Of a DNA stretch of 64,000 nucleotides, positions 1 through 64,000 are shown in pieces (positions within the stretch are counted from its first letter, which is position 1; each line of letters starts with the position of its first letter). Under the pieces are notes generated by a model. The model was not told the origin of the DNA, searched no databases, and saw nothing but the letters and a program-made list of their open reading frames with translations. Source of the stretch: an uncultured Lachnospiraceae bacterium (GTDB taxonomy: Bacteria > Bacillota > Clostridia > Lachnospirales > Lachnospiraceae); assembly GCA_950097145.1 (NCBI GenBank), contig CATNCF010000003.1, forward strand, positions 1-64,000. The letters run 5' to 3'. The translations under genes and the position numbers were made by a program.

Positions 1-132
1 CGGGAGTTTGTGGAGAAAATCGTAATCCACGAATCGGAAGCCCTTGACGGGAAACGCCGGGGGAAGCTCCGCAGACAGGAAATCGAAATCTATTACTCTT
101 TTGTCGGCAAGGTAGAATTGCCCGACACCTAA
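1..132 (+). CDS. Large serine recombinase, C-terminal end (partial)
   Basis: The window opens inside a reading frame that ends with TAA at 130-132 and encodes the last 43 residues of a protein. The sequence FVEKIVIHESEALDGKRR followed by QEIEIYYSFVG resembles the extreme C-terminus of large serine recombinases of Tn4451/TnpX-type integrative elements (the DUF4368-type tail). The catalytic N-terminal resolvase domain lies outside the window, so the family call rests on this short tail only. Such recombinases usually sit at one end of the element they move. The truncated surface-protein gene directly downstream fits this being the right boundary of an integrated element. Confidence 0.65.
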   Translation, partial: REFVEKIVIHESEALDGKRRGKLRRQEIEIYYSFVGKVELPDT

Positions 133-139
133 AGCCCGA

Positions 140-180
140 CCTGTCCGGCAGTCAGCCGGATAGGGAACGGCAAAATTTTT
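140..180 (+). terminator. Hairpin after the recombinase, probable terminator
   Basis: A 10-bp stem (140-149 pairing with 155-164, one G-U pair) closes a 5-nt loop starting 8 bases after the recombinase stop codon. A T-run follows at 175-181, about ten bases past the stem. The gap between stem and T-run weakens the terminator call; it could instead be part of the end of the mobile element. Confidence 0.4.
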
Positions 181-207
181 TACACTTCTTTTACTTCTTT
201 ATCTCAC

Positions 208-2034
208 ATGAGCAAAAATGCAGGGCTTGTAACAGCAATGGACACCTCCTATACAGACCGTTATGAGATAAGTTATACCTTAGATACGGACAACGATTTG
301 TCCACTTTGGAGGACAGGGAAATTATAAGGAAAGGAATAGCAAATACAGCAACACAGAATGATTGTATAGATTCCAATTCCCAATATGTCAAAAATGGCG
401 GCAGGGATCTTAGGTTCTGGTATCGGGACGCAAGTATCGTCATGTCTGATAAGAGCGGAACGGAAACTGTGATTTATCAAGATGAAACCGATGTACTGAC
501 CGATGAGTTCCATGTGGTAAGCGGACGGGACAATCAGCTTGCAGTCGTCTGGACGGCAGTGGATGAGGATGGAAATAAGCAGATAGAAGGCAGTCTGTAT
601 GATTCCGATAAAAATGTATGGAGTAAGTCTATCCAGATTTCTGATACGGATGCCAGCGTTTATAACCCGCAGGGGATTTTTAATGAGGATGGAAACCTGC
701 AGTTCCTCTATAAAAAGACCGGGGATGCACAGACAGATTTATGTGTCCTGATGACAGAACGACTTGCAAATCTTACGATGGAAAATGCATATTGTGACGA
801 GACATCATTTTCGCCGGGGAGTAAGGCAAAAGTCAGCGTTCAGATAAAGAACAACGGCTCGAAACGCGCAGATGGATTTACCGTTGACATAGAAGGGACA
901 AAGACTGTAATTTCGGAAAGCCTTGCTCCTGGAGAAAGCATGATTGCAGAAGCAGATTATGCAGTTCCGGCAGCAATGGGTTATCAAGAAATAATCATTA
1001 AAGTTGAAACCGCTGGAGAAATTGATACAACAGATAACGATTTCAGCCTTCCGGTTGGATTTACAGATCTGGCGGTCAACGTAACAGACAGCAGGCTTGC
1101 GTTTGGACAGCTTGTGGAGATCCGTACTGCAAACCAAAGCTGCGTTGATACAGCGGTAACGCTGGAAGTGCGGAAAGGAAGCCGGGAAGGAGAAATTGTA
1201 AAAAGCATTGACCTTGGAACGATTGCAAAAGGGGAACTGGTGACAGCAGCATATCTGTGGAATAAGGATGCTGAAAACTATTCTGCAGATGCGGAAACAT
1301 TATATTTTAATGTAGTGTCAGAAAAGCCGGAGAAGTATGTAGATGATAATTATGATTTTATGGTAACAGAGTCATATATAAATCAAAATCCGAGTCAAGA
1401 CCCAGACCTGGATGAAGCGTTAAAGAAAGCGAAAAATAAGGCAAAACAGGAATTGATTGGGTACAAAAATCCGGAAGATTATCGTGAGGCACAAAAAAAA
1501 GAATTAATAAAGGCCGTTGCAGATGGTGAAAATGCCATAGATTCTGCAAAAGATGAGGCAGGTGTGGAAAAAGCATTGTCTGACGCCAAAAAAATCATAG
1601 ATAAGATAAAGACAAATGCGCAATTAACAGAAGAGGAAGGAATAAAGGATACTATTGACATTACCAAAGCGGCAGTAACATTATCCCAAGAACACTATAT
1701 CTATGATGGCAGAGCAAAGAAACCATCAGTAGTAGTGAAACTGAATGGAATAGATTTGGCTCTTAATACAGATTATACTGTTTCGTACAGCAACAATATC
1801 AATGAAGGAACAGCAAATGTAATCATTACAGGAATTGGAACATATACGGGAACAGTAACAAAGGATTTCACCATTAGCAAGGAGGGAAATTCCAAGATAA
1901 GCATAGCAGAGACGGCTATTACATTGTCTCAAAACAATTACTCCTACGATGGCAGGCCAAAAAAGCCTGCTGTAACCGTAAAACTGAATGGTGCATGGAG
2001 TAAAGGAAAGCGGAGTGGGAAAGTCAAGAAATAA
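208..2034 (+). pseudogene. Surface/adhesin protein remnant (CARDB-like and Ig-like repeats), 5'-truncated
   Basis: This frame has no signal peptide and no convincing ribosome site. It is already open from the recombinase stop at 132, so the visible ATG is probably internal to a once larger protein. In order it encodes a beta-rich region, a CARDB-like domain (about residues 190-280: SVQIKNNGSKRADGF, LAPGESMIAEADY), a charged helical segment (about 395-475), one full repeat of the type VTLSQEHYIYDGRAKKP...GTYTGTVTKDFTI and the start of a second. The second repeat stops abruptly after VKLNG and runs into unrelated residues, so the 3' end is damaged as well. The domain order is typical of secreted surface proteins of gut Clostridia. 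I infer that insertion of the recombinase element removed the 5' end and a separate rearrangement cut the 3' end. Confidence 0.6.
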
Positions 2035-2118
2035 AAATCCAAAAATATGAAGAAGAAAGTGTATCTTTAAAAATGCAGTTAAGGGGTTTTTGCGCCCTAA
2101 AATGCATACAGAAAAGGA

Positions 2119-2185
2119 AAAATACGAATCTTTCGCAGAAGGTCAGGTCTTAAAAACACTGATTTCTATGAGCGATTCGTATTTT
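2119..2185. repeat. Inverted repeat between two gene remnants
   Basis: AAAATACGAATC at 2119-2130 is matched by its perfect reverse complement at 2174-2185, a 12-bp stem with a 43-nt loop. It lies between the broken 3' end of the surface-protein remnant and the end of the Uma2 remnant. It may be a bidirectional transcription stop or part of a small mobile repeat; there is no clean T-run. Confidence 0.5.
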
Positions 2186-2233
2186 AAGATTCAGAGTATA
2201 AAAATCGGTATTAACCGACAGCCCCTTTTTTGG

Positions 2234-2596
2234 CTAAATATGCAGCAGTTTTGAAATATCAGAGAAGTTGATATACAGGTCTTCACAGATGTTCACCTTT
2301 ATGACAGAATCAAATGTATAAGGTACATTAAAAAGATTTCCCTCAAAATAATTTATAGTTACACTTTTTCGCTGCGGATCTACAATCCAATATTCACGTA
2401 CCCCATAATTCTTGTAGTAGTAGAGTTTACGGATATAATCATCTGATGCATTGCTGGGAGAAACGATTTCAATTATAAAATCTGGGGCGCCATTGCACCG
2501 CTTCCCATCTAGCTTATTTTTGTCACAAATAACCATAATATCAGGCTGAACGATTGTCAAAGGTTTATCAGATAGTTTTACATCAAACTCACTTTT
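2234..2596 (-). pseudogene. Uma2-family endonuclease, N-terminally truncated
   Basis: The reading frame encodes the C-terminal half of a Uma2/DUF820 restriction-endonuclease-fold protein. It shows EFDVKLSD, VQPDIMVIC, APDFIIEIVSPSN and GVREYWIVDP, the typical core with the conserved Asp and Glu. Intact family members are about 180-200 residues, so some 70-80 N-terminal residues are missing. The frame is closed upstream by a TAG inside the end of the hemerythrin gene, the first in-frame start-like codon is the TTG at 2560, and no ribosome site is visible. The homology begins exactly where the hemerythrin gene stops, so the upstream half was probably lost by deletion or replacement. Confidence 0.65.
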
Positions 2597-2990
2597 CTAC
2601 ATATTTCATATCTACTTCCAGAATATGGTTTACCAGCCATGTGACGAGAAAATTCAGCAGGGATTCCACTGTCTTATTCTGTTCCTGGTAATCATTTTCA
2701 ATAGAATCTAAATCGAACGCCATCAGCCGTGCTTCAAATGCCCGGTGCTGTGCGGCGTGCTGTTTTAAGTTTGCGTAGCCGATACTTTTCTGATATTCTT
2801 CTTCATGGGAAAAATGTGTTCTGGTATAATCAATCAGTTCAGAAATCAGGTGAAGCAGGCTGTCTGCCTTATCCTGCAGTAAATCATTGTCCAAAAGATC
2901 CTGTGTTTCCTGTGCCAGTTCAAATAGCCTGGTATGTTCCTGGTCAATGGATGCAATTCCAGTGTAGTATTCTGGTTTCATTTCGTACAT
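2589..2990 (-). CDS. Bacteriohemerythrin
   Basis: A 133-residue single-domain hemerythrin, the usual length for bacteriohemerythrins. The diiron ligand pattern is visible: IDQEHTRLF (first His), HFSHEEEY (His and His-x3-Glu), HAAQHRAFE (His-x3-His) and VNHILEVD (His-x4-Asp). Such proteins bind O2 at a di-iron site and are thought to sense, store or deliver oxygen in the cytoplasm, which suits an anaerobe exposed to traces of oxygen. A GAGGAGG ribosome site lies 9-10 bases before the ATG. The gene appears monocistronic; its 3' end touches the Uma2 remnant. Confidence 0.92.
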   Translation of the reverse strand: MYEMKPEYYTGIASIDQEHTRLFELAQETQDLLDNDLLQDKADSLLHLISELIDYTRTHFSHEEEYQKSIGYANLKQHAAQHRAFEARLMAFDLDSIENDYQEQNKTVESLLNFLVTWLVNHILEVDMKYVEK

Positions 2991-3067
2991 GAGTGATGTT
3001 CCTCCTCTGTGAATTTTTTATTATTTTACTTCCTTTTGGAAAATTAATCAAGATTTGTTTTTATGTG

Positions 3068-3096
3068 TTTACATGAAAAAAATAATGAAATATAAT
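3068..3096 (+). promoter_or_regulatory. Sigma-A-type promoter for the AAA-ATPase gene
   Basis: TTTACA at 3068-3073, a 17-bp spacer and a perfect TATAAT at 3091-3096 lie about 50 bases before the start at 3145. Confidence 0.75.
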
Positions 3097-3144
3097 GGAT
3101 AAAGGTAAAAAGAAGTGGCTGCATTGCCTGGAGAGGAGAATGAC

Positions 3145-4826
3145 ATGGCGCGGAGAGTTGCAATTGGAATACAGGATTTTGGAGAACTGATACAGAAAAA
3201 ATTCTATTATGTAGACAAAACAGATCTCATAAAAGAATGGTGGGACAGCGTTACATTAATTACACGTCCCCGGCGTTTTGGGAAAACTCTGAATATGAGT
3301 ATGATAGAACATTTTTTTCGGTAAAATATGCAGAGAATGGAAGCATATTTGAGGGTTTGTCTATATGGAACAATCTGGAGTACCGTATCTTGCAGGGAAC
3401 CTATCCAGTGCTCAGCCTCTCCTTTTCAAATGTGAAAGAGAAGGATTTTAATTCTGCCAGAATCCGGATTTGCCAGATGATAGAAGAACTGTATAACCAG
3501 AATTATTTTTTACTGAAAAGTGAAATTTTAACGGAATCAGAAAAAGAGTTTTTTCATTCTGTCAGGGGGGATATGCCGGATGTAACAGCAACTTTGGCAA
3601 TTCACAGACTGTCGGATTTTTTGGCAAGATATTATGGAAAGAAAGTCATTATTCTTTTGGATGAGTATGATACTCCTATGCAGGAATCCTATGTAAATGG
3701 TTATTGGGAGGAATTGTCAGCATTTACCAGGGATATGTTCCACGCTGCCTTTAAGACAAATCCCTGGCTGGAGAGGGCAGTCCTGACAGGGATTACAAGA
3801 GTAGGAAAAGAATCCATGTTTTCTGATTTGAATAATTTGAAAGTGGCGACTGTAATTTCAGACGAATACGCATCGTTTTTTGGATTTACAGAACAGGAAG
3901 TATTTGACGCTTTAGAGGAATGGGGCTGGGAAGAACAGAAAGAATTGGTAAAATACTGGTATGACGGCTTTTATTTTGGCAGATGCAGAGGGATGTATAA
4001 TCCATGGTCTATCTTGAATTTCTTAGATACAGGAAGATTTAGTACTTATTGGGCAAATACAAGTGCAAACAGTCTGGCAGGGAGGCTGATCCGTGAAGGA
4101 AGCAGGGGAATTAAAGCAGATTTTGAGAAATTATTGCGGGGGGAAAGTCTGCTTTGTGCGATAGATGAGCAGATTGCATATGATCAGTTAGATCAAAATG
4201 AAAATGCGGTTTGGAGCCTATTGCTAGCAGGCGGATATTTAAAAGCGGCAGGGGAGGCAGGCGCTGGCATAGGAAATAAGTATGAACTCGTACTTACAAA
4301 TTATGAAGTAGAGCTTATGTTCCATAATATGGTACAGAGATGGTTTGCGGCGGCGCAGCAGGATTATAATGACTTTATCCAGGCGCTTTTGCAGGGAGAA
4401 CTGGAATCTATGAATGGATTTATGAACCGTGTGGCCCTGCAGACATTCAGTTATTTTGATACTGGAAAAAACCTCTCTGGTACAGATCCTGAGCGCTTTT
4501 ATCATGGATTTGTCCTGGGGCTTATGACAGAGCTGCAGGGAAGATATGAGATTCTTTCAAATAGGGAGAGTGGATTTGGCAGGTATGACGTGTTGCTGGA
4601 GCCTGTTAATAAAAAGGAAGATGATGCGATAATTCTGGAGTTTAAGGTGCATAATGCCAAGAAGGAAAGAAATTTAGAAGAAACGGTTCAGGAGGCTCTG
4701 TGTCAAATTGAGGAGAAAAAATATGCGGTGGCATTGGTTCAAAAAGGAATTTCAGAAAATCATATACGCAAATACGGTTTTGCGTTCCAGGGAAAATGCG
4801 TATTGATTGGTGAAAATGCAAATTAA
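3145..4826 (+). pseudogene. AAA-ATPase/PD-(D/E)XK nuclease-like protein (DUF1703 type), frameshifted
   Basis: The gene starts at ATG 3145 behind GGAGAGGAG and reads IGIQDFGELIQKKFYYVDKT then TRPRRFGKTLNMSM (Walker-A-like GKT), the N-terminal signature of the AAA-ATPase-like family PF09820. It hits TAA at 3322-3324. The next frame continues seamlessly with FFSVKYAENGSIFEGLSIW to 4826. The break is at a run of seven T residues at about 3312-3318; an eighth T would restore HFFSVKYAE. The rest has the Walker-B-like KKVIILLDEYDTPM and a C-terminal DUF1703 nuclease region (DAIILEFKVHN, the E-x-K motif). These proteins occur in many copies in gut anaerobes and their role is not established. The break may be a real mutation, a phase-variable homopolymer or a sequencing error. 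Confidence 0.8.
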
Positions 4827-4839
4827 AACAGGAGGGAAC

Positions 4840-6594
4840 ATGGTAAAAACAATTTTAGGGCAGATAAAAGAATTTAAACGGGATTCCCTGCTGACGCCTG
4901 TTTTCATGATTTTAGAGGTAATTATGGAGATGGTGATACCGCTTCTGATGGCGGCGATCATAGATGACGGGGTCAGCAAGGGAAACATGGCGTATATCTG
5001 CCAGACTGGGGCAGTGATGCTGTTTGCGGCTCTGCTGGGGCTTATTGCAGGAATGCTTGGGGCAAAATACGCGGCAAACGCTTCCGCAGGTTTGGCCAGA
5101 AATTTAAGGGCAAGCATGTTTGAAAATATTCAAAGCTTTTCTTTTGCAAATATTGATAAATTTTCCACTGCAGGTCTGGTAACCAGGCTTACTACAGACG
5201 TAACTAATATCCAGAATGCCTACCAGATGATACTAAGGATGTGCGTGCGCGCCCCGTTTAGCATGATAATCGCAATGATTATGGCATTTACAATTAATGC
5301 AGAGCTGGCGGCTGTCTATTTGATTGCGGTAGCGCTGCTGGGCGGCTGCCTGTTTTTGATTATGGGCAGGGCTTCTAAGTATTTTCAGGAAATTTTTCCA
5401 AAGTACGATGAATTAAATGCAAGCGTCCAGGAAAATGTGTCTGCAATACGGGTGGTAAAGGCATATGTCCGTGAAGACTATGAAAACGGACGTTTCACAA
5501 AGGCGAGTGAAAAAATCTATAAAATGTTCAGTAAGGCAGAAAATATTCTTACCTGGAATGCACCCTTGATGCAGTGTACGGTGTATGGCTGTATTCTTAC
5601 CATAAGCTGGCTGGGGGCAAAAATGATCGTTATGAATGAACTTACCACCGGGCAGTTAATGAGCCTGCTGGCGTATTGTATGAATATTCTTATGAGCCTT
5701 ATGATGCTTTCTATGATATTTGTGATGGTGACTATGAGTATGGCGAGCGCTGAGAGAATTGCAGAGGTAATTAAGGAAAAGAGCAGCCTGGCCAACCCAG
5801 AACATCCTGTGATGGAAGTGCCGGATGGCAGGATTGTTTTTGACCATGTAGAGTTTGCTTATGCAAAAAACAGCAAAGAACCTGTGCTGAAAGATATCAA
5901 TCTGGAGATCCGGGCGGGAGAGACCATAGGGATTATTGGCGGGACGGGAAGCGCAAAGTCCAGTCTGGCTAATTTGATCAGCCGTCTCTATGACGTGACG
6001 GAAGGAAGCGTCTTGGTTGGAGGCATAGATGTCAGGGACTATGATATGGAGGCGCTGCGCAATCAGGTGTCTGTGGTGCTCCAGAAAAATGTTCTGTTTT
6101 CTGGAACTATTTTAGAGAACCTCCGCTGGGGGGATAAGGATGCTACAGAGCAGGACTGCAGAAGAGTCTGTAAAATGGCCTGTGCAGATGAATTTATTGA
6201 ACGTTTTCCTGATCAATATAATACTTATATCGAACAGGGAGGGAACAATGTGTCCGGCGGGCAGAAACAGCGTCTGTGCATTGCCCGTGCATTGTTGAAG
6301 AAGCCCAAAATTCTGATTTTGGATGATTCCACCAGCGCTGTGGATACGGCTACAGACAGCCGTATCCGTAAAGCCTTTGCCACGGAAATTCCAGATACCA
6401 CCAAGCTGATCATTGCCCAGCGGATCTCCAGCGTCCAGAATGCAGACCGCATTATCGTTATGGATAACGGAAGAGTGGTAGCTTTTGGAACCCATGAAGA
6501 ACTTCTTTGCAGCAGTGAAATCTATCGGGATGTCTATGAATCCCAGACAAAAGGCGGCGGAGATTTTGATGAAGAGAACGGGGGCAGGAGATAA
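4840..6594 (+). CDS. ABC exporter half-transporter, subunit A (degenerate ATP site)
   Basis: A 584-residue half-transporter: an N-terminal membrane domain of about six helices (to residue 320) followed by an ATPase domain. It has Walker A GGTGSAKSS near residue 366, a canonical signature VSGGQ near 471, a Walker B ending LILDDST with Asp instead of the catalytic Glu, and IIAQRIS with Gln in place of the switch His. These changes mark the degenerate-site partner of a heterodimeric type IV exporter (YheI/MdlA-like), exporting a drug, peptide or lipid. The start at 4840 follows GGAGGG; an upstream in-frame ATG at 4816 overlaps the previous gene and lacks a site. The stop codon overlaps the start of the second subunit (TAATG). 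Confidence 0.9.
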   Translation: MVKTILGQIKEFKRDSLLTPVFMILEVIMEMVIPLLMAAIIDDGVSKGNMAYICQTGAVMLFAALLGLIAGMLGAKYAANASAGLARNLRASMFENIQSFSFANIDKFSTAGLVTRLTTDVTNIQNAYQMILRMCVRAPFSMIIAMIMAFTINAELAAVYLIAVALLGGCLFLIMGRASKYFQEIFPKYDELNASVQENVSAIRVVKAYVREDYENGRFTKASEKIYKMFSKAENILTWNAPLMQCTVYGCILTISWLGAKMIVMNELTTGQLMSLLAYCMNILMSLMMLSMIFVMVTMSMASAERIAEVIKEKSSLANPEHPVMEVPDGRIVFDHVEFAYAKNSKEPVLKDINLEIRAGETIGIIGGTGSAKSSLANLISRLYDVTEGSVLVGGIDVRDYDMEALRNQVSVVLQKNVLFSGTILENLRWGDKDATEQDCRRVCKMACADEFIERFPDQYNTYIEQGGNNVSGGQKQRLCIARALLKKPKILILDDSTSAVDTATDSRIRKAFATEIPDTTKLIIAQRISSVQNADRIIVMDNGRVVAFGTHEELLCSSEIYRDVYESQTKGGGDFDEENGGRR

Positions 6595-8492
6595 TGGAAG
6601 AGAAAAAGAATAGAACGAAAAAGGGCATGGACTTTAAAACATTTTCCAGGCTGATGCGCTATGTATGTTCCGGTTATAAATATCATCTGCTGCTGGTAAT
6701 TGCAGGCATTTTTGTGGGAGTACTGGCCAATGTCCAGGGGACATTATTTATGCAGACATTGATTGACGTATATATTCTTCCCATGATGGGGGGCGGTGAA
6801 CCAGACTTCGGTCCTTTGGCGGCGGCCATTCTCAGAGTAGGGGTTTTTTATGGAATCGGCGTCTGCTCTACCTGGATGTATAACCGGATTATGGTGAAGG
6901 TAACCCAGGGAACCCTGCGGGGCCTGCGGGACGATCTGTTTACCCATATGGAAAGTTTTCCTATCCAATATTTTGATACCCATGCCCATGGAGATATTAT
7001 GTCAGTATACACCAATGATATTGATACTCTGCGTCAGATGATCAGCCAGAGTCTGCCGCAGATTTTTGCCAGTGGGGTTACGATTGTCAGCGTTCTGGTG
7101 AGTATGTTAATCTTAAGTGTTCCACTGACGCTGGTTACTCTTGTGATGGTAGGAATTATGCTGTCAGCAACGAAAGCGTTTGCAGGCAGGAGTGGAAAAT
7201 ACTTTGTGGCTCAGCAGCAGGAAATTGGGAAGGTCAACGGATATATAGAAGAGATGATGGAAGGGCAGAAAGTAGTCAAGGTGTTCTGCCATGAAGAAGA
7301 GAGCTTAGAACAATTCCATAAACTAAATGAAGATCTCTATACCAGCGCAAGCCAGGCCAATAAATTTGCAAATATGTTAGGTCCAGTGACTATGCAGCTT
7401 GGAAATGTAAGCTATGTCATTTGCGCTATGGCAGGAGGAATTCTTGCCCTGAACGGTGTGGGAGGATTTACTCTGGGAGGACTGGCAAGCTTTCTTACCT
7501 TTAACCGGAGTTTTAATATGCCGATCAGCCAGGTGAGCCAGCAGCTTAACAGTGTGGTGATGGCAATGGCAGGTGCAAAACGCGTATTTGCCATGATGGA
7601 CGAAGAGCCGGAAACGGATGAAGGATATGTGACACTGGTCAATGCCACAAAAGAAAACGGCAGACTGCAGGAATCAGAACAGCGTACCGGACTCTGGGCG
7701 TGGAAGCATCACCATCAGGCAGAAGGCACCACAGATTATGTGGAGCTTACGGGGGACGTGGTGTTTGATGATGTGGACTTTGGATATCAGCCGGAGAAGA
7801 TCGTGCTTCATAATGTGAAAATGTTTGCCAATGCAGGACAGAAAATCGCGTTTGTAGGTTCTACCGGGGCAGGTAAGACCACAATCACCAATCTGATTAA
7901 CCGCTTTTATGATATACAAGATGGGAAAATCCGCTACGATGGAATTAATATTAATAAAATCAAAAAGGCCGACCTGCGCCGTTCCCTTGGGATTGTGCTG
8001 CAGGATACCCATCTGTTTACCAATACGGTAATGGAAAATATCCGTTACGGCAAGCTGGATGCTTCTGATGATGAAGTGATTGCAGCGGCGAAGCTCGCCA
8101 ATGCAGACAGCTTTATCCGAAGGCTGCCCAAAGGGTATCAAACTATGCTGAGCGGAGACGGGGCAAATTTAAGTCAGGGACAACGGCAGCTTCTTGCCAT
8201 TGCAAGAGCAGCCATTGCCGATCCTCCAGTGCTGATACTGGATGAAGCAACTAGTTCTATTGATACCAGAACAGAACGTCTGGTACAGGATGGTATGGAT
8301 AAACTGATGAAGGGCAGAACCACATTTGTAATTGCCCACCGCCTGTCTACAGTAAGGAACAGCGACTGTATTATGGTATTGGAACAGGGGCGCATTGTAG
8401 AGCGGGGAACCCATGAGGAGTTAATGGATGAACAGGGCAGGTATTACCAGCTTTATACTGGTAAAGTATCAGGAATGAGTGTTCAGGGATAA
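6594..8492 (+). CDS. ABC exporter half-transporter, subunit B (catalytic ATP site)
   Basis: A 632-residue partner of the preceding subunit. The membrane domain occupies about residues 1-330 and the ATPase domain follows. Walker [10 protein letters not shown] lies near residue 422, the signature is the variant LSQGQ near 525, Walker B is LILDEATSS with the catalytic Glu, and the switch His is in VIAHRLST. Its catalytic Walker motifs would pair with the canonical signature of subunit A, while its own variant signature faces the degenerate site, the usual arrangement in heterodimeric exporters (YheH/MdlB-like). A short hydrophilic insertion (about residues 350-380, containing HHH) separates membrane and ATPase domains. 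Confidence 0.9.
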
Positions 8493-8527
8493 AGAGAAAG
8501 GAACATACAAAGGAGGAATTGATTGTG

Positions 8528-9730
8528 ATGGACAGGAGAAATGGAAGGAAAACTTTATTTATGGCTTTTGCAGCGATGCTGGCGCCTCTGGCTCTTATAG
8601 GGCTTGTTTCGGTGATGATGCTGCAGTTTGTGGTAAACGGCAGAATATCTCTGTTTGAGGGGACAATGTTTCTGATTATAGTGCCGCTAATGATACTGTT
8701 TATATTGTTCATGGTGGTGAAATGGCAGATAGATAAAAGACAGGGACTTATGGAAAATCTGGATCAGGCCGCTGAGGAGAAACTTGCAGAACAAGAAGGA
8801 AGGCTGGCGGAACAAAGGGCAGAACTTGAGGATATTATGCGTTCCATGAATGGCATGGCAGGCAGCTTGGAGCAGATTATAACCAGTGTGAAAAGCGAGA
8901 CATCATCGCTGCGGGAAGTGTCCGATGGTTTTACCCAGTCTTTTCAAGAAATGGCAGATTCACTGGAACAGGTCAGTGAAGAGGTGAATACTATGGAGGA
9001 ACATACGATTTTCCAGTCCGGGCAGATGGATGAGTTCAGCTCCCGTATTATGGAAATGAACCGTGCAGCCCACGGTATTACAGGGCAGGTTGACAACCTG
9101 GCGGGAAGTACAGATAAGATAAGAGAATACGGTGAAAGCGCCGGACAGGTTATGAAAGAATTGGTGAATCTCTATAAAACAGGAGGCAAGGCTGCTGGAG
9201 AAATGCAGATGCAGACAGATAGAACATATCATTCTGTAATGCAGATAAGTACCGTCACAGAAATTATTTCCAAGATTTCCAGCCAGGCGAACCTGGCGGC
9301 GCTGAATGCCAGTATTGAAGCCTCAAAAGCAGGAGAGAAGGGCAAAGGATTTGCCCTTGTAGCAGATGAAATACGGAGTCTGGCAGATCAGTCACGGGAT
9401 TCTTTGGAACAGGTGAATGCGATTGTCAGTGAATTGATAAATCATGCAAATGAGAATGTTGGGGCCAGCCAGAACATGGCTGACGCACAGGAGAGACAGG
9501 CTAGGAAAATTTCCCAGGCAGGAGAAATTGTGGCTTCTCTGGAACAGGAACTGGAGCAGATCTGCGACGCTATCAGCGGTATTGCCAGTGAAACGGCAGA
9601 GTGGGAAACGGAACAGGAAGTAATTGATACAGATATAGTATCATTGCCCCAGGCGGCAGAGGAAAAAGCAGCTAACAATAAGCAGATTGACCAGATTGGG
9701 AGGTTTAAAATTACAGATTTCCGCAAATAG
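8528..9730 (+). CDS. Methyl-accepting chemotaxis-like protein with minimal ectodomain
   Basis: About 400 residues. Two membrane helices (about residues 10-35 and 45-65) are separated by only some ten residues, so there is no periplasmic-type sensor domain. A coiled-coil region follows, then the signalling hairpin [20 protein letters not shown]...[18 protein letters not shown], the hallmark of MCP cytoplasmic domains. It probably senses a membrane or cytoplasmic signal and may serve regulation rather than swimming; no che or flagellar genes are in the window. AGGAGG at 8511-8516 could serve GTG 8525 or ATG 8528; TTG 8519 is too close. It follows the ABC exporter by 35 bases and may be co-transcribed. 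Confidence 0.88.
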
Positions 9731-9798
9731 AATGCAACAATTTAAAAGGAATGGGACTCTTATTAAGTGAAATGCATTTCAAGGGAGGTGGAGGACAT

Positions 9799-10275
9799 AT
9801 GGAAGAATTTATGCAGTATTATGAAAAAGTCTATCCGCAGATGTACCGAACCGCTTATTATTACATGAGGAATTGCCAGGAGGCGGAGGATGCAGTGCAG
9901 GACGCGGTACTGACAGCATATGAGAAGTTCTACCAGCTTAAGAACAGAGAAAAATTTGCTCCCTGGATCATGCAGATTCTGGTGAATCGGTGCCGGAGGA
10001 GGATGAGAGACTGGTTCCGTAAAGAAGAAGATATTCAGGATATTTCCATATCGGTGCAGGAAGCAATGTCCAGGGAAACCGACTTTGCTATGGCGGCAGC
10101 GGTGAAACAGGTGTTTTGGGAGTTAAAAGAGGAGGAACGCCTGATTGTGGCCTTGTCAGTGTTTGGCGGTTATACCAGCCAGGAAATCGCTGGAATCATG
10201 AAGCAAAATCATAGTACCATCCGTTCCAGGTATCGGAGGGCACTTCAAAAAATGAGAAAGAGGCTGGAGGTGTGA
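9799..10275 (+). CDS. ECF-type RNA polymerase sigma factor
   Basis: 158 residues, the usual ECF size. Region 2 is AEDAVQDAVLTAYEKFYQL (about residues 29-47) with the following PWIMQILVNRCRRRMR. Region 4 is the helix-turn-helix SQEIAGIMKQNHSTIRSRYR near the C-terminus. The start at 9799 is set by GGGAGGTGGAGG just upstream; longer in-frame starts lack such a site. Its stop codon overlaps the start cluster of the next gene, a membrane-anchored beta-propeller protein, a pairing that suggests a regulator/anti-sigma-like relationship. The targets are unknown. Confidence 0.92.
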   Translation: MEEFMQYYEKVYPQMYRTAYYYMRNCQEAEDAVQDAVLTAYEKFYQLKNREKFAPWIMQILVNRCRRRMRDWFRKEEDIQDISISVQEAMSRETDFAMAAAVKQVFWELKEEERLIVALSVFGGYTSQEIAGIMKQNHSTIRSRYRRALQKMRKRLEV

Positions 10276-10277
10276 TG

Positions 10278-12485
10278 ATGCGTAAGAATGATATGGAAAA
10301 GAAATGGAACGATACAGATATCAGGAATTTTCTTCAAAGGAGCGCGAAAGAACAGGAAATTCCAAAGAACCTTCATCCCAGACAAATGGAAGAATGGCTG
10401 AAAGGGCAGACTGCAGATCAGACAGGCAAAGAGGAGAACGGAAAGGGTGAGGAACAATCAAACAGAACAGGGTTGAAGAAAAATAAATATTTCCGCTGGT
10501 GGTGCGGAAGTTTTGCAGCGGCAGCGTGTATGGCCCTTGTATTGTTTGCCGTAGGGAGGAATATAGACTGGAAGCTGGAACTTCCAATGGAACGGATCTC
10601 CCATAGAGCTGGAAGGGACGATGATTCAAACGATGTGGGAGTTGTGACAGAGGAAGGTACCACTTATAAGAAGCTGTACCAGACCTTCGACAGAGTATGG
10701 AAGGAGCAGGAGAAGCTGTATTTTGACCAGAGGGAATATGCTGTGAGTGAAAATACTGACACGGCAGTAGATGATGCTGCGGAGGGCGCATCAGGTGCGG
10801 AACTTGCGGCCCCTGCCGAGGATGCGGCGGAATCTTCAGGTGCAGAAAATGCGGCTCCTGCCGAAGGTATGACAGAATCTGGGGCAGCGGAACAAACCAC
10901 AGAAAAGAGCACAGAGGATTACGGCAGAACCAATCAGCAGGAAGAGGAAGTGGAGGAAGCAGATGTTATTAAGAATGACGGCAGATATCTGTACCAGGCC
11001 ATTCTCCATAAGACGAATGGGCGGTATACGGTAAGGATTGCAGACACGGAAGGCGGTCTGAAAGAAACCGCGCGGGTGGGAAACTTTGAGACGGTTGATA
11101 ATATTTATGTCTGGGAGGATAAGCTTGTTATCCTGGAACCTGGCTGGGCAGAGTCTCCTGGGTCTGACACAGGGAACTCAGAGGATGATAGAATCCCTGG
11201 ATATGCATACTGCCGGATTCATATATATGATATTTCAGACCGGGGCGATCCCAAAGAGGAGCACACCTTTACGGTCAAGGGCAGTTATAAGGATTCCAGA
11301 ATTTATGACGGGTATCTGTATTTCTTCGCATCCTGTGATACCAGCCGGCCGGGAAAAGAGGAGAATATATCTGCATATGTTCCTATGCTGGATGGAACAC
11401 CTATGGCGGAAGATAAGATATTTCTTCCGGAGGATGCCAGCGCGGCGTCTTATCTGGTGATGGTGTCGGTGGACATGGAGCGTCCGGATCGATTTGTGGA
11501 TACCAAAGCTTTGGTAACGGCTGCAGATAAGTTCTATGTAAGCCAGAAAAATATTTATGTGGCGGACAGTCAGAATTTCTCCTATGGAAAAAAAGGGGAA
11601 AATACCGACAGCACCAGGATTTACCGCTATTCCTATAAAGATGGAAGGATGAACAAAGAGGCGGAAGGCGCAGTGAACGGGACATTGCGTGATGATATGG
11701 CTATGAATGAATATCAGGATTATCTGCGTATGGTCACAACGGTTGAAAATGGAACTGTAGAGGAAGTCATTGATGATGTCAGCGGAGAAACCATTGGTTA
11801 TGACACCGCGGAAATTCAAACTTCCAACAGCTTGTATGTGCTGGACCAGAACCTCCAAGTGACCGGCAAAATCGAAGAACTTGCCCGGAATGAGCGGATT
11901 TATTCTGCAAGATTTATGGGTTCTGCAGGTTATTTTGTAACATTCCGGGAGACAGATCCGTTGTTTTCCGTGGATTTATCTAATCCCAGGGAACCAAAGA
12001 TTTTAGGGGAGTTAAAGATCAGCGGATTTTCCGAATATCTGCATTTTTATTCCGATGGACTTCTCTTTGGCCTTGGAATGGAGGCGGATGAAAACACAGG
12101 AGAGACCCATGGAATGAAGCTTTCTATGTTTGATATCTCCAATCCTGCCGATGTAAAGGAACAGTCTAAATTGAACTTGCCAGAGTATGACTATTCAGAC
12201 GCACTGTATGATTACAAAGCAGTACTGATTGACCCTAAGAAAAATCTGTTTGGATTTTCCGTGGAAGGATATGGGGAAGATTATGGGCGCTCCTATTTGC
12301 TGTTCTCCTATGAAAACGGTGAGTTCCAGCAGATTCTGAACATTGACTGCAGTGAAGAGGACCGCTGGGGATGGAGGCTGCGGGGAACCTATATCAAAGA
12401 CAGGTTTTTCCTGATGGCAGAGGATGGAAGGATTGAAGAATACAGCCTGGCAGATAAGAAATGGGTCAGGGCTTTGGAACCGTAA
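10278..12485 (+). CDS. Membrane-anchored beta-propeller protein, putative anti-sigma partner
   Basis: About 735 residues. A cytoplasmic N-terminal stretch of about 75 residues (DIRNFLQRSAKEQEIP...) precedes one membrane helix (CGSFAAAACMALVLFAVG). An Ala/Glu-rich linker with two imperfect copies of GAE-AAPAE follows, then a large C-terminal beta-propeller domain (PF09826 type) beginning near EEADVIKNDGRYLYQA. The short N-terminal segment inside and the sensor-like domain outside fit a regulator that holds the upstream ECF sigma factor, but no classical zinc anti-sigma motif is visible. Possible starts are GTG 10272, ATG 10275 and ATG 10278; GGAGG at 10266-10270 best suits 10278. A homologous arrangement with ECF factors is common in Clostridia. 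Confidence 0.82.
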   Translation: MRKNDMEKKWNDTDIRNFLQRSAKEQEIPKNLHPRQMEEWLKGQTADQTGKEENGKGEEQSNRTGLKKNKYFRWWCGSFAAAACMALVLFAVGRNIDWKLELPMERISHRAGRDDDSNDVGVVTEEGTTYKKLYQTFDRVWKEQEKLYFDQREYAVSENTDTAVDDAAEGASGAELAAPAEDAAESSGAENAAPAEGMTESGAAEQTTEKSTEDYGRTNQQEEEVEEADVIKNDGRYLYQAILHKTNGRYTVRIADTEGGLKETARVGNFETVDNIYVWEDKLVILEPGWAESPGSDTGNSEDDRIPGYAYCRIHIYDISDRGDPKEEHTFTVKGSYKDSRIYDGYLYFFASCDTSRPGKEENISAYVPMLDGTPMAEDKIFLPEDASAASYLVMVSVDMERPDRFVDTKALVTAADKFYVSQKNIYVADSQNFSYGKKGENTDSTRIYRYSYKDGRMNKEAEGAVNGTLRDDMAMNEYQDYLRMVTTVENGTVEEVIDDVSGETIGYDTAEIQTSNSLYVLDQNLQVTGKIEELARNERIYSARFMGSAGYFVTFRETDPLFSVDLSNPREPKILGELKISGFSEYLHFYSDGLLFGLGMEADENTGETHGMKLSMFDISNPADVKEQSKLNLPEYDYSDALYDYKAVLIDPKKNLFGFSVEGYGEDYGRSYLLFSYENGEFQQILNIDCSEEDRWGWRLRGTYIKDRFFLMAEDGRIEEYSLADKKWVRALEP

Positions 12486-12598
12486 GAGCCAGAAGCGGGA
12501 CTGCTAAAACAGCCTGTAAAAGTAGACAGAGGATTTATAGATACTACTAAGCAAAATGGGGCAGTCGGCTAATGCCAATTTCTTCTAATTTTAAAGAA

Positions 12599-12666
12599 AA
12601 ATAGAGATACCCTTCGGAAATGATGCCGTTTAGCATCGGTATATTCTGCGGGGGGTATCTCTATTT
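12599..12666. terminator. Long inverted repeat between convergent genes
   Basis: AAATAGAGATACCC at 12599-12612 pairs perfectly with 12653-12666, enclosing a 40-nt loop that itself holds GATGC...GCATC. A-rich sequence on the left and T-rich on the right fit a bidirectional terminator between the beta-propeller gene and the minus-strand repair gene. A small palindromic repeat is an alternative. Confidence 0.55.
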
Positions 12667-12692
12667 ATAGGAGGAAGCATTGTTTTTGGCAA

Positions 12693-13169
12693 TTATATCC
12701 GAAACAATGACTTTTCATAATCTTTCACATAGTATCGGATATTTTTCCTGCCTTTTTGGATAATGGTATGGCCTTCTTGTTCAAGCAGTTCTTTCTGCCC
12801 TTCAATACCACCGGGATATTTTGCATTTAGTTCCCCATTTGCTTTGAGCGTCCTCCAATAGGGTGTTTTATCATCCGTTCTCTGAAAGCTTGCCCATGCA
12901 GCAATTGAGACAAATATTCCTGCTGTTATCGGCTCTGTAAAATCAGCCCCGCTTTTGTTTGCAAAATATTCTCTTATGATACCTACTGTAAGCAGTTTTC
13001 CAAAGGGCACAAGCCGCATTACTTTGTCATAATCAATGGGCGGAGCAAAATACATTCTGTCTCCTCCATATTTTTCTATGCTTTTTTTATCTGTAATTGT
13101 TTGAAATTTAGGCATATCTTTAGCATCGTTCAACATTGCATTAAAATCTTTTTTCTGTTCATTTCCCAT
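12693..13169 (-). CDS. MGMT-family alkyltransferase-like (ATL) DNA-binding protein
   Basis: 158 residues matching the DNA-binding domain of O6-alkylguanine-DNA alkyltransferases: VPFGKLLTVGIIREYFA (helix-turn-helix region with the arginine-finger area) and LKANGELNAKYPGGIEGQKELLEQEG. The active-site PCHR box is replaced by PYWR, so the acceptor Cys is missing. ATL proteins bind alkylated guanines and hand them to nucleotide excision repair rather than repairing them directly. The start at 13169 follows AGGAGG; a longer in-frame start at 13226 lacks one. The neighbouring AlkD-like gene on the same strand supports an alkylation-damage role. Confidence 0.85.
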   Translation of the reverse strand: MGNEQKKDFNAMLNDAKDMPKFQTITDKKSIEKYGGDRMYFAPPIDYDKVMRLVPFGKLLTVGIIREYFANKSGADFTEPITAGIFVSIAAWASFQRTDDKTPYWRTLKANGELNAKYPGGIEGQKELLEQEGHTIIQKGRKNIRYYVKDYEKSLFRI

Positions 13170-13254
13170 CCGTACGCACCTCCTGCATATATTACTAAGC
13201 ATACCCCAATGTAAAATCATATACAATGAGACAGTTTGAAAAAATGCAGGTTTT

Positions 13255-13938
13255 TTAAATCCTTTTCAGCGTCTTAATTAACGCCTTGTCTTCCATGGAA
13301 ACCTTTAGAGATTCCGTAATTTTCTGCAGCGCCTTATTGTGGGTGAAATCGTCCAAAGAATTTTCTTTCAAAAAAGGCAGCGTCAGTTCAGGGAATTCCC
13401 GGTAGCAGATGGAAACAGCCCAGGCCTGGGCCATCTGCACGTAATAGACCTGTAAAGTTACCTGGCTGACAGCTTCCAGTACTCTGGGAAGATAATCTTT
13501 CGTCACATAGTAATCCAGCATTTGTACCAGGACAAAACGGACTTCAAATTCCCTGGGACTGTGCAGATATTCTCCAAGAAAATTCCAGAATTCTGCGGGC
13601 TGTTCTTTTGCTAATTTAATGGTAGAGCAGGTACTGTCACAGACAGACCAATTGTTGATTTTAGGAAGGAAGGCCCGCAGGAACGGTTCTTTTTCCTGGA
13701 GATCTCCTTTGGCGTAGCCAAGGGTCATGCCCTGAAGCATAATTTCTTCGTAACTGTCATCAGAGGCAGATGTTAAATATTGTTTCCAGTCTCCCTGGGC
13801 AAGCTGTTTCGCTATTTTTCTTAAGGAGGGAATGCGCACGCCCAGGATATGTTCAACGCCTGGCAGCAGACTGGAGGTAAACTTCTGGAATTTAGGTTCC
13901 CGCTGTAATTCCAGCTGCTCTTTGATCCATGCATTCAT
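13255..13938 (-). CDS. AlkD-like DNA alkylation repair protein
   Basis: 227 residues, an all-helical HEAT-repeat-like protein of the DNA alkylation repair family (PF08713): VRIPSLRKIAKQLAQGDW, a segment resembling EEIMLQGMTLGYAK and INNWSVCDSTCSTIK, then EVRFVLVQMLDYYV. AlkD enzymes excise bulky or cationic N3/N7-alkylated purines without base flipping. The start ATG at 13938 follows AAGGGTG. It lies upstream of the ATL gene (85 bases apart) and downstream of the SdpI gene on the same strand. Confidence 0.9.
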   Translation of the reverse strand: MNAWIKEQLELQREPKFQKFTSSLLPGVEHILGVRIPSLRKIAKQLAQGDWKQYLTSASDDSYEEIMLQGMTLGYAKGDLQEKEPFLRAFLPKINNWSVCDSTCSTIKLAKEQPAEFWNFLGEYLHSPREFEVRFVLVQMLDYYVTKDYLPRVLEAVSQVTLQVYYVQMAQAWAVSICYREFPELTLPFLKENSLDDFTHNKALQKITESLKVSMEDKALIKTLKRI

Positions 13939-13969
13939 GATGATTCACCCTTTCTGAATTTTTGTCAGC

Positions 13970-14614
13970 TTATTTATGCCTGATATAATAAATAAAAGAG
14001 TATACAGCCGGAATGACAGCCGCGGCGGCCACAATCACAGAGAAGGACCAGATATTTCCAATATTTAAAATTGTGCTGGCAATCAACAGCAGTCCGGATA
14101 GAATCCAGATCCAGCCTGCGAGACGATGGGTATGATTCCAGTTTTCCGGATCTGCCAGCGTCCAGGGAAGCTTGATCCCGACGGTGTAATTCTGCCGGCA
14201 TTTGGGCATATAATTTCCCGCAAGGAGGAATACTGCACCCAAAAACAGTTTTGCGGCGAACAACACATTAAGATTCATATGGAGAGCATAGGAATAAATT
14301 TGGATGCCGCAAATGAGAGAAACAGCGGGACAGATTAAGAGTGTCAGCTTAAAGAGCTTATCGCTGATTCCCTGCCGTTTTGGATCTGCAGATGTGAAAA
14401 ACGCACAGAAGAGATGTGCCCCAAGGATAAATAAAGGGAGACCAAAAACGGAGAACAGTTTACTGCTCCAGCCGTTTGGAGTGTTGTCAAAGTAAAAATG
14501 TGTGGCCATGGAATCAGGCAGCTTGTTCCACAAAATGATTCCTGCCATCATAGGGATTATGGTGATTAGGCTTGTGACGATAATAAATCCTTTATGTTTT
14601 TTCCATTGTTCCAT
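13970..14614 (-). CDS. SdpI/DUF1648-family membrane protein
   Basis: 214 residues with about six membrane helices. The N-terminal part is DUF1648 (LPDSMATHFYFDNTPNGWSSK, with the typical P-x2-TH-F-G pattern). The C-terminal part matches SdpI (VGIKLPWTLADPENWNHTHRLAGW). In Bacillus subtilis SdpI gives immunity to the toxin SdpC and relays its presence by sequestering the repressor SdpR. It starts 4 bases after the stop of the SdpR-like regulator, so the two form one operon. No SdpC-like toxin gene is visible nearby, so it may protect against foreign toxins. Confidence 0.9.
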   Translation of the reverse strand: MEQWKKHKGFIIVTSLITIIPMMAGIILWNKLPDSMATHFYFDNTPNGWSSKLFSVFGLPLFILGAHLFCAFFTSADPKRQGISDKLFKLTLLICPAVSLICGIQIYSYALHMNLNVLFAAKLFLGAVFLLAGNYMPKCRQNYTVGIKLPWTLADPENWNHTHRLAGWIWILSGLLLIASTILNIGNIWSFSVIVAAAAVIPAVYSFIYYIRHK

Positions 14615-14618
14615 CGCT

Positions 14619-14882
14619 TTATGCTCCTTTCAAATCAGACAGCCAAAGCATGACGTCTTCGATTACAGAAGTGTTTAATTCATAATAAACAAAGTTTTTT
14701 TCTTTTTGCTCGTAGACCAGATCCGCTTTTTTCAAAATGTTCAGGTGGTAAGATATCGTTGCGCCAGTCATGTCGAAATGGCTCCCAATTTCTCCGGCAG
14801 ACATCCGGCCCTGTTTTAAGAGAATCAGGATCTCACGCCGGCCCCCGTCAGAAAGAGCCTTAAATGTTTCTGCAAATCCCAT
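14619..14882 (-). CDS. SdpR-type ArsR-family autorepressor
   Basis: 87 residues, a winged-helix ArsR-family protein: LSDGGRREILILLKQGRMSA and the recognition helix region MTGATISYHLNILKKADL. No metal-binding Cys pattern is seen, as in SdpR. It leads the SdpR-SdpI operon, and its promoter is flanked by two inverted repeats that are the likely operators, so autorepression is expected. Confidence 0.92.
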   Translation of the reverse strand: MGFAETFKALSDGGRREILILLKQGRMSAGEIGSHFDMTGATISYHLNILKKADLVYEQKEKNFVYYELNTSVIEDVMLWLSDLKGA

Positions 14883-14899
14883 AAGAATGCCTCCAGATA

Positions 14900-14978
14900 G
14901 TATTTAGAAATATTTCTAAATACTACTATATGCCCAGGAAAAGTTCTTGTCAACAGGTATTTAGAAAAATATCTAAAT
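14900..14978 (-). promoter_or_regulatory. SdpRI promoter with two palindromic operators
   Basis: On the minus strand TTGACA (14948-14953), a 17-bp spacer and TATAGT (14925-14930) form a near-consensus promoter. Two copies of ATTTAGA-N6-TCTAAAT flank it: 14902-14921 (part of a perfect 24-bp palindrome, 14900-14923, overlapping the predicted transcription start) and 14959-14978, upstream of the -35 box. The centres are 57 bp apart. Binding by the SdpR-like regulator is inferred. Confidence 0.88.
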
Positions 14979-15414
14979 TTCTATAGCAGTTTAGTCTGTG
15001 CCATTCCCAAAGTTTTTTATTCTGTTTGTTACTGAAAATTTTAAAGGTGCAGATAAACTTTTTTAAGAAGAAAAATTTCCATCAGGAGTAGTCACATGAA
15101 AAAATTTTGGTACAATTTTAGACTTATTGTTGGGATGTGGATTAACACATAAACATATTATTTTTCATAAATTAAATATGAATGGTATACTTTTGAAATA
15201 AAAGTCGAATACTATGTATGATGTTTTGGAAGAAAATAGTGTAAAAAATATATTTTACAATCTATGGTCATAAATTTAAAAGATATAAACAATATACTAT
15301 GCAAATATGCCACAATTTATCAAAAAATTATTAATAATAATTGACAGGATTGGACCGAACTATTACAATAAAATAAAATGGTAAAATATAAAAAAGAAAG
15401 GATTGAGGGGGAAC
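14979..15414. other. AT-rich intergenic stretch
   Basis: Markedly AT-rich, non-coding sequence between the SdpRI promoter and the next small gene. Apart from the promoter at 15341-15369 I see no gene, RNA or strong repeat. The base composition differs from the housekeeping genes of the window and marks the left edge of the accessory island. Confidence 0.6.
15341..15369 (+). promoter_or_regulatory. Sigma-A-type promoter
   Basis: TTGACA (15341-15346), 17-bp spacer, TACAAT (15364-15369), 45 bases before the start of the small ORF at 15415. Confidence 0.75.
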
Positions 15415-15594
15415 ATGAAGCATATTGAAAAAGAAAACCTGCGCCCAATTGTATATGGATTTGTAAGCGATGATTATGTATCTGATTTCAATTTGTTAAG
15501 AGGGCATCATCTGGAGAATGATTTAGATTTTGAGGATGACTGTGACGAGGTAGGCTTTCTTATAAAAAAAAATGAAAACAGAAAGTCTAATTAA
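15415..15594 (+). CDS. Small acidic protein of unknown function
   Basis: 59 residues, not recognised. It is acidic in the middle (ENDLDFEDDCDEVGF), basic at the end and has no membrane segment. Three signs support it as a real gene: a good promoter, a GAGGGGG ribosome site 6 bases before the ATG (an earlier in-frame start at 15403 has none), and a terminator-like hairpin right after the stop. It could belong to the neighbouring accessory system, for example as a regulator or inhibitor, but nothing in the sequence shows this. Confidence 0.55.
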   Translation: MKHIEKENLRPIVYGFVSDDYVSDFNLLRGHHLENDLDFEDDCDEVGFLIKKNENRKSN

Positions 15595-15597
15595 TAG

Positions 15598-15658
15598 ATA
15601 TGATACCTTAAAAGAAGGATTTGGTTTATTGCCGTATCGCTTATTCAAGGTATCATAT
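15598..15658 (+). terminator. Hairpin after the small acidic ORF
   Basis: ATATGATACCTT (15598-15609) pairs perfectly with 15647-15658. The loop is 37 nt and the following sequence is only moderately T-rich, so it may be a terminator or a structured RNA end. Confidence 0.5.
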
Positions 15659-15735
15659 TGTTGTTCATAGTATTCTTTTTTTCTTTAATAAAATTAAGTG
15701 TGCCAGGAAGTTGGGGTTTTTCAAGGTGATTGATA

Positions 15736-15921
15736 CTACGTGTAATGCCTAATGGCCCAAATAAGCGTCTTTGAGTGTACCTTGTGAGACGGCCGCATGG
15801 CCATAATGGGATGTTTCAGAGAGGGTATAGTTTGCGGCATATTGGATTGTTCAATACGATATTTTTTGGCATTGTCATTAAAAGTAGGTAATTGTAGAAT
15901 TTGGTGGTTTTGTTGTTTCAT
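15736..15921 (-). CDS. Possible small basic protein, divergent from the HEXXH gene
   Basis: A 61-residue reading frame beginning MKQQNHQILQLPTF, rich in Lys, His and Arg, with no known family. An AGGTGATT ribosome site precedes the ATG at 15921. Upstream on the minus strand, TTCAGG / 17 bp / TATATA could act as a promoter sharing the palindrome at 16047-16061 with the divergent peptidase gene. That arrangement is typical of a regulator or antitoxin beside its target, but the protein shows no recognisable DNA-binding motif. Confidence 0.35.
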   Translation of the reverse strand: MKQQNHQILQLPTFNDNAKKYRIEQSNMPQTIPSLKHPIMAMRPSHKVHSKTLIWAIRHYT

Positions 15922-16044
15922 TTTGTAATCACCTGTTTTTGTCATATAAATGTTTGTGTTGAATCACCAAATAAAAATTAACGATAAGAACAAATGTTAA
16001 GTCAGAACTGCTTCATGAAGATGCGTATGGATTCAGTTATATAT

Positions 16045-16072
16045 TTGTCAGCTATGCTGACCTGAATATAGT
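16045..16072 (+). promoter_or_regulatory. Promoter with palindromic operator for the HEXXH/FRG genes
   Basis: TTGTCA (16045-16050), a 16-bp spacer and TATAGT (16067-16072) form a promoter pointing to the gene at 16129. The palindrome GTCAGC-TAT-GCTGAC (16047-16061) overlaps the -35 box and spacer, where a bound repressor would block RNA polymerase. The same palindrome lies within a possible divergent promoter for the 61-residue ORF. Confidence 0.65.
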
Positions 16073-16128
16073 GTCAAGATGTGGGAGTGAGTTTTGAAAG
16101 GAAAGATACGGATAAAGGGGAGAAAAAT

Positions 16129-16968
16129 ATGCAGTCAAAGTCTGGATCTAATTCTGAATGGGAATTTGATATCTTAAATATGAGAGTGCTCCATTTTGAG
16201 AAGCTGGTACCGTTACATAAAGAACAAAGTGACAAAAAGCAAGAAAAAACTACTGAGAAAGAGAATGATTCTGCCTCTTTACAAAAAGAGGAAGCTGCAC
16301 AAGAATCCATAGAAATGCCTGAAAAGAACCGATACTTTTCCAGGTTCTGCAGCCTTGGATATTATGATCAAATGTCATATGTAAAGGCAAAAGATGAGAG
16401 AGCTATATTGGATTATAAGCATTGCTTTTTAACAAAATATCCGTATAAAAAGAGTGAACAGCGCATTATGACGAATCAGATGTTTACCCTTTTGACAAGG
16501 AGAAAAAATGAAAAGCAGGATCAGCAGCAAGAAAAAAGTAGCCCGTTTCCCCAAATTAATGAAGAGGAACCTTTTGAAATAGAGGATAAGGAAAAAAAGA
16601 GCAGGCAGCCATTTCTAGGGATTATCTTAGTAACAGTGGGAAAGGGTTCTGGTGAGGAAGAAGAAAATAATATTGGCTCCCAACCATGTGATTTAAAACA
16701 AGTTTATAAAACATTATTAAGAGAATATCAAAATGCTTTTTATGAAATAGTAAATAAAAAAAATGAAATTGAAGAGGAGTCAAAGATTTGTTATAAGGTT
16801 TTCTATACGCCGAATTGTGCGGATCTGTGTATTGTGATGAGGACAGACACCCTTCAAAATATTTACAATGTTAAGCAACAGATTTCCGATTGGAAGTCAG
16901 GCCAGATAAGGGGAGCAGTCTGTCACACAACTTCTTACACATTGTTTGAATTGCCTGATAATGAATAG
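16129..16968 (+). CDS. Unknown protein, N-terminal part of a UAG-interrupted HEXXH peptidase frame
   Basis: 279 residues from the ATG at 16129 (GGGGAG upstream; the longer start at 16081 sits on the predicted transcription start). I recognise no family. It has a charged, low-complexity Lys/Glu linker (residues 30-70) and a C-terminal alpha/beta unit (FLGIILVTVG ... CYKVFYTPNCADLCIVMRTD). It ends at a single TAG (16966-16968). The same frame then stays open for 35 codons without any ATG or ribosome site and continues as the large HEXXH protein, so the two were probably one protein of about 1,400 residues. The alternative is two genes with a poorly initiated second one. Confidence 0.6.
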   Translation: MQSKSGSNSEWEFDILNMRVLHFEKLVPLHKEQSDKKQEKTTEKENDSASLQKEEAAQESIEMPEKNRYFSRFCSLGYYDQMSYVKAKDERAILDYKHCFLTKYPYKKSEQRIMTNQMFTLLTRRKNEKQDQQQEKSSPFPQINEEEPFEIEDKEKKSRQPFLGIILVTVGKGSGEEEENNIGSQPCDLKQVYKTLLREYQNAFYEIVNKKNEIEEESKICYKVFYTPNCADLCIVMRTDTLQNIYNVKQQISDWKSGQIRGAVCHTTSYTLFELPDNE

Positions 16969-17073
16969 TATCAATCAGTTGAAAAAAATAAGCTGCTTGG
17001 AAAAAATAATGGAGTTTTCCTAGAGTTACGAATCATTTGTTCCGAACAAATAATAAAAGCGATACAAGAAAGT

Positions 17074-20000
17074 TTGCCCGTTTCCTGTAATTTGTATGGC
17101 ATCACAGGAAGCGGGCGGTATTCTTTGGAACTTGATTTTGAAACTTTTGCAGAATTATATCCCTTTATCTGGCAGATAAAATCCGGTGATGAAACAATGA
17201 ATCAGATAACAGCTTTCTCAGATCTGCAGAAGCTGTTTAAAGAGAATGTCTCTCAAATACAATGTACTTATATGAGGGTGAAATATAATGCAGAACAAAC
17301 GAAAAGCAATTCTGCAAGTGGAGAAGAACCATTAGATTCCAAAGAAGATGGGGATATTCTTGGAAATTCAACGGCACTTCAATTAAAAGACAGGGAATTG
17401 ATAGAGTATTTTGAGTGGAAGACTATTAATTTTCCCAAACAAATCATTGTAAAGAAGCATCCATTCAAAAGTCAATTGAGAGAACAGAAAAGCCTGTTAA
17501 AAGAGCTGTTTTATACTTATAACGATTATTGGTTTCGCCAGAGTTCCTGGTGGAAAGGGGTTGTTTTTTATGCCCAGTTAGAAAGTGTGATGAATGGGGT
17601 ACAGCAGTATGAATTGCTGGCAAATGAATTGGAGAATTATTCCGAAAGGGAAGCTGTTATACGGCAGACATGCAGTGATATTAGCCAGGCGATTTTCAGT
17701 ATCAATAATTTTAATAAGCTGATGCAGTCTGTTAATCAGTATGTTGTAAATATTCCAAATTATGAGATGCAGACCAAAGTCAATATTGAGAAATATTTGA
17801 TGGCATACACGATGTATTTGTTCGAAATCAGCAGAAATTATTACAACAGCCATAAGGAGGAAGGGGCGGAGCGGATTTTGCCTTTTTTTGCGTTGGATTT
17901 TAATGCTACCAGAATTGAGGCGCATACGTTATTTGGAAGGATCTCTGTATTAGATGATGAGGAAGATTCCCAAACAAGCCGATTAGATTTAAAACCATGG
18001 AATACGCTGCTTGCTATAAGATGCCCAAATTATCAGTGGTTTGCAAATGCGTATCATGTGCTGCCAATGATTACGCATGAGATTTCCCATAATTTCCGTT
18101 ATATTGGCCAAAAAAAAAGAAATGAGTTTGTAATCAGTTTCTTGATTGGGCATTTATCAAAATACATGATGGAACAGATATTAAAGAGAACAAATGTCGG
18201 ATGCAAAGTGGGACACTATGAGCCCAGGGAACGTTTTTTCCTGATGCATATAGAGAAGGTGCTGAAGGAGGAATTCCAAACATTTATTGAGAAACATGCC
18301 AGCCATATCAAATTAAAAGATATTGGAATATATTTTCTGAAACAATTTTGGAAAATTACTGGCTTACGAGAGATGAAATACCAGAAAAATGAGCGGAATG
18401 AAACCATTTATACAGAACTGCTCCAGCTTTCTTATCTTGTAAAGGCACCCGTTTTACGGCCAGAGGATATCGTGGGCAGTGTACCTTCTGAGAATGATGA
18501 GGTATGGAAGCACACGCTGCTTTTGAATCTTTTATTGGATTTGCTCAAACCGAAGGAGGATATGCAGTTGTGGAAAGAATGGGAAGAGCAGATCAAGGCA
18601 TGGAAGAATGGTTCTTCCTTTGACGAGGAATATGAGGGGATTGTACAAGTTGCGGAGAAGCTGCTTGAGCAGCGTAGTTCTCAGAATAAGATAGGGATAA
18701 AGTATATTCACTATATCCTTCCTTGCTTTCTTGACATATGGAAGAAGGCAGACAAAGAGGTTTGGGAAGAGGAACAAGCAGAAACAAAGCAAATGAAGCT
18801 AAAGGAAAAGTATGCTGAATTTGAAGAGGTTGTAACTGCCTTAGAGGGAAGAAAAATTAAAAAAGCGATACAATTGCTCCAGGAATGGTCAGAACAAAGC
18901 GCCAATACATCAAAAGGAATAGAAAAAAATAAGAAAGGACAAGATGAAACAATACGATTTTATCAGAAGCTCTATGAATTTTGTTATAGGCGTTCCATCA
19001 TTGAGAGCCATGTAAAAATAGGGAAACAAGAGAAAAATTATTTGTATTTTCCAGAGAACAATCACGCATCAGCCTTTGCGGAAAAAGTACATAATTCTAT
19101 GCATGAAGATTATTTGGCAAGGCTGAAAGACAGGTATTGTTTTGAAAACCAGTGGATTTTATTGGAGGAAAATCAGAGTCTTTTGATGTCTTTGGGAATC
19201 ATTAATGGAGAACCTAAACAATTTGTGGATAATTACAGCCAGGCTTTGCAGGGGACATCGGAAATTGAATTAAAAAGCATTGTCCAGGATCAGGTGGCAA
19301 ATTATGAAGAGATCTTTGCAGATCTTGGAATGTGCATGGCGTTCCGGTTTACAGCATATGGGTATTTTATGTATAGCATCCATATAATTCGGAAAGAACG
19401 TGAAATTCCAAGAAGAGCATCAAAAAACTTAGTTGCAGACAGGATCCGTACTTTACTGTTGTCTTATTATCGGAAAGAAGTCCAAGACAAAGAAAATAAA
19501 GACAAATTCCACGGAAAATTACAGTTGTATTGGGAAGATTTAAAGGGTTGTTTAAGACAACAAAATGAGTGTTTTAAGGAGGAATTAAAGAAAGAGGAGG
19601 AGTTAAAGAATAAAAAGGAGTCCGGTAATTTAGAAGGCTCTGTAGATGAGTTTATGTGTATGTTTCGCTCATTTTTAGACAAGCAAAAGTTTCAGGAAAT
19701 TAAGGTGGCGCAGCTTGACAAGATCGTATATTTTATCAGTAATTTTGAACAGACATATAGGAAAAATAGGGAATTATTAAGGCAGATCGAGATTTTAAGA
19801 TGGATGCGTTCCCTATATCAAGACCTGAATCTTGAGTCGGAATTAGAAGAGGACAGGGATAAATTGGTGGAAGAACTATATTCACATGTCCTTGAAGTAA
19901 AAAAACAGGTGCTAAAGGGCAATGATGGGGAGTCGCTGGATCCAAAGGAAGAAAAAGAATTGCTCCGAAAAAATTTGTACCAAGAGGTTTCGCATACGAG

Positions 20001-20334
20001 TGATCCAGCAGAAAAAATTACACCTAAAGAATTATGGATTCAAAAGTGCTATCAGGATAAAAATATCGAAGATATAGGAAAGTACTATAATGATTACAGC
20101 TATTCGTTTGTTATAGAGCAAAAGAAATTAGGCAGGTGCTTAAACCATCAGAATCTCTTTGTGTTTGATTATTATGAGAAAATGTTTGATCGTATCCAAA
20201 ATATCAAAAAGGATATAGATAAGGAAGATAATCCCAAAATAATACTGGACTTATTGTTTCAGGATGACATTTCCCCAAAACAGGAGGATCAGGCAGGGGA
20301 GCCGTGTGGTAAAGAAGAGGAGGGGGAGCAATAA
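17074..20334 (+). CDS. Large predicted zinc metallopeptidase (HEXXH), C-terminal part of the interrupted frame
   Basis: 1,086 residues counted from the TTG at 17074, the first start-like codon; there is no ribosome site before it, and the frame is continuous with the upstream ORF except for one UAG at 16966. The hallmark is THEISHNFRYIG (HEISH at residues 335-339), a zinc-peptidase active site. NYEEIFADLGM (residues 743-752) could supply the third zinc ligand (Glu746) with the supporting Asp750, as in gluzincins with an E-x3-D motif. The rest is mostly helical and charged, with long predicted coiled-coil-like stretches (500-620, 810-1000) and no signal peptide, so it should act in the cytoplasm. 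It is followed directly by the FRG-domain gene. The family is not one I can name. Confidence 0.65.
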   Translation: MPVSCNLYGITGSGRYSLELDFETFAELYPFIWQIKSGDETMNQITAFSDLQKLFKENVSQIQCTYMRVKYNAEQTKSNSASGEEPLDSKEDGDILGNSTALQLKDRELIEYFEWKTINFPKQIIVKKHPFKSQLREQKSLLKELFYTYNDYWFRQSSWWKGVVFYAQLESVMNGVQQYELLANELENYSEREAVIRQTCSDISQAIFSINNFNKLMQSVNQYVVNIPNYEMQTKVNIEKYLMAYTMYLFEISRNYYNSHKEEGAERILPFFALDFNATRIEAHTLFGRISVLDDEEDSQTSRLDLKPWNTLLAIRCPNYQWFANAYHVLPMITHEISHNFRYIGQKKRNEFVISFLIGHLSKYMMEQILKRTNVGCKVGHYEPRERFFLMHIEKVLKEEFQTFIEKHASHIKLKDIGIYFLKQFWKITGLREMKYQKNERNETIYTELLQLSYLVKAPVLRPEDIVGSVPSENDEVWKHTLLLNLLLDLLKPKEDMQLWKEWEEQIKAWKNGSSFDEEYEGIVQVAEKLLEQRSSQNKIGIKYIHYILPCFLDIWKKADKEVWEEEQAETKQMKLKEKYAEFEEVVTALEGRKIKKAIQLLQEWSEQSANTSKGIEKNKKGQDETIRFYQKLYEFCYRRSIIESHVKIGKQEKNYLYFPENNHASAFAEKVHNSMHEDYLARLKDRYCFENQWILLEENQSLLMSLGIINGEPKQFVDNYSQALQGTSEIELKSIVQDQVANYEEIFADLGMCMAFRFTAYGYFMYSIHIIRKEREIPRRASKNLVADRIRTLLLSYYRKEVQDKENKDKFHGKLQLYWEDLKGCLRQQNECFKEELKKEEELKNKKESGNLEGSVDEFMCMFRSFLDKQKFQEIKVAQLDKIVYFISNFEQTYRKNRELLRQIEILRWMRSLYQDLNLESELEEDRDKLVEELYSHVLEVKKQVLKGNDGESLDPKEEKELLRKNLYQEVSHTSDPAEKITPKELWIQKCYQDKNIEDIGKYYNDYSYSFVIEQKKLGRCLNHQNLFVFDYYEKMFDRIQNIKKDIDKEDNPKIILDLLFQDDISPKQEDQAGEPCGKEEEGEQ

Positions 20335-21426
20335 ATGATTTCAAAATTTTATGCGTCAACGCTGGCAGAGTTTTATGGTGCGCTGAATGATGTGAAAGAG
20401 GATTTTAAAGATAACGGGAAAGAGTTACGGTTTTGGTTTCGCGGACATGGCCACAATTATTATAACCTGATTCCAACCTTGTACCGCGGTCAGTTTTTTC
20501 AGAAAAATGGAAATAATACCTATACACAGATGAATTTGAAAGAGGATTACCGCTATCAGCATTTTAAAGCAAGGGCATTCCACTATGTAGATTCCAATCC
20601 GGTCTATAAAAGTGAATGGCAGGAAATTTACCAGCACCATTTTGGGCATACAAGGCTGATGGACTGGACGGAATCGGCAAGAACGGCATTGTCTTTTGCC
20701 TTGGAACCATTTATCGACACCCGGGCTAATAAAGAATTGGAATATAAACGCTATCATTGCACCCCTTGCGTGTGGGTGCTAAATCCATATGAGTTAAATA
20801 AAAAAGTATATGGTTATATGGGTGAGAAACTTCCAACTGACATAAAAAAATCGAGAACCATGTGCAGATCGTGGAAAGATTGGCTTCCTATCTGTGAAGA
20901 GATAAAGAATCATAGGGAGATTTATTTTGATGGAAACAAAAGTGATCTGGAAATTAAAGGGGTCATCAGTCTTTGTGCCTTGGAAGATTATAGAAAGTCT
21001 TTTGGGGAGGGCTTTAAAAGAGCAGTGTATACCTTTGAATTCAATCCCTTTTATTATCTGGCATTGAGGATTTATTCCGATGCGGTACCGTATAGTATTG
21101 AGACATATGACCAGGAAATTTTGCCGCCGATGGCACTTCTGCATCCCTATCACAGTAACCGTATTCGTACCCAGCGGGGGGCGTTTACCATGTTTCCCAA
21201 TTATTTTCTTGAGGAAGGGGTAGAGAAAAAATGTAAAAACAGGAACAGGGATATTCGGAACATGGAAGAACAAGATTATATCAGCGGCTGCCTAAAAGTA
21301 ATTTATATTATCAATCCTCATGAAATCGCAAGAGAATTGATGCTCAGCGGCGAACGCCGATCTGAGTTATATCCTGATATTCAGACTTACGCAGATATGA
21401 TTGAGACACAGAAATACTATTGTTAA
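20335..21426 (+). CDS. FRG-domain protein
   Basis: 363 residues. The FRG domain (PF08867) occupies the N-terminal part: ELRFWFRGHGHNYYNLIP with the eponymous Phe-Arg-Gly (residues 34-36), TLYRG, and the second conserved block HHFGHTRLMDWTESARTALS (about residues 102-121). The biochemical activity of FRG domains is not established; they are found in accessory and phage-linked contexts. The ATG directly follows the TAA of the HEXXH gene with a GGAGGGGGAG ribosome site inside that gene, so the two are translationally coupled. This strict coupling is the best evidence that peptidase and FRG protein work together. Confidence 0.85.
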   Translation: MISKFYASTLAEFYGALNDVKEDFKDNGKELRFWFRGHGHNYYNLIPTLYRGQFFQKNGNNTYTQMNLKEDYRYQHFKARAFHYVDSNPVYKSEWQEIYQHHFGHTRLMDWTESARTALSFALEPFIDTRANKELEYKRYHCTPCVWVLNPYELNKKVYGYMGEKLPTDIKKSRTMCRSWKDWLPICEEIKNHREIYFDGNKSDLEIKGVISLCALEDYRKSFGEGFKRAVYTFEFNPFYYLALRIYSDAVPYSIETYDQEILPPMALLHPYHSNRIRTQRGAFTMFPNYFLEEGVEKKCKNRNRDIRNMEEQDYISGCLKVIYIINPHEIARELMLSGERRSELYPDIQTYADMIETQKYYC

Positions 21427-21522
21427 TGGTGGAAATGTTTGTTCCAGAGGCTTTTGTTTGACACACAAGCAGGAAACATTTATAATAAACATCAGAAATT
21501 TGAAATAGAAAGAGGTGACACG

Positions 21523-22648
21523 ATGGTTGAATTAGATCAGTTCAAAACAACTTTGAACACATACAAAGAACCGTTAGTGGAAGTGAGGGATTCACTTTGA
21601 CCTGGCGAACAAAGAACAGAGAATCCAGGAATTAGAACGGGAAATGGAAGCGCCGGATTTTTGGGATGATACAGAGCGTTCCCAGAGTAAAATGAAGGAG
21701 CTGAAAAGCTTAAAGGATGATGTAGAGACTTATGCCAGTCTGACAGGGCAGTATGAAGATATCGAAACTTTATTGGAAATGGGCTATGAAGAAAATGACG
21801 CTTCCCTGATACCAGAAATCCAGGAAGCCCTTGCAGAGTTTGAGGAGACTTTTGAAACGATCAGGATAAAAACTCTGCTGTCAGGAGAATATGACGGGGA
21901 AAACGCCATTCTTTCCCTCCATGCAGGAGCCGGGGGAACAGAATCCTGTGACTGGAACAGTATGTTGTTCCGCATGTATAAGCGCTGGGCGGAGAATAAA
22001 GGATTTACCGTAGAGGTTCTGGATTCTCTGGACGGTGAGGAAGCAGGCATTAAGTCCATAACCTTTGAGGTTCGGGGAGAAAATGCCTATGGCTATTTAA
22101 AGTCTGAGAAAGGCGTGCACCGGCTGGTGCGCATTTCACCTTTTAATGCGGCAGGCAAGCGGCAGACCTCTTTTGCTTCCTGTGATGTGATGCCGGATAT
22201 TGAAAAAGACCTGGATATTGAGGTGAAAGACGACGAGCTGCGCATTGACACATATCGTTCCAGCGGCGCCGGAGGACAGCATATTAATAAAACTTCCTCC
22301 GCAATCCGCATTACCCATCTTCCCACCGGGATTGTGGTACAATGCCAGAATGAGCGGTCCCAGCATATGAATAAGGATAAAGCAATGCAGATGCTGAAGG
22401 CGAAGCTGTATCTTTTGAAACAGGAAGAAAATGAGAAGAAGGCTGCGGATATCCGTGGAGAGGTGACAGAAATCGGCTGGGGCAACCAGATCCGTTCCTA
22501 TGTGATGCAGCCCTATACTATGGTGAAGGACCACCGCACCAATGCAGAGACCGGAAATGTAGACAGTGTGATGGACGGAAAAATAGATTTGTTTATGAAT
22601 GCTTATTTAAAATGGAAAAGCCTTAGTATTGGTATAGCAGAAAATTAA
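21523..22648 (+). CDS. prfB: Peptide chain release factor 2, with programmed +1 frameshift
   Basis: RF2 recognises UGA and UAA and releases the finished peptide. The gene starts at ATG 21523 behind AGAGGTGA, runs 25 codons to an in-frame TGA (21598-21600) and must shift +1 to continue as DLANKEQRIQELEREMEAPDFW. The total is about 374 residues, normal for RF2. The peptidyl-transferase motif GAGGQHIN and the surrounding RSSGAGG are present, and VRISPFN carries the SPF anticodon-like tripeptide for UGA reading. The accessory island ends about 100 bases upstream of this conserved gene. Confidence 0.95.
21583..21601 (+). promoter_or_regulatory. RF2 autoregulatory frameshift site
   Basis: GTG AGG GAT TCA CTT TGA C: the slippery CTT codon before TGA-C is preceded by an internal Shine-Dalgarno-like GTGAGGG, the layout known from prfB in many bacteria. 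Low RF2 lets the ribosome pause at UGA and shift +1, so RF2 controls its own synthesis. The sequence differs from the E. coli AGGGGGTATCTTTGAC in the two codons before CTT. Confidence 0.93.
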
Positions 22649-22664
22649 AAAAAGAGGTTGCATA

Positions 22665-22712
22665 AAAAAAACAAATGTGCTAATATCTTTGCAGTGAGCA
22701 CATTTGTTTTTT
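22665..22712 (+). terminator. Rho-independent terminator of prfB
   Basis: AAAAAACAAATGTGCT pairs with AGCACATTTGTTTTTT (right arm 22697-22712) around a 15-nt loop; the right arm ends in a T-run. Confidence 0.85.
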
Positions 22713-22737
22713 ATAGACAAACAAACCGGAGGCAGTT

Positions 22738-23181
22738 ATGGAAGAAAAGACAAAATATTTTGTTTTAAAAAAGAAAGCTGTTCCAGAGGTATTATTAAAA
22801 GTAGTGGAGGCGAAGAAACTTTTGGAGTCAGGACGTGCAGAGTCCGTGCAGGAAGCAACCGATCTGGTGGGAATCAGCCGAAGCTCTTTTTATAAATATA
22901 AGGATGACATTTTTCCATTTCATGACAATGCCAAGGGAAAGACCATTACAATGGTGATTCAAATGGATGATGAGCCGGGATTATTATCCCTGGTGCTTCA
23001 AATTGTGGCAGATTTCCACGCAAATATTCTGACGATTCATCAGAGTATTCCGGTAAATGGAATTGCGTCCCTTACCTTAAGTGTGGACGTGCTGCCAGAT
23101 ACGAAAAATGTGTCCCAGATGGTAGAAAACATGGAACAGCAGGAAGGAATCCATTATTTAAAAATATTAGCCAGGGAGTGA
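22738..23181 (+). CDS. ACT-domain protein (UPF0735/PheB family)
   Basis: 147 residues. The N-terminal part contains a helix-turn-helix-like segment (SVQEATDLVGISRSSFYKYK). The C-terminal half is an ACT domain (TITMVIQMDDEPGLLSLVLQ ... ANILTIHQSIPVNG), a small amino-acid-binding module. The family is commonly located next to hom in Firmicutes, as here (4 bases before the hom ATG), and is thought to regulate amino-acid synthesis or flux. GGAGG precedes the start. Confidence 0.9.
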   Translation: MEEKTKYFVLKKKAVPEVLLKVVEAKKLLESGRAESVQEATDLVGISRSSFYKYKDDIFPFHDNAKGKTITMVIQMDDEPGLLSLVLQIVADFHANILTIHQSIPVNGIASLTLSVDVLPDTKNVSQMVENMEQQEGIHYLKILARE

Positions 23182-23185
23182 TATC

Positions 23186-24388
23186 ATGATAAAAATAGCG
23201 ATTTTAGGTTATGGAACCATAGGTTCCGGCGTGGTGGAAGTATTAAACACCAATAGTGAGAGTATTGCAAAACGTGCAGGCGATGAAATTCAGGTAAAAT
23301 ATATTCTGGATCTCAGGGATTTTCCAGGGGATCCCATGGAGGACAAGGTAATTCATGATTATAACGTCATTGCCGAAGATCCGGAAGTTCAGGTAGTAGT
23401 GGAGGCAATGGGAGGCGTGGAGCCTGCGTATACCTTTGTAAAGCGCGCATTGCTTGCAGGGAAGAATGTGACCACTTCCAACAAAGCTCTGGTGGCAAAA
23501 CACGGGGCAGAGCTTATTGCCATTGCCAAGGAACAGAGTATTAATTTTCTGTTTGAAGCAAGCGTAGGCGGAGGAATCCCTATTATCCGTCCGCTGAATT
23601 CTTCTCTGACTGCAGATGAGATTGAAGAGATTACAGGTATTTTAAACGGAACCACCAATTATATGCTGAGCAAAATGACGTTTGAGGGGCTGGAATTTGA
23701 CGATGTGTTAAAAGACGCACAGTCCAGGGGTTATGCAGAAGCAGATCCCACCGCAGATGTGGAGGGCTATGACGCCTGCAGAAAGATTGCAATTCTCACC
23801 TCATTGGTGTGCGGACAGCAGGTGGATTTTGAAGATATTTATACAGAGGGGATTACCAAGATTACTGCAGATGACATAAAGTATGCGGCAGCTATGGGAA
23901 GGGTAATTAAGCTTCTTGCTACCAGCAGAAAGACAGAGGAAGGTTACTGCGCCATGGTTGCCCCCTTTATGCTGTCACAGCAGCATCCCCTGTATAGTGT
24001 CAATGATGTTTTTAACGCCATTTTTGTCCATGGAAATGTATTAGGGGACGCTATGTTTTATGGAAGCGGCGCAGGGAAACTTCCCACGGCAAGCGCGGTG
24101 GTGGCAGATATTGTAGATATTGCAAAGCATCTGCATAAGAATATCCTGATTTCCTGGAGTTCCGGGAAAATGGATCTGGTGGACAAAGGGAAAGCACAGA
24201 GCCGTTTCTTTGTACGTACGGAAGAAGGGCAGGAGCAGGTCAAGGCCATGTTTGGCGATGTGGAGTTTATAGAGGCGCCGGAGGTTTCCGGAGAGACAGG
24301 GTTCCTGACGGGAGTAATGACAGAGAAAGCCTTTGAGGAAAAAGCGGCATCGCTAAAAGGGATGAAACAGAGAATCCGCGTAGTATAG
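23186..24388 (+). CDS. hom: Homoserine dehydrogenase
   Basis: 400 residues. It reduces aspartate semialdehyde to homoserine with NAD(P)H, the branch to threonine and methionine. The N-terminal Rossmann motif is ILGYGTIGSGVVEVL, the cofactor/catalytic region includes VTTSNKALVAKHG and GGGIPIIRPL, and the substrate region ILNGTTNYMLSKM and GYAEADPTADVEGYDA are intact. At 400 residues it is shorter than the 433-residue B. subtilis form, and the C-terminal ACT domain is abbreviated; the free-standing ACT protein upstream might take over its role. Translation is likely coupled to that gene. Confidence 0.95.
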   Translation: MIKIAILGYGTIGSGVVEVLNTNSESIAKRAGDEIQVKYILDLRDFPGDPMEDKVIHDYNVIAEDPEVQVVVEAMGGVEPAYTFVKRALLAGKNVTTSNKALVAKHGAELIAIAKEQSINFLFEASVGGGIPIIRPLNSSLTADEIEEITGILNGTTNYMLSKMTFEGLEFDDVLKDAQSRGYAEADPTADVEGYDACRKIAILTSLVCGQQVDFEDIYTEGITKITADDIKYAAAMGRVIKLLATSRKTEEGYCAMVAPFMLSQQHPLYSVNDVFNAIFVHGNVLGDAMFYGSGAGKLPTASAVVADIVDIAKHLHKNILISWSSGKMDLVDKGKAQSRFFVRTEEGQEQVKAMFGDVEFIEAPEVSGETGFLTGVMTEKAFEEKAASLKGMKQRIRVV

Positions 24389-24398
24389 AAATAGAAGA

Positions 24399-24498
24399 GG
24401 GGGCTGTTGTAAAATGCAGGCATTCTACAATATATATTACTAAGCCAAGAGTATTTGTGCCGTATATTGTAGAAATCTTTCGCATTACAACAGCCCCT
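24399..24498. repeat. Palindromic repeat, copy A (between hom and the apgM-like gene)
   Basis: A roughly 100-bp imperfect palindrome. The outer arms GGGGCTGTTGTAA (24400-24412) and TTACAACAGCCCC (24485-24497) and inner arms TTCTACAATATA / TATATTGTAGAA form a long hairpin. Its reverse complement closely matches copy B at 25740-25809. It may terminate hom transcription or attenuate read-through into the next gene. Confidence 0.75.
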
Positions 24499-24518
24499 GA
24501 ATTAAGGGAGGACAAGAA

Positions 24519-25721
24519 ATGAAATATGTTATTGTACTGGGTGACGGAATGGCTGACCGTCCGCTGGAAGAACTTCAGGGCATGACGCCTTTGGAATATG
24601 CAAAAACCCCCAATATGGATAAACTTGCAGCAGAGGGGGAAATCGGAATGGTGCATACCATCCCAGACGGAATGTCTCCAGGAAGCGATACAGCGAATCT
24701 GTCTGTGCTTGGCTATGATCCAAAGATTTATTATTCTGGGCGTTCCCCCCTGGAAGCTTTGAGTATCGGGGTGGATATGAAGCCCACAGATGTTTCCCTG
24801 CGCTGTAATATCGTAACTCTTTCTGAAGAGGAAGAAAAATATGAAGATAAGAAAATTTTAGATCACAGTTCTGGAGAGATTTCCACAGAAGATGCAGCAG
24901 TTTTGCTGGATGCAGTGAGAAAAGAGCTGGAGACGGATAGTTACAAATTTTATGTGGGAACCAGCTACCGCCATCTGCTGATCTGGGATCAGGGGAAGAT
25001 CCTGGAACTGACGCCGCCGCATGACGTGCTGGGGCAGACCATCGGCCAGTATTTGCCCAGTGATGACATGCTCTCTGCAATGATGAAAAAAAGTTATGAT
25101 ATCCTTAAAGGTCATCCCATCAACATAGAACGGAAAAAACAGGGATTAAATCCCGCAAATTCCTGCTGGTTCTGGGGGGCAGGGACCAGGCCGGCGCTGT
25201 CCTCATTCCAGGAGAAAACAGGGCTTAAGGGAGCAATGGTATCAGCGGTGGATCTGTTAAAAGGAATTGCAGTGGGAGCTTCCATGAAGAATATTTTTGT
25301 GGAAGGGGCCAATGGCGGTCTTCACACGAATTATGAGGGAAAAGCAAAGGCGGCAGTTGATATTTTGACAAAAGAGAATTATGATTTTGTATACGTTCAT
25401 GTGGAAGCGCCGGATGAGATGGGCCATCAGGGCAGCGTGGAGAAAAAGGTAAAGGCAATCGAATTTTTGGATGAGCGTGTCATTGCACCCATCAAGGCGG
25501 GACTGGAACAGTCAGGGGAAGAATTCCGAATGCTGGTAATGCCGGATCATCCTACGCCTATCAGTATCCGTACCCATACCGGGGATGACGTGCCGTATCT
25601 GCTCTATGACAGCAGAAAGACTCAGAGTCAGACCTGGAAATACAATGAGAGGGAAGCCGCACAGTCTGGAAACCGGATTGCAAAGGGGTGTGAGATGATA
25701 AACTATCTTATTGAAAAATAG
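24519..25721 (+). CDS. apgM-like phosphoglycerate mutase / proposed homoserine kinase
   Basis: 400 residues of the alkaline-phosphatase-like metalloenzyme superfamily, archaeal-type cofactor-independent phosphoglycerate mutase branch. It shows YVIVLGDGMADRPLEEL (metal-binding Asp), DGMSPGSDTANLSVLGYD (nucleophile Ser region) and the C-terminal metal sites HVEAPDEMGHQG and MLVMPDHPTP. Members encoded next to homoserine dehydrogenase have been proposed to act as homoserine kinase (TIGR02535-type), replacing ThrB. Here it directly follows hom and no thrB is visible, which favours that role, but glycolytic mutase activity cannot be excluded from sequence. GGGAGG precedes the ATG. Confidence 0.88.
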   Translation: MKYVIVLGDGMADRPLEELQGMTPLEYAKTPNMDKLAAEGEIGMVHTIPDGMSPGSDTANLSVLGYDPKIYYSGRSPLEALSIGVDMKPTDVSLRCNIVTLSEEEEKYEDKKILDHSSGEISTEDAAVLLDAVRKELETDSYKFYVGTSYRHLLIWDQGKILELTPPHDVLGQTIGQYLPSDDMLSAMMKKSYDILKGHPINIERKKQGLNPANSCWFWGAGTRPALSSFQEKTGLKGAMVSAVDLLKGIAVGASMKNIFVEGANGGLHTNYEGKAKAAVDILTKENYDFVYVHVEAPDEMGHQGSVEKKVKAIEFLDERVIAPIKAGLEQSGEEFRMLVMPDHPTPISIRTHTGDDVPYLLYDSRKTQSQTWKYNEREAAQSGNRIAKGCEMINYLIEK

Positions 25722-25739
25722 AAAATAAAGGATGAAAAC

Positions 25740-25809
25740 AGGCTGTTGCAAAACGGGAGATTTCTACAATATATTGCAGGAACCCTGCATTTTGCAGCAG
25801 CCTTTTTTT
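25740..25809 (+). terminator. Palindromic repeat, copy B, acting as terminator of the apgM-like gene
   Basis: AGGCTGTTGCAAAA pairs with TTTTGCAGCAGCCT and is followed by seven T residues, a strong intrinsic terminator. Its sequence (GGCTGTTG..., GAGATTTCTACAATATA, CCTGCATTTT...CAGCC) matches the reverse complement of copy A, lacking about 30 internal bases. The two copies bracket the apgM-like gene in opposite orientation. Confidence 0.8.
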
Positions 25810-25827
25810 CTTTATTTTCTATTTTTG

Positions 25828-25879
25828 TTGACATATGTGTCTACAAATGGTAGACTATAAGCGTCTACTATTTGTAGAC
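25828..25879 (+). promoter_or_regulatory. BlaI-type promoter with two operators
   Basis: TTGACA (25828-25833), 17-bp spacer and TAGACT (25851-25856). Two 17-bp palindromes, GTCTACAAATGGTAGAC at 25839-25855 and GTCTACTATTTGTAGAC at 25863-25879, cover the spacer/-10 region and the transcription start. They resemble the TACAnnTGTA-like sites of BlaI/MecI repressors, so autorepression by the downstream regulator is expected. Confidence 0.88.
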
Positions 25880-25893
25880 AAAAGGAGGTACAA

Positions 25894-26256
25894 ATGAAAG
25901 AGATGAAAATGGGTGTGATTGAATCCAGGTTTGCAGATATGATTTGGCAGAATGAGCCCATTGCCACATCAGAATTAATCAGGCTTTGCGCCGAGGAATT
26001 TAACTGGAAGCGGACGACAACTTATACGGTTCTGAAACGGTTAAGTGAACGAGGGATTTTTCAGAACAATCATGGGACTGTGACTTCTCTGATTTCCAGG
26101 AATGAGTTCTATTCCCTGCAGACTGAAAAATTTGTGGAGGAGACATTTCAGGGTTCTCTTCCGGCATTTTTGGCGGCTTTTACTGCGAGAAAAGAATTGA
26201 CAGCAGAAGAAGTGGCGGAACTTCGCAGATTTATTGATTCTTATCAGGAGGGATGA
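25894..26256 (+). CDS. BlaI/MecI-family repressor
   Basis: 120 residues. A winged helix (WKRTTTYTVLKRLSERGIF) is followed by a C-terminal dimerisation/cleavage region, the standard BlaI/MecI layout. It represses until cut by the partner M56 peptidase. AAAGGAGG precedes the start, and its stop is 3 bases from the next gene's ATG. No beta-lactamase is nearby, so the pair may control distant genes. Confidence 0.93.
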   Translation: MKEMKMGVIESRFADMIWQNEPIATSELIRLCAEEFNWKRTTTYTVLKRLSERGIFQNNHGTVTSLISRNEFYSLQTEKFVEETFQGSLPAFLAAFTARKELTAEEVAELRRFIDSYQEG

Positions 26257-26259
26257 CGT

Positions 26260-27636
26260 ATGGAAGGTTTATTTATCCAGTTATTGAATATGGGGATTGC
26301 AGCAAATTTTGTGATACTTGCAGTGATGTTTTTGAGAATTATTTTGAGAAATATGCCTAAGGGAATGCGCTGTATTTTATGGGGGCTTGCCGGGATACGG
26401 CTGATCTGCCCCTTTGCCCCGCAGACTGTATTGAGCCTGATTCCAAGTGCGCAGACTGTGGCAAAGGATATTGCTTTGCAGCAGCAGCCAGCCGTACATA
26501 GCGGCATAGCGGTTTTGAATCAGGCCGTAAATCCTGTTTTGGCTGGAGCTTTTGCACCTAAGGAGGAAGCCAGTGTGAATCCTTTGCAGATATGGATTTT
26601 TGCTGCGTCTGTGATCTGGCTTGTGGGAATTGCTGTGATGGCAGTATATGCATTGGCCAGTTCTTGGAATTTGTACCGGATTACCAGAGAACGTGTCAGA
26701 TGGAAGGAGAATCTATACTTCTGTGACCGCATTGATACTCCTTTTATCTTAGGAGTCATCCATTCCCGGATTTACCTTCCTTCTTTTTTGAATGAGGAAC
26801 AGATAGGTTTTGTAAATGCCCATGAAAGGGCGCATCTTGCAAGACGCGATCATCTCTGGAAGCTTTTAGGATTTGTACTGCTGTCAATTTACTGGTACCA
26901 TCCCCTCTGCTGGGCTGCATATTGGCTGTTCTGCAAAGATCTGGAACTTGCCTGTGATGAGAAGGCTGTGAGAGATTTTGACCTCTGCGGAAGGAAAGCA
27001 TATGCTAAGACATTACTGGAATGCAGTAGTACCAGCCGCAGGATTGCCGCTTACCCTCTTGCTTTTGGAGAGGGCAATGTAAAGGAACGGGTGAAAAATG
27101 TGCTGAATTATAAGAAGCCTGCTTTTTGGGAGGCAGCAGCGGCAGTCCTTGCATGTCTGCTTGTGGCAGTGTGTTTTCTGACCAATCCCAGGGAGGAACT
27201 GCCATGGGCGCAGGAGCCCTTTGGACACCGTTATGGAGTGGAACATACTGTTTATTACGCGCCTATATTTTCAAATATGTTTCCGCCGGAAGCACGCTGG
27301 GCATATGAATTGACCTCAAACGGCGAACTGGCAGTCAAAGAAGAAGCATCCGGGAACTATGATGTCCAGGGGGCTTTGGAAGAGATGAAATTGACTTATG
27401 AAAATTTTGACCAGTATATGATGGGCCTGGAGGCAGAAGAACGAACTGCTGCTAACATCAGGAAAGAAAATAAAACAGCCTGGTATACAGGTTCTGTGGG
27501 AGAATCAGGAAATGGATTCTACTATATTCTTCAGCAGGAAAATGGAGAGGTTCTTTTGTGCTACGGATATAACACGGGTCTGGACGCTGAGGCAAATGAA
27601 ATACTGGCATGGATTTTCAGGCTGAATAAAATTTAA
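26260..27636 (+). CDS. BlaR1-like M56 family membrane metallopeptidase
   Basis: 458 residues with four N-terminal membrane helices (the last after the peptidase domain at about 290-310). The zinc motif is NAHERAHLARRDH (HERAH near residues 188-192), with ELACDEKAV (Glu as third ligand) further on. Family members cleave their BlaI-type partner after sensing a cell-wall signal. The C-terminal extracellular part (about 310-458) is short and does not look like the penicillin-binding sensor of BlaR1, so the inducer is unlikely to be recognised in the same way as beta-lactams. Confidence 0.9.
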   Translation: MEGLFIQLLNMGIAANFVILAVMFLRIILRNMPKGMRCILWGLAGIRLICPFAPQTVLSLIPSAQTVAKDIALQQQPAVHSGIAVLNQAVNPVLAGAFAPKEEASVNPLQIWIFAASVIWLVGIAVMAVYALASSWNLYRITRERVRWKENLYFCDRIDTPFILGVIHSRIYLPSFLNEEQIGFVNAHERAHLARRDHLWKLLGFVLLSIYWYHPLCWAAYWLFCKDLELACDEKAVRDFDLCGRKAYAKTLLECSSTSRRIAAYPLAFGEGNVKERVKNVLNYKKPAFWEAAAAVLACLLVAVCFLTNPREELPWAQEPFGHRYGVEHTVYYAPIFSNMFPPEARWAYELTSNGELAVKEEASGNYDVQGALEEMKLTYENFDQYMMGLEAEERTAANIRKENKTAWYTGSVGESGNGFYYILQQENGEVLLCYGYNTGLDAEANEILAWIFRLNKI

Positions 27637-27641
27637 AGTTT

Positions 27642-28088
27642 TTACAGGGAAAAATTGACGTTTTTTAACAGATCAATGTTCCATATGCAAAGCAGCAAGT
27701 TCTTTATGATAAAGTTTACAGCTACAATTCCAAGGGCTGCCCAGATGTAAATGTCCCGGTATTTCATGCCGATTTTTATCCGGCGGCGGGATATCCGCTC
27801 TATGGACTGGCTGATGAGAAACCAGCCCCCAAAGACAGCGGCATAGACCACCAGTGGATGGCAGATAAAAGATGTAAGAAATTTTCCATGCATCAGCGCC
27901 CATACTGCCCGGGTACCGCCGCAGCCAGGGCAGTAAATTCCAAACATGCTGTTTACCAGGCAGGGAAGTAGCAGTTTGGAAAATGGGATGGGAAAGAGCT
28001 GGTAAAGCAGTACAAGGGCGCACGCCAGAAAGACAAGAGCCCAGCCAATATAAAATAATGCAGTTTCTTCTTTTTCACGTTGTCTCAT
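27642..28088 (-). CDS. DUF2752 membrane protein
   Basis: 148 residues with three predicted membrane helices. The family signature FGIYCPGCGGTRAVWAL (two Cys in a CPGCGGTR motif) lies at about residues 48-64. The function is unknown. Its own promoter lies upstream on the minus strand. It is convergent with the M56 gene, only 5 bases apart. Confidence 0.9.
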   Translation of the reverse strand: MRQREKEETALFYIGWALVFLACALVLLYQLFPIPFSKLLLPCLVNSMFGIYCPGCGGTRAVWALMHGKFLTSFICHPLVVYAAVFGGWFLISQSIERISRRRIKIGMKYRDIYIWAALGIVAVNFIIKNLLLCIWNIDLLKNVNFSL

Positions 28089-28120
28089 TGTGTTCTCTCT
28101 TAAATTCTATCGTTTTTCTT

Positions 28121-28149
28121 AGTATAATAGCTTTTTTCAGGTTTGTCAA
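28121..28149 (-). promoter_or_regulatory. Promoter of the DUF2752 gene
   Basis: On the minus strand TTGACA (28144-28149), 17-bp spacer and TATACT (28121-28126), about 33 bases upstream of the ATG. Confidence 0.78.
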
Positions 28150-28335
28150 AAAAATGTTCGGGGCTGTTAGGAATAATCAGAAAAACATTGCTTATCTGCA
28201 AAAAATCTTCTATAATAAAAATAGTTTTCAGGGTGTTTCAATCCTGTGAAATCCCCATAATGAGTGAGTCAAAGAAATTCAATCTTGAACTTATCAATCA
28301 AAAAGGCGGTGATAATTATTGAGGTAATGTATGAG

Positions 28336-28524
28336 ATGAACAATGGAGAAATAATACAGAAAGGAATCGAAGATTTTAAAAATATTCAACGGCATATGTT
28401 TATCGCAAAGGAAGAAAATGCATCGAAAACATATGCGAGCCTAAAAGATGATTATATCTTTTTAAAAGCATTGCTCAACAGTCTTGGTGTAAATCTGACG
28501 GAAATTGATAAAATAAAAGAATAA
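28336..28524 (+). CDS. Small helical protein of unknown function
   Basis: 62 residues (MNNGEIIQKGIEDFKNI...LNSLGVNLTEIDKIKE), predicted helical and without membrane segment; no family recognised. The start at 28336 has GAGG ten bases upstream; in-frame alternatives are 28327 and 28264. A terminator follows the stop. Alternative starts and short length keep confidence moderate. Confidence 0.55.
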   Translation: MNNGEIIQKGIEDFKNIQRHMFIAKEENASKTYASLKDDYIFLKALLNSLGVNLTEIDKIKE

Positions 28525-28535
28525 CCATTATCAAT

Positions 28536-28574
28536 AAAGAGTGTAAGGTCAAATCAAAAGACTTTACACTTTTT
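28536..28574 (+). terminator. Terminator after the small helical ORF
   Basis: AAGAGTGTAAGGTC pairs with GACTTTACACTTTT (with G-U pairs), with a 9-nt loop and a following T-rich run. Confidence 0.8.
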
Positions 28575-28598
28575 TATTTTAAAGGAGTTGGAAAGAAT

Positions 28599-29339
28599 AT
28601 GAAAATAATGATTTCTCCCGCAAAAAAGATGAATGTAGATACGGATTCTTTTGAAATTGGCGCGCTCCCCCAGTTTATAGAAGACGCCGGAATCTTGAAG
28701 AATGAAATACAGTCTTTTACATTGAAACATGCAAAAGAATTGTGGAAATGCAGTGATAAACTTGCTAAGTTAAATTACAAGCGGTTCCAGAATATGAATT
28801 TGCAAAGGGGGCTTACGCCGGCAGTTCTGGCATATGAAGGACTGCAGTATCAGCATATGGCTCCGGGAATATTTACGGAGCAGGCTCTCTCCTATATCCA
28901 AGAGCATCTTCGGATTCTGTCAGGGTTTTACGGCGTGTTAAAACCCTTTGACGGCGTGGTTCCTTACCGTCTGGAAATGCAGGCTGAATTGTCCATAAAC
29001 GGGCACAGGGATTTGTATGGTTTTTGGGGAAACCGTATATATTTAAGCCTGCTGGATGCAGACAGGACAATTATTAATCTGGCGTCAAAGGAATATTCGA
29101 AATGTGTGGAAAAATACATAACAGCAGAAGACAGGTTTATTAATGTTCAATTTGGAGAACTTATAGAGGGAAAAGTAAAGCAGAAAGGAACTCTGGCCAA
29201 AATGGCAAGGGGGGAAATGGTGCGGTTCCTGGCGGAAAATCATATTTGCGATCCCGAAGGAATGAAAGCGTTCCATATACTGGGATTTTCCTACGCCAGA
29301 GAGCTGTCTGATGAGGAAAATTATGTATTTGTCAAATAA
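28599..29339 (+). CDS. yaaA: YaaA (DUF328) peroxide-stress protein
   Basis: 246 residues of the YaaA/UPF0246 family: KIMISPAKKM at the start, LSGFYGVLKPFDGVVPYRLEM (about residues 107-127) and FWGNRIY. E. coli YaaA lowers free intracellular iron during H2O2 stress and binds DNA. The start ATG follows AAAGGAG. It stands alone, between a terminator and a MITE-like repeat. Confidence 0.93.
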   Translation: MKIMISPAKKMNVDTDSFEIGALPQFIEDAGILKNEIQSFTLKHAKELWKCSDKLAKLNYKRFQNMNLQRGLTPAVLAYEGLQYQHMAPGIFTEQALSYIQEHLRILSGFYGVLKPFDGVVPYRLEMQAELSINGHRDLYGFWGNRIYLSLLDADRTIINLASKEYSKCVEKYITAEDRFINVQFGELIEGKVKQKGTLAKMARGEMVRFLAENHICDPEGMKAFHILGFSYARELSDEENYVFVK

Positions 29340-29384
29340 ATCCTTATAAATGGAAAAGCCGGATTTTCAGGCATTCTCTGGGAA

Positions 29385-29545
29385 TATTACTCCGGTGGTT
29401 AAATATCGACGTTTTTACTTGCTTAAATTTTCATCTGCCGCGTTGTCATCAATCGTTGTAGCACTCGCTACAACTCATTCTTCCGCCTTGCAGATGAAAA
29501 TTTATTCTTCGTAAAATTCGTCGACATTTAACCGCCGGAGTAATA
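29385..29545. repeat. MITE/REP-like palindromic element
   Basis: A 160-bp imperfect palindrome with arms of about 57 bp: the left begins TATTACTCCGGTGGTTAAAT, and the right ends with the near-perfect complement ATTTAACCGCCGGAGTAATA. A loop of about 45 bp contains a small hairpin (GTTGTAGC...GCTACAAC). It has no coding capacity and lies in the gap between yaaA and the next operon. Its form suits a non-autonomous mobile element or a structured RNA. Confidence 0.75.
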
Positions 29546-29615
29546 GTTTTACAAGCAGCAGAATAAAATATCATAGAATCTAATGGACATTCTATCTAAA
29601 AGGGAGGAAGAGAAA

Positions 29616-30029
29616 ATGGAAAAGAAGAATCCTATGAGAAAGAATCTGGTTCAGGCTCAGGGAGAGAGAAGGCCCAGGGTATCCGTGCTTGCTATTTTAA
29701 AAATACTGCTGGCAATGTATTTTTTGACAGGTGTTTTGCTGCTGGTTTTGTCAGCAATGCTCTACAAAATGCAGCTTAGTGAGAGCGCTGTATCTGTGGG
29801 AATTGTGCTGATCTATGTGGTTTCCGGGTTTTTAGGAGGTTTTTTGAGCGGTAAAGTGATGAAGACCAGAAGGTTTTTCTGGGGAATGATAATGGGCGGT
29901 ATTTATTTCCTGATATTGATTCTTGGATCCATTTTATTTCAAAAGGGAATTAACATGGAAATCTCACGTTTCTTTACAACTTTAATCCTGTGTACCGCTT
30001 CTGGAATGATCGGCGGTATGGTGAGCTGA
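29616..30029 (+). CDS. TIGR04086 family membrane protein
   Basis: 137 residues with a charged N-terminus and four predicted membrane helices with Gly-rich turns (VSGFLGGFLSGKVMKTRRFFW, ASGMIGGMVS). This pattern identifies TIGR04086, a family of unknown function in spore-forming Clostridia. The start at 29616 is set by GGGAGG; the longer frame from 29583 has none. Confidence 0.88.
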   Translation: MEKKNPMRKNLVQAQGERRPRVSVLAILKILLAMYFLTGVLLLVLSAMLYKMQLSESAVSVGIVLIYVVSGFLGGFLSGKVMKTRRFFWGMIMGGIYFLILILGSILFQKGINMEISRFFTTLILCTASGMIGGMVS

Positions 30030-30121
30030 CAGGTATGAATTTATAATTGACGAAAATAAATTTGGATGCTATAGTGAATGAAATACATACTCCTATGGGG
30101 AAGCGGAAGGAATGGGAAGAG

Positions 30122-31743
30122 ATGGAACGAAAGAAAAAATATCAAAGTGCGGTTTTTCTGTTTCTGCTTGGGCTGGGACTGTCAATTATTGCATGGGGAG
30201 GGCGGCAGGAGATACAGGAACAGGAAGATATGGAATATGTCCGACTGTCCCTGTTCTGTGATGTAAATTTCTGGAAGCCGCCCCAGTGGGAGGCAAAGGA
30301 AGGCAGCATTACCGGAGAAATTTCACAAAAGACAGGAGTTGTAATAGATACAAATGTACCTGCTCTGGATGCTGATAAGCAGCTTAGCCTTCTGCTGGTC
30401 AATGGAGAGCTGCCCGATATGGTATCCCTTACAGACAGTACCATATCAGACAGTTGGTGGATTCTGGAAAGGTGTGGGATTTGGAAGAATTCTTTAAAAC
30501 CTATCTGCCAGATTCCCATATCCTGAAGGACTTTCCAGAAGATGTGAAGCAAATGCTAAAAGAACGGGATGGAGGCTGGTATGCCTGGCCTTCCCATATT
30601 GATTCAGATGACGCAAGGGAACAATGGCCTCCAACAGCACAGTGCTATGCGGATGAAGAAAATTATCTGTGGAACTGCGGGATTATTTGGAATAAGAAGC
30701 TGTTAGATCAGTTAGGGATTTCTATTAAGAATTTAAGGACAAAAGAACAGGTTTTGGAGGCATTTGCCAGGGCAAAGGAATGGAATCAGCAGCAGAGAGG
30801 GAGGGAAATTATTCCATTTTTGGTAGATGGAAAGGATTATCAGGAATTTACCCTGGATTTTTTACAGGAAACTTTTGGCATGCTTCCTGTGGGAGAAGAC
30901 GGCAGATACCGCTCCCCTGTTTTGCAGCCGGAAACAAAGGAGGCTTTGCAGTTTTTGAACCAGGCGCTGCGGGAAGGATATGTATCGCCAGAGCAGCTTG
31001 CCTGGCAGAATTTAACTGTAAAGGATACTTTGGCAGGAGGGCAGGTGTTGTGCTTTATGGGCAACATAGCAAATGCAGATATCAATGCCCTGGAATGGAT
31101 TTCTTCCGGCCAGATTCGTTCTGATTCTGGGAAACTTCCTGTCTGGGGAAAGCGGAATACAGCTGCTACAGGATGGCTGAATACTTTTCTCTCCAAATCC
31201 TGTGAGCATCCAGAGGAGCTGGCGCGCTGGCTGGATTATATGACAAGCGAAGAAGGTCTGCTGCTTTGGGACTGCGGTCTGCAGGGGGTGGATTATGAGC
31301 TGGACGCTTCCGGACTGGTAAGGCGTTTTACCCAGGAAGAAAGACCTGATAAAAATGAGACAAGCGTCTGGTGGCCTTTTGGCAATATGGCATGGCTTTG
31401 GAGTATATCAGCTCCTTATGCCCCGGGAAGCCAGGAAGAGGCAGCCAGCAAAATCAAAGTGGCTTATGCAAAGACAGAGGGGACAATGATTTATAATGCA
31501 TCTCTGACGGATATCACTCTGGAAGGAGAGGCAAAGAAGCTGGAAGAAACATTGAATGCATACATCCGAAAAGAAATTTCAGCTCTTCTTTTAATGGATG
31601 GGCCAGAAGAATTTGAAAAAAAATACGCAGCATTGATTGAATATTTGGAGCAGAATGGAATTTACAAACTGGATAAAGAAAAGGATCGCCTGTATCAGCA
31701 AAAGTGCAGAGAGGCAGGTGAAACCATATGTCCTCAGGAATGA
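30122..31743 (+). pseudogene. Extracellular solute-binding protein, frameshifted
   Basis: A family 1 sugar-binding-like protein with an N-terminal signal/anchor helix (SAVFLFLLGLGLSIIAWGG) and the start of the binding domain (GVVIDTNVPALDADKQLSLLLVNGELPDMV). The frame switches near 30440-30454: the first frame reads on to a stop at 30526, while the homologous sequence resumes in another frame as QLVDSGKVWDLEEFF and runs to 31743. A single-base indel would join them. The gene precedes and overlaps a YesM-like kinase, so it probably delivered a sugar signal to that kinase. A sequencing error is possible, but the response regulator downstream is broken too. Confidence 0.75.
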
Positions 31744-33425
31744 GAAAAACAACGTCCCAAAAACTTGTGATGGTAGGCGGAATGGTATTTCTTGTACTGC
31801 TTGTGGCATTTCTGCTTACCAGGTATTCCATTCGGCGGACAATACAGGAAAATCTGAGGCAGGCAGAAGCAGGTTTGATGGATCAGACGGCCGGGAAACT
31901 CCAGGATTACCACGATAATCGTATGCAGATTGCTTCCTCCATGGTTTATTCTCCCACTTTATATGCCTGTTTTTTTCAAAATCCTGCAGAGCGCGTTATT
32001 TCAAATGAAGACATTTCCATGGTTTTTTCTAATACATTTCTTTTAGATAACACCATTGCGGATATTTTCTTGTATGATAAAGACCTGAAGCGGATTGCAA
32101 GCGCTGGGAAAGAAGTGGAAGAGCTGGAGGATTATGGTTTTGTAAAAAAATGGGAGACTCAGGTGATGTACAGCGGGCTGATTGCTATGCCAGACACAAA
32201 GATCCCTTGTTATGCATTATTTTTTCCGGTTTATAACCTGAGAAGCGAAAAATATGCGGAACAGATTGGCATGTGCACATTGGTATTTAAAACGCAAAAA
32301 TTAATGGATATCCTTTTAGATGCCCCGATTACGCCTGGGGGAGAACTGTATTTGGTAGATGCAGAACGTCAGGTGCTTGCCTGTTCCGGCAGCGGAAATT
32401 TGGACAAACTGGAAGGTGCGGGTGAGACCAGCCGGACGCTTGCTGCCGAAGGCTGGTCCCTGGTTCTTCAGGGGACAGATGCAGGCGTTTCCCAGGAATC
32501 GTCCAGCAATACATTTTTTATTGCCGCGGCCTACCTGCTGGCTGCGCTGTTGGTACTGTGGCTGTTAATTATCTGTTACCAGAGCCTTGTGCGTCCTATA
32601 CAGGAGATGGATGATTTTGTCCATGAGGTTTCTTTTCATCCCAATCTGCGTATAGAGGTGAAAGACAAAAATGAGATTGGAAAAGTGGAACAGAGCCTGA
32701 ACCAGATGCTGGATCGTATTGCCCAGAAAAATACAGAGCTGCAGGAGATAAAGGAGTGGGCATATCAGGCAGAACTGGTCAAAAAGCAGCTTCAGATTCT
32801 GGTGTACCGCAACCAGATCAATCCGCATTTTCTCTATAATACGCTGGACTGTGTCCGCGCTATGGCAGTCCTCAATGATCAGAAACCCATTGCTGAGATT
32901 ACGCTGGCATTGTCCCGGATGTTTCGGTTTGCAGTAAAAGAGGAAAATGTAGTGGCAGTGGAGGATGAGGTAAATTATACCAGAGAATATGCCAGAATTA
33001 TTGATTACCGTTTCAATGGGAAAATTCAAATACAGATCGACATGGAAGAGGCTGCCGCAGCCAGACCGATCATCAAACTGATTTTACAGCCAATCATTGA
33101 AAATGCTGTATTCCATGGACTGGAGAGGAAAGTGGGAGGCGGCAGAGTGGAGGCTTCTGTCTGCAGGTCTGAACAGGGAAGGCTGCACATTATGGTTGCG
33201 GACAACGGCTGCGGAATGTCAGAAGAACGGTTAGAAAATCTTCGGAAATCATTGGCAGGGGAGCAGCGGGAGGATAGTATTGGGCTGCCCAATATCTGCC
33301 GCCGCCTGAAGCTGTTTTACGGGGAAGAAATGAAATTTTCCATAGACAGCAGGGAAAATGAGGGTACAAAGGTTACGATAGAGATTGCGGATAAAGTAGA
33401 AGAAAGGGGGCCTGTACATGTATAG
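31728..33425 (+). CDS. YesM/LytS-type sensor histidine kinase
   Basis: 565 residues: an N-terminal membrane helix, an extracellular sensor region (about 35-265), a second helix (about 268-285), a HAMP-like linker (VRPIQEMDDFVHEV ... EIGKVEQSLNQMLDR), the phospho-acceptor box YRNQINPHFLYNTLD (His near residue 366), and the ATPase domain with IIENAVFHGLE and ADNGCGMSEE. Kinases of this group pair with AraC-type regulators to control sugar uptake. It overlaps the 3' end of the broken solute-binding gene and the 5' end of the broken response regulator, so this intact kinase may have no working partner here. Confidence 0.9.
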   Translation: MSSGMRKTTSQKLVMVGGMVFLVLLVAFLLTRYSIRRTIQENLRQAEAGLMDQTAGKLQDYHDNRMQIASSMVYSPTLYACFFQNPAERVISNEDISMVFSNTFLLDNTIADIFLYDKDLKRIASAGKEVEELEDYGFVKKWETQVMYSGLIAMPDTKIPCYALFFPVYNLRSEKYAEQIGMCTLVFKTQKLMDILLDAPITPGGELYLVDAERQVLACSGSGNLDKLEGAGETSRTLAAEGWSLVLQGTDAGVSQESSSNTFFIAAAYLLAALLVLWLLIICYQSLVRPIQEMDDFVHEVSFHPNLRIEVKDKNEIGKVEQSLNQMLDRIAQKNTELQEIKEWAYQAELVKKQLQILVYRNQINPHFLYNTLDCVRAMAVLNDQKPIAEITLALSRMFRFAVKEENVVAVEDEVNYTREYARIIDYRFNGKIQIQIDMEEAAAARPIIKLILQPIIENAVFHGLERKVGGGRVEASVCRSEQGRLHIMVADNGCGMSEERLENLRKSLAGEQREDSIGLPNICRRLKLFYGEEMKFSIDSRENEGTKVTIEIADKVEERGPVHV

Positions 33426-33781
33426 GGTTTTTCTGGCTGACGATGAGGTCTGGGAAATGAAAGCAATGAAAAAAATCATACAACAGATGGAACTTCCCAT
33501 TCTGGTGGATGGAGAGGCAGAGGACGGGATATCGGCATGGAAAGAGCTGCTGGAAAAGAAACCGGATCCTGTTGACAGACATCCGGATGCCGGGCCTTAC
33601 CGGATTGGAATTAGTGAAGAAAATCCGGCAGGAAGAGATGAATATAAAGGTGGTTTTTATCAGTGGATTTGCAGATTTTTTTTATGCGCAGAAGGCATTG
33701 CGGATGGGAGTGTCAGACTATCTGTTAAAGCCTGTGGAGGAGGAGGAACTAAGGGAAATATTGGAAGAACTGATGAATTAA
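33418..33781 (+). pseudogene. Response regulator remnant (receiver domain), frameshifted and truncated
   Basis: It begins with a normal receiver domain (YRVFLADDEVWEMKAMKKII, acidic pocket DDE). A small indel near 33566, after WKELLEKKPD, shifts the frame; the continuation ILLTDIRMPGLTGLELVKKI carries the phospho-acceptor Asp and SDYLLKPVEEEE the conserved Lys. It ends at 33781 just after the receiver domain, with no AraC DNA-binding domain, and directly joins the repeat region of an unrelated surface protein. I infer a deletion that removed the output domain. GGGGG precedes the ATG, which overlaps the kinase gene by 8 bases. Confidence 0.82.
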
Positions 33782-35300
33782 GGCCTATACCTGCAGTGCC
33801 TGCGGGCAAACGAGAACAGAGACATTGCCCAAAAAAGAAACGGAAACCTGCGCCCATAAGAATACGGAGGTAAGAGGCCGGGCAGAAGAAGGATGCGAGG
33901 AAGAAGGCTATACCGGAGATACTTACTGTAAGGACTGCGGGCAGAGATTGTCAGAGGGGACGGTCATTCCAGCCAAAGGCCATCAGTGGGGAGAAGGCGT
34001 GGTGACGAAGGAACCCACAGAAGAAGAAACGGGGATTAAGACCTATACCTGCAGTGGCTGTGGGGAAACGAAGACAGAGGTACTGCCGAAAAAGGGGATG
34101 GAACATTGTACCCATGAAAATATAGAGGTAAGAGGCCAGGCAGAAGCAGGCTGTGAGGAAGCAGGTTATACGGGAGATACTTACTGCTAGGACTGCGGAC
34201 TGCCGCTGTCAGAGGGGACTGTTATTCCAGCCAAAGGACATTCATGGGATGAAGGAACCGTTACCAAGGAGCCTACGGCGGAAGAAACAGGGATTAAGAC
34301 TTATATCTGCAAAATTTGTGGAAACACGAGAACAGAGATACTGCCGAAAAAGGATGTGGAGAGCTGCAGCCATGTAAACACAGAAATAAGGAATCAAAAA
34401 GAGGCAGGCTGTGAAGATACAGGATTTACCGGAGAAAAATATTGTAAAGACTGCGGGAAGAAACTGGCCAACGGTTTTACGATCCAGCCCAGGGGCCATC
34501 AATGGGATGATGGAATTGTAACCAAAAAGCCCACAGAAAAAGAGACGGGAATGAAAACATATACCTGCAGTTCCTGTAAAAAAACCAGAGGAGAAGAGCT
34601 GTCAAAATTAGAACCGGCAGCGTCCCAGACATTGAAAAAAGGAGCTGTTGTACAGGACAGTTCTTCCAAGGCAGTTTATAAGGTGCTTTCCGTCAAAAGA
34701 GTAAATGGTAAAGTAAGTGGAACCGTGAAGTATGTGAAACCGGCCAATGCCTTACAGACGACAGTAAAAATTCCGGCAAGTATTGTTGTGAATGGCGGCG
34801 TTTATACCGTAACTTCCGTTGAGGCAAAGGCTTTCATGAACCATAAGAAACTTACCAAGGCAGTGATTGGGAACCATGTAACTGCAATCGGTTCCAATGC
34901 TTTTCGCGGATGCGCAAAACTGAAAACGGTAACTATGGGAGACAAAGTTACCGCCATTGGTTCTGGAGCATTCAGCGGATGTAAGAAGCTAAAAACTGTG
35001 ACAATGGGAAAGAAACTGGCGTCGATTGGAACAAAGGCGTTTTACAACTGTACCAGTCTTACGAAGCTTACCATCCCCTCAAAAGTGAAAAAGGTTGGAA
35101 AACAGGTATTTTTAGGATGTAAGAAGCTGAAAAACATTGCCATTAAGACAACAAAATTGACAAAGAAATCGGTAGGAACCAAGGCATTCCAGGGAATTTC
35201 AGGGAACGCAGTGTTCAAGGTGCCCAAGAGTAAATGGAAAGCTTATAAGAGTATTTTGAAAGCGCGCGGGGCTGGGAAAAAGGTGAAAATAAAAAAGTGA
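33780..35300 (+). pseudogene. Surface protein remnant: Cys-pair repeats plus BspA-type LRR, with internal UAG
   Basis: Without any start signal, the frame opens within a repeat (KAYTCSACG) and continues through repeats of about 78 residues, each with YTCSGCG and YCKDCG-type Cys pairs and IPAKGHQW. An in-frame TAG at 34188-34190 replaces the Lys codon of YCKDCG (AAG to TAG). The frame goes on to 35300 with two further repeat units, a beta-rich linker and a leucine-rich region of BspA type (NHVTAIGSNAFRGCAKLKTV, repeated four times) and a Lys-rich end. It is the 3' part of a secreted surface protein whose 5' part, with signal peptide, is gone. The junction with the response-regulator remnant is near 33775-33785. 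Confidence 0.75.
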
Positions 35301-35374
35301 GGGGATTTACACGGGGATCATGTAAGAGGCGCATGCCGGACAAGGCGGGCTTGGCACAAGGATTTATCATGCAA

Positions 35375-35402
35375 GGAGCGATAGCAGTTAAGCTGTCGCT
35401 CC
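35375..35402 (+). terminator. Hairpin downstream of the surface-protein remnant
   Basis: GGAGCGATAGC pairs with GCTGTCGCTCC across a 6-nt loop (one G-U pair). There is no clear T-run after it, so the terminator call is tentative. Confidence 0.5.
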
Positions 35403-35440
35403 CTGACTATCCATAATCAAATAGACAAAGCGGCAGGAAG

Positions 35441-35962
35441 TTAATTTTTCAGACATTGTAAAATCGGTTCAATATATTTTTTATCCGAAATATCATAAGA
35501 GGAAGAAATCATTTTTATCATTACCTGCTCCGCTTCTGTTTTATCTTTTTTTGCTTTCAGCGTTTTTATAAACATTTTCATCATAAGTTTAGACGGGGCA
35601 GACATTTTTTCATAATTGAATCCGCCGGGGCAGTAAAATATTTTTACCTTATTCTGCTCTGACACGCTGAAATTCTGTTTAAGGGCTCTGTCGAGTTCCG
35701 GGTTGTCTATCGGGCTTCCTCCAACACAAAATGCAATCAGCTTCTTATCAGCCCATTTATCTATATTTTCCTTAAACCAGCTAATTTTACTAATACTGCC
35801 TGCACGGGCCCAGCCGCCAAAAATAATTGCTTTATAGGCACTCAAATCTTTCTTTTTCGCGGCGGATAATTCCAGGCAGTCAGCCCCCGTCTCTTCGGCT
35901 ATCCATTGAGCATATCGCTTTGTAAAACCTGTTTTTGAATTGTAAATTACGATTGTTTTCAT
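35441..35962 (-). CDS. Flavodoxin-domain protein
   Basis: 173 residues with the FMN phosphate-loop pattern TIVIYNSKTGFTKRYAQWIA at the start and KAIIFGGWARAGSI and LIAFCVGGSP further on, matching the flavodoxin-fold family related to protoporphyrinogen oxidase HemG. It probably carries electrons with FMN in the cytoplasm; the partner is unknown. The start at 35962 is preferred (GAGGGAG upstream) over an in-frame ATG at 36004. Confidence 0.88.
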   Translation of the reverse strand: MKTIVIYNSKTGFTKRYAQWIAEETGADCLELSAAKKKDLSAYKAIIFGGWARAGSISKISWFKENIDKWADKKLIAFCVGGSPIDNPELDRALKQNFSVSEQNKVKIFYCPGGFNYEKMSAPSKLMMKMFIKTLKAKKDKTEAEQVMIKMISSSYDISDKKYIEPILQCLKN

Positions 35963-36336
35963 CTGTTCAAATCTCCCTCTTTCATGTTTGATTCCCGCGA
36001 TCAATGTACCCGCAGGGCACTTAGAAAAATAGCCATGTTTACATGGATATTTGACGAATGCCGCAGGAGATTTGATTGCGTTTCTTAGCTTTTCTAAAAT
36101 TACAGATAAATTTTTTCATATTCTACCATAAGTTTTTGATTCCCGCAAATGAAGTCTTTGCTGCAGTTTTCTTATTGGACTGTATTCCAGCTAATAAATG
36201 TCAATAGATAAATGAAAAAATATTTCTTCCTGTATCCCCACAGGAATAATTTCAAGAATAATACTCCCTGTTCTTCCACATACTATGAAAAATACGCAGA
36301 AAAAATACTTCCTGCATTTTATAAGGAGATTATAGT
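35963..36336. other. Intergenic region with a palindrome
   Basis: A 374-base gap between divergent genes. It holds CCATGT-TT-ACATGG at 36033-36046, a nearly perfect palindrome that may be an operator for either neighbour. I see no convincing coding sequence or terminator. AT-rich stretches at 36100-36125 and 36205-36260 could contain promoters, but none is near consensus. Confidence 0.45.
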
Positions 36337-36966
36337 ATGCATAAAATAACAGAACAATTGAAATTCACCCGAATTATTCCCGTGGTGGTACTGCATGACG
36401 CTATTCATGCGAAAGCCTTGGGAAAAGCCCTCTGTGCCGGAGGGCTTCCCTGCGCGGAAATCACATTCCGGACGGAAGCGGCCGCCGAATGTATTCAGAT
36501 CATGTCCCAGGAATTTCCGGATATGCTCATTGGCGCTGGAACGGTACTTACCACCGCCCAGGCTGACCAGGCAATGAAAGCAGGCGCCAAATTTATTGTG
36601 AGTCCCGGACTAAATCCCACGGTGGTAAAGCACTGCCTAAAGAAAAAATATCCTGTGTTTCCAGGCATTAACAATGCTACAGGTATCGAAACGGCGCTCT
36701 CCATGGGACTGACTCTGTTAAAATTTTTCCCGGCAGAAGCTTCCGGCGGGCTGACAATGATCAAAGCGCTGTCGGCGCCTTATCCCCAAGTCCGCTTTAT
36801 GCCTACGGGAGGAATTAATTTAGAGAACCTCCACACCTATCTCGCATGTGATAAGGTTGCGGCCTGCGGAGGAAGCTGGATGGTAAAGGACGATTTGATC
36901 AAAGCAGGAAATTTTGAAGAAATTCAGCGTCTGACAGAAGAAGCTGTACGGACTGTCCGCTCTTAA
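36337..36966 (+). CDS. eda: KDPG/KHG aldolase
   Basis: 209 residues. It cleaves 2-keto-3-deoxy-6-phosphogluconate to pyruvate and glyceraldehyde-3-phosphate. The class I aldolase residues are visible: Glu in CAEITFRTEAA and the Schiff-base Lys in LLKFFPAEASGG. IPVVVLHDA and GAGTVLTTAQ are also typical. AAGGAG precedes the ATG. It forms an operon with the KDG kinase 29 bases downstream, completing the end of the uronate/Entner-Doudoroff route. Confidence 0.95.
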   Translation: MHKITEQLKFTRIIPVVVLHDAIHAKALGKALCAGGLPCAEITFRTEAAAECIQIMSQEFPDMLIGAGTVLTTAQADQAMKAGAKFIVSPGLNPTVVKHCLKKKYPVFPGINNATGIETALSMGLTLLKFFPAEASGGLTMIKALSAPYPQVRFMPTGGINLENLHTYLACDKVAACGGSWMVKDDLIKAGNFEEIQRLTEEAVRTVRS

Positions 36967-36995
36967 CAGACTTATTTGAGAAAAGGAGAAACGTT

Positions 36996-38024
36996 ATGAC
37001 AGGAAAAAAAGTAATTACCTTTGGGGAACTGATGCTGCGCCTTGCCCCGGAAGGATATCAGAGATTTGTCCAGGCAGACACCCTGGGCGCCAGCTATGGA
37101 GGCGGAGAAGCCAATGTCTGCGTATCTTTGGCAAACTATGGCTTCCACGCTGTCTTTGTGTCCCGCCTGCCATCCCATGAAATTGGACAGGCCGGGATCA
37201 ATGCCCTGCGCAGATACGGTGTGGATACCTCCTGCATTGCACGGGGCGGCCAACGGATTGGAATTTATTATCTGGAAAAAGGAGCTTCTCAAAGACCTTC
37301 CAAGGTTATTTATGATCGGGCAGGTTCTTCCCTGTGTACAGCCTCCTCCGATGATTTCCAATGGAAAGATATTTTTGCAGGCGCAGACTGGTTCCATTTT
37401 ACAGGAATTACCCCCGCCTTAAATGACACGGTTGCCGATTTATGCCTGATGGCCTGTCAGTCCGCAAAGGAGGCTGGAGTTACCATCTCTTGTGACTTAA
37501 ATTACCGCAGCAAATTATGGAGCAAAGAAAAGGCTGGACGCGTGATGGAAAACCTCTGCAAATATGTAGATGTCTGCATTGCCAATGAAGAGGACGCCGC
37601 AGACGTTTTCGGCATACGCGCAGCCAATACAGATGTGTCTGCCGGAACAGTAAACCATGAAGGCTATAAAGAAGTGGCAAAGCAACTGCAGAACCGCTTT
37701 GGATTCTCCAAAGTAGCCATTACCCTCCGGGAATCTATTTCTGCCAGCGAAAACCGCTGGTCCGCAATGCTCTTTGACGGCAATGACTATTATTTCAGCA
37801 AAAAATACCATATGCACATCGTAGACCGGGTGGGCGGCGGAGACAGCTTCGGCGCCGGACTGATCGCTGCTTCCCTGATTGGTTATCATCCCCAAGAACT
37901 GATTAATTTTGCGGTAGCTGCCTCCTGTCTGAAACATTCCATTGAAGGCGATTTTAACCTTGTTTCTCTGGACGAGGTTCTGAAACTGGCTGGAGGCGAC
38001 GGTTCCGGGCGTGTACAGCGATAG
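36996..38024 (+). CDS. kdgK: 2-keto-3-deoxygluconate kinase (PfkB family)
   Basis: 342 residues of the ribokinase/PfkB family: GELMLRLAPEGYQRF at the N-terminus, GGGEANVCVSLANYG, and the C-terminal anion-hole/catalytic motif RVGGGDSFGAGLIAA. It phosphorylates 2-keto-3-deoxygluconate to KDPG, the substrate of the preceding aldolase. AAAGGAG precedes the ATG. Uronate isomerase and oxidoreductase genes are not in the window, so the upstream pathway must be elsewhere. Confidence 0.92.
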   Translation: MTGKKVITFGELMLRLAPEGYQRFVQADTLGASYGGGEANVCVSLANYGFHAVFVSRLPSHEIGQAGINALRRYGVDTSCIARGGQRIGIYYLEKGASQRPSKVIYDRAGSSLCTASSDDFQWKDIFAGADWFHFTGITPALNDTVADLCLMACQSAKEAGVTISCDLNYRSKLWSKEKAGRVMENLCKYVDVCIANEEDAADVFGIRAANTDVSAGTVNHEGYKEVAKQLQNRFGFSKVAITLRESISASENRWSAMLFDGNDYYFSKKYHMHIVDRVGGGDSFGAGLIAASLIGYHPQELINFAVAASCLKHSIEGDFNLVSLDEVLKLAGGDGSGRVQR

Positions 38025-38048
38025 GCCCAATAATTAGGAATACTAATG

Positions 38049-38101
38049 GAAAAAGATCAGGATGGCAAGAATTTTGGATTCTAGCTGTCATGGTCTTTTT
38101 T
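38049..38101 (+). terminator. Terminator of the eda-kdgK operon
   Basis: AAAAGATCAGGATGGC pairs imperfectly (several G-U pairs) with GCTGTCATGGTCTTTT around a loop, ending in a T-run. Confidence 0.75.
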
Positions 38102-38110
38102 CATTTATAA

Positions 38111-38139
38111 GTGACAACTTCATATTTTTTTGCTACAAT
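38111..38139 (+). promoter_or_regulatory. Promoter of the fructokinase gene
   Basis: GTGACA (38111-38116), 17-bp spacer, TACAAT (38134-38139), about 65 bases before the ATG. Confidence 0.65.
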
Positions 38140-38203
38140 AAAATCATACATAGTGGAAGGGAACACTAATATTTGGCAAAGATGCCGGAAAGGAAGCTGA
38201 GTT

Positions 38204-39169
38204 ATGAAACAGTATGATGTAACTGCCTTGGGAGAATTGTTAATTGATTTCACTTACACAGGGACTTCGGAACAGGGAAATTCCCTTTTGGAGGCAAACC
38301 CCGGCGGGGCCCCCTGTAATGTGCTGGCGATGCTCAACAAGTGTAAAAGGAGTACGAACTTTATTGGAAAGGTGGGGAAGGATCAATTTGGGTATCTGCT
38401 GCGTGATACTCTGGCAGATTTAAAGATTGGTATGGATGGTCTGTGCTTTGACGAGGAAGTAAGAACGACCCTTGCTTTTGTGAAAAACTTTGAAAATGGC
38501 GACAGGGATTTTGCATTCTACCGCAACCCAGGAGCTGATATGATGCTCACAGCAGAAGAGGTGGAAGAAGAACAGATAAAAAACAGCCGGATTTTTCATT
38601 TTGGAACCCTATCTATGACGCATGAGGGTGTGTGTCTGGCAACAGAAAAGGCTGTGGATGCCGCGAAAGAAGCCGGGATTTTGGTCTCCTTTGATCCCAA
38701 CCTTCGGGTGCCTCTGTGGAAGGATCTGCAGACAGCAAAAGAGAAGATGGAATACGGATTAAGTAAATGTGATATCTGTAAAATATCTGAGGAAGAAGTA
38801 GAATTTCTCACCGGAGAGAAGGAGATTGAGAACGGGGCGCAGATACTCAGGAAACGTTTTCCAGTGAAATTCCTCTTAGTGACGGCAGGAGCAGAGGGAA
38901 GCTATGCTTTTTATAAAGACCAAAAAGCGTATCAGCCAAGCTTTAAGCTGGGCGGAACCATTGAGACCACAGGGGCAGGCGATACATTCTGCGGAAGCAT
39001 TCTGCATCAGCTTTTAGATCGGGAGATTGAACATCTTACCGAAGCGGACTTGAAAGAAATGCTGCTTTTTGCCAATGCGGCCGCATATTTAGTCACAACG
39101 AAAAAAGGAGCTATCCGCTCTATGCCTGAGATTGATGAGGTTTGGAAGATCGCAGAGAAAAATAAATAG
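38204..39169 (+). CDS. Fructokinase (PfkB family)
   Basis: 321 residues: ALGELLIDFTYTG at the N-terminus, NPGGAPCNVLAMLNKCKRST (substrate site) and the catalytic motif TTGAGDTFCGSILHQ. It phosphorylates fructose to fructose-6-phosphate in the cytoplasm. It lies immediately upstream of a LacI-type regulator and a sugar ABC transporter with amylosucrase-like and alpha-galactosidase genes, so it should use fructose released from sucrose or raffinose-family sugars. Confidence 0.9.
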   Translation: MKQYDVTALGELLIDFTYTGTSEQGNSLLEANPGGAPCNVLAMLNKCKRSTNFIGKVGKDQFGYLLRDTLADLKIGMDGLCFDEEVRTTLAFVKNFENGDRDFAFYRNPGADMMLTAEEVEEEQIKNSRIFHFGTLSMTHEGVCLATEKAVDAAKEAGILVSFDPNLRVPLWKDLQTAKEKMEYGLSKCDICKISEEEVEFLTGEKEIENGAQILRKRFPVKFLLVTAGAEGSYAFYKDQKAYQPSFKLGGTIETTGAGDTFCGSILHQLLDREIEHLTEADLKEMLLFANAAAYLVTTKKGAIRSMPEIDEVWKIAEKNK

Positions 39170-39183
39170 ATCGGGGATATCAT

Positions 39184-40191
39184 ATGATTACAATCAAAGA
39201 ACTGGCGTCCATTCTGGGACTCAGCCCCACAACTGTGTCAAATGTAGTGAATGGGCATACGGAAAAAATGTCTCCTGCTACAAGACAGAGAATTGAAGAT
39301 GCTTTGGTTCAGTATGAGTTTTGCAGGACTGTACGTCAGGAGAATTATAGTAAGGCATTGAAACTGATATCGGTGGATTTTTATCTGCGGCCAAAAGAGA
39401 ATATTTTTATGGATCCCTTTTGTTCAGAACTTTTAAATGCAATCTGCGTGAAACTAAAGGAATATGAGGCGTATCCAGTCTGCGGGATTCCCCAGAAGCA
39501 GGAGGATATTTTCCATAAGCTGCAGGCCCGCAATATTCAGGGCGGGATTGTAGTAGGCGTGGAACCTTGGGAATGTCAGAATTTTGCTGCAAAAGTGGGA
39601 AAACCAGTGGTTTTTATAGACTGTGGAGAGGGAGAATATGATAATATCGGGATTGCCGATTATGAGGGCGGAAAAGAGATGACCGAATTCATCATTAAAC
39701 AGGGACATCGGAAAATCGCATTTTTCTGTGATCGCAAAAGCCCTGTGTCAAGCACCTTTGAGCGGTTCCGGGGGTACTGCGACGCCCTGGAGCGTTATGG
39801 CATTACCTACAGCAATGAGGATTATTATTATCTGCCGGATGAAAGGAATTTAAGGAGGGAGACTATCCGAAGTTTTGCAATGAATGCAAAACAGGAAGGT
39901 TATACGGCTGTGTTTGTGGTGTCAGACATGCTGGCAAATGAGACAGTCAGCAGGTTTTTCGAGGAAGGGCTGCGGGTGCCGGAAGATATTTCTGTAGCTG
40001 GATTTGATGATAATGTTTATGCCAGGCTGTGCAGGCCCATGCTCACCACTATCCGCCAGTCTGTGGAGGAAAAAGGGGAGGAAGCTGTAAAGCTTCTCAT
40101 GCAGCGGATTCGGGGAGAAGAAGTGATTGCCAAATCTTTTAAGCTGCCGGTGGAGCTGATTGTGCGCGGCAGTGTTCAAAATATCAATTAA
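39184..40191 (+). CDS. LacI-family transcriptional regulator
   Basis: 335 residues. The N-terminal helix-turn-helix ITIKELASILGLSPTTVSNV and hinge region are followed by a periplasmic-binding-like sugar sensor domain (GGIVVGVEPWE, GHRKIAFFCDRKSP, ISVAGFDDNVYARLCRPMLT). It starts 14 bases after the fructokinase gene and precedes the transport genes. It is the likely local repressor of the raffinose/sucrose locus. Confidence 0.93.
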   Translation: MITIKELASILGLSPTTVSNVVNGHTEKMSPATRQRIEDALVQYEFCRTVRQENYSKALKLISVDFYLRPKENIFMDPFCSELLNAICVKLKEYEAYPVCGIPQKQEDIFHKLQARNIQGGIVVGVEPWECQNFAAKVGKPVVFIDCGEGEYDNIGIADYEGGKEMTEFIIKQGHRKIAFFCDRKSPVSSTFERFRGYCDALERYGITYSNEDYYYLPDERNLRRETIRSFAMNAKQEGYTAVFVVSDMLANETVSRFFEEGLRVPEDISVAGFDDNVYARLCRPMLTTIRQSVEEKGEEAVKLLMQRIRGEEVIAKSFKLPVELIVRGSVQNIN

Positions 40192-40200
40192 TCGTTTTAA

Positions 40201-40236
40201 AAAGTGATCTTGTTAGAAATAGCAAGGTCATTTTTT
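40201..40236 (+). terminator. Terminator after the LacI regulator
   Basis: AAAGTGATCTTGTT pairs with AGCAAGGTCATTTTTT (G-U pairs allowed), with a short loop and a T-run. Confidence 0.8.
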
Positions 40237-40382
40237 GTGCGGGTAAAAATAAACAAATTATAAAATTTTTGTGAAAATTGTACAGGAATCATTAACATAA
40301 TTTGTACATAAAATTGGTTATATACAAAATATATTGCAAAACAAAACATAACTAAATAAAATTAAGCGTATCAAAAGCAAGG

Positions 40383-40406
40383 TTTTAACAAAAAAATTGT
40401 TGAAAA
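40383..40406 (+). promoter_or_regulatory. Inverted repeat before the sugar-transport operon
   Basis: TTTTAACAA (40383-40391), five A residues and TTGTTGAAAA (40397-40406) form a near-palindrome 17 bases before the ATG of the solute-binding gene. It could be the LacI-type operator, although it lacks the central CG typical of that family. Confidence 0.45.
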
Positions 40407-40423
40407 AGACAAGGAGGTAAAAA

Positions 40424-41713
40424 ATGAAAAAGAGAAAACAAATTATGGCATTATTCCTTGCTGTGACAACTGTCTCAGGACTTTTGCTTGGCGGATGCGG
40501 TAAAAAAGAAGAGGCAGATGGAAAAGTTGTAATTGAGCTTGTTCATTACAAGCCGGAAGCAGTGGATGTATTTGATGCATTGGAGGAGAAGTTTAACGCT
40601 TCCCATGATGACATCAAACTGGTGATTGATTCACCCAATGACGCCATGGTAATTTTGAAAACCAGATTTATCCGGGATAATAATCCTGACATTATCGGAA
40701 TTGGAGGAGATATTAACTATTCCAATTTCCTGGATGCCAATATGCTTATGGATATTTCTGATTTTGACGGCCTTAGCGACATTAAGGAAAATTATCTTGC
40801 CACCAATAAGGAGCTGGAATATGTACCAAAGGAGGGCGTATATGCAGTGCCTTATATGGCAAATGCAGCCGGAGTTCTCTACAATAAAGACATGTTTGAA
40901 GAGCATGGCTGGAGCATCCCAACTACATGGGAAGAATTCTTAAGTCTCTGTGATACGATAGAGGGAGAAGGCATACAGCCTTTATATTTTGGGTATAAAG
41001 ATACCTGGACCTGTCTGGCTCCATGGAATGCCATTGCGGTAAACCTCTGCGACACGGATATTGCATATCAGGTGAATAGCGGTAATGCCACATTTAGCGA
41101 GGCGTATAAGGAAATTGCAGAGAAGGACAAGGAACTTCTGAATTATGGACAGAAGGATCCGGTTGCCTACAGCTATAACGATGCCTGTACCGCGTTCGCC
41201 AGAGGGCAGTCGGCGATGTATGTAATTGGAAATTATGCGATTCCCCAAATTAAGTCAGTAAATCCTGAAATGAATATTGATTCTTTTGTATTTCCTGCAA
41301 GCAGCAAAGCAGAGGAAAATATTTTGAATTCCGGCAATGACTTAATGTTCAGTATCATGGAAGACTGCGAGCATAAGGAAGAAGCATATGAAGTCTTAAG
41401 ATTCTTGCTGGAAGATGAAAATGTTCAGGATTATTTAAATGACCAGAGTGCAGTGCCCTGCAAAAAAGGTGATTTTGAAATAGCGCCGGAACTGGAAGGA
41501 ATGAAAGATTATATTGACAATGGAATCGTAGCGGACTACCAGGATCACCATTATCCAAGTGAAATGGCAGTAGACGCCATGATTCAGACCTATCTGTTTG
41601 ATAATGGAAGCGATGCGCTGGATACCTTCCTGAAGAGATTCGACAAAGAATGGGTCAGATATAATAAAGATATCATCCGAAAAGTAAAAGAATATCAGGA
41701 AAAGGGGGAATAG
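40424..41713 (+). CDS. ABC transporter sugar-binding lipoprotein
   Basis: 429 residues. A signal peptide with lipobox LLLGGC (Cys at residue 26) anchors it outside the membrane. The family 1 extracellular binding-protein fold follows: VIELVHYKPEAVDVFDALEE, GVYAVPYMANAAGVLYNKD, and ARGQSAMYVIGNYAIPQIK. It captures oligosaccharides for the two permeases downstream. AAGGAGG precedes the start. No ATPase subunit is encoded here, so a shared MsmK-type ATPase is expected elsewhere. Confidence 0.93.
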   Translation: MKKRKQIMALFLAVTTVSGLLLGGCGKKEEADGKVVIELVHYKPEAVDVFDALEEKFNASHDDIKLVIDSPNDAMVILKTRFIRDNNPDIIGIGGDINYSNFLDANMLMDISDFDGLSDIKENYLATNKELEYVPKEGVYAVPYMANAAGVLYNKDMFEEHGWSIPTTWEEFLSLCDTIEGEGIQPLYFGYKDTWTCLAPWNAIAVNLCDTDIAYQVNSGNATFSEAYKEIAEKDKELLNYGQKDPVAYSYNDACTAFARGQSAMYVIGNYAIPQIKSVNPEMNIDSFVFPASSKAEENILNSGNDLMFSIMEDCEHKEEAYEVLRFLLEDENVQDYLNDQSAVPCKKGDFEIAPELEGMKDYIDNGIVADYQDHHYPSEMAVDAMIQTYLFDNGSDALDTFLKRFDKEWVRYNKDIIRKVKEYQEKGE

Positions 41714-41716
41714 ATC

Positions 41717-42610
41717 ATGGGAAATAGTGGAAAGAGAGATAAAGCGTGGACAAAGAACGATAAGATTTTTCTCGGAATGCTGATTCCGGTTTTGATCCTG
41801 TTCTTCTTATTTAATACGCTTCCTCTGTTAAAAGGTTTTTATTATGGACTGACAAACTATAGAGGCTACGGTGATTATGATTTTGTAGGACTTCGGAATT
41901 TTGCAGATTTATTTACAGATCTGCGTGTTGGAAAATCCTATTTGTTTACCTTTAAATATGCGGTGGTGATGACCATAGCAGTCAATGTGATAAGTTTGAT
42001 TCTTGCCCTTGGGTTAAACCGTGAAATCAAGGGAAAGAGCACCTTGAGAGGAATTTATTTCGTGCCGAATATCTTGGGCGGCCTGGTTGTAGGTTATATT
42101 TTCAGTTTTGTTTTTACATACATTCTTCCTGCAGTAGGAGAGGCAACTGGAATCGGATTTCTTCAGAATAGTATGCTTGCAAGCCCCAAAACAGCATGGA
42201 TTGCCATTGTAATTGTAGGCGCTTGGCAGGGAATCGCCATGAATACTATTATTTATATTTCCGGTCTGCAGACAGTTCCGGAAGAGGTATATGAGGCTGG
42301 AATGATTGATGGCGTCAGTGGCTGGAAGAAATTCTGGACCCTTACCTTCCCTCTGATTCTTCCATTCTTCACCATTAACCTGGTGCTTTGCATGAAAAAT
42401 GCATTGATGGTATTTGACCAGATTATGTCATTGACAAAGGGAGGACCTTCCCAGAGTACCGAGTCCATTTCCTACCTGATTTATAACAATGGTATGAGCG
42501 GCGGACAGTTCGGTTTCCAGAGTGCAAATGCATTTGTATTCTTTCTTGTAATTGTTATTATTTCATTCCTGCAGATGAAGTTCTTAGGTGGAAAGGAGGA
42601 GCAGTTATAA
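41717..42610 (+). CDS. Sugar ABC transporter permease (MsmF/UgpA type)
   Basis: 297 residues with six predicted membrane helices and the cytoplasmic EAA loop YEAGMIDGVSGWKKFWTLTF that contacts the ATPase. It forms the channel with the next gene product, whose ATG overlaps its stop codon (TAATG). Confidence 0.94.
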   Translation: MGNSGKRDKAWTKNDKIFLGMLIPVLILFFLFNTLPLLKGFYYGLTNYRGYGDYDFVGLRNFADLFTDLRVGKSYLFTFKYAVVMTIAVNVISLILALGLNREIKGKSTLRGIYFVPNILGGLVVGYIFSFVFTYILPAVGEATGIGFLQNSMLASPKTAWIAIVIVGAWQGIAMNTIIYISGLQTVPEEVYEAGMIDGVSGWKKFWTLTFPLILPFFTINLVLCMKNALMVFDQIMSLTKGGPSQSTESISYLIYNNGMSGGQFGFQSANAFVFFLVIVIISFLQMKFLGGKEEQL

Positions 42611-43470
42611 TGGGAAAAAAGAATCGTGAAGGGGCAGTCGGCGGAAAGGCTGTCAATAATGTCATCAATGTTTTATTGGCATTGGGATGTCTTACCATAT
42701 TATTTCCGCTTTATATGACAATCATTATAGCTTTTAAGAAACCTTCCGAAATGACAAATGATGTGGCAGGCGCCCTGGCATTTCCGTCAAGCTGGAGTTT
42801 TGATAATTTCATTGAAGCAATGAAGGTCACTGATTTCTGGCGTTCTCTTGGAAACAGTTTATTGCTCACAGGCGTTACCGTAATTATCTGTATCCTGCTT
42901 CACTCTCTTGCAGGATATGTGATCGGAAGAAAAATGGCGCGCCATAAGATATTTAAGGCATCTTATTTCTACATTGTAAGCGGTATGTTTGTGCCGTTTG
43001 CTGTACTTATGATGCCTCTGGTAAAACAGACTTCACAGCTTGGGCTGGCAAACCGGGCGGGCGTTATTCTTTTATATGTGGTGTTCTTTATGCCTATGAA
43101 TATTCTGCTGTACGCCGGGTATCTGAAAAATATCCCTATTGCCCTGGAAGAAGCGGCTTGTGTAGACGGGGCGAATGTCTGGCAGACGTATTGGAAAATC
43201 ATATTCCCCAATATGAAGCCTATGCATGCAACGGTTGCGGTCCTCACAGCAATGAGTACCTGGAACGATGTGATGACTCCTCTTGTTATCATGTCCGGCA
43301 CGGATGTGAATACGCTTCCGCTGGCACAGTTAAATTTCCAGTCCCAGTTTGGAACGAATTATAATCTTGCTTTTGCTTCCTACTTACTTGCGCTTCTGCC
43401 GATCCTTATTTTCTATATCGTTTGCCAGAAGCAGATTATCAATGGTGTTGTAAACGGAGCAGTAAAATAG
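42610..43470 (+). CDS. Sugar ABC transporter permease (MsmG/UgpE type)
   Basis: 286 residues with six membrane helices and the EAA loop EEAACVDGANVWQTYWKIIF. It is the second channel subunit, translationally coupled to the first and followed 24 bases later by the GH13 enzyme gene. Confidence 0.94.
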   Translation: MGKKNREGAVGGKAVNNVINVLLALGCLTILFPLYMTIIIAFKKPSEMTNDVAGALAFPSSWSFDNFIEAMKVTDFWRSLGNSLLLTGVTVIICILLHSLAGYVIGRKMARHKIFKASYFYIVSGMFVPFAVLMMPLVKQTSQLGLANRAGVILLYVVFFMPMNILLYAGYLKNIPIALEEAACVDGANVWQTYWKIIFPNMKPMHATVAVLTAMSTWNDVMTPLVIMSGTDVNTLPLAQLNFQSQFGTNYNLAFASYLLALLPILIFYIVCQKQIINGVVNGAVK

Positions 43471-43494
43471 AAACAATGATAAGGAAGATACAAT

Positions 43495-45294
43495 ATGGAT
43501 TTAAAGAGCAGCTATTACGAACTATATGGAACAAATGAAATTACACAGTACCGATGGGAACAGCTCTTATCCATTATGGAACATGCCAAAAAGACTCGTC
43601 CCGCTGCCTTGAAAAAGGCAGACCGGGACGGGAATGGCTGGTATCAGTCAGAGAAGATTGTGGGCATGATGCTCTATGTGGATAAGTTCAGCAATAATCT
43701 CAAAGAATTTGAACAGAGGATTGATTATCTTGCAGAACTTGGGATTACTTATGTGCATTTTATGCCTCTGTTAAAATCCAGAGAAGGAAATAACGACGGG
43801 GGATATGCAGTCTCTGATTATTTGATGGTAGATGATAAATTCGGCACTATGAAGCAGTTAGAACGGGTGATGAAGCTGCTGAAACAGAAGGGAATACGCA
43901 CTTGTATTGATTTTGTGCTGAATCATACGGCGAAAGAACATGTCTGGGTCCAGAAATATAAAGAAGGGGATCATGACTATGATGATATGTATTTTATGTT
44001 TGATGATGATGCCGTACCCAGGGAATATGAGAAGACTTTGACACAGATATTTCCAGAGGTGGCGCCTGGAAATTTTACTTATTATGAGGATATCGGAAAG
44101 TATGTGATGACCCGGTTTTATGAATTCCAATGGGATTTGAATTACCGCAATCCCCAGGTGTTCAATAAGATTGTGGAAGTGATGCTTACGCTTGCAAATA
44201 AAGGCGTTGACATTTTCCGGCTGGATGCGATACCATATATTTGGAAAGAAATTGGAACTTCCTGCATGAATCTCCCCAATGTGCATAAAATTATCAGTAT
44301 GATGTATGACATTATCCAGCAGGTATGCCCCAGTGTGATTTTTCTGGGGGAAGCGATAGTGGAGCCTTTTGAGATTGTAAAATATTTTGGGAATCATGAG
44401 ACGAAAGAATGCAACGTGATGTATAATGCTTCGTTCATGGTTCTTTTGTGGAATTCTCTGGCAACCAGGGATGTGCGGCTCATGGAGCGTTCCTTGTCAA
44501 TTGACTATGGAATCCCAGGAGATGGGACATGGATTAATTATGTAAGATGCCATGATGATATCGGATGGGGATTTGAGAACCGTATTTTAAAGGATTTGGG
44601 CCTTGACCCGGAACTCCACAAACAGTATATGATTCAGTTTATGGAGGGAAGGTATCCAGGAAGTTTTGCAGTAGGAGAACTGTATGAATATAATCCAGCC
44701 ACAAAAGATGCGAGAAACAGCGGCACACTGGCTTCTCTGTGCGGTCTGGAGCAGGCATTGAATGAGAAGCATGTATATAAAATGGAACTGGCAGTGAAGA
44801 GAATTCTCCTGCTTCATGCAGTAGTGATATCCTATACAGGAATTCCACTTCTTTACAGTGGAGACGAGATTGGGCAGATGAACGACTGGAATTATAAAAA
44901 TGTCCAGGAATATGCCGCAGATTCCCGCTGGCTCCACCGGGGCAGCATGGACTGGGAAGCAGCCGAAAAGCGCAGCGATCTTGGAACCGTTCAGGGCCAG
45001 ATCTTTTCTAAACTCAAAAATATGATAAGTATCCGCAAGTCCAGCAGCTATTTCAGTTCTTCCTGCCGGGCAGTTCCGGTAGATACAGGGAACAATGCAG
45101 TATTCTGTTATCACAAAGAAAATAAAATGCTGGTGTTAGCGAACTTTTCGGAACAGGAACAGTGGGTAGATTCCCGTACATTTGACTGGTTTGGACTGCC
45201 TGGGGAGATGCAGGACTTGATTACCGGAAGACTTGTAAGGTCGTACCACAATCATATTATGCTGGGACCTTATGAATATCTCTGGTTAGTATAA
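43495..45294 (+). CDS. GH13 amylosucrase-like enzyme
   Basis: 599 residues without a signal peptide, so cytoplasmic. Sequence blocks match amylosucrase-type GH13 (subfamily 4) over the full length: GWYQSEKIVGMMLYVDKFS, LGITYVHFMPLLKS, DGGYAVSDY, DFVLNHTAKEH, the nucleophile in DIFRLDAIPYIWKE (about residue 243), the acid/base Glu in FLGEAIVEP (about 285) and VRCHDDIGWGF. It would split sucrose, giving free fructose plus glucose or a transferred glucosyl unit. Within the locus it would act on sucrose released from raffinose by the alpha-galactosidase. Amylosucrase and sucrose hydrolase cannot be separated by eye. Confidence 0.85.
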   Translation: MDLKSSYYELYGTNEITQYRWEQLLSIMEHAKKTRPAALKKADRDGNGWYQSEKIVGMMLYVDKFSNNLKEFEQRIDYLAELGITYVHFMPLLKSREGNNDGGYAVSDYLMVDDKFGTMKQLERVMKLLKQKGIRTCIDFVLNHTAKEHVWVQKYKEGDHDYDDMYFMFDDDAVPREYEKTLTQIFPEVAPGNFTYYEDIGKYVMTRFYEFQWDLNYRNPQVFNKIVEVMLTLANKGVDIFRLDAIPYIWKEIGTSCMNLPNVHKIISMMYDIIQQVCPSVIFLGEAIVEPFEIVKYFGNHETKECNVMYNASFMVLLWNSLATRDVRLMERSLSIDYGIPGDGTWINYVRCHDDIGWGFENRILKDLGLDPELHKQYMIQFMEGRYPGSFAVGELYEYNPATKDARNSGTLASLCGLEQALNEKHVYKMELAVKRILLLHAVVISYTGIPLLYSGDEIGQMNDWNYKNVQEYAADSRWLHRGSMDWEAAEKRSDLGTVQGQIFSKLKNMISIRKSSSYFSSSCRAVPVDTGNNAVFCYHKENKMLVLANFSEQEQWVDSRTFDWFGLPGEMQDLITGRLVRSYHNHIMLGPYEYLWLV

Positions 45295-45313
45295 TGAGGA
45301 AAGGTAACTTTGT

Positions 45314-47515
45314 ATGGCAATTATAATTCAGGACAGCGTATTTACGCTTCAGACTAAGAACAGCACCTACCAGATGAAAGCGGATGATAAAGGGATTCTT
45401 CTGCACACATATTATGGAACACGGACGGATGCCACGGACTATTCGTATCTGGTATCTATGGCAGATCGTGGATTTTCCGGGAATATTTATGAGGCAAGGG
45501 AGGACAGGACTTATTCCCTGGATTTTCTGCCTCAGGAATTTCCGGTCAGCGGAAGCGGAGACTACCGGGTAAATTGCATTCATGCAGATTTGGGGGAAGG
45601 GGTCAGCGACTGTCTGATGTTTTTTGACAGTTACCGCACATATCCGGGGAAATACTCTTTAGATGGGCTTCCCGCCATGTTTGCTGCAGAAGATGAACAT
45701 ACAGATACCCTGGAAATCGTGTTAAAAGACAGCCAGGAAGATTTGTATCTGCATTTGCTGTATGGGGTTTTTGAAGAATACGATATCATTACCAGGGCGG
45801 CAGTGATTGAGAACCGGACAAGCCGGGAGGTCAGGCTTCACAAAGCATTGTCTGCCTGTCTGGATATGGATCATGATGGTATGGATCTGATTCACTTTTA
45901 TGGAAGGCATGCGGCGGAGCGGGAGATGGAGCGTGTTTCTTTATTTCATGGAATTACGGAGCTGAGGAGCACCCGTGGAACCTCCAGCCATCAGCATAAT
46001 CCTTTTGTGATTTTGGCAGATCAGAATACCAGCGAGGAATTAGGAGAATGCTATGGATTTTCATTGTTGTACAGCGGCGGATTCCATATGCAGGCGGAGG
46101 TGGATCAGTTCCATCAGACCAGGCTTGTGATGGGAATTGATGACTGTGATTTTACCTGGAGCCTCCCTCCGGGAGAAAAATTTGTCACACCGGAACTTGC
46201 TATGGGATATAGTGGTGAAGGGCTGGCAAAATTGTCTCATTGTTATCATGACAGTTTTCAGAGACATTTAATCAGGAGCAGATGGAAAAACAAACGGCGT
46301 CCTATTCTTGTGAATAACTGGGAAGCGACCTATTTTGATTTTAATGCAGACAAGCTCTTAAAAATTGCCAGGGAAGCGGCGGATCTTGAGCTGGACATGC
46401 TGGTACTGGACGACGGCTGGTTTGGAAAAAGGGATAATGATGATGCAGGGCTTGGAGATTGGTTTGTAAATGAGAAGAAATTGGGCTGTACCTTGAAGGA
46501 ACTGGCAGATAAGGTCAATGATCTGGGACTGATGTTCGGTCTTTGGGTGGAGCCGGAGATGATATCAGAAGACAGTGATTTGTACCGGAGCCATCCAGAC
46601 TGGGCCATGGTTGTCCCAGGCAGGAATCCTATCAGAGGCAGGAACCAGCTGGTACTGGATATGACCCGGGAAGATGTGTTGTCGTATATCAAAGAGCGGC
46701 TGTTTGCGATTATGGATTCAGCGAATATCCAATATATAAAATGGGATATGAACCGTTCGGTTGCGGCGGCTTATAGTACCTTGCTGCCAAGAGAGCGTCA
46801 GGGAGAGCTGCGTCATAGATATGTGCTGGGATTTTATCATGTAATGGAAGCGCTGCTGGAACGCTATCCAGATTTACTGCTGGAAGGATGCAGCGGCGGC
46901 GGAGGCAGATTTGATGCGGGAATGCTGTATTATGCCCCGCAGATTTGGTGCAGTGATAATACGGACGCCGTGGAACGTTTGCATATTCATTACGGAACTT
47001 CCTTTGGATATCCCATGTCTTCTGTATCTGCCCATGTATCTGTCTGCCCCAACCATCAGAATGGAAGAGTAACTCCATTTAAAACAAGAGGAATCTGTGC
47101 CATGCAGGGAACGTTTGGCTATGAGCTGGATTTGAGCAAGATGACAGAGGAAGAGAAGAGGCAGGCATTAGAGCAGGTTCGTACCTTTAAGGAGCGTTAT
47201 CGGCTGTTCCAGTTTGGCGATTATTACCGGATTTCTTCTCCATTGGAAAATCGTGATTTTACAGCATGGGAGTATGCGGACAAAGAAGGAACAGAAGCAT
47301 ATATGGGTGTGGTCTATACAGATCTGCATGGAAACCCCGCGGCCCATACCGTAAAATTCCGGGGGCTTTGTCCAGAAGGGATTTATGAGATGTGGAAGGA
47401 TCAGGAATTGGCAGGAGAATATACAGGCGCCGCGTTGATGAATGGAGGAGTTCTTCTCCCAGTGCCAGTGGAGAATTATGATTCCTGTCAGATTTATATT
47501 CGTTTGAAAAAATAG
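45314..47515 (+). CDS. Alpha-galactosidase (GH36)
   Basis: 733 residues, full-length GH36 of the tetrameric RafA/AgaA type, without signal peptide. The N-terminal beta-sandwich is followed by the barrel with LVLDDGWFGKRDNDDAGLGD, GLWVEPEMIS, the nucleophile in IKWDMNRSVAA (about residue 478), EGCSGGGGRFDAGM and the acid/base Asp in IWCSDNTDAVE. It removes alpha-1,6-galactose from melibiose, raffinose and stachyose. It starts 20 bases after the GH13 gene and ends the operon. Confidence 0.95.
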   Translation: MAIIIQDSVFTLQTKNSTYQMKADDKGILLHTYYGTRTDATDYSYLVSMADRGFSGNIYEAREDRTYSLDFLPQEFPVSGSGDYRVNCIHADLGEGVSDCLMFFDSYRTYPGKYSLDGLPAMFAAEDEHTDTLEIVLKDSQEDLYLHLLYGVFEEYDIITRAAVIENRTSREVRLHKALSACLDMDHDGMDLIHFYGRHAAEREMERVSLFHGITELRSTRGTSSHQHNPFVILADQNTSEELGECYGFSLLYSGGFHMQAEVDQFHQTRLVMGIDDCDFTWSLPPGEKFVTPELAMGYSGEGLAKLSHCYHDSFQRHLIRSRWKNKRRPILVNNWEATYFDFNADKLLKIAREAADLELDMLVLDDGWFGKRDNDDAGLGDWFVNEKKLGCTLKELADKVNDLGLMFGLWVEPEMISEDSDLYRSHPDWAMVVPGRNPIRGRNQLVLDMTREDVLSYIKERLFAIMDSANIQYIKWDMNRSVAAAYSTLLPRERQGELRHRYVLGFYHVMEALLERYPDLLLEGCSGGGGRFDAGMLYYAPQIWCSDNTDAVERLHIHYGTSFGYPMSSVSAHVSVCPNHQNGRVTPFKTRGICAMQGTFGYELDLSKMTEEEKRQALEQVRTFKERYRLFQFGDYYRISSPLENRDFTAWEYADKEGTEAYMGVVYTDLHGNPAAHTVKFRGLCPEGIYEMWKDQELAGEYTGAALMNGGVLLPVPVENYDSCQIYIRLKK

Positions 47516-47522
47516 ATTTTTC

Positions 47523-47584
47523 GATTTTACACAGCAGCAAGAACCGTCTGAGTATTTGGACGGTTCTTGCTGTTCTGTAAAATC
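47523..47584 (+). terminator. Long hairpin ending the raffinose operon
   Basis: An inner 14-bp perfect stem, CAGCAAGAACCGTC (47535-47548) with 47559-47572, lies within outer arms GATTTTACA and TGTAAAATC (47523-47531 and 47576-47584). It is very stable; T-richness after the stem is weak. Confidence 0.75.
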
Positions 47585-47605
47585 CATGCGGGTTTCATGT
47601 GAACA

Positions 47606-47634
47606 TTGATAATACCCCCAAAATAGTTTATAAT
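47606..47634 (+). promoter_or_regulatory. Promoter of the restriction-modification genes
   Basis: TTGATA (47606-47611), 17-bp spacer and TATAAT (47629-47634). Transcription would begin near 47641, which rules out the in-frame ATG at 47599 and supports the methylase start at 47686. Confidence 0.8.
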
Positions 47635-47685
47635 GTTACTGTTAGATTGAGACAAGCAGCTCAGGTGAACGGAAAGGAATGCTTC

Positions 47686-48534
47686 ATGGCTGATAAGATT
47701 TTAATTAGTCCTATTTTAAAATGGGTTGGGGGCAAAAGACAATTGCTGGCAGATATTATGCCCTTGATTAATCAAAAATGCTCGACTTATGTTGAACCAT
47801 TTGTAGGCGGGGGCGCTGTATTTTTTGAATTACAGCCAAAGAAAGCAATCATTAATGATTACAATACGGAACTTATCAATGTTTATAAAGTGATCAGAGA
47901 GTTTCCGGAAGAACTGATTGCATTATTAGAAAAACATAATAGAGAAAACAGTCAGGAGTATTTTTATCAGTTAAGGGCTTTGGACAGAACTGATGAATAT
48001 GCCAGAATAAGCAATATTCAAAAGGCGGCAAGGATTATTTATCTTAATAAAACATGTTACAATGGTTTGTACCGGGTAAATTCTGCCGGGCAGTTTAACG
48101 CGCCTTATGGAAAATATAAGAATCCCAATATTGTAAATGCGGAAACGATACGGGCAATGTCCCGGTATCTGCAAAATCCCAAAATAACAATTAAGCAGGG
48201 AGATTATAAAGAGGCGCTGAAAGGACTCCGCAAAGGCGCGTTTGTGTATCTGGATCCACCGTATATGCCAATTTCATCCTCGTCATCATTTACAGGCTAT
48301 ACCGAAAATGGTTTCTCCTATGCCCAGCAGGTTGCCTTAAAAAATGAGTGTGATAAATTGAAAGCAAAAGGCATATCGTTTTTGCAGTCTAATTCTGACT
48401 GTGCAGAAATAAGAGAGCTATACAAAGATTATGAGATCCGGACCGTACAGGCAAAAAGAAGTATTAACAGTAATGCCAATAAACGGGGAGGAATAAACGA
48501 GGTGCTTATTCATTATGTCCCAGAAAAAAAATAG
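47686..48534 (+). CDS. Dam-family DNA adenine methyltransferase
   Basis: 282 residues, class alpha N6-adenine methylase. Motif X is ILKWVGGKRQLL, motif I (SAM binding) is VEPFVGGGAVFFELQ and the catalytic motif IV is VYLDPPYMP. The C-terminal half contains the target-recognition part. It is closest in style to the Dam/DpnM group, whose members methylate GATC-like sites, but specificity cannot be read from sequence. The start at 47686 follows GGAAAGGA. The next gene overlaps its 3' end by 20 bases and encodes a nuclease, so this is a restriction-modification methylase. Confidence 0.92.
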   Translation: MADKILISPILKWVGGKRQLLADIMPLINQKCSTYVEPFVGGGAVFFELQPKKAIINDYNTELINVYKVIREFPEELIALLEKHNRENSQEYFYQLRALDRTDEYARISNIQKAARIIYLNKTCYNGLYRVNSAGQFNAPYGKYKNPNIVNAETIRAMSRYLQNPKITIKQGDYKEALKGLRKGAFVYLDPPYMPISSSSSFTGYTENGFSYAQQVALKNECDKLKAKGISFLQSNSDCAEIRELYKDYEIRTVQAKRSINSNANKRGGINEVLIHYVPEKK

Positions 48535-49819
48535 TATTTCCGCAAATGACGCGTGGAAAGCATTGATTGATAAATATGACATTGTAGAAGAAATCAGGAA
48601 ACATGGGTGTTATCATATCAAGGCAAGCCAGATCAAGGAATTTAAAGAACCGAGGTTAATGGCAAAATGGGACAGCACAGATGCTCTGCCTAAAATATTA
48701 CGGGATCATAAAATCAATATTCTGCCTGACAGCAGAAGTTCTTATGTACTCAGCGATTTTTGTCTGTATCAGGAAATTCCAGCCCTTGACGAACATGTGA
48801 CACAAATGACCCATGTAGAATTGCCGGAATATGAGTCCATTGATGTGAATAATATTACTTCAGAAGCAAATGCAATTAATGTATTGGTATTATCCGGTAT
48901 ATTAGATGATTTTTTAAATACGGCCGGCAATGCCGCTACGTTCAATGGGCGGATGGGGACAGGGACATTTGATTTTGTAGTAGACACGGTTAGAACTGTG
49001 AAACAGAAGGTTTGCGTTAATAATGCACAGTGCGAAATAGACGCCGGATTTGAAAATGACGATTCGGTTGTAATCATGGAATCCAAGAATGTAATCCATG
49101 AAGATTTTCATGTGCGCCAGCTTTATTATCCTTATAGGTTGTGGAACACAAAAGTGAATAAGCCAATTCGGCTGGTTTTTTCTGTCTATTCCAATATGAT
49201 TTACAGACTGTTTGAATATCGTTTCCGCGTATTAGAGGACTATTCTTCTATTGAGCTAGTGCAAATGAAAAATTATTCTCTGCAGGATACGACAATCACC
49301 TTTGATGATTTGTTGCGCGTAAGATCTGAAACAACCGTCCGGACAGACGACAATATGAAGCAGGCGGATGTGCCGTTTGTACAGGCGAATTCTATGGAAC
49401 GGATCATATCTTTATTAGAGCATATCTATGATAATCCGATGACCAGTCAGCAAATTGCGGAATTGATGGATTTTCAAGTACGCCAGTCAGACTATTATTA
49501 TAATGCGGGCAAGTATTTAGGACTGTTTGAGAAAATAAGCGAAGATAAACAGAAAGTTGTGGTATTAACGGCGTTAGGGAATAAAGTCTTTCGATTAAGT
49601 TACAAAAAAAGACAATTAAAATTAATTGCGTTAATTCTGGAACATCAGATATTTCAGGATTTTTTTGATGTTGTGGTGAGGACAGGAGAACTGCCGAATA
49701 AGCAGGAAATTGAAAATGAAATGCGCACTTTGCATGTATGCGAGGAAGGTCAGGTGGTGCGCCGGGCTGGATCCGTCTATGGGTGGATCAAATGGATATT
49801 CAATTTAACAAAATTGTAG
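48515..49819 (+). CDS. Type II restriction endonuclease partner (PD-(D/E)XK-like)
   Basis: 434 residues. A nuclease-like core is suggested by CEIDAGFENDD followed by VVIMESKNVIHEDFHVRQLY, giving the D...E-x-K arrangement of PD-(D/E)XK enzymes. The C-terminal third has a winged-helix-like segment (MTSQQIAELMDFQVRQSDYY). It overlaps the Dam-type methylase gene by 20 bases, the expected layout for a coupled type II system. I do not recognise a named enzyme, and the recognition site is unknown. Confidence 0.8.
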   Translation: MSQKKNSISANDAWKALIDKYDIVEEIRKHGCYHIKASQIKEFKEPRLMAKWDSTDALPKILRDHKINILPDSRSSYVLSDFCLYQEIPALDEHVTQMTHVELPEYESIDVNNITSEANAINVLVLSGILDDFLNTAGNAATFNGRMGTGTFDFVVDTVRTVKQKVCVNNAQCEIDAGFENDDSVVIMESKNVIHEDFHVRQLYYPYRLWNTKVNKPIRLVFSVYSNMIYRLFEYRFRVLEDYSSIELVQMKNYSLQDTTITFDDLLRVRSETTVRTDDNMKQADVPFVQANSMERIISLLEHIYDNPMTSQQIAELMDFQVRQSDYYYNAGKYLGLFEKISEDKQKVVVLTALGNKVFRLSYKKRQLKLIALILEHQIFQDFFDVVVRTGELPNKQEIENEMRTLHVCEEGQVVRRAGSVYGWIKWIFNLTKL

Positions 49820-49866
49820 GGAATTTTTATGAGATAAGTATTGCGGTATTTAACCGGCAGAGTAAT

Positions 49867-49907
49867 AAATCCCCCCGCCCGGTCTGAATACCAAAGCAGG
49901 GGGATTT
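49867..49907. terminator. Bidirectional terminator between endonuclease and SASP genes
   Basis: AAATCCCCC (49867-49875) pairs with GGGGGATTT (49899-49907). The left side is A-rich and the right side T-rich, serving converging genes. Confidence 0.8.
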
Positions 49908-49938
49908 CTATATTGCAGATTTCACGTCAGGACAAAGA

Positions 49939-50160
49939 TTACTGCTGTCCGCCAGACATCTGCTGTTCCTGTTTCATGATCATCTTTTTAACCATTTCTC
50001 CGCCGATAGAACCAGCCTGAGCAGAAGTTAAGTCGCCGTTGTATCCTTCCTTTAAAGGTACTCCGATTTCAGATGCAACTTCCTGTTTAAAACGGTTCAT
50101 AGCCTCTTTTGCCTGAGGTACTGCCATTTTACTTGTGTTAGAACCAGAATTGTTAGTCAT
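49939..50160 (-). CDS. Alpha/beta-type small acid-soluble spore protein
   Basis: 73 residues. Family signatures are visible: AMNRFKQEVASEIGVPLKEG (with the Glu-Ile/Val GPR cleavage area) and LTSAQAGSIGGEMVKKMI. SASPs coat and protect spore DNA, so the organism is a spore former. The start at 50160 is set by GGAGGTGA; the in-frame ATG at 50175 is less likely. A possible forespore-type promoter (TCATA / 18 bp / CAATACTA) lies upstream but is not decisive. Confidence 0.95.
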   Translation of the reverse strand: MTNNSGSNTSKMAVPQAKEAMNRFKQEVASEIGVPLKEGYNGDLTSAQAGSIGGEMVKKMIMKQEQQMSGGQQ

Positions 50161-50225
50161 TTGATTCACCTCCAAATGTTTCTTAGTATTGTATTTATCC
50201 GCCGAAGCGTATGATTTATTGATAA

Positions 50226-50266
50226 GGACATCATTCCGATCTGGTTCATTCCTTGGAATGATGTCC
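50226..50266. repeat. Perfect 12-bp inverted repeat upstream of the SASP gene
   Basis: GGACATCATTCC (50226-50237) and GGAATGATGTCC (50255-50266) enclose 17 bases. There is no T-run on either side, so it may be an operator, an mRNA structure or a small repeat rather than a terminator. Confidence 0.6.
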
Positions 50267-50375
50267 GTCTCGAAACTCTGTCGCTTACCATGGTGTTATT
50301 ATCTGTCAAGAAAAAAATATTATGAATGGAAATTTTTATGATTTATGGAAAATAGTGGGAGGGAATCTATTGGTT

Positions 50376-51332
50376 TTATTTTTTGATAAATCCGGCAGAC
50401 AAAGATTGAAGCTGCGCGGCGGTTTCAGTATCCAAATCAGCGGTATAGGCACATCCTTCAGGGGACTGTTGGAAGATCACTGCGTAGGCAGTACATGCCG
50501 CCAGATAAGAACCTGCTACAGATGGGTGCATACCGTCTTCTCCCCATAGTTCAATCTGCGGATATTGTTCCATACAGCGCATAAATGCAACACCGCCCGG
50601 GATCAGAAGGCTGTCAAGTTCTTCTGACACAGTGATGGTATTTTGGGCAAGGATAGACTGGACATCTTCGAGGCTCCAGATACTGGCGCCTTCTTTTGGG
50701 GACCAGGTCATGAGGACGCCCGTCTGCCCGCCTGCCGTGCGAATTTTTTCATCTAATGTTTTGGCAGCGGGGAGCATAGTTTCTTCTGGAGTAGAAAAAG
50801 CGTCATTGGTATTTTCCTGTAAAATTACAAAATCCCATGTTTCTTCTGTAAGTTTTTGGTTTACCACTGATCCGGCCGGATCTGCCGAATCTGCAAATTG
50901 TGTCAGAGTATAAGTGCCTTGGGTAACCTCCTGTACATCACTTTGATGTCCCATTGCCGCCGCCAGTTCGGAAAACATGCCGGGCAGATTATTTGTAAAA
51001 GTATGGCTGTTGCCTATAAACAGGATGCGGGGGGTTTCCCCGGCTGCCGGGCTGGGAGTCTTTAATGTAAGCTTCTGGTTGAAATCAAAACCGTCTTCCG
51101 AAGTGGAATCTTCCGAATCCTTTTCCTCTGAAGAGGGAGAATCCTCCTTTGAATCTTCCTCGGTGTTCTCCGAAGTCTGAGGAGAGGGTTCAACTTTAAT
51201 AGTTGAATGATTATATGAATCAGTGGGGGAAGAACAGCCGCCAAGGATCAATGCGGACATCAGCGCACAAATTACAGTTAGTGGGACCTTTTTTTTACAG
51301 AGCATGTTTCGCTTACAAATCGTGTTATTCAT
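50376..51332 (-). CDS. SGNH-hydrolase-like lipoprotein
   Basis: 318 residues. A lipobox LILGGC marks a lipoprotein, followed by a Ser/Glu/Asp-rich linker (about 40-85). The hydrolase domain has ILFIGNSHTFTNNLPGM (GNS nucleophile block), VILQENTND and the C-terminal GMHPSVAGSYLAA with the catalytic His, though the usual DxxH Asp appears as EDGMH. It probably removes acyl or acetyl groups from a cell-surface glycan. The start at 51332 follows AAGGAG; the ATG at 51350 lacks a site. Confidence 0.82.
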   Translation of the reverse strand: MNNTICKRNMLCKKKVPLTVICALMSALILGGCSSPTDSYNHSTIKVEPSPQTSENTEEDSKEDSPSSEEKDSEDSTSEDGFDFNQKLTLKTPSPAAGETPRILFIGNSHTFTNNLPGMFSELAAAMGHQSDVQEVTQGTYTLTQFADSADPAGSVVNQKLTEETWDFVILQENTNDAFSTPEETMLPAAKTLDEKIRTAGGQTGVLMTWSPKEGASIWSLEDVQSILAQNTITVSEELDSLLIPGGVAFMRCMEQYPQIELWGEDGMHPSVAGSYLAACTAYAVIFQQSPEGCAYTADLDTETAAQLQSLSAGFIKK

Positions 51333-51449
51333 CGTCAGTCTCCTTTTCATTTTACAAATAGTTATTGATGGAGAATATTATAGCACATTCCTGTTTCTTT
51401 TGTTTATGTTTTGTGCGGTTTCAAATTAAATGTCTCTGGAAGAGGCAAG

Positions 51450-53663
51450 CTAAAATGTGGCAGGTATAGAGTAAATTTTTGTCTTGTTTTTGGTTGATGA
51501 TATCCAGACAATACGCCCCTTATATAAAATAGGCTGTGAATCGCCGTCAAATACCATACCGGTATATTTTTTAGAGTAAATCTTTTGGCCGGTATCGCTG
51601 TACACTGCATAGTTCACAGTGGTTTTCTTTTTTTGTGTTGTGGCGTAAAGGATAGCAAAACGGCTGTCCGATAGTTTTACCATACGCGTTTCTCCAACGA
51701 TAACTGAAGTTTTTTTAGGATTATACGTCGTCAGCCATTTAAATGTTACTTTCCCGGTATTGCGGTTGGCAAGTGCAAGGAACGCATTGTATTTCATATT
51801 ATAATCGAAACCGGAAATCTTTTTTATTTTGTTTTTATGCGGCAGTGAGGTTCCGCATACAAGTACATTTTCGTTTCCGATTTCCATACCTCCCACTTTG
51901 CAGCCCGTAAAATTATCGCCTCTTTCTCCCTGAAAATTCATCATTGACAGGGTGTTTACTTCCTGCTGTTTTGAGCCATAATCAGATACCGTTGTCAGAT
52001 TGATGGATCGGGGGTGAGAATCTCCATGGTCCAAAAGATAGAGCGTTTCATCTTTGAATTTGACAAACTGGTTAAAAGAATGGCTGGCATAACTTTCGTT
52101 TGCTTCCGCTGCCTTCATTGTTTTAGTATTGATTTTAAAGGAGATATTGGACTGGTGGCGCTGCCCATCGAGGAAGACTGTAAACATCTTTCTTGAGGTC
52201 ATCAGGTACAGGGTATTCCCCTGCATATCCATACGGCAGTTTCCGGCATCAAAGGGTGAATATATTCCCTCAAAAGTATTGAAAACCCCGCCTTTGATAT
52301 TTGCTGTCTTTAATTTTTTCCATTTGCTGTTGTATTGGATTACCTTAATTACAGTTTTCTTCCTGCTTTCTTTAGGATTTTCATAGCCTACAGCTACATA
52401 AAAATTGCCGTCTATTCCCTGGTAAAACCCGCCCCAGACATCATATTTGAGTTTAATCGTCTTAGTCTTTTGCACCTTGAAGGAAGAACTCAGGGTATAG
52501 ATTTTTAAATTGCCGTTGTTCTGGACGCATACTGCGTGGAATTTGCCGCCGGACTGGTAGTAGTATGTCTGGTCAGGATGCGCCCAGTCTGAGTATTCGT
52601 AATATTGTCCGTAGCCGTTCGAAGCTTTCTGCTTTATTTTGCTGCATGATAATCTTTTGATTTTGCTTTTTGTCGGGATCATCTGGGACACAGACGGGGA
52701 AAAATTACTTTCGCCGATGGCGTTGATTGTAACCAATTTGTAGTAGTATGGCATACCTTTGCTGACTTTCTGATGAAAGGAGGTTATTTGTCCGTTATTT
52801 GCTGTGTAAATGCATTTATAAGTTCCGTTTTCCTGGGTAGAACGGTAAAGCTTATATCCGGTTGCGCCTTTTGCGGCATTCCATTTGATTTCCAGATTAC
52901 TGCTGCCGGATTTTTGTACAGAGGAAATGGTGGAACCCGCTGTTTTCTTAGCTGTAAAATTCGTTGGAGCAGCGGTAAGTCCTTCCACAGTGCGCACATC
53001 ATCCTTTACATAGCCGACAATTTGGTAATAATACTCCACATTCGGTTTTACGGGTATGGAAACGCTGTTTGTGCCCGCGTCAACAGATTGAAGTGTTATG
53101 AATTTACCGTCATTTTCTGCACGCTGTATTTGGTATCCGCTGATGCCGGGTATCTTTTCCCATTTCAGGGTAATGTGGTTGAAATCCGTCTGTTTGGGAG
53201 CGGAAAGCGCAACGCTCCACGGCACGATATAAACACGTTGTTTGAAAGAGGCTTTTTCGGTTGAAACAGTGATATCTACATAGCCGGCTTTAAAGCAATC
53301 AAATTTGACTACCTCAAAAAAATGGTCGTAGGCGCCTACATTTCGAGTTGTGTTTGAGGTGATTTTTAGTATATCTGTGTTGGAACTGGAGACAGAAAAG
53401 GTAATGGGGCTGCTGGATTTATTATGGCCAGCGTAGGCTATAGAGCCGGTGTTGTCAGTATATTCAGGGTGGTAATACGTTTTTGCATATGAATCCTTTG
53501 ACGTAAATTTAAACGTCAGATCCTCTGGCTGTGAAGCTGTATTTTTTGCTGCCTGGTCTGGCGAGACAGACGACGTACCGCCATCGGCATATGCCGCATA
53601 TACCGGCTGTATGATGCTTACCAGTAAGACCGCTGTTAATAATAGTGCTGTTATTCTTTTCAT
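51450..53663 (-). CDS. Secreted fibronectin type III repeat protein
   Basis: 737 residues. A signal peptide (MKRITALLLTAVLLVSIIQPVYA) precedes an Ig-like region (about 50-150) and two Fn3 domains (about 155-240: ITLKWEKIPGISGYQIQRAE; 245-335: EIKWNAAKGATGYKLYRS). A C-terminal propeller-like beta-rich half of Lys/Tyr-rich repeats follows. No LPXTG or other anchor is seen, so it may be released or bind the wall through its basic surface. A promoter and AGGAGG site match the start at 53663; the in-frame extension to 53768 runs through the promoter. Confidence 0.85.
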   Translation of the reverse strand: MKRITALLLTAVLLVSIIQPVYAAYADGGTSSVSPDQAAKNTASQPEDLTFKFTSKDSYAKTYYHPEYTDNTGSIAYAGHNKSSSPITFSVSSSNTDILKITSNTTRNVGAYDHFFEVVKFDCFKAGYVDITVSTEKASFKQRVYIVPWSVALSAPKQTDFNHITLKWEKIPGISGYQIQRAENDGKFITLQSVDAGTNSVSIPVKPNVEYYYQIVGYVKDDVRTVEGLTAAPTNFTAKKTAGSTISSVQKSGSSNLEIKWNAAKGATGYKLYRSTQENGTYKCIYTANNGQITSFHQKVSKGMPYYYKLVTINAIGESNFSPSVSQMIPTKSKIKRLSCSKIKQKASNGYGQYYEYSDWAHPDQTYYYQSGGKFHAVCVQNNGNLKIYTLSSSFKVQKTKTIKLKYDVWGGFYQGIDGNFYVAVGYENPKESRKKTVIKVIQYNSKWKKLKTANIKGGVFNTFEGIYSPFDAGNCRMDMQGNTLYLMTSRKMFTVFLDGQRHQSNISFKINTKTMKAAEANESYASHSFNQFVKFKDETLYLLDHGDSHPRSINLTTVSDYGSKQQEVNTLSMMNFQGERGDNFTGCKVGGMEIGNENVLVCGTSLPHKNKIKKISGFDYNMKYNAFLALANRNTGKVTFKWLTTYNPKKTSVIVGETRMVKLSDSRFAILYATTQKKKTTVNYAVYSDTGQKIYSKKYTGMVFDGDSQPILYKGRIVWISSTKNKTKIYSIPATF

Positions 53664-53703
53664 TGAATGTTCTCCTCCTAGCATTTCATATATGTATTCT
53701 GAA

Positions 53704-53731
53704 ATTATATCAAATTGGCTGATTATGTCAA
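53704..53731 (-). promoter_or_regulatory. Promoter of the Fn3 protein gene
   Basis: On the minus strand TTGACA (53726-53731), 16-bp spacer, TATAAT (53704-53709), about 40 bases before the start codon. Confidence 0.8.
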
Positions 53732-53951
53732 ATCGAGAATCACGGAAATAGATCTGCAGGTTTGTCAAACATCTCGTATTTCACATAAAATGGGAGGTTT
53801 TTTTGTGAAAATAAAAAGGATATTTATCACAAATGCCAAAAGAGCGGAATTGTCTCGGACAATGAGGAAAACTTTCAATATTTGCGTACTTTTGAGGAAA
53901 AAGACTTTGCTGAGCAGTTGAGTCTTTTTAACAGACGGAGTAATAAAATAG

Positions 53952-53989
53952 AAAAAGAACGCCGCCAGTTTCTGGAAGCGTTCTTTTTT
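53952..53989. terminator. Terminator of the LTA-synthase-like gene
   Basis: AAAAAGAACGC pairs with GCGTTCTTTTTT around a 15-nt loop; either strand gives a T-run, and it lies 17 bases after the minus-strand stop codon. Confidence 0.85.
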
Positions 53990-54006
53990 CGATGCATTTT
54001 GTCGTT

Positions 54007-56250
54007 TTATAAGGCGGCAGGAGAGGCAGGAGCCGTTTGTTCGGGTTCTTTCTCATCTTCCTGTCCGTTGTTGACTGCACGATCAATGCTGCTGGGGGTA
54101 TCTACCACAGTATCGTCTACGGGGGCTGCATTTTCATTTTGCGGCGTCTGGGACGGAGCGTACAGATAAGAAATCTCATTGGAGCTTCGGAATACCGTGT
54201 CTGAAGAACCAAGCTGATTTACGATAAGAGTATTGGTTCCTTCAGACAGATCTCCCAAGGAAATGAGGAGTTCCTTATCACTGATAAATGAGGTAGGAAC
54301 TTTTACGCCATTTACGAACACTTTACTCCAGTTTGTGTAATTGGAACCGTGGATATGGAGCCCGTCTGCCTTCAGTTCTGTCCGGTTCGCAGTGACATCC
54401 TGTACGCCCATCTGCAGTTCAGAAGCAGGATAGGGATCTGCTCCATGATATGCATAGCGCTTTCCATATAAAATATCATACTGAAGTAATTCCATGTCTC
54501 TGGAAGCCTCTTCCGTCATTGCATATTGGCTGTTTTGGTGGAAGGAAAACATGGTTCCCTCGTGTATGCCGGCCTGATCTGTGACACTTGCAAGGAGCTG
54601 GTAAGAAGTCAAATCACGGTTGATTTTTTCAGCGCCAAAATTGTTCCAGGTTACGTATTTTGTCTTGAAAATATCTCCGCTTCTCATGTCCTCATTGGTG
54701 AGTCCCATGGTGGGAAGATGGTCGCCGAAAAATACCACCATCGTCTTCTCATTACGTTTTGAAAGCATATCAATCAGATTACCAATAAACTTATCCACTT
54801 CATGGATTTCATTTACATAATATTCCCATTCGTTATTTTTAGCTTCATTCATTGCGCCGTTTACGGTAATTTCCGGATTCGGAATCACTTTCTCGGCCGG
54901 GTAAGCGCCGTGTCCCTGAACAGTGATGGTATAGACAAAATCCTGCTGCGGAGTAGAATCCAGTGATTTTTTCACTTCATTAATGAGGATATCGTCTGTG
55001 GGCCAGGTACCAAGGGGGGTATATTCCTGGATATTCATCATTTCCTTACTGGTAAAACTGTCAAATCCCATCTGGGTAAAGGCATTTCTTCTGCTGTAGA
55101 AATTACCGCCGTTATTATGAACCACGTGAGTGCCGTAACCCAGATTCTTCCCCAGGTCGGAAGCAATGCTTTCACAAGAATTGGATTTCAATATAGTCTT
55201 GTAAGGATATTCCCCAAGGCCGAAAAACTGCATACCCATACCGGTGAGGATTTCAAACTCTGAATTTGCAGTACCAGCGCCAACCACCGGAACGGTCAGA
55301 TATCCGGAAGAGTAGTTCTGGTACAGATGGTCAAAGTTTGGTACTGGATTTTTGGAAAAATTCAAAAAGTTTATATCCTTTGGATCAATGAAAGACTCCA
55401 AAAGGACGCAGATAATATTCGGAAGTTCTTCTGTCTCTGTGTCTTTGTCAGGGACTTTGGAGAGCGCAGTATCTACTTGTTCCTGAGAATAATCACGGGG
55501 GGCGGTCATGCCCTGGTCTACCACGCTGGCAGAAAAGCTGTATACAAATCCATAGTCCTTGTATCCCTGTGCAATATTTTCAAAATAATCGGCGAGGATG
55601 TTGTTGCTGACCGCTGCGTTTGTCACCATGGGAATTAAAAATGCAAAAACGCCGATGGCAAGAGTGCTGGCCAGCTTATTCTGTTTTCCCTGATATTTCG
55701 GTCCCTTTTTCCATAAAACGATAATTCCGGCAAGTACGCATACTACCAGCAAGATGACGGCAACAGCTTCTGTGTTGCTGAAATAATTACTCTTCATAGT
55801 GAACAAATCATTAATGAGCTTGACATCCGTATAAGTGAAAGGCGTCACACGTTTTAACAGGATGCATCCATTAATAGTTCCAAGAAACAGCCATATGACA
55901 CTGATAATGGTGCGCATTAAAGCTCTTCTGCGGAAAAAATACACCAGGTGCAGGGAGGTGAATACAATTAGGGAATTGTATAAGAACGTGAGCCCCCGGT
56001 CAAACATAAATGCAAAAGCATCTGAGAAAGAGTGTCTGGAAATCACTTCAACCAGAAAGCAGATGGAACACGCAAGTATGTAATGGAAAATCAGCGAATA
56101 CTTATTCAATATTCCAATGAGTTTTTCCCGCTGCTCCGGGTTCAGCAGATGCCGTTTTTCTCTGGAGTTCCTTTTTGCATTTCTTTTTTCACAAAAAGAC
56201 TTGTATTTTTCTGTAAACTTTTGTAAAGTGTTTTTTGCAGTGTGCATCAT
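54007..56250 (-). CDS. LTA-synthase-family sulfatase-fold membrane enzyme
   Basis: About 747 residues. A basic cytoplasmic N-terminus is followed by five membrane helices (to about residue 230). An extracellular sulfatase-fold domain then shows PNIICVLLESFIDP, the nucleophile-type Thr in VGAGTANSEFEILTGM, HNNGGNFYSRRNAFTQMGFD and the metal site VVFFGDHLPTMG. This matches polyglycerol-phosphate lipoteichoic acid synthases and related phosphoglycerol transferases. A C-terminal extension of about 130 residues (Ig/IPT-like, then a Pro/Glu/Ala tail) is unusual. Start candidates are ATG 56250 and ATG 56247 behind GGAGG. Confidence 0.88.
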   Translation of the reverse strand: MMHTAKNTLQKFTEKYKSFCEKRNAKRNSREKRHLLNPEQREKLIGILNKYSLIFHYILACSICFLVEVISRHSFSDAFAFMFDRGLTFLYNSLIVFTSLHLVYFFRRRALMRTIISVIWLFLGTINGCILLKRVTPFTYTDVKLINDLFTMKSNYFSNTEAVAVILLVVCVLAGIIVLWKKGPKYQGKQNKLASTLAIGVFAFLIPMVTNAAVSNNILADYFENIAQGYKDYGFVYSFSASVVDQGMTAPRDYSQEQVDTALSKVPDKDTETEELPNIICVLLESFIDPKDINFLNFSKNPVPNFDHLYQNYSSGYLTVPVVGAGTANSEFEILTGMGMQFFGLGEYPYKTILKSNSCESIASDLGKNLGYGTHVVHNNGGNFYSRRNAFTQMGFDSFTSKEMMNIQEYTPLGTWPTDDILINEVKKSLDSTPQQDFVYTITVQGHGAYPAEKVIPNPEITVNGAMNEAKNNEWEYYVNEIHEVDKFIGNLIDMLSKRNEKTMVVFFGDHLPTMGLTNEDMRSGDIFKTKYVTWNNFGAEKINRDLTSYQLLASVTDQAGIHEGTMFSFHQNSQYAMTEEASRDMELLQYDILYGKRYAYHGADPYPASELQMGVQDVTANRTELKADGLHIHGSNYTNWSKVFVNGVKVPTSFISDKELLISLGDLSEGTNTLIVNQLGSSDTVFRSSNEISYLYAPSQTPQNENAAPVDDTVVDTPSSIDRAVNNGQEDEKEPEQTAPASPAAL

Positions 56251-56315
56251 AGTTTCCTCCATATATATATGTGAACTGATTATGAACAAAATATGAATAC
56301 GTTTTTTCAAAGCAA

Positions 56316-56344
56316 AGATTAGATCACTTTAAGAAAAAAGTCAA
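56316..56344 (-). promoter_or_regulatory. Promoter of the LTA-synthase-like gene
   Basis: On the minus strand TTGACT (56339-56344), 17-bp spacer, TAATCT (56316-56321). The leader to the start codon is about 60 bases. Confidence 0.65.
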
Positions 56345-56360
56345 TGGAGAAAATGTAAAA

Positions 56361-56389
56361 TTTACGAATCTTATAGGAAATATTAAGAT
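56361..56389 (+). promoter_or_regulatory. Probable promoter of the folate operon
   Basis: TTTACG (56361-56366), 17-bp spacer, TAAGAT (56384-56389), divergent from the neighbouring promoter. AATCTTA and TTAAGATT around the spacer form a loose inverted repeat. Confidence 0.5.
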
Positions 56390-56429
56390 TTTCTTTATAA
56401 ATTGTGCAAAATTAAAAAGGATGATTAAT

Positions 56430-57740
56430 ATGGTAAAAGAAGCAGATACCCAGGCATATTTGGATCAGCTTGGCAGAAGAACAGGCATGGTTTTGGGACT
56501 TGACAGCATTTGTGAGTTGATGGCGGAGCTTGGGAATATACAGGATGGACTGAATATTGTCCATGTGGCGGGAACCAATGGAAAGGGGTCCGTTTGTGCG
56601 TTTTTGTCTTCTATTCTGACAGAAGCAGGAATTCGGAACGGAATGTATACCTCCCCCGCTGTTTTTTCCAGGCTGGAACAGTATCAGGTGGATGGAGAGA
56701 ATATTACAAGCCAGGAGTTTTCAGAGATCATTGCCCAGGTCCGCAGAGCTTGTGAGACAATGACGGAACGGGGAAAGAACCAGCCTACCGTCTTTGAAGT
56801 GGAGACTGCGGCGGCATTTTTATATTTTTACCGCAGGCAGTGCCAGGTAGTGATATTAGAAACCGGAATGGGCGGAGAAACGGACGCCACCAATATCATT
56901 ACGCATCCTTTGCTGTGTGTTCTTACTTCAATCAGCATGGATCATATGAAATTTTTGGGAACCAGCCTGGAAGAGATTGCAGAGGCAAAGGCGGGGATTA
57001 TAAAAGAAAATTGCCGGACAGTGGCAGTAAAACCCAGACAAAAGCAGGTGCAGCGTGTTTTGGAGGAACGCTGTAAAGAAAAACATGCGGCGCTCGTCTA
57101 TAGTGATGCGCACCAGGCGGAGGATATTAAATTTGGCACAGAGAATCAGAATTTGTCCTTCCGCTATGGGGAACTTGGGGAGGTGAAGCTGTCAATGGCT
57201 GGGGCATATCAGGTACAGAATGCAGTCTGCGCCATAGAAGCGGCAATGGCTTTGCGCGAAGCAGGATATTTCATCTGTGATGAAAATATCCTTACAGGAC
57301 TTAGGAAGGCGCGCTGGGAGGGAAGGTTTTCCGTACTGCATACAGAACCGCTGTTTGTTATGGATGGAGCCCATAACCTGGACGCGGCAAAAAAATTGCG
57401 GGAAACCTTGAAAAGGGGTTTTACAAATTACAAATTAATCTATATAATAGGAGTACTTGCAGATAAGGAGCATGAAGAAATGCTGAAAATAATGGTTCCG
57501 CTGGCATGGAAGGTATTTACAGTTACCCCTTCAACCTCCAGGGCTATGGACGGAGAAGCGCTGGCACAGGAGGCGGAACAGTATCACAGTCAGGTCCGGT
57601 ACTGCCCCCATATGGCGGATGCAGTTTCGGCGGCTTTTGAGAGTGCACAAGGAGAACATGCCATGATACTTGCATTTGGCTCCCTGTCCTATTTGAATGA
57701 ATTGCGAGAAATTCTCAAGGAGAAATATTATGATAGATAA
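56430..57740 (+). CDS. folC: Folylpolyglutamate synthase / dihydrofolate synthase
   Basis: 436 residues, Mur-ligase fold. The P-loop is [20 protein letters not shown], followed by [35 protein letters not shown] and [12 protein letters not shown] in the C-terminal domain. It adds glutamate to dihydropteroate and to folates. The start at 56430 uses AAAGGATGA; 56421 is an alternative. It is the first gene of a folate operon and overlaps folE. Confidence 0.94.
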
Positions 57741-58287
57741 GGAAAAGATCCGGCAGGCAGTAACCCTGCTGCTGGAGGGAATCGGAGAGGAACCAGCAAG
57801 AGAAGGGCTGAAAGAAACTCCTGACCGGATTGCACGGATGTATGAGGAGATTTTTGCCGGACTGGAACAGTCGCCCAGGGAAGCCCTGAGCAAGACTTTT
57901 GAGGTGACAGACTGCGGCATGGTGCTGGAGAAGGATATTGTCTTTTATTCCACCTGCGAGCATCATCTCCTGCCGTTTTATGGCAAGGCAAGCATTGCCT
58001 ATCTTCCAGACGGCAAGGTGGCAGGGTTAAGCAAACTGGCCAGAACCGTTGAAGTTTATGCCCGCAGGCCGCAGCTCCAGGAGCGGCTGACGGCTCAGAT
58101 TGCAGACGCGCTGATGGAATATTTAAAACCCAAAGGGGTCATGGTAATGCTTCAGGCGGAGCATATGTGTATGACCATGCGGGGGGTGAAAAAGCCTGGA
58201 GCTCAGACAGTTACGCTGATTACCAGAGGGGAATTTGATAAAAACCAGTGCCTGCAGGAGGAATTTTGGCGGATGATGGGAAAATAA
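57730..58287 (+). CDS. folE: GTP cyclohydrolase I
   Basis: 185 residues, the typical type I size. Zinc ligands are visible in [10 protein letters not shown] and [29 protein letters not shown] is the conserved GTP-site block. It turns GTP into dihydroneopterin triphosphate, the first step to folate. The ATG overlaps the folC stop and has AAGGAG upstream. Confidence 0.96.
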
Positions 58288-58321
58288 TGTATAATTTGAC
58301 GGACAGGAGAAAGAGGACAGC

Positions 58322-59149
58322 ATGAAAAAGACAGTATTTAAAATTGGCGGCAGGGAATTTGATCTGGCAGGCAGAACTTATATTATGGGAATTTTAAATG
58401 TGACGCCGGATTCCTTTTCTGACGGAGGAAAATTCAATCAGGAAGACGCGGCGTTAAAGCATGTGGAAGAGATGATTGCAGAGGGGGCAGATATCATTGA
58501 TGTGGGAGGGGAGTCCACAAGGCCCGGCCACCAGCAGATTACAGAGGAAGAAGAAATCATAAGGACAGCGTCCATGATAGGAAAGATTTCAGAAAGATTT
58601 GACATTCCCATATCCATTGATACCTATAAGGCAAAGGTGGCGTCTGCGGCAGTCCAGGCAGGGGCCGGTCTTGTAAATGATATCTGGGGATTAAAATACG
58701 ATCCTGGAATGGCGAATTTGATCGCTGAATCCGGGATATCTTGCTGCCTGATGCATAACCGCAAGAATGCCCAATATCGTAATTTTATAGAGGATGTGAA
58801 GGAAGAACTAAGAGAAAGCCTGAGCCTTGCAGAACAGGCTGGGATTGCAAGGGATAAGATTCTGCTGGATCCCGGCGTGGGATTTGGTAAAACTTATGAA
58901 CAGAATCTGGAAATTATCCGCAGGCTTTCCCAATTAAATGATCTGGGATATCCGCTGCTGTTGGGAACTTCCAGGAAGTCTGTGATTGGACTTGCTCTGG
59001 ATCTTCCAGTGACTGAGCGGATGGAAGGGACGCTGGTGACTACTGTATTTGGCGTGCTGGCAGGATGCGCCTTTGTGCGGGTGCATGATGTGAAAGAGAA
59101 TAAACGTGCAATTCAGATGGCGGAAGCGCTTCAGGAGGTCTTAAAATGA
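58322..59149 (+). CDS. folP: Dihydropteroate synthase
   Basis: 275 residues, TIM barrel. Motifs GILNVTPDSFSDGG, DVGGESTRPGH, ISIDTYKAKVA, LVNDIWGLKYD and LLLGTSRKS are all present. It joins p-aminobenzoate to the pterin pyrophosphate and is the sulfonamide target. AGGAG lies upstream, and its stop overlaps the next ATG (ATGA). Confidence 0.96.
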   Translation: MKKTVFKIGGREFDLAGRTYIMGILNVTPDSFSDGGKFNQEDAALKHVEEMIAEGADIIDVGGESTRPGHQQITEEEEIIRTASMIGKISERFDIPISIDTYKAKVASAAVQAGAGLVNDIWGLKYDPGMANLIAESGISCCLMHNRKNAQYRNFIEDVKEELRESLSLAEQAGIARDKILLDPGVGFGKTYEQNLEIIRRLSQLNDLGYPLLLGTSRKSVIGLALDLPVTERMEGTLVTTVFGVLAGCAFVRVHDVKENKRAIQMAEALQEVLK

Positions 59150-59973
59150 CAGAAGAACTGGATCAAATACAAATTAAGAACCTGGAAGTTTTTGGAAAAC
59201 ACGGCGTCTTTCAGGAAGAAAATAAGCTGGGACAGAAATTTTTAATCAATGCCGCCGTCTATACCCATACCAGGGAGGCTGGATTAAAAGACGATTTGAC
59301 AAAATCCATCCATTATGGTGAGATGGCTCATTTTATGACAGATTTTATGATAAATCATACTTATCAGTTGATTGAGACAGTGGCAGAGCAGATGGCAAGA
59401 GCGCTGCTTTTGGCATTTCCGGCAATGGAAAAAATTACTTTGGAAATTTGCAAGCCATGGGCGCCTGTAGGTCTTCCCATGGAGACTGTCTCGGTAAAGA
59501 TTACCAGAGGGTGGCACTGTGCTTACGTAGCGGTGGGTTCCAATTTGGGCGACCGGGGAGCGTATATCCGTAAAGGAGTGGAAGCCCTGGGGGAAAATCA
59601 GGATTGTATTGTGGAAAAAGAATCACAAATCATTGTTACAAAGCCTTATGGCGGCGTGGAACAGCCGGATTTTCTCAACGGTATGCTGAAGATCCGTACT
59701 TTATTATCGCCCATGGAACTGCTGGATTTGCTTCATCAGGTGGAACAGGGGGCCCACCGGGAACGAAAGATTCACTGGGGTCCCAGAACTCTGGATTTGG
59801 ATATTATTTTCTATGACGACTGGATCGTGGACGAAAAGCGTCTTCAAATTCCACACCCGGATATGCAGAACCGGGAATTTGTATTAAAGCCTTTGGCAGA
59901 ATTAGCGCCTTATTACCGCCATCCCTTGTCAGGGAAAACGGTGGAAGAGATGCTTTTGGCCCTTAAGAAATAA
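59146..59973 (+). CDS. folBK: Dihydroneopterin aldolase-HPPK fusion
   Basis: 275 residues, two enzymes in one chain. Residues 1-120 are dihydroneopterin aldolase (IKNLEVFGKHGVFQEENKLG, HYGEMAHF, ICKPWAPVGLP). Residues 125-275 are hydroxymethylpterin pyrophosphokinase (YVAVGSNLGDR, KPYGGVEQPDFLNGM, GPRTLDLDIIFYDD, IPHPDMQNREFVL). They carry out consecutive steps before FolP. The fusion is common in Clostridia. Confidence 0.95.
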   Translation: MTEELDQIQIKNLEVFGKHGVFQEENKLGQKFLINAAVYTHTREAGLKDDLTKSIHYGEMAHFMTDFMINHTYQLIETVAEQMARALLLAFPAMEKITLEICKPWAPVGLPMETVSVKITRGWHCAYVAVGSNLGDRGAYIRKGVEALGENQDCIVEKESQIIVTKPYGGVEQPDFLNGMLKIRTLLSPMELLDLLHQVEQGAHRERKIHWGPRTLDLDIIFYDDWIVDEKRLQIPHPDMQNREFVLKPLAELAPYYRHPLSGKTVEEMLLALKK

Positions 59974-59999
59974 GTGCGGCAAATTGGGAGATAAGCGGG

Positions 60000-60941
60000 A
60001 TGGAAGAACACAGCTTTGCATATGAGAAGAAGGACAGCGGATTTTGCATTCTCCGGGTGTACGGCCGCAGCGGCCGTGTGGTGATACCGGAACGGATAGA
60101 AGGAATTCCGGTAACGGAAGTTTCTGCCTATGCCTTTGCCCGGGAGAAGGACGAAGAGCCGGAACATGACAGCGGTTTTCCTTGCATCTGCGGGACAGAA
60201 CTGGAAGAACTATATCTGCCAAAAACCATTCGAAGTCTGGGAAGGTATATTTTTTATAACTGCCTGAATTTTAGCAGACTGTCTTTTTACAGCAACCTTG
60301 CCTATATGGGAGCCGGGGCATTTACAGGATGCGGGAACCTGTCCCATCTGGAACTGCATCAGGTGGAAGGCGGTTCCTGCCTCCGGGAAATTTTGCAGGA
60401 TTTGAAACAAAAGGTGACAGTGGACTGTTATCTGGAACTGGAAATTCCTGCTGGAATGGAAAAGCGCTGGCGTTTAATTTACCCGGAATTTTTTGAAGAA
60501 GCAGTGGAAAATACTCCGGCCAGGATTATTTCCACTCAGACCCATGGTATGGGTATTCAGTACCGCAACGCATTCCGGAATACCCAGGTGGTTTTTGAAG
60601 AGTATGACAGGCTTTTTGAGACGGGAAAGCATCATATAGATTTGCCGGATCTTGCCGAGATGGTTTTGGCAAGGCTGCAGTTTCCCTATGAACTGGGGGA
60701 GGGCACAAAGGAATATACTTCTTGGCTGTCAGAAAACCTGAGGGCGGGCGCGGAATTCTGTGTTTTGAGGAACGATGTGGAGGCCATGCGCTGGCTGGCA
60801 GAAGTATTTGTGTCAGAGGACAGGCAGATGGAACTGCTGCTTGATACAGCTAAGAGGCGGGAAGCGCCGGAACTGGTGAGTCTGCTGATGGATGTGAAGC
60901 ACCGGAGATTTCCCGGAAAGAAAAAGAAATTCAGTTTGTAA
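60000..60941 (+). CDS. BspA-type leucine-rich repeat protein, cytoplasmic
   Basis: 313 residues with no signal peptide. The first 150 residues carry LRR_5-like repeats (VVIPERIEGIPVTEV, ELEELYLPKTIRSLGRYIFY, MGAGAFTGCGNLSHL). The remainder is helical with no recognised domain (AMRWLAEVFVSEDRQMELL). It starts 26 bases after folBK and lies 13 bases before the VWA gene, so it is part of a cassette with that protein and the MoxR ATPase, possibly as a substrate adaptor. Confidence 0.8.
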   Translation: MEEHSFAYEKKDSGFCILRVYGRSGRVVIPERIEGIPVTEVSAYAFAREKDEEPEHDSGFPCICGTELEELYLPKTIRSLGRYIFYNCLNFSRLSFYSNLAYMGAGAFTGCGNLSHLELHQVEGGSCLREILQDLKQKVTVDCYLELEIPAGMEKRWRLIYPEFFEEAVENTPARIISTQTHGMGIQYRNAFRNTQVVFEEYDRLFETGKHHIDLPDLAEMVLARLQFPYELGEGTKEYTSWLSENLRAGAEFCVLRNDVEAMRWLAEVFVSEDRQMELLLDTAKRREAPELVSLLMDVKHRRFPGKKKKFSL

Positions 60942-60954
60942 AGGGTGTGCCAAA

Positions 60955-62262
60955 ATGTTTGAGGAACAGTTATTGGAAAAAGTGGATATCTGTAATGAGA
61001 TTTTGGCGGACTGCCGGAACGAACTGTATCTGAGTATGCGTTTTCTGGACGTGGCGCTGCACAGCCTGGCGCCGGAAGCTTCCATGGAATTGGAGCGGAC
61101 AGCGGCAGATGGGAAAGTGCTGCGGTATAATCCGGAATTTCTCATGGAACAGTACCGAAAAGGGAATACAATCGTGAACCGCTGCTATCTCCACAGTATT
61201 TTTCACTGTCTGCTGGGACATGTGTGGAACCAAAGAGGGGCAGAAGACAGGCAGCTTTGGAATCTTGCCTGTGATATAGCAGTGGAATCCATCCTGGACG
61301 GTTTGGCCTGCCGCTGCCTGAGGGTTCCTTCCCGGCCTTACCGCAGGGCGGTGTATCAGGGGCTTAGTAAAAAACTGCCGGTACTGAACGGGGAGGGGAT
61401 ATTTTATCTCTTGCAGAACGCGAAGCTGGATCTCCGTACTGTGGCGCGGATGATCCACGAATTTACAATCGATGAGCATTTCTTGTGGGAACGCCAGGAT
61501 AATCATCCTCAGGCGCCTATGGAACAGGAGAATCAGTGGAAAGATATCCGGGACCGGATGGAGACAGAACTTGATACTTTTTCAAAAGAAGCCGCGGAAG
61601 AATCCAAAGGCCTGAAAGAGCAGATCCAGGTAGAAAACCGTCAGCGGTATGATTACAAGGAATTTCTAAAGAAATTTTGCGTATTAAAAGAAGAAATGCA
61701 GGTAGATCTGGACAGTTATGATTATATCTTCTATCATTACGGCATGAAATTGTATGGGAATATGCCATTGATTGAGCATTTGGAGACAAGGGAAGTAAAA
61801 AAAGTGGAAGATCTTGTGATTGTGATTGACACTTCCATGTCCTGCAAACCCAGCCTTGTACAGAAATTCCTGGAAGAAACCTACAGTATTTTAAGCCAGT
61901 CAGAATCCTTTAGCCGGAAATTCTGCGTGCATATTCTGCAGTGCGACGAGCGGGTAAGATCTGATATCGTAGTGACTGACAGGAAGCAGCTTTCGGAATA
62001 TAGGAAGAAGTTCCAGGTACAGGGGATGGGAGGCACAGATTTCCGCCCAGCCTTTCAATATGTGAATGATTTACTGGCAAAGAAACAATTCCAGAACCTG
62101 CGGGGGCTGATTTATTTTACAGACGGATATGGGACTTTTCCAGTAAAAAAGCCGCCTTTTGACACGGCATTCGTGTTTTTCCGGGAAGATTTTCTGGATG
62201 TGGACGTGCCGTCCTGGGCAATCAAGCTGATCCTGGATGAAAGTTATTGCTCCGGCGGATAA
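60955..62262 (+). CDS. VWA-like / DUF2201 metallopeptidase-like protein with degenerate HEXXH
   Basis: 435 residues of the COG3864 type. The N-terminal domain (1-190) resembles DUF2201 putative metallopeptidases: the motif is CYLHSIFHCLLGH, with His80 and His84 but Ser81 where the catalytic Glu should be, then WNLACDIAVESILDG. A helical linker leads to the C-terminal VWA-like domain with the metal-site motif VIDTSMSCKPS, GMGGTDFRPAF and YFTDGYG. Loss of the Glu suggests binding rather than cleavage. Such proteins are usually encoded beside MoxR ATPases, as here. Confidence 0.88.
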   Translation: MFEEQLLEKVDICNEILADCRNELYLSMRFLDVALHSLAPEASMELERTAADGKVLRYNPEFLMEQYRKGNTIVNRCYLHSIFHCLLGHVWNQRGAEDRQLWNLACDIAVESILDGLACRCLRVPSRPYRRAVYQGLSKKLPVLNGEGIFYLLQNAKLDLRTVARMIHEFTIDEHFLWERQDNHPQAPMEQENQWKDIRDRMETELDTFSKEAAEESKGLKEQIQVENRQRYDYKEFLKKFCVLKEEMQVDLDSYDYIFYHYGMKLYGNMPLIEHLETREVKKVEDLVIVIDTSMSCKPSLVQKFLEETYSILSQSESFSRKFCVHILQCDERVRSDIVVTDRKQLSEYRKKFQVQGMGGTDFRPAFQYVNDLLAKKQFQNLRGLIYFTDGYGTFPVKKPPFDTAFVFFREDFLDVDVPSWAIKLILDESYCSGG

Positions 62263-62334
62263 ATAACGGTATTGAAATATCGGAGTAATAGATTGTGCCG
62301 CCGCAGAACCTGCGGGGTGAGTTGGAGGAAGCTT

Positions 62335-63840
62335 ATGAATATCAAACGGACCAAGGAAGAAATTAAAAATACCATAGAAGCGTATCTTTTGAAAGATTCA
62401 TATGGGAATTATGAGATCCCGCCGATTCGTCAGCGCCCCATATTCCTGCTGGGTTCGCCGGGGATTGGCAAGACCCAGATTATGGAGCAGATTTCAAGAG
62501 AATGCGGCATCGGGCTTGTGGCATATACGATGACCCATCACACAAGGCAGAGCGCCATCGGCCTTCCCTTTATTTCCAACAAGCAGTATCAGTCCCGGAA
62601 ATATGCAGTGACGGAATACACCATGAGTGAAATTGTGGCTTCTGTTTATGAAAAGATGGAATCCACGGGCCTTAGGGAAGGTATTTTGTTCCTGGACGAG
62701 ATTAATTGTGTATCGGAAACTTTAGCGCCTGCAATGCTTCAGTTTCTTCAGTGCAAGTCTTTTGGAAATCATCAAATACCGGAGGGCTGGGTGATTGTGG
62801 CTGCGGGAAATCCCCCGGAATTTAACCGTTCTGTCCGGGAATTTGATATGGTTACCCTGGATCGGGTGAAAAAGATAGAAGTGGAAGCAGATTTCCAGGT
62901 CTGGAAGGAATATGCATATGGCCAGGGAATCCACGGGGCAGTGATTTCCTATTTGAATACCAGGAAACAGAATTTCTACCAGATGGAGACTACGGTGGAC
63001 GGAAGGAATTTTGCCACGCCAAGGGGCTGGGAGGATCTCTCAAATCTGATCCAGGTATACGAAAAACTGGAAAAAACAGTGGACAGCCAGGTTGTGATAC
63101 AGTATATCCAGTTTCCTAAAGTTGCCAAGGATTTTGCCAATTATCTGGAACTCTATTACAAGTACCGTACAGATTACCAGATAGAGGAAATTTTAAAAGG
63201 GAACCTGGATGAAATTCTGCTGAAAAAAGTAGCCCATGCTTCCTTTGATGAACGGATCTCTGTGCTGGGGCTTTTGATCTCCCGTGTAAACGAAGTGTTA
63301 AAATCAGCGGTGCAGACAGAACGTTATATGGAACATCTCCAGTCGCTCCTTACGGAATACAAAGAGCTGACACAGGCTGTAAGGGAAGAGCCGGATGGAC
63401 AGAAGTTATTATGTCATGTAGCTGAAACGTGCAGTATAGATTATGAAAAGAAGAAAAAGGCAAAGCTTTTAAGCCGTGAGATGGAAGCGCAGTACCGCAG
63501 GGTACAGGGAACGCTGGAAAAGTTCTGCCATACTTTAAAATTGGAAGATATCCATGAGAAAGAGGGCGCGTTTGACAGGATCAGGGAATTGTTTAGTCAG
63601 GAGAATGATAATTTTGAAAAGCAGCAGACAGAAGCTTCTGAGAAGTTAGAGCATGTTTTTGATTTCCTGGAGGGTGCTTTTGGAAACAGCCAGGAATTGG
63701 TGATGTTTCTGACTGAATTAAATTCTAATTCTTACAGCGTTAGTTTTCTGCAGGAATATGAATGTGAGAGGTATTACTATTATAATAAAGAATTACTGTT
63801 TGATGAGAGACGTAAGAATCTGTTAAAGCGGATGTCTTAG
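62335..63840 (+). CDS. MoxR-type AAA ATPase
   Basis: 501 residues from the ATG at 62335 (TTGGAGGAAG upstream; the in-frame start at 62272 has none). Walker A is LLGSPGIGKTQIM, Walker B ILFLDEINCVSE and sensor 1 VIVAAGNPPEFN. The lid domain and a long helical C-terminus (from about 300) follow. MoxR ATPases act as chaperones with VWA partners to assemble or activate complexes; the partner here is the preceding gene. Confidence 0.9.
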   Translation: MNIKRTKEEIKNTIEAYLLKDSYGNYEIPPIRQRPIFLLGSPGIGKTQIMEQISRECGIGLVAYTMTHHTRQSAIGLPFISNKQYQSRKYAVTEYTMSEIVASVYEKMESTGLREGILFLDEINCVSETLAPAMLQFLQCKSFGNHQIPEGWVIVAAGNPPEFNRSVREFDMVTLDRVKKIEVEADFQVWKEYAYGQGIHGAVISYLNTRKQNFYQMETTVDGRNFATPRGWEDLSNLIQVYEKLEKTVDSQVVIQYIQFPKVAKDFANYLELYYKYRTDYQIEEILKGNLDEILLKKVAHASFDERISVLGLLISRVNEVLKSAVQTERYMEHLQSLLTEYKELTQAVREEPDGQKLLCHVAETCSIDYEKKKKAKLLSREMEAQYRRVQGTLEKFCHTLKLEDIHEKEGAFDRIRELFSQENDNFEKQQTEASEKLEHVFDFLEGAFGNSQELVMFLTELNSNSYSVSFLQEYECERYYYYNKELLFDERRKNLLKRMS

Positions 63841-63851
63841 TGGAGGAAAAA

Positions 63852-64000
63852 ATGAAGAAACGTACGATATTGTTTGACCTGGACGGCACACTGGTGAATA
63901 CCGGGGAGGGCGTTACGAAAAGTGTAAAGTATGCCCTGGAACAGTTTGGCATTCAGGAGACAGATCAGAGAAAACTGGAACGGTTTATTGGGCCGCCACT
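63852..64000 (+). CDS. HAD-family phosphatase (phosphoglycolate phosphatase-like), partial
   Basis: The first 49 residues are visible before the window ends. The HAD nucleophile motif ILFDLDGTLVNTGEG (DxDGT) and the start of the helical cap (VTKSVKYALEQFGI ... FIGPPL) match Gph/pyrophosphatase-like phosphatases. GGAGG precedes the ATG. Confidence 0.88.
   Translation, partial: MKKRTILFDLDGTLVNTGEGVTKSVKYALEQFGIQETDQRKLERFIGPP

What the first reader, a model, noticed from the sequence alone, without database searches (positions are those of the whole stretch)
16045..21426. Candidate undescribed system: HEXXH peptidase frame coupled to an FRG-domain protein
An AT-rich island between the SdpRI operon and prfB holds its own promoter with a palindromic operator, a very large helical cytoplasmic protein with a zinc-peptidase site (HEISH, 18076-18090, plus a possible E-x3-D third-ligand motif in EEIFADL), and an FRG-domain gene whose ATG directly abuts the peptidase stop codon. 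FRG domains have no settled activity and occur in accessory contexts. A large cytoplasmic protease coupled to an FRG effector would be consistent with an abortive or defence module, with one partner activating the other. The function is inference; the gene pairing and motifs are seen.
Basis: partly seen in the sequence, partly recalled or inferred. Interest (0 to 1): 0.8.

Follow-up and report, generated by a model that had tools for sequence, protein, structure and literature searches.

The report
Conserved zinc-protease and FRG-enzyme gene pair
A bacterium carries a small inserted block of genes that pairs a giant, previously unclassified putative zinc protease with an enzyme of a family suspected of acting against phages; relatives keep the two side by side or fused into one protein, although in this genome the protease gene is interrupted by a stop codon.

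Summary
The large frame is split by an in-frame TAG (16966-16968); a close relative (L006) is intact at 1456 aa. All five loci with a full-length homologue (window, L006, G184, G225, G296; down to 17-20% identity) have an FRG gene directly downstream. Two further loci fuse a HEXXH protein and FRG in one chain. HExxH and a distal E-x-x-[AT]-D-x-x-M motif are kept in 8 of 8 members. No Pfam, NCBIfam or PADLOC model covers the large protein. FRG is assigned in print to the ADP-ribosyltransferase superfamily; my model agrees only weakly. The unit is a cassette: window 15393-21427 (small acidic ORF, large gene, FRG) is shared with L006 at another site, and an about 6.5-kb island is absent from 16 of 16 same-genus prfB loci examined. 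Most likely it is an abortive-type defence module in which the peptidase gates the FRG effector. Coupling is well supported; activation by cleavage, NAD+ chemistry and phage defence are inference. Structure prediction of the peptidase failed (pLDDT 34). The palindromic operator is not conserved. The window copy may be inactive.

The parts
14989..21457 (.). Genomic island of about 6.5 kb between the sdpR promoter region and the prfB promoter; edges to within about 15 bases
   Evidence: blastn of window 3000-22200 against 16 same-genus prfB-upstream regions: 0 of 16 match between 14984 and 21454; in G1091 (L151) the two flanks lie 15 bases apart
15341..15369 (+). Promoter-like site TTGACA-17-TACAAT (11 of 12) ahead of the small ORF; consensus match only
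15415..15594 (+). Small acidic ORF (59 aa) with a Shine-Dalgarno-like AGGGGG; conserved in L006 (79% aa identity, dN/dS 0.13). Possible third component
   Evidence: no relative found near the distant homologues
15598..15658 (+). Inverted repeat (15-nt arms, 93% complementary, 31 nt between) after the small ORF, also visible in L006; possible terminator or attenuator
   Evidence: I11; L006 sequence printed
16129..16968 (+). 5' part of the large gene (279 aa), ends at an in-frame TAG; holds the first N-terminal modules
   Evidence: intact single frame in L006
16969..20334 (+). 3' part of the large gene (1121 codons; first common start codon TTG at 17074): a module of predicted beta-alpha-beta-beta-alpha-beta order, helical region, HEXXH region, long helical C-terminal part (secondary structure from a low-confidence model)
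18076..18090 (+). HEISH, candidate zinc site (HExxH in 8 of 8 members; followed by an invariant R)
19306..19326 (+). EEIFADL, candidate third zinc ligand; E..[AT]D..M in 8 of 8 members, 163-410 residues after HEXXH
20335..21426 (+). FRG-domain protein (363 aa), ATG directly after the TAA of the large gene; R36-G37, Q100-H101, T106-R107, D110-W111, F121, Q280 invariant in 43 aligned FRG proteins

Best explanation
The island carries a mobile conflict (probably anti-phage) cassette. A very large cytoplasmic protein has N-terminal small alpha/beta modules, which I take as the sensor; a gluzincin-like zinc peptidase (HEXXH ... ExxAD) in its middle; and a long helical C-terminal part. It is translated together with an FRG effector, a divergent member of the ADP-ribosyltransferase superfamily. 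Proposed working: at rest the FRG protein is held inactive in complex with the large protein; on infection the sensor part switches on the peptidase, which cleaves the FRG protein, itself or an inhibitor, and frees the FRG enzyme to consume NAD+ or modify a host target, stopping phage growth by dormancy or death. Shown here: conserved adjacency, fusions, conserved catalytic-type motifs, compatible trees, presence of the block at different sites. Inferred: peptidase activity, cleavage as the switch, FRG chemistry, sensing, defence. In this genome the large gene is interrupted, so this copy may be off or making two fragments. A 59-aa acidic protein that travels with the cassette in the two closest copies may be a brake or a trigger.
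For: FRG directly downstream in 5 of 5 loci with a full-length homologue (window, L006, G184, G225, G296), overlapping, abutting or within 33 nt. Fusion of a HEXXH protein and FRG in one chain at two loci (L047 1302 aa, L048 1219 aa). Split and fused large proteins related by profile comparison (E 1e-5 for the single comparison, probability 82%, columns spanning HEXXH). HExxH 8 of 8 and E..[AT]D..M 8 of 8. FRG tree of 43 rows: split forms one clade (100/100), and split+fused+one stand-alone FRG (L060) group at 97/93; the large-protein tree has the same G225/G296 and window/L006 pairings. FRG matches Pfam FRG and PADLOC PDC-S15, E 1.2e-23. Foldseek of the FRG model (pLDDT 72.9): ranks 1-7 are ADP-ribosylating toxins or an Rhs-toxin complex, though the best E is only 0.6. 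Print, passages read: Frg placed in the ART superfamily, potential antiviral effector and NADase; peptidase-released effectors proposed in other prokaryotic conflict systems. Block shared with L006 at another site and absent from 16 of 16 same-genus prfB loci examined. Purifying selection against L006: dN/dS 0.13 (small ORF), 0.25 and 0.26 (large gene before the TAG and from 17074), 0.13 (FRG).
Against: No structure for the peptidase: AF2 with two sequences gave mean pLDDT 34.3. No sequence match of its profiles to any solved protease. Foldseek E-values for the FRG model are not significant and query TM-scores are about 0.15. A plain profile search did not bring the fusions among its best 12 rows, where shuffled controls stood, and the FRG tree warns of long branches for both fusions and L060. 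The large protein was found in no plasmid, phage or viral-contig scan (the viral scans use short peptide patterns), and none of 55 viral FRG loci holds it, so mobility rests on chromosomal loci. Neighbours of the split loci in G184, G225 and G296 look by eye like housekeeping genes or transposases, not a defence island; only L006 has a nearby DUF4007 gene. The lone relative in G491 has no adjacent FRG. The window copy is interrupted, and the 34 codons between TAG and TTG show dN/dS 0.59. The HEXXH-to-E spacing (163-410) is unusual for known gluzincins (recalled).
Confidence: 0.42

Rival explanations
1. Roles reversed: the FRG protein senses infection or makes an ADP-ribose-type signal, and the large peptidase is the effector that degrades host or phage proteins.
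For: The large protein carries a fully conserved active-site-type motif in 8 of 8 members. Iyer et al. 2022 list Frg with RES among signal-generating ART domains as well as a possible NADase (passages). A lone relative without adjacent FRG exists (G491).
Against: FRG without the large protein is common (FRG in 49 of 397 family genomes against 4 of 397 with the large protein), which suggests that FRG is the generic effector and the large protein the specific controller.
Confidence: 0.2
2. Toxin-antitoxin-like module: FRG is the toxin, and the large protein or the 59-aa acidic protein is the antitoxin or its processing factor; phage defence is secondary.
For: Overlapping or abutting genes; a small acidic co-travelling ORF under purifying selection (dN/dS 0.13).
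Against: The small ORF was not found near the three distant homologues; a 1200-1450-aa antitoxin would be unusual (recalled); fusions put both parts in one chain.
Confidence: 0.15
3. The large protein is not a working protease: HEXXH is part of a scaffold, and the pair serves another purpose (regulation, stress response).
For: Structure prediction failed; no convincing match to a protease family or structure (weak Tox-MPTase2 match in 1 of 8 members, E 0.041); inactive zincin-like domains are reported in conflict systems (passage).
Against: Both His, the Glu and a distal E..[AT]D are kept in 8 of 8 proteins that share only 13-20% identity with L006, the window apart, which is hard to explain without a metal site.
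Confidence: 0.15
4. For this window only: the locus is a decaying copy with no present function.
For: In-frame TAG between the N-terminal modules; the first common start codon afterwards (TTG 17074) lies inside the next module; dN/dS 0.59 in the 34 codons between.
Against: dN/dS is alike before the TAG and from 17074 on (0.25 and 0.26) and there is no second stop in 1420 codons, so the break is recent, an assembly error, or tolerated. The genome is a draft (80 contigs, 82.8% complete).
Confidence: 0.4

Closest known systems
FRG domain family (Pfam PF08867) / PADLOC candidate PDC-S15 / Frg clade of the ART superfamily
   Same: The downstream gene is a member by sequence and keeps the FRG motif.
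   Different: It belongs to a longer subfamily (about 363-375 aa) that stands directly behind a large HEXXH protein; of 19 further FRG ORFs whose contexts I read, 2 are fused to a HEXXH protein and 17 stand without a large one.
Peptidase-gated effectors of prokaryotic conflict systems (VMAP ternary, EACC1, NucA-trypsin; Kaur et al. 2020, PMC7159879, passages read)
   Same: A peptidase encoded with, or fused to, a potentially harmful effector, so that proteolysis could set it free.
   Different: Those use mostly trypsin- or caspase-like peptidases, many with NTPase or GTPase components; here a HEXXH protein and FRG, and Pfam shows no NTPase in the three genes.
Gluzincin metallopeptidases (M4, M13, M48 types; recalled)
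   Same: HEXXH followed by E-x-x-A-D.
   Different: 163-410 residues between the motifs and no convincing sequence similarity.
Abortive NAD+-depleting systems such as Thoeris (abstract start seen in the listing)
   Same: Would work alike if FRG is an NADase.
   Different: Different enzymes, and a protease instead of a nucleotide messenger as the presumed switch.

Membership tests
Pfam FRG (PF08867) | Score over the curated cut-off | tested here: met
   59.6 bits against 25, E 5.7e-16
PADLOC PDC-S15 | Match to the family models | tested here: met
   12 PDC-S15 models, best E 1.2e-23
PADLOC PDC-S15 | Anti-phage activity | not testable with these tools
   Called still uncharacterized in a 2025 paper (passage read)
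ADP-ribosyltransferase (ART) superfamily | ART fold | tested here: inconclusive
   FRG model pLDDT 72.9; Foldseek ranks 1-7 are ADP-ribosylating toxins or an Rhs-toxin complex, but best E 0.6 and query TM about 0.15
ART superfamily | NAD+-dependent chemistry | not testable with these tools
   Proposed in print only (passages)
Gluzincin metallopeptidase | HEXXH | tested here: met
   8 of 8 members, one HEXXH each
Gluzincin metallopeptidase | Downstream Glu ligand with E-x-x-x-D | tested here: met
   E..[AT]D..M in 8 of 8; that it binds zinc is inferred
Gluzincin metallopeptidase | Peptidase fold or sequence similarity to a known clan | tested here: inconclusive
   AF2 failed, pLDDT 34.3; no convincing sequence match
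MoxR-vWA / VMAP ternary conflict systems | NTPase or GTPase plus vWA component | tested here: not met
   No such Pfam match in the three genes
Any named PADLOC system (large protein) | Model match outside FRG | tested here: not met
   0 families for the window pieces; in 8 members only PDC-S15 models (in the 2 fusions) plus one SngC match at 0.0083 in 1 member
Toxin-antitoxin module | Toxicity of one gene neutralised by the other | not testable with these tools
   Needs an experiment

The most novel reading that the evidence does not exclude
An undescribed family of immune systems in which a giant sensor-peptidase with an unclassified zinc site gates an FRG (ART-type) effector by proteolysis, occurring both as a two-gene operon and as a single-chain fusion (one genome carries both forms), and moving as a cassette with a small acidic third protein.
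Probability: 0.4. Interest if true: 0.75.

Novelty: new variant of a known kind. Interest (0 to 1): 0.62.

Why it matters
FRG genes are common defence candidates (49 of 397 family genomes) with no worked-out way of being controlled that I found. A conserved protease-like partner, adjacent or fused, gives a concrete and testable hypothesis for control of at least one FRG branch, and would add a zinc-peptidase type to proteolytically gated bacterial immunity, argued in the paper I read mainly for trypsin- and caspase-like peptidases. The large protein matches no family convincingly in the four libraries searched.

Tried and rejected
Palindromic operator at 16047-16061: rejected as a functional claim because it is not kept in L006. 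Palindromic repeats at 14900-14978: these belong to the sdpR promoter region and are kept in G1091, which lacks the island. Structure of the large protein: A7 (two sequences) gave pLDDT 34.3; not searched further. Plasmid, phage and viral scans for the large protein: nothing (for the fusion). For the fusion, searches matched only its FRG end in the rows listed (20 of 295 plasmid records, 8 of 8 phage records). FRG alone matches 71 plasmid and 2 phage records. The genome-contig scan finds close relatives only and gave one, L006. G100 hit (E 7e-4, 27%): dropped, as it did not return with the profile. N-terminal modules as GGDEF, cyclase or Lrp-type (RAM/ACT) domains: considered from motif resemblance (recalled), but no convincing match in PDB or Pfam, and the two modules do not match each other by profile (E 0.12); only the predicted strand/helix order of one module (block pLDDT 35-63) suggests a ferredoxin-like fold, so this stays a guess. 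Rfam: one chance-level match far below its cut-off. A first hmmsearch with the split profile ranked the lone G491 protein first (2.6e-7; best of 900 shuffles 0.11) but the fusions were not among the 12 rows printed; only the profile-profile comparison links them. For the FRG structure alignment I used 41 of the 55 viral FRG loci, and for the FRG tree 19 of 55. Literature: nine full-text searches listed no paper that I recognised as describing this pair; I judged most from the listing only. Burroughs and Aravind 2020, the key paper on Frg effectors, is not held, so prior description there cannot be excluded.
Full report
What is in the window. Between the SdpRI genes (SdpI and ArsR-type matches) and prfB lies an AT-rich stretch (29-38% GC in its 1-kb blocks against 40-48% in most others). 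It holds a small ORF (15415-15594), a large frame and an FRG gene (20335-21426). The FRG gene matches Pfam FRG (E 5.7e-16) and PADLOC PDC-S15 (E 1.2e-23); the large protein matches no Pfam, NCBIfam, PHROG or PADLOC family convincingly.

A correction. The large frame is not a single ORF: one in-frame TAG at 16966-16968 divides it into 279 and 1121 codons. The close relative L006 (record title: uncultured Lachnospiraceae; 73-76% identity) has one intact gene of 1456 aa. Selection looks alike before the stop and from 17074 on (dN/dS 0.25 and 0.26 against L006); the 34 codons between give 0.59, on few changes. The 1420 codons contain no other stop. So the interruption is recent, tolerated, or an error in a draft genome (80 contigs, 82.8% complete). 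I cannot tell which.

Homologues and pairing. With a profile of five rows, 4 of 397 genomes sampled from the family have the large protein, the window's own included; 2 of 392 from the order (own plus a weak hit in G491); 1 of 378 from the phylum (own only) (the samples overlap). The three distant family members (G184, G225, G296; 17-20% identity to L006) are 1180-1203 aa and each is followed at once by an FRG gene. So FRG is directly downstream in 5 of 5 loci with a full-length homologue; the genes overlap in L006, G184 and G225, abut in the window and lie 21-33 nt apart in G296, depending on the start codon. The weak relative in G491 (1062 aa) has no FRG beside it.

Fusions. A search of the same 397 family genomes with the FRG profile found 49 genomes with 54 matches. 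I fetched 20 of these contexts; an FRG ORF was recovered in 19. Two are single proteins with a HEIYH motif and a C-terminal FRG domain: L047 (G225, 1302 aa) and L048 (G349, 1219 aa); Pfam places FRG at residues 1006-1097 of the first and 920-1019 of the 1216-aa reading of the second. They rank 5th and 7th among the 54 FRG matches, after the four split pairs and with one stand-alone FRG between them. G225 carries both a split pair and a fusion. In the other 17 contexts, among the ORFs printed, the only HEXXH was in a 553-aa ORF beside the FRG of L062, which I did not classify. Split and fused large proteins are related by profile-profile comparison (E 1e-5, probability 82%, aligned over the HEXXH region); in a plain profile search the fusions were not among the best 12 rows, where shuffled controls stood.

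Active-site evidence. Across eight proteins (five split, two fused, one lone) each has exactly one HEXXH; the two His, the Glu and a following Arg are invariant. An E..[AT]D..M motif lies 163-410 residues downstream in all eight. This is the pattern of a gluzincin (recalled), with an unusually long insertion. The fold is untested: AF2 with the two sequences at hand gave mean pLDDT 34.3, and profiles find no solved protease.

FRG. Iyer et al. 2022 (PMC9503650; passages read) place Frg in the ADP-ribosyltransferase superfamily and suggest an antiviral effector and possible NADase. My model (43 sequences, pLDDT 72.9) has its first seven Foldseek matches among ADP-ribosylating toxins or an Rhs-toxin complex, but the best E is 0.6 and query TM-scores are about 0.15: compatible, not proof. 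In a tree of 43 FRG domains, the five split ones form a clade (100/100) and group with the two fused ones and one stand-alone FRG (97/93); the program warns of long branches for both fusions and the stand-alone one. The large-protein tree gives the same G225/G296 and window/L006 pairings and leaves G184 unresolved.

Mobility. Of 21 same-genus genomes searched with prfB (own included), I fetched 16 upstream regions. None of the 16 has DNA matching the island; in G1091 the sdpR and prfB promoter regions lie 15 bases apart. Three of the 16 regions are short (3.0, 6.4 and 10.0 kb). L006 shares window 15393-21427 (three blocks, 76-84% identity) and nothing beyond it in the stretch compared, at a different site. 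The shared block begins just before the small ORF and ends at the FRG stop, so the three genes travel together in this pair of genomes. I saw no integrase match in the island's genes and no repeat joining its two ends. The large protein was not found in plasmids, phages or viral contigs; FRG alone was (55 viral loci, none with the large protein).

How it most likely works. The fusions, the tight coupling and the compatible trees say that the two proteins act together. A common logic for a conserved peptidase beside a potentially harmful effector is controlled release: Kaur et al. 2020 (PMC7159879; passages read) argue for proteolytic release in other prokaryotic conflict systems. I therefore propose sensor part, peptidase, FRG release, growth arrest or death of the infected cell. 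Only the coupling, the motifs and the cassette behaviour are shown; each biochemical step is inference. The order of action (peptidase activates FRG, or the reverse) is open.

Novelty. FRG effectors and peptidase-gated effectors are both known ideas; a large HEXXH protein as the conserved partner of an FRG branch, with split and fused forms, did not come up in nine full-text searches of the library held. The most relevant earlier paper (Burroughs and Aravind 2020) could not be read. I rate it a new variant of a known kind.

Noticed in passing
L047 2126-6034 (-) and L048 982-4641 (+): Single-chain fusions of a HEXXH protein with a C-terminal FRG domain; G225 carries both a fusion and a split pair.
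   Followed up: yes
L016 6376-9564 (-): Lone 1062-aa relative (HEALH ... NEAVTD) with no FRG beside it, in a stretch with a serine-recombinase-like gene and an AlbA-like gene (labels read by eye).
   Followed up: partly
window 15598-15658 and the following 470 nt: Inverted repeat and a stretch without a clear gene between small ORF and large gene, conserved in L006 (76% over 15393-16533); on the minus strand (15736-15945) an apparently eroded small frame resembles the same stretch in L006 (by eye).
   Followed up: partly
L006 5198-6046: DUF4007 gene (PF13182, E 7e-69) about 355 bases before the shared block; DUF4007 is linked to DNA phosphorothioation systems (recalled).
   Followed up: partly
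L058, L062, L063: Stand-alone FRG genes next to AAA/RloB-like, OLD-plus-helicase (Gabija-like) and DUF262-like genes (labels read by eye, not run through a library).
   Followed up: no
L142-L157: DNA matching window 13.3-13.9 kb lies upstream of prfB in either orientation, or gives no match, in same-genus genomes: a variable spot next to prfB.
   Followed up: no
phage record NC_049386 (Peduovirus P22H1) 31447-31848: FRG-type match near the end of a 32.7-kb P2-like phage genome, a place where such phages often carry defence cargo (recalled).
   Followed up: no
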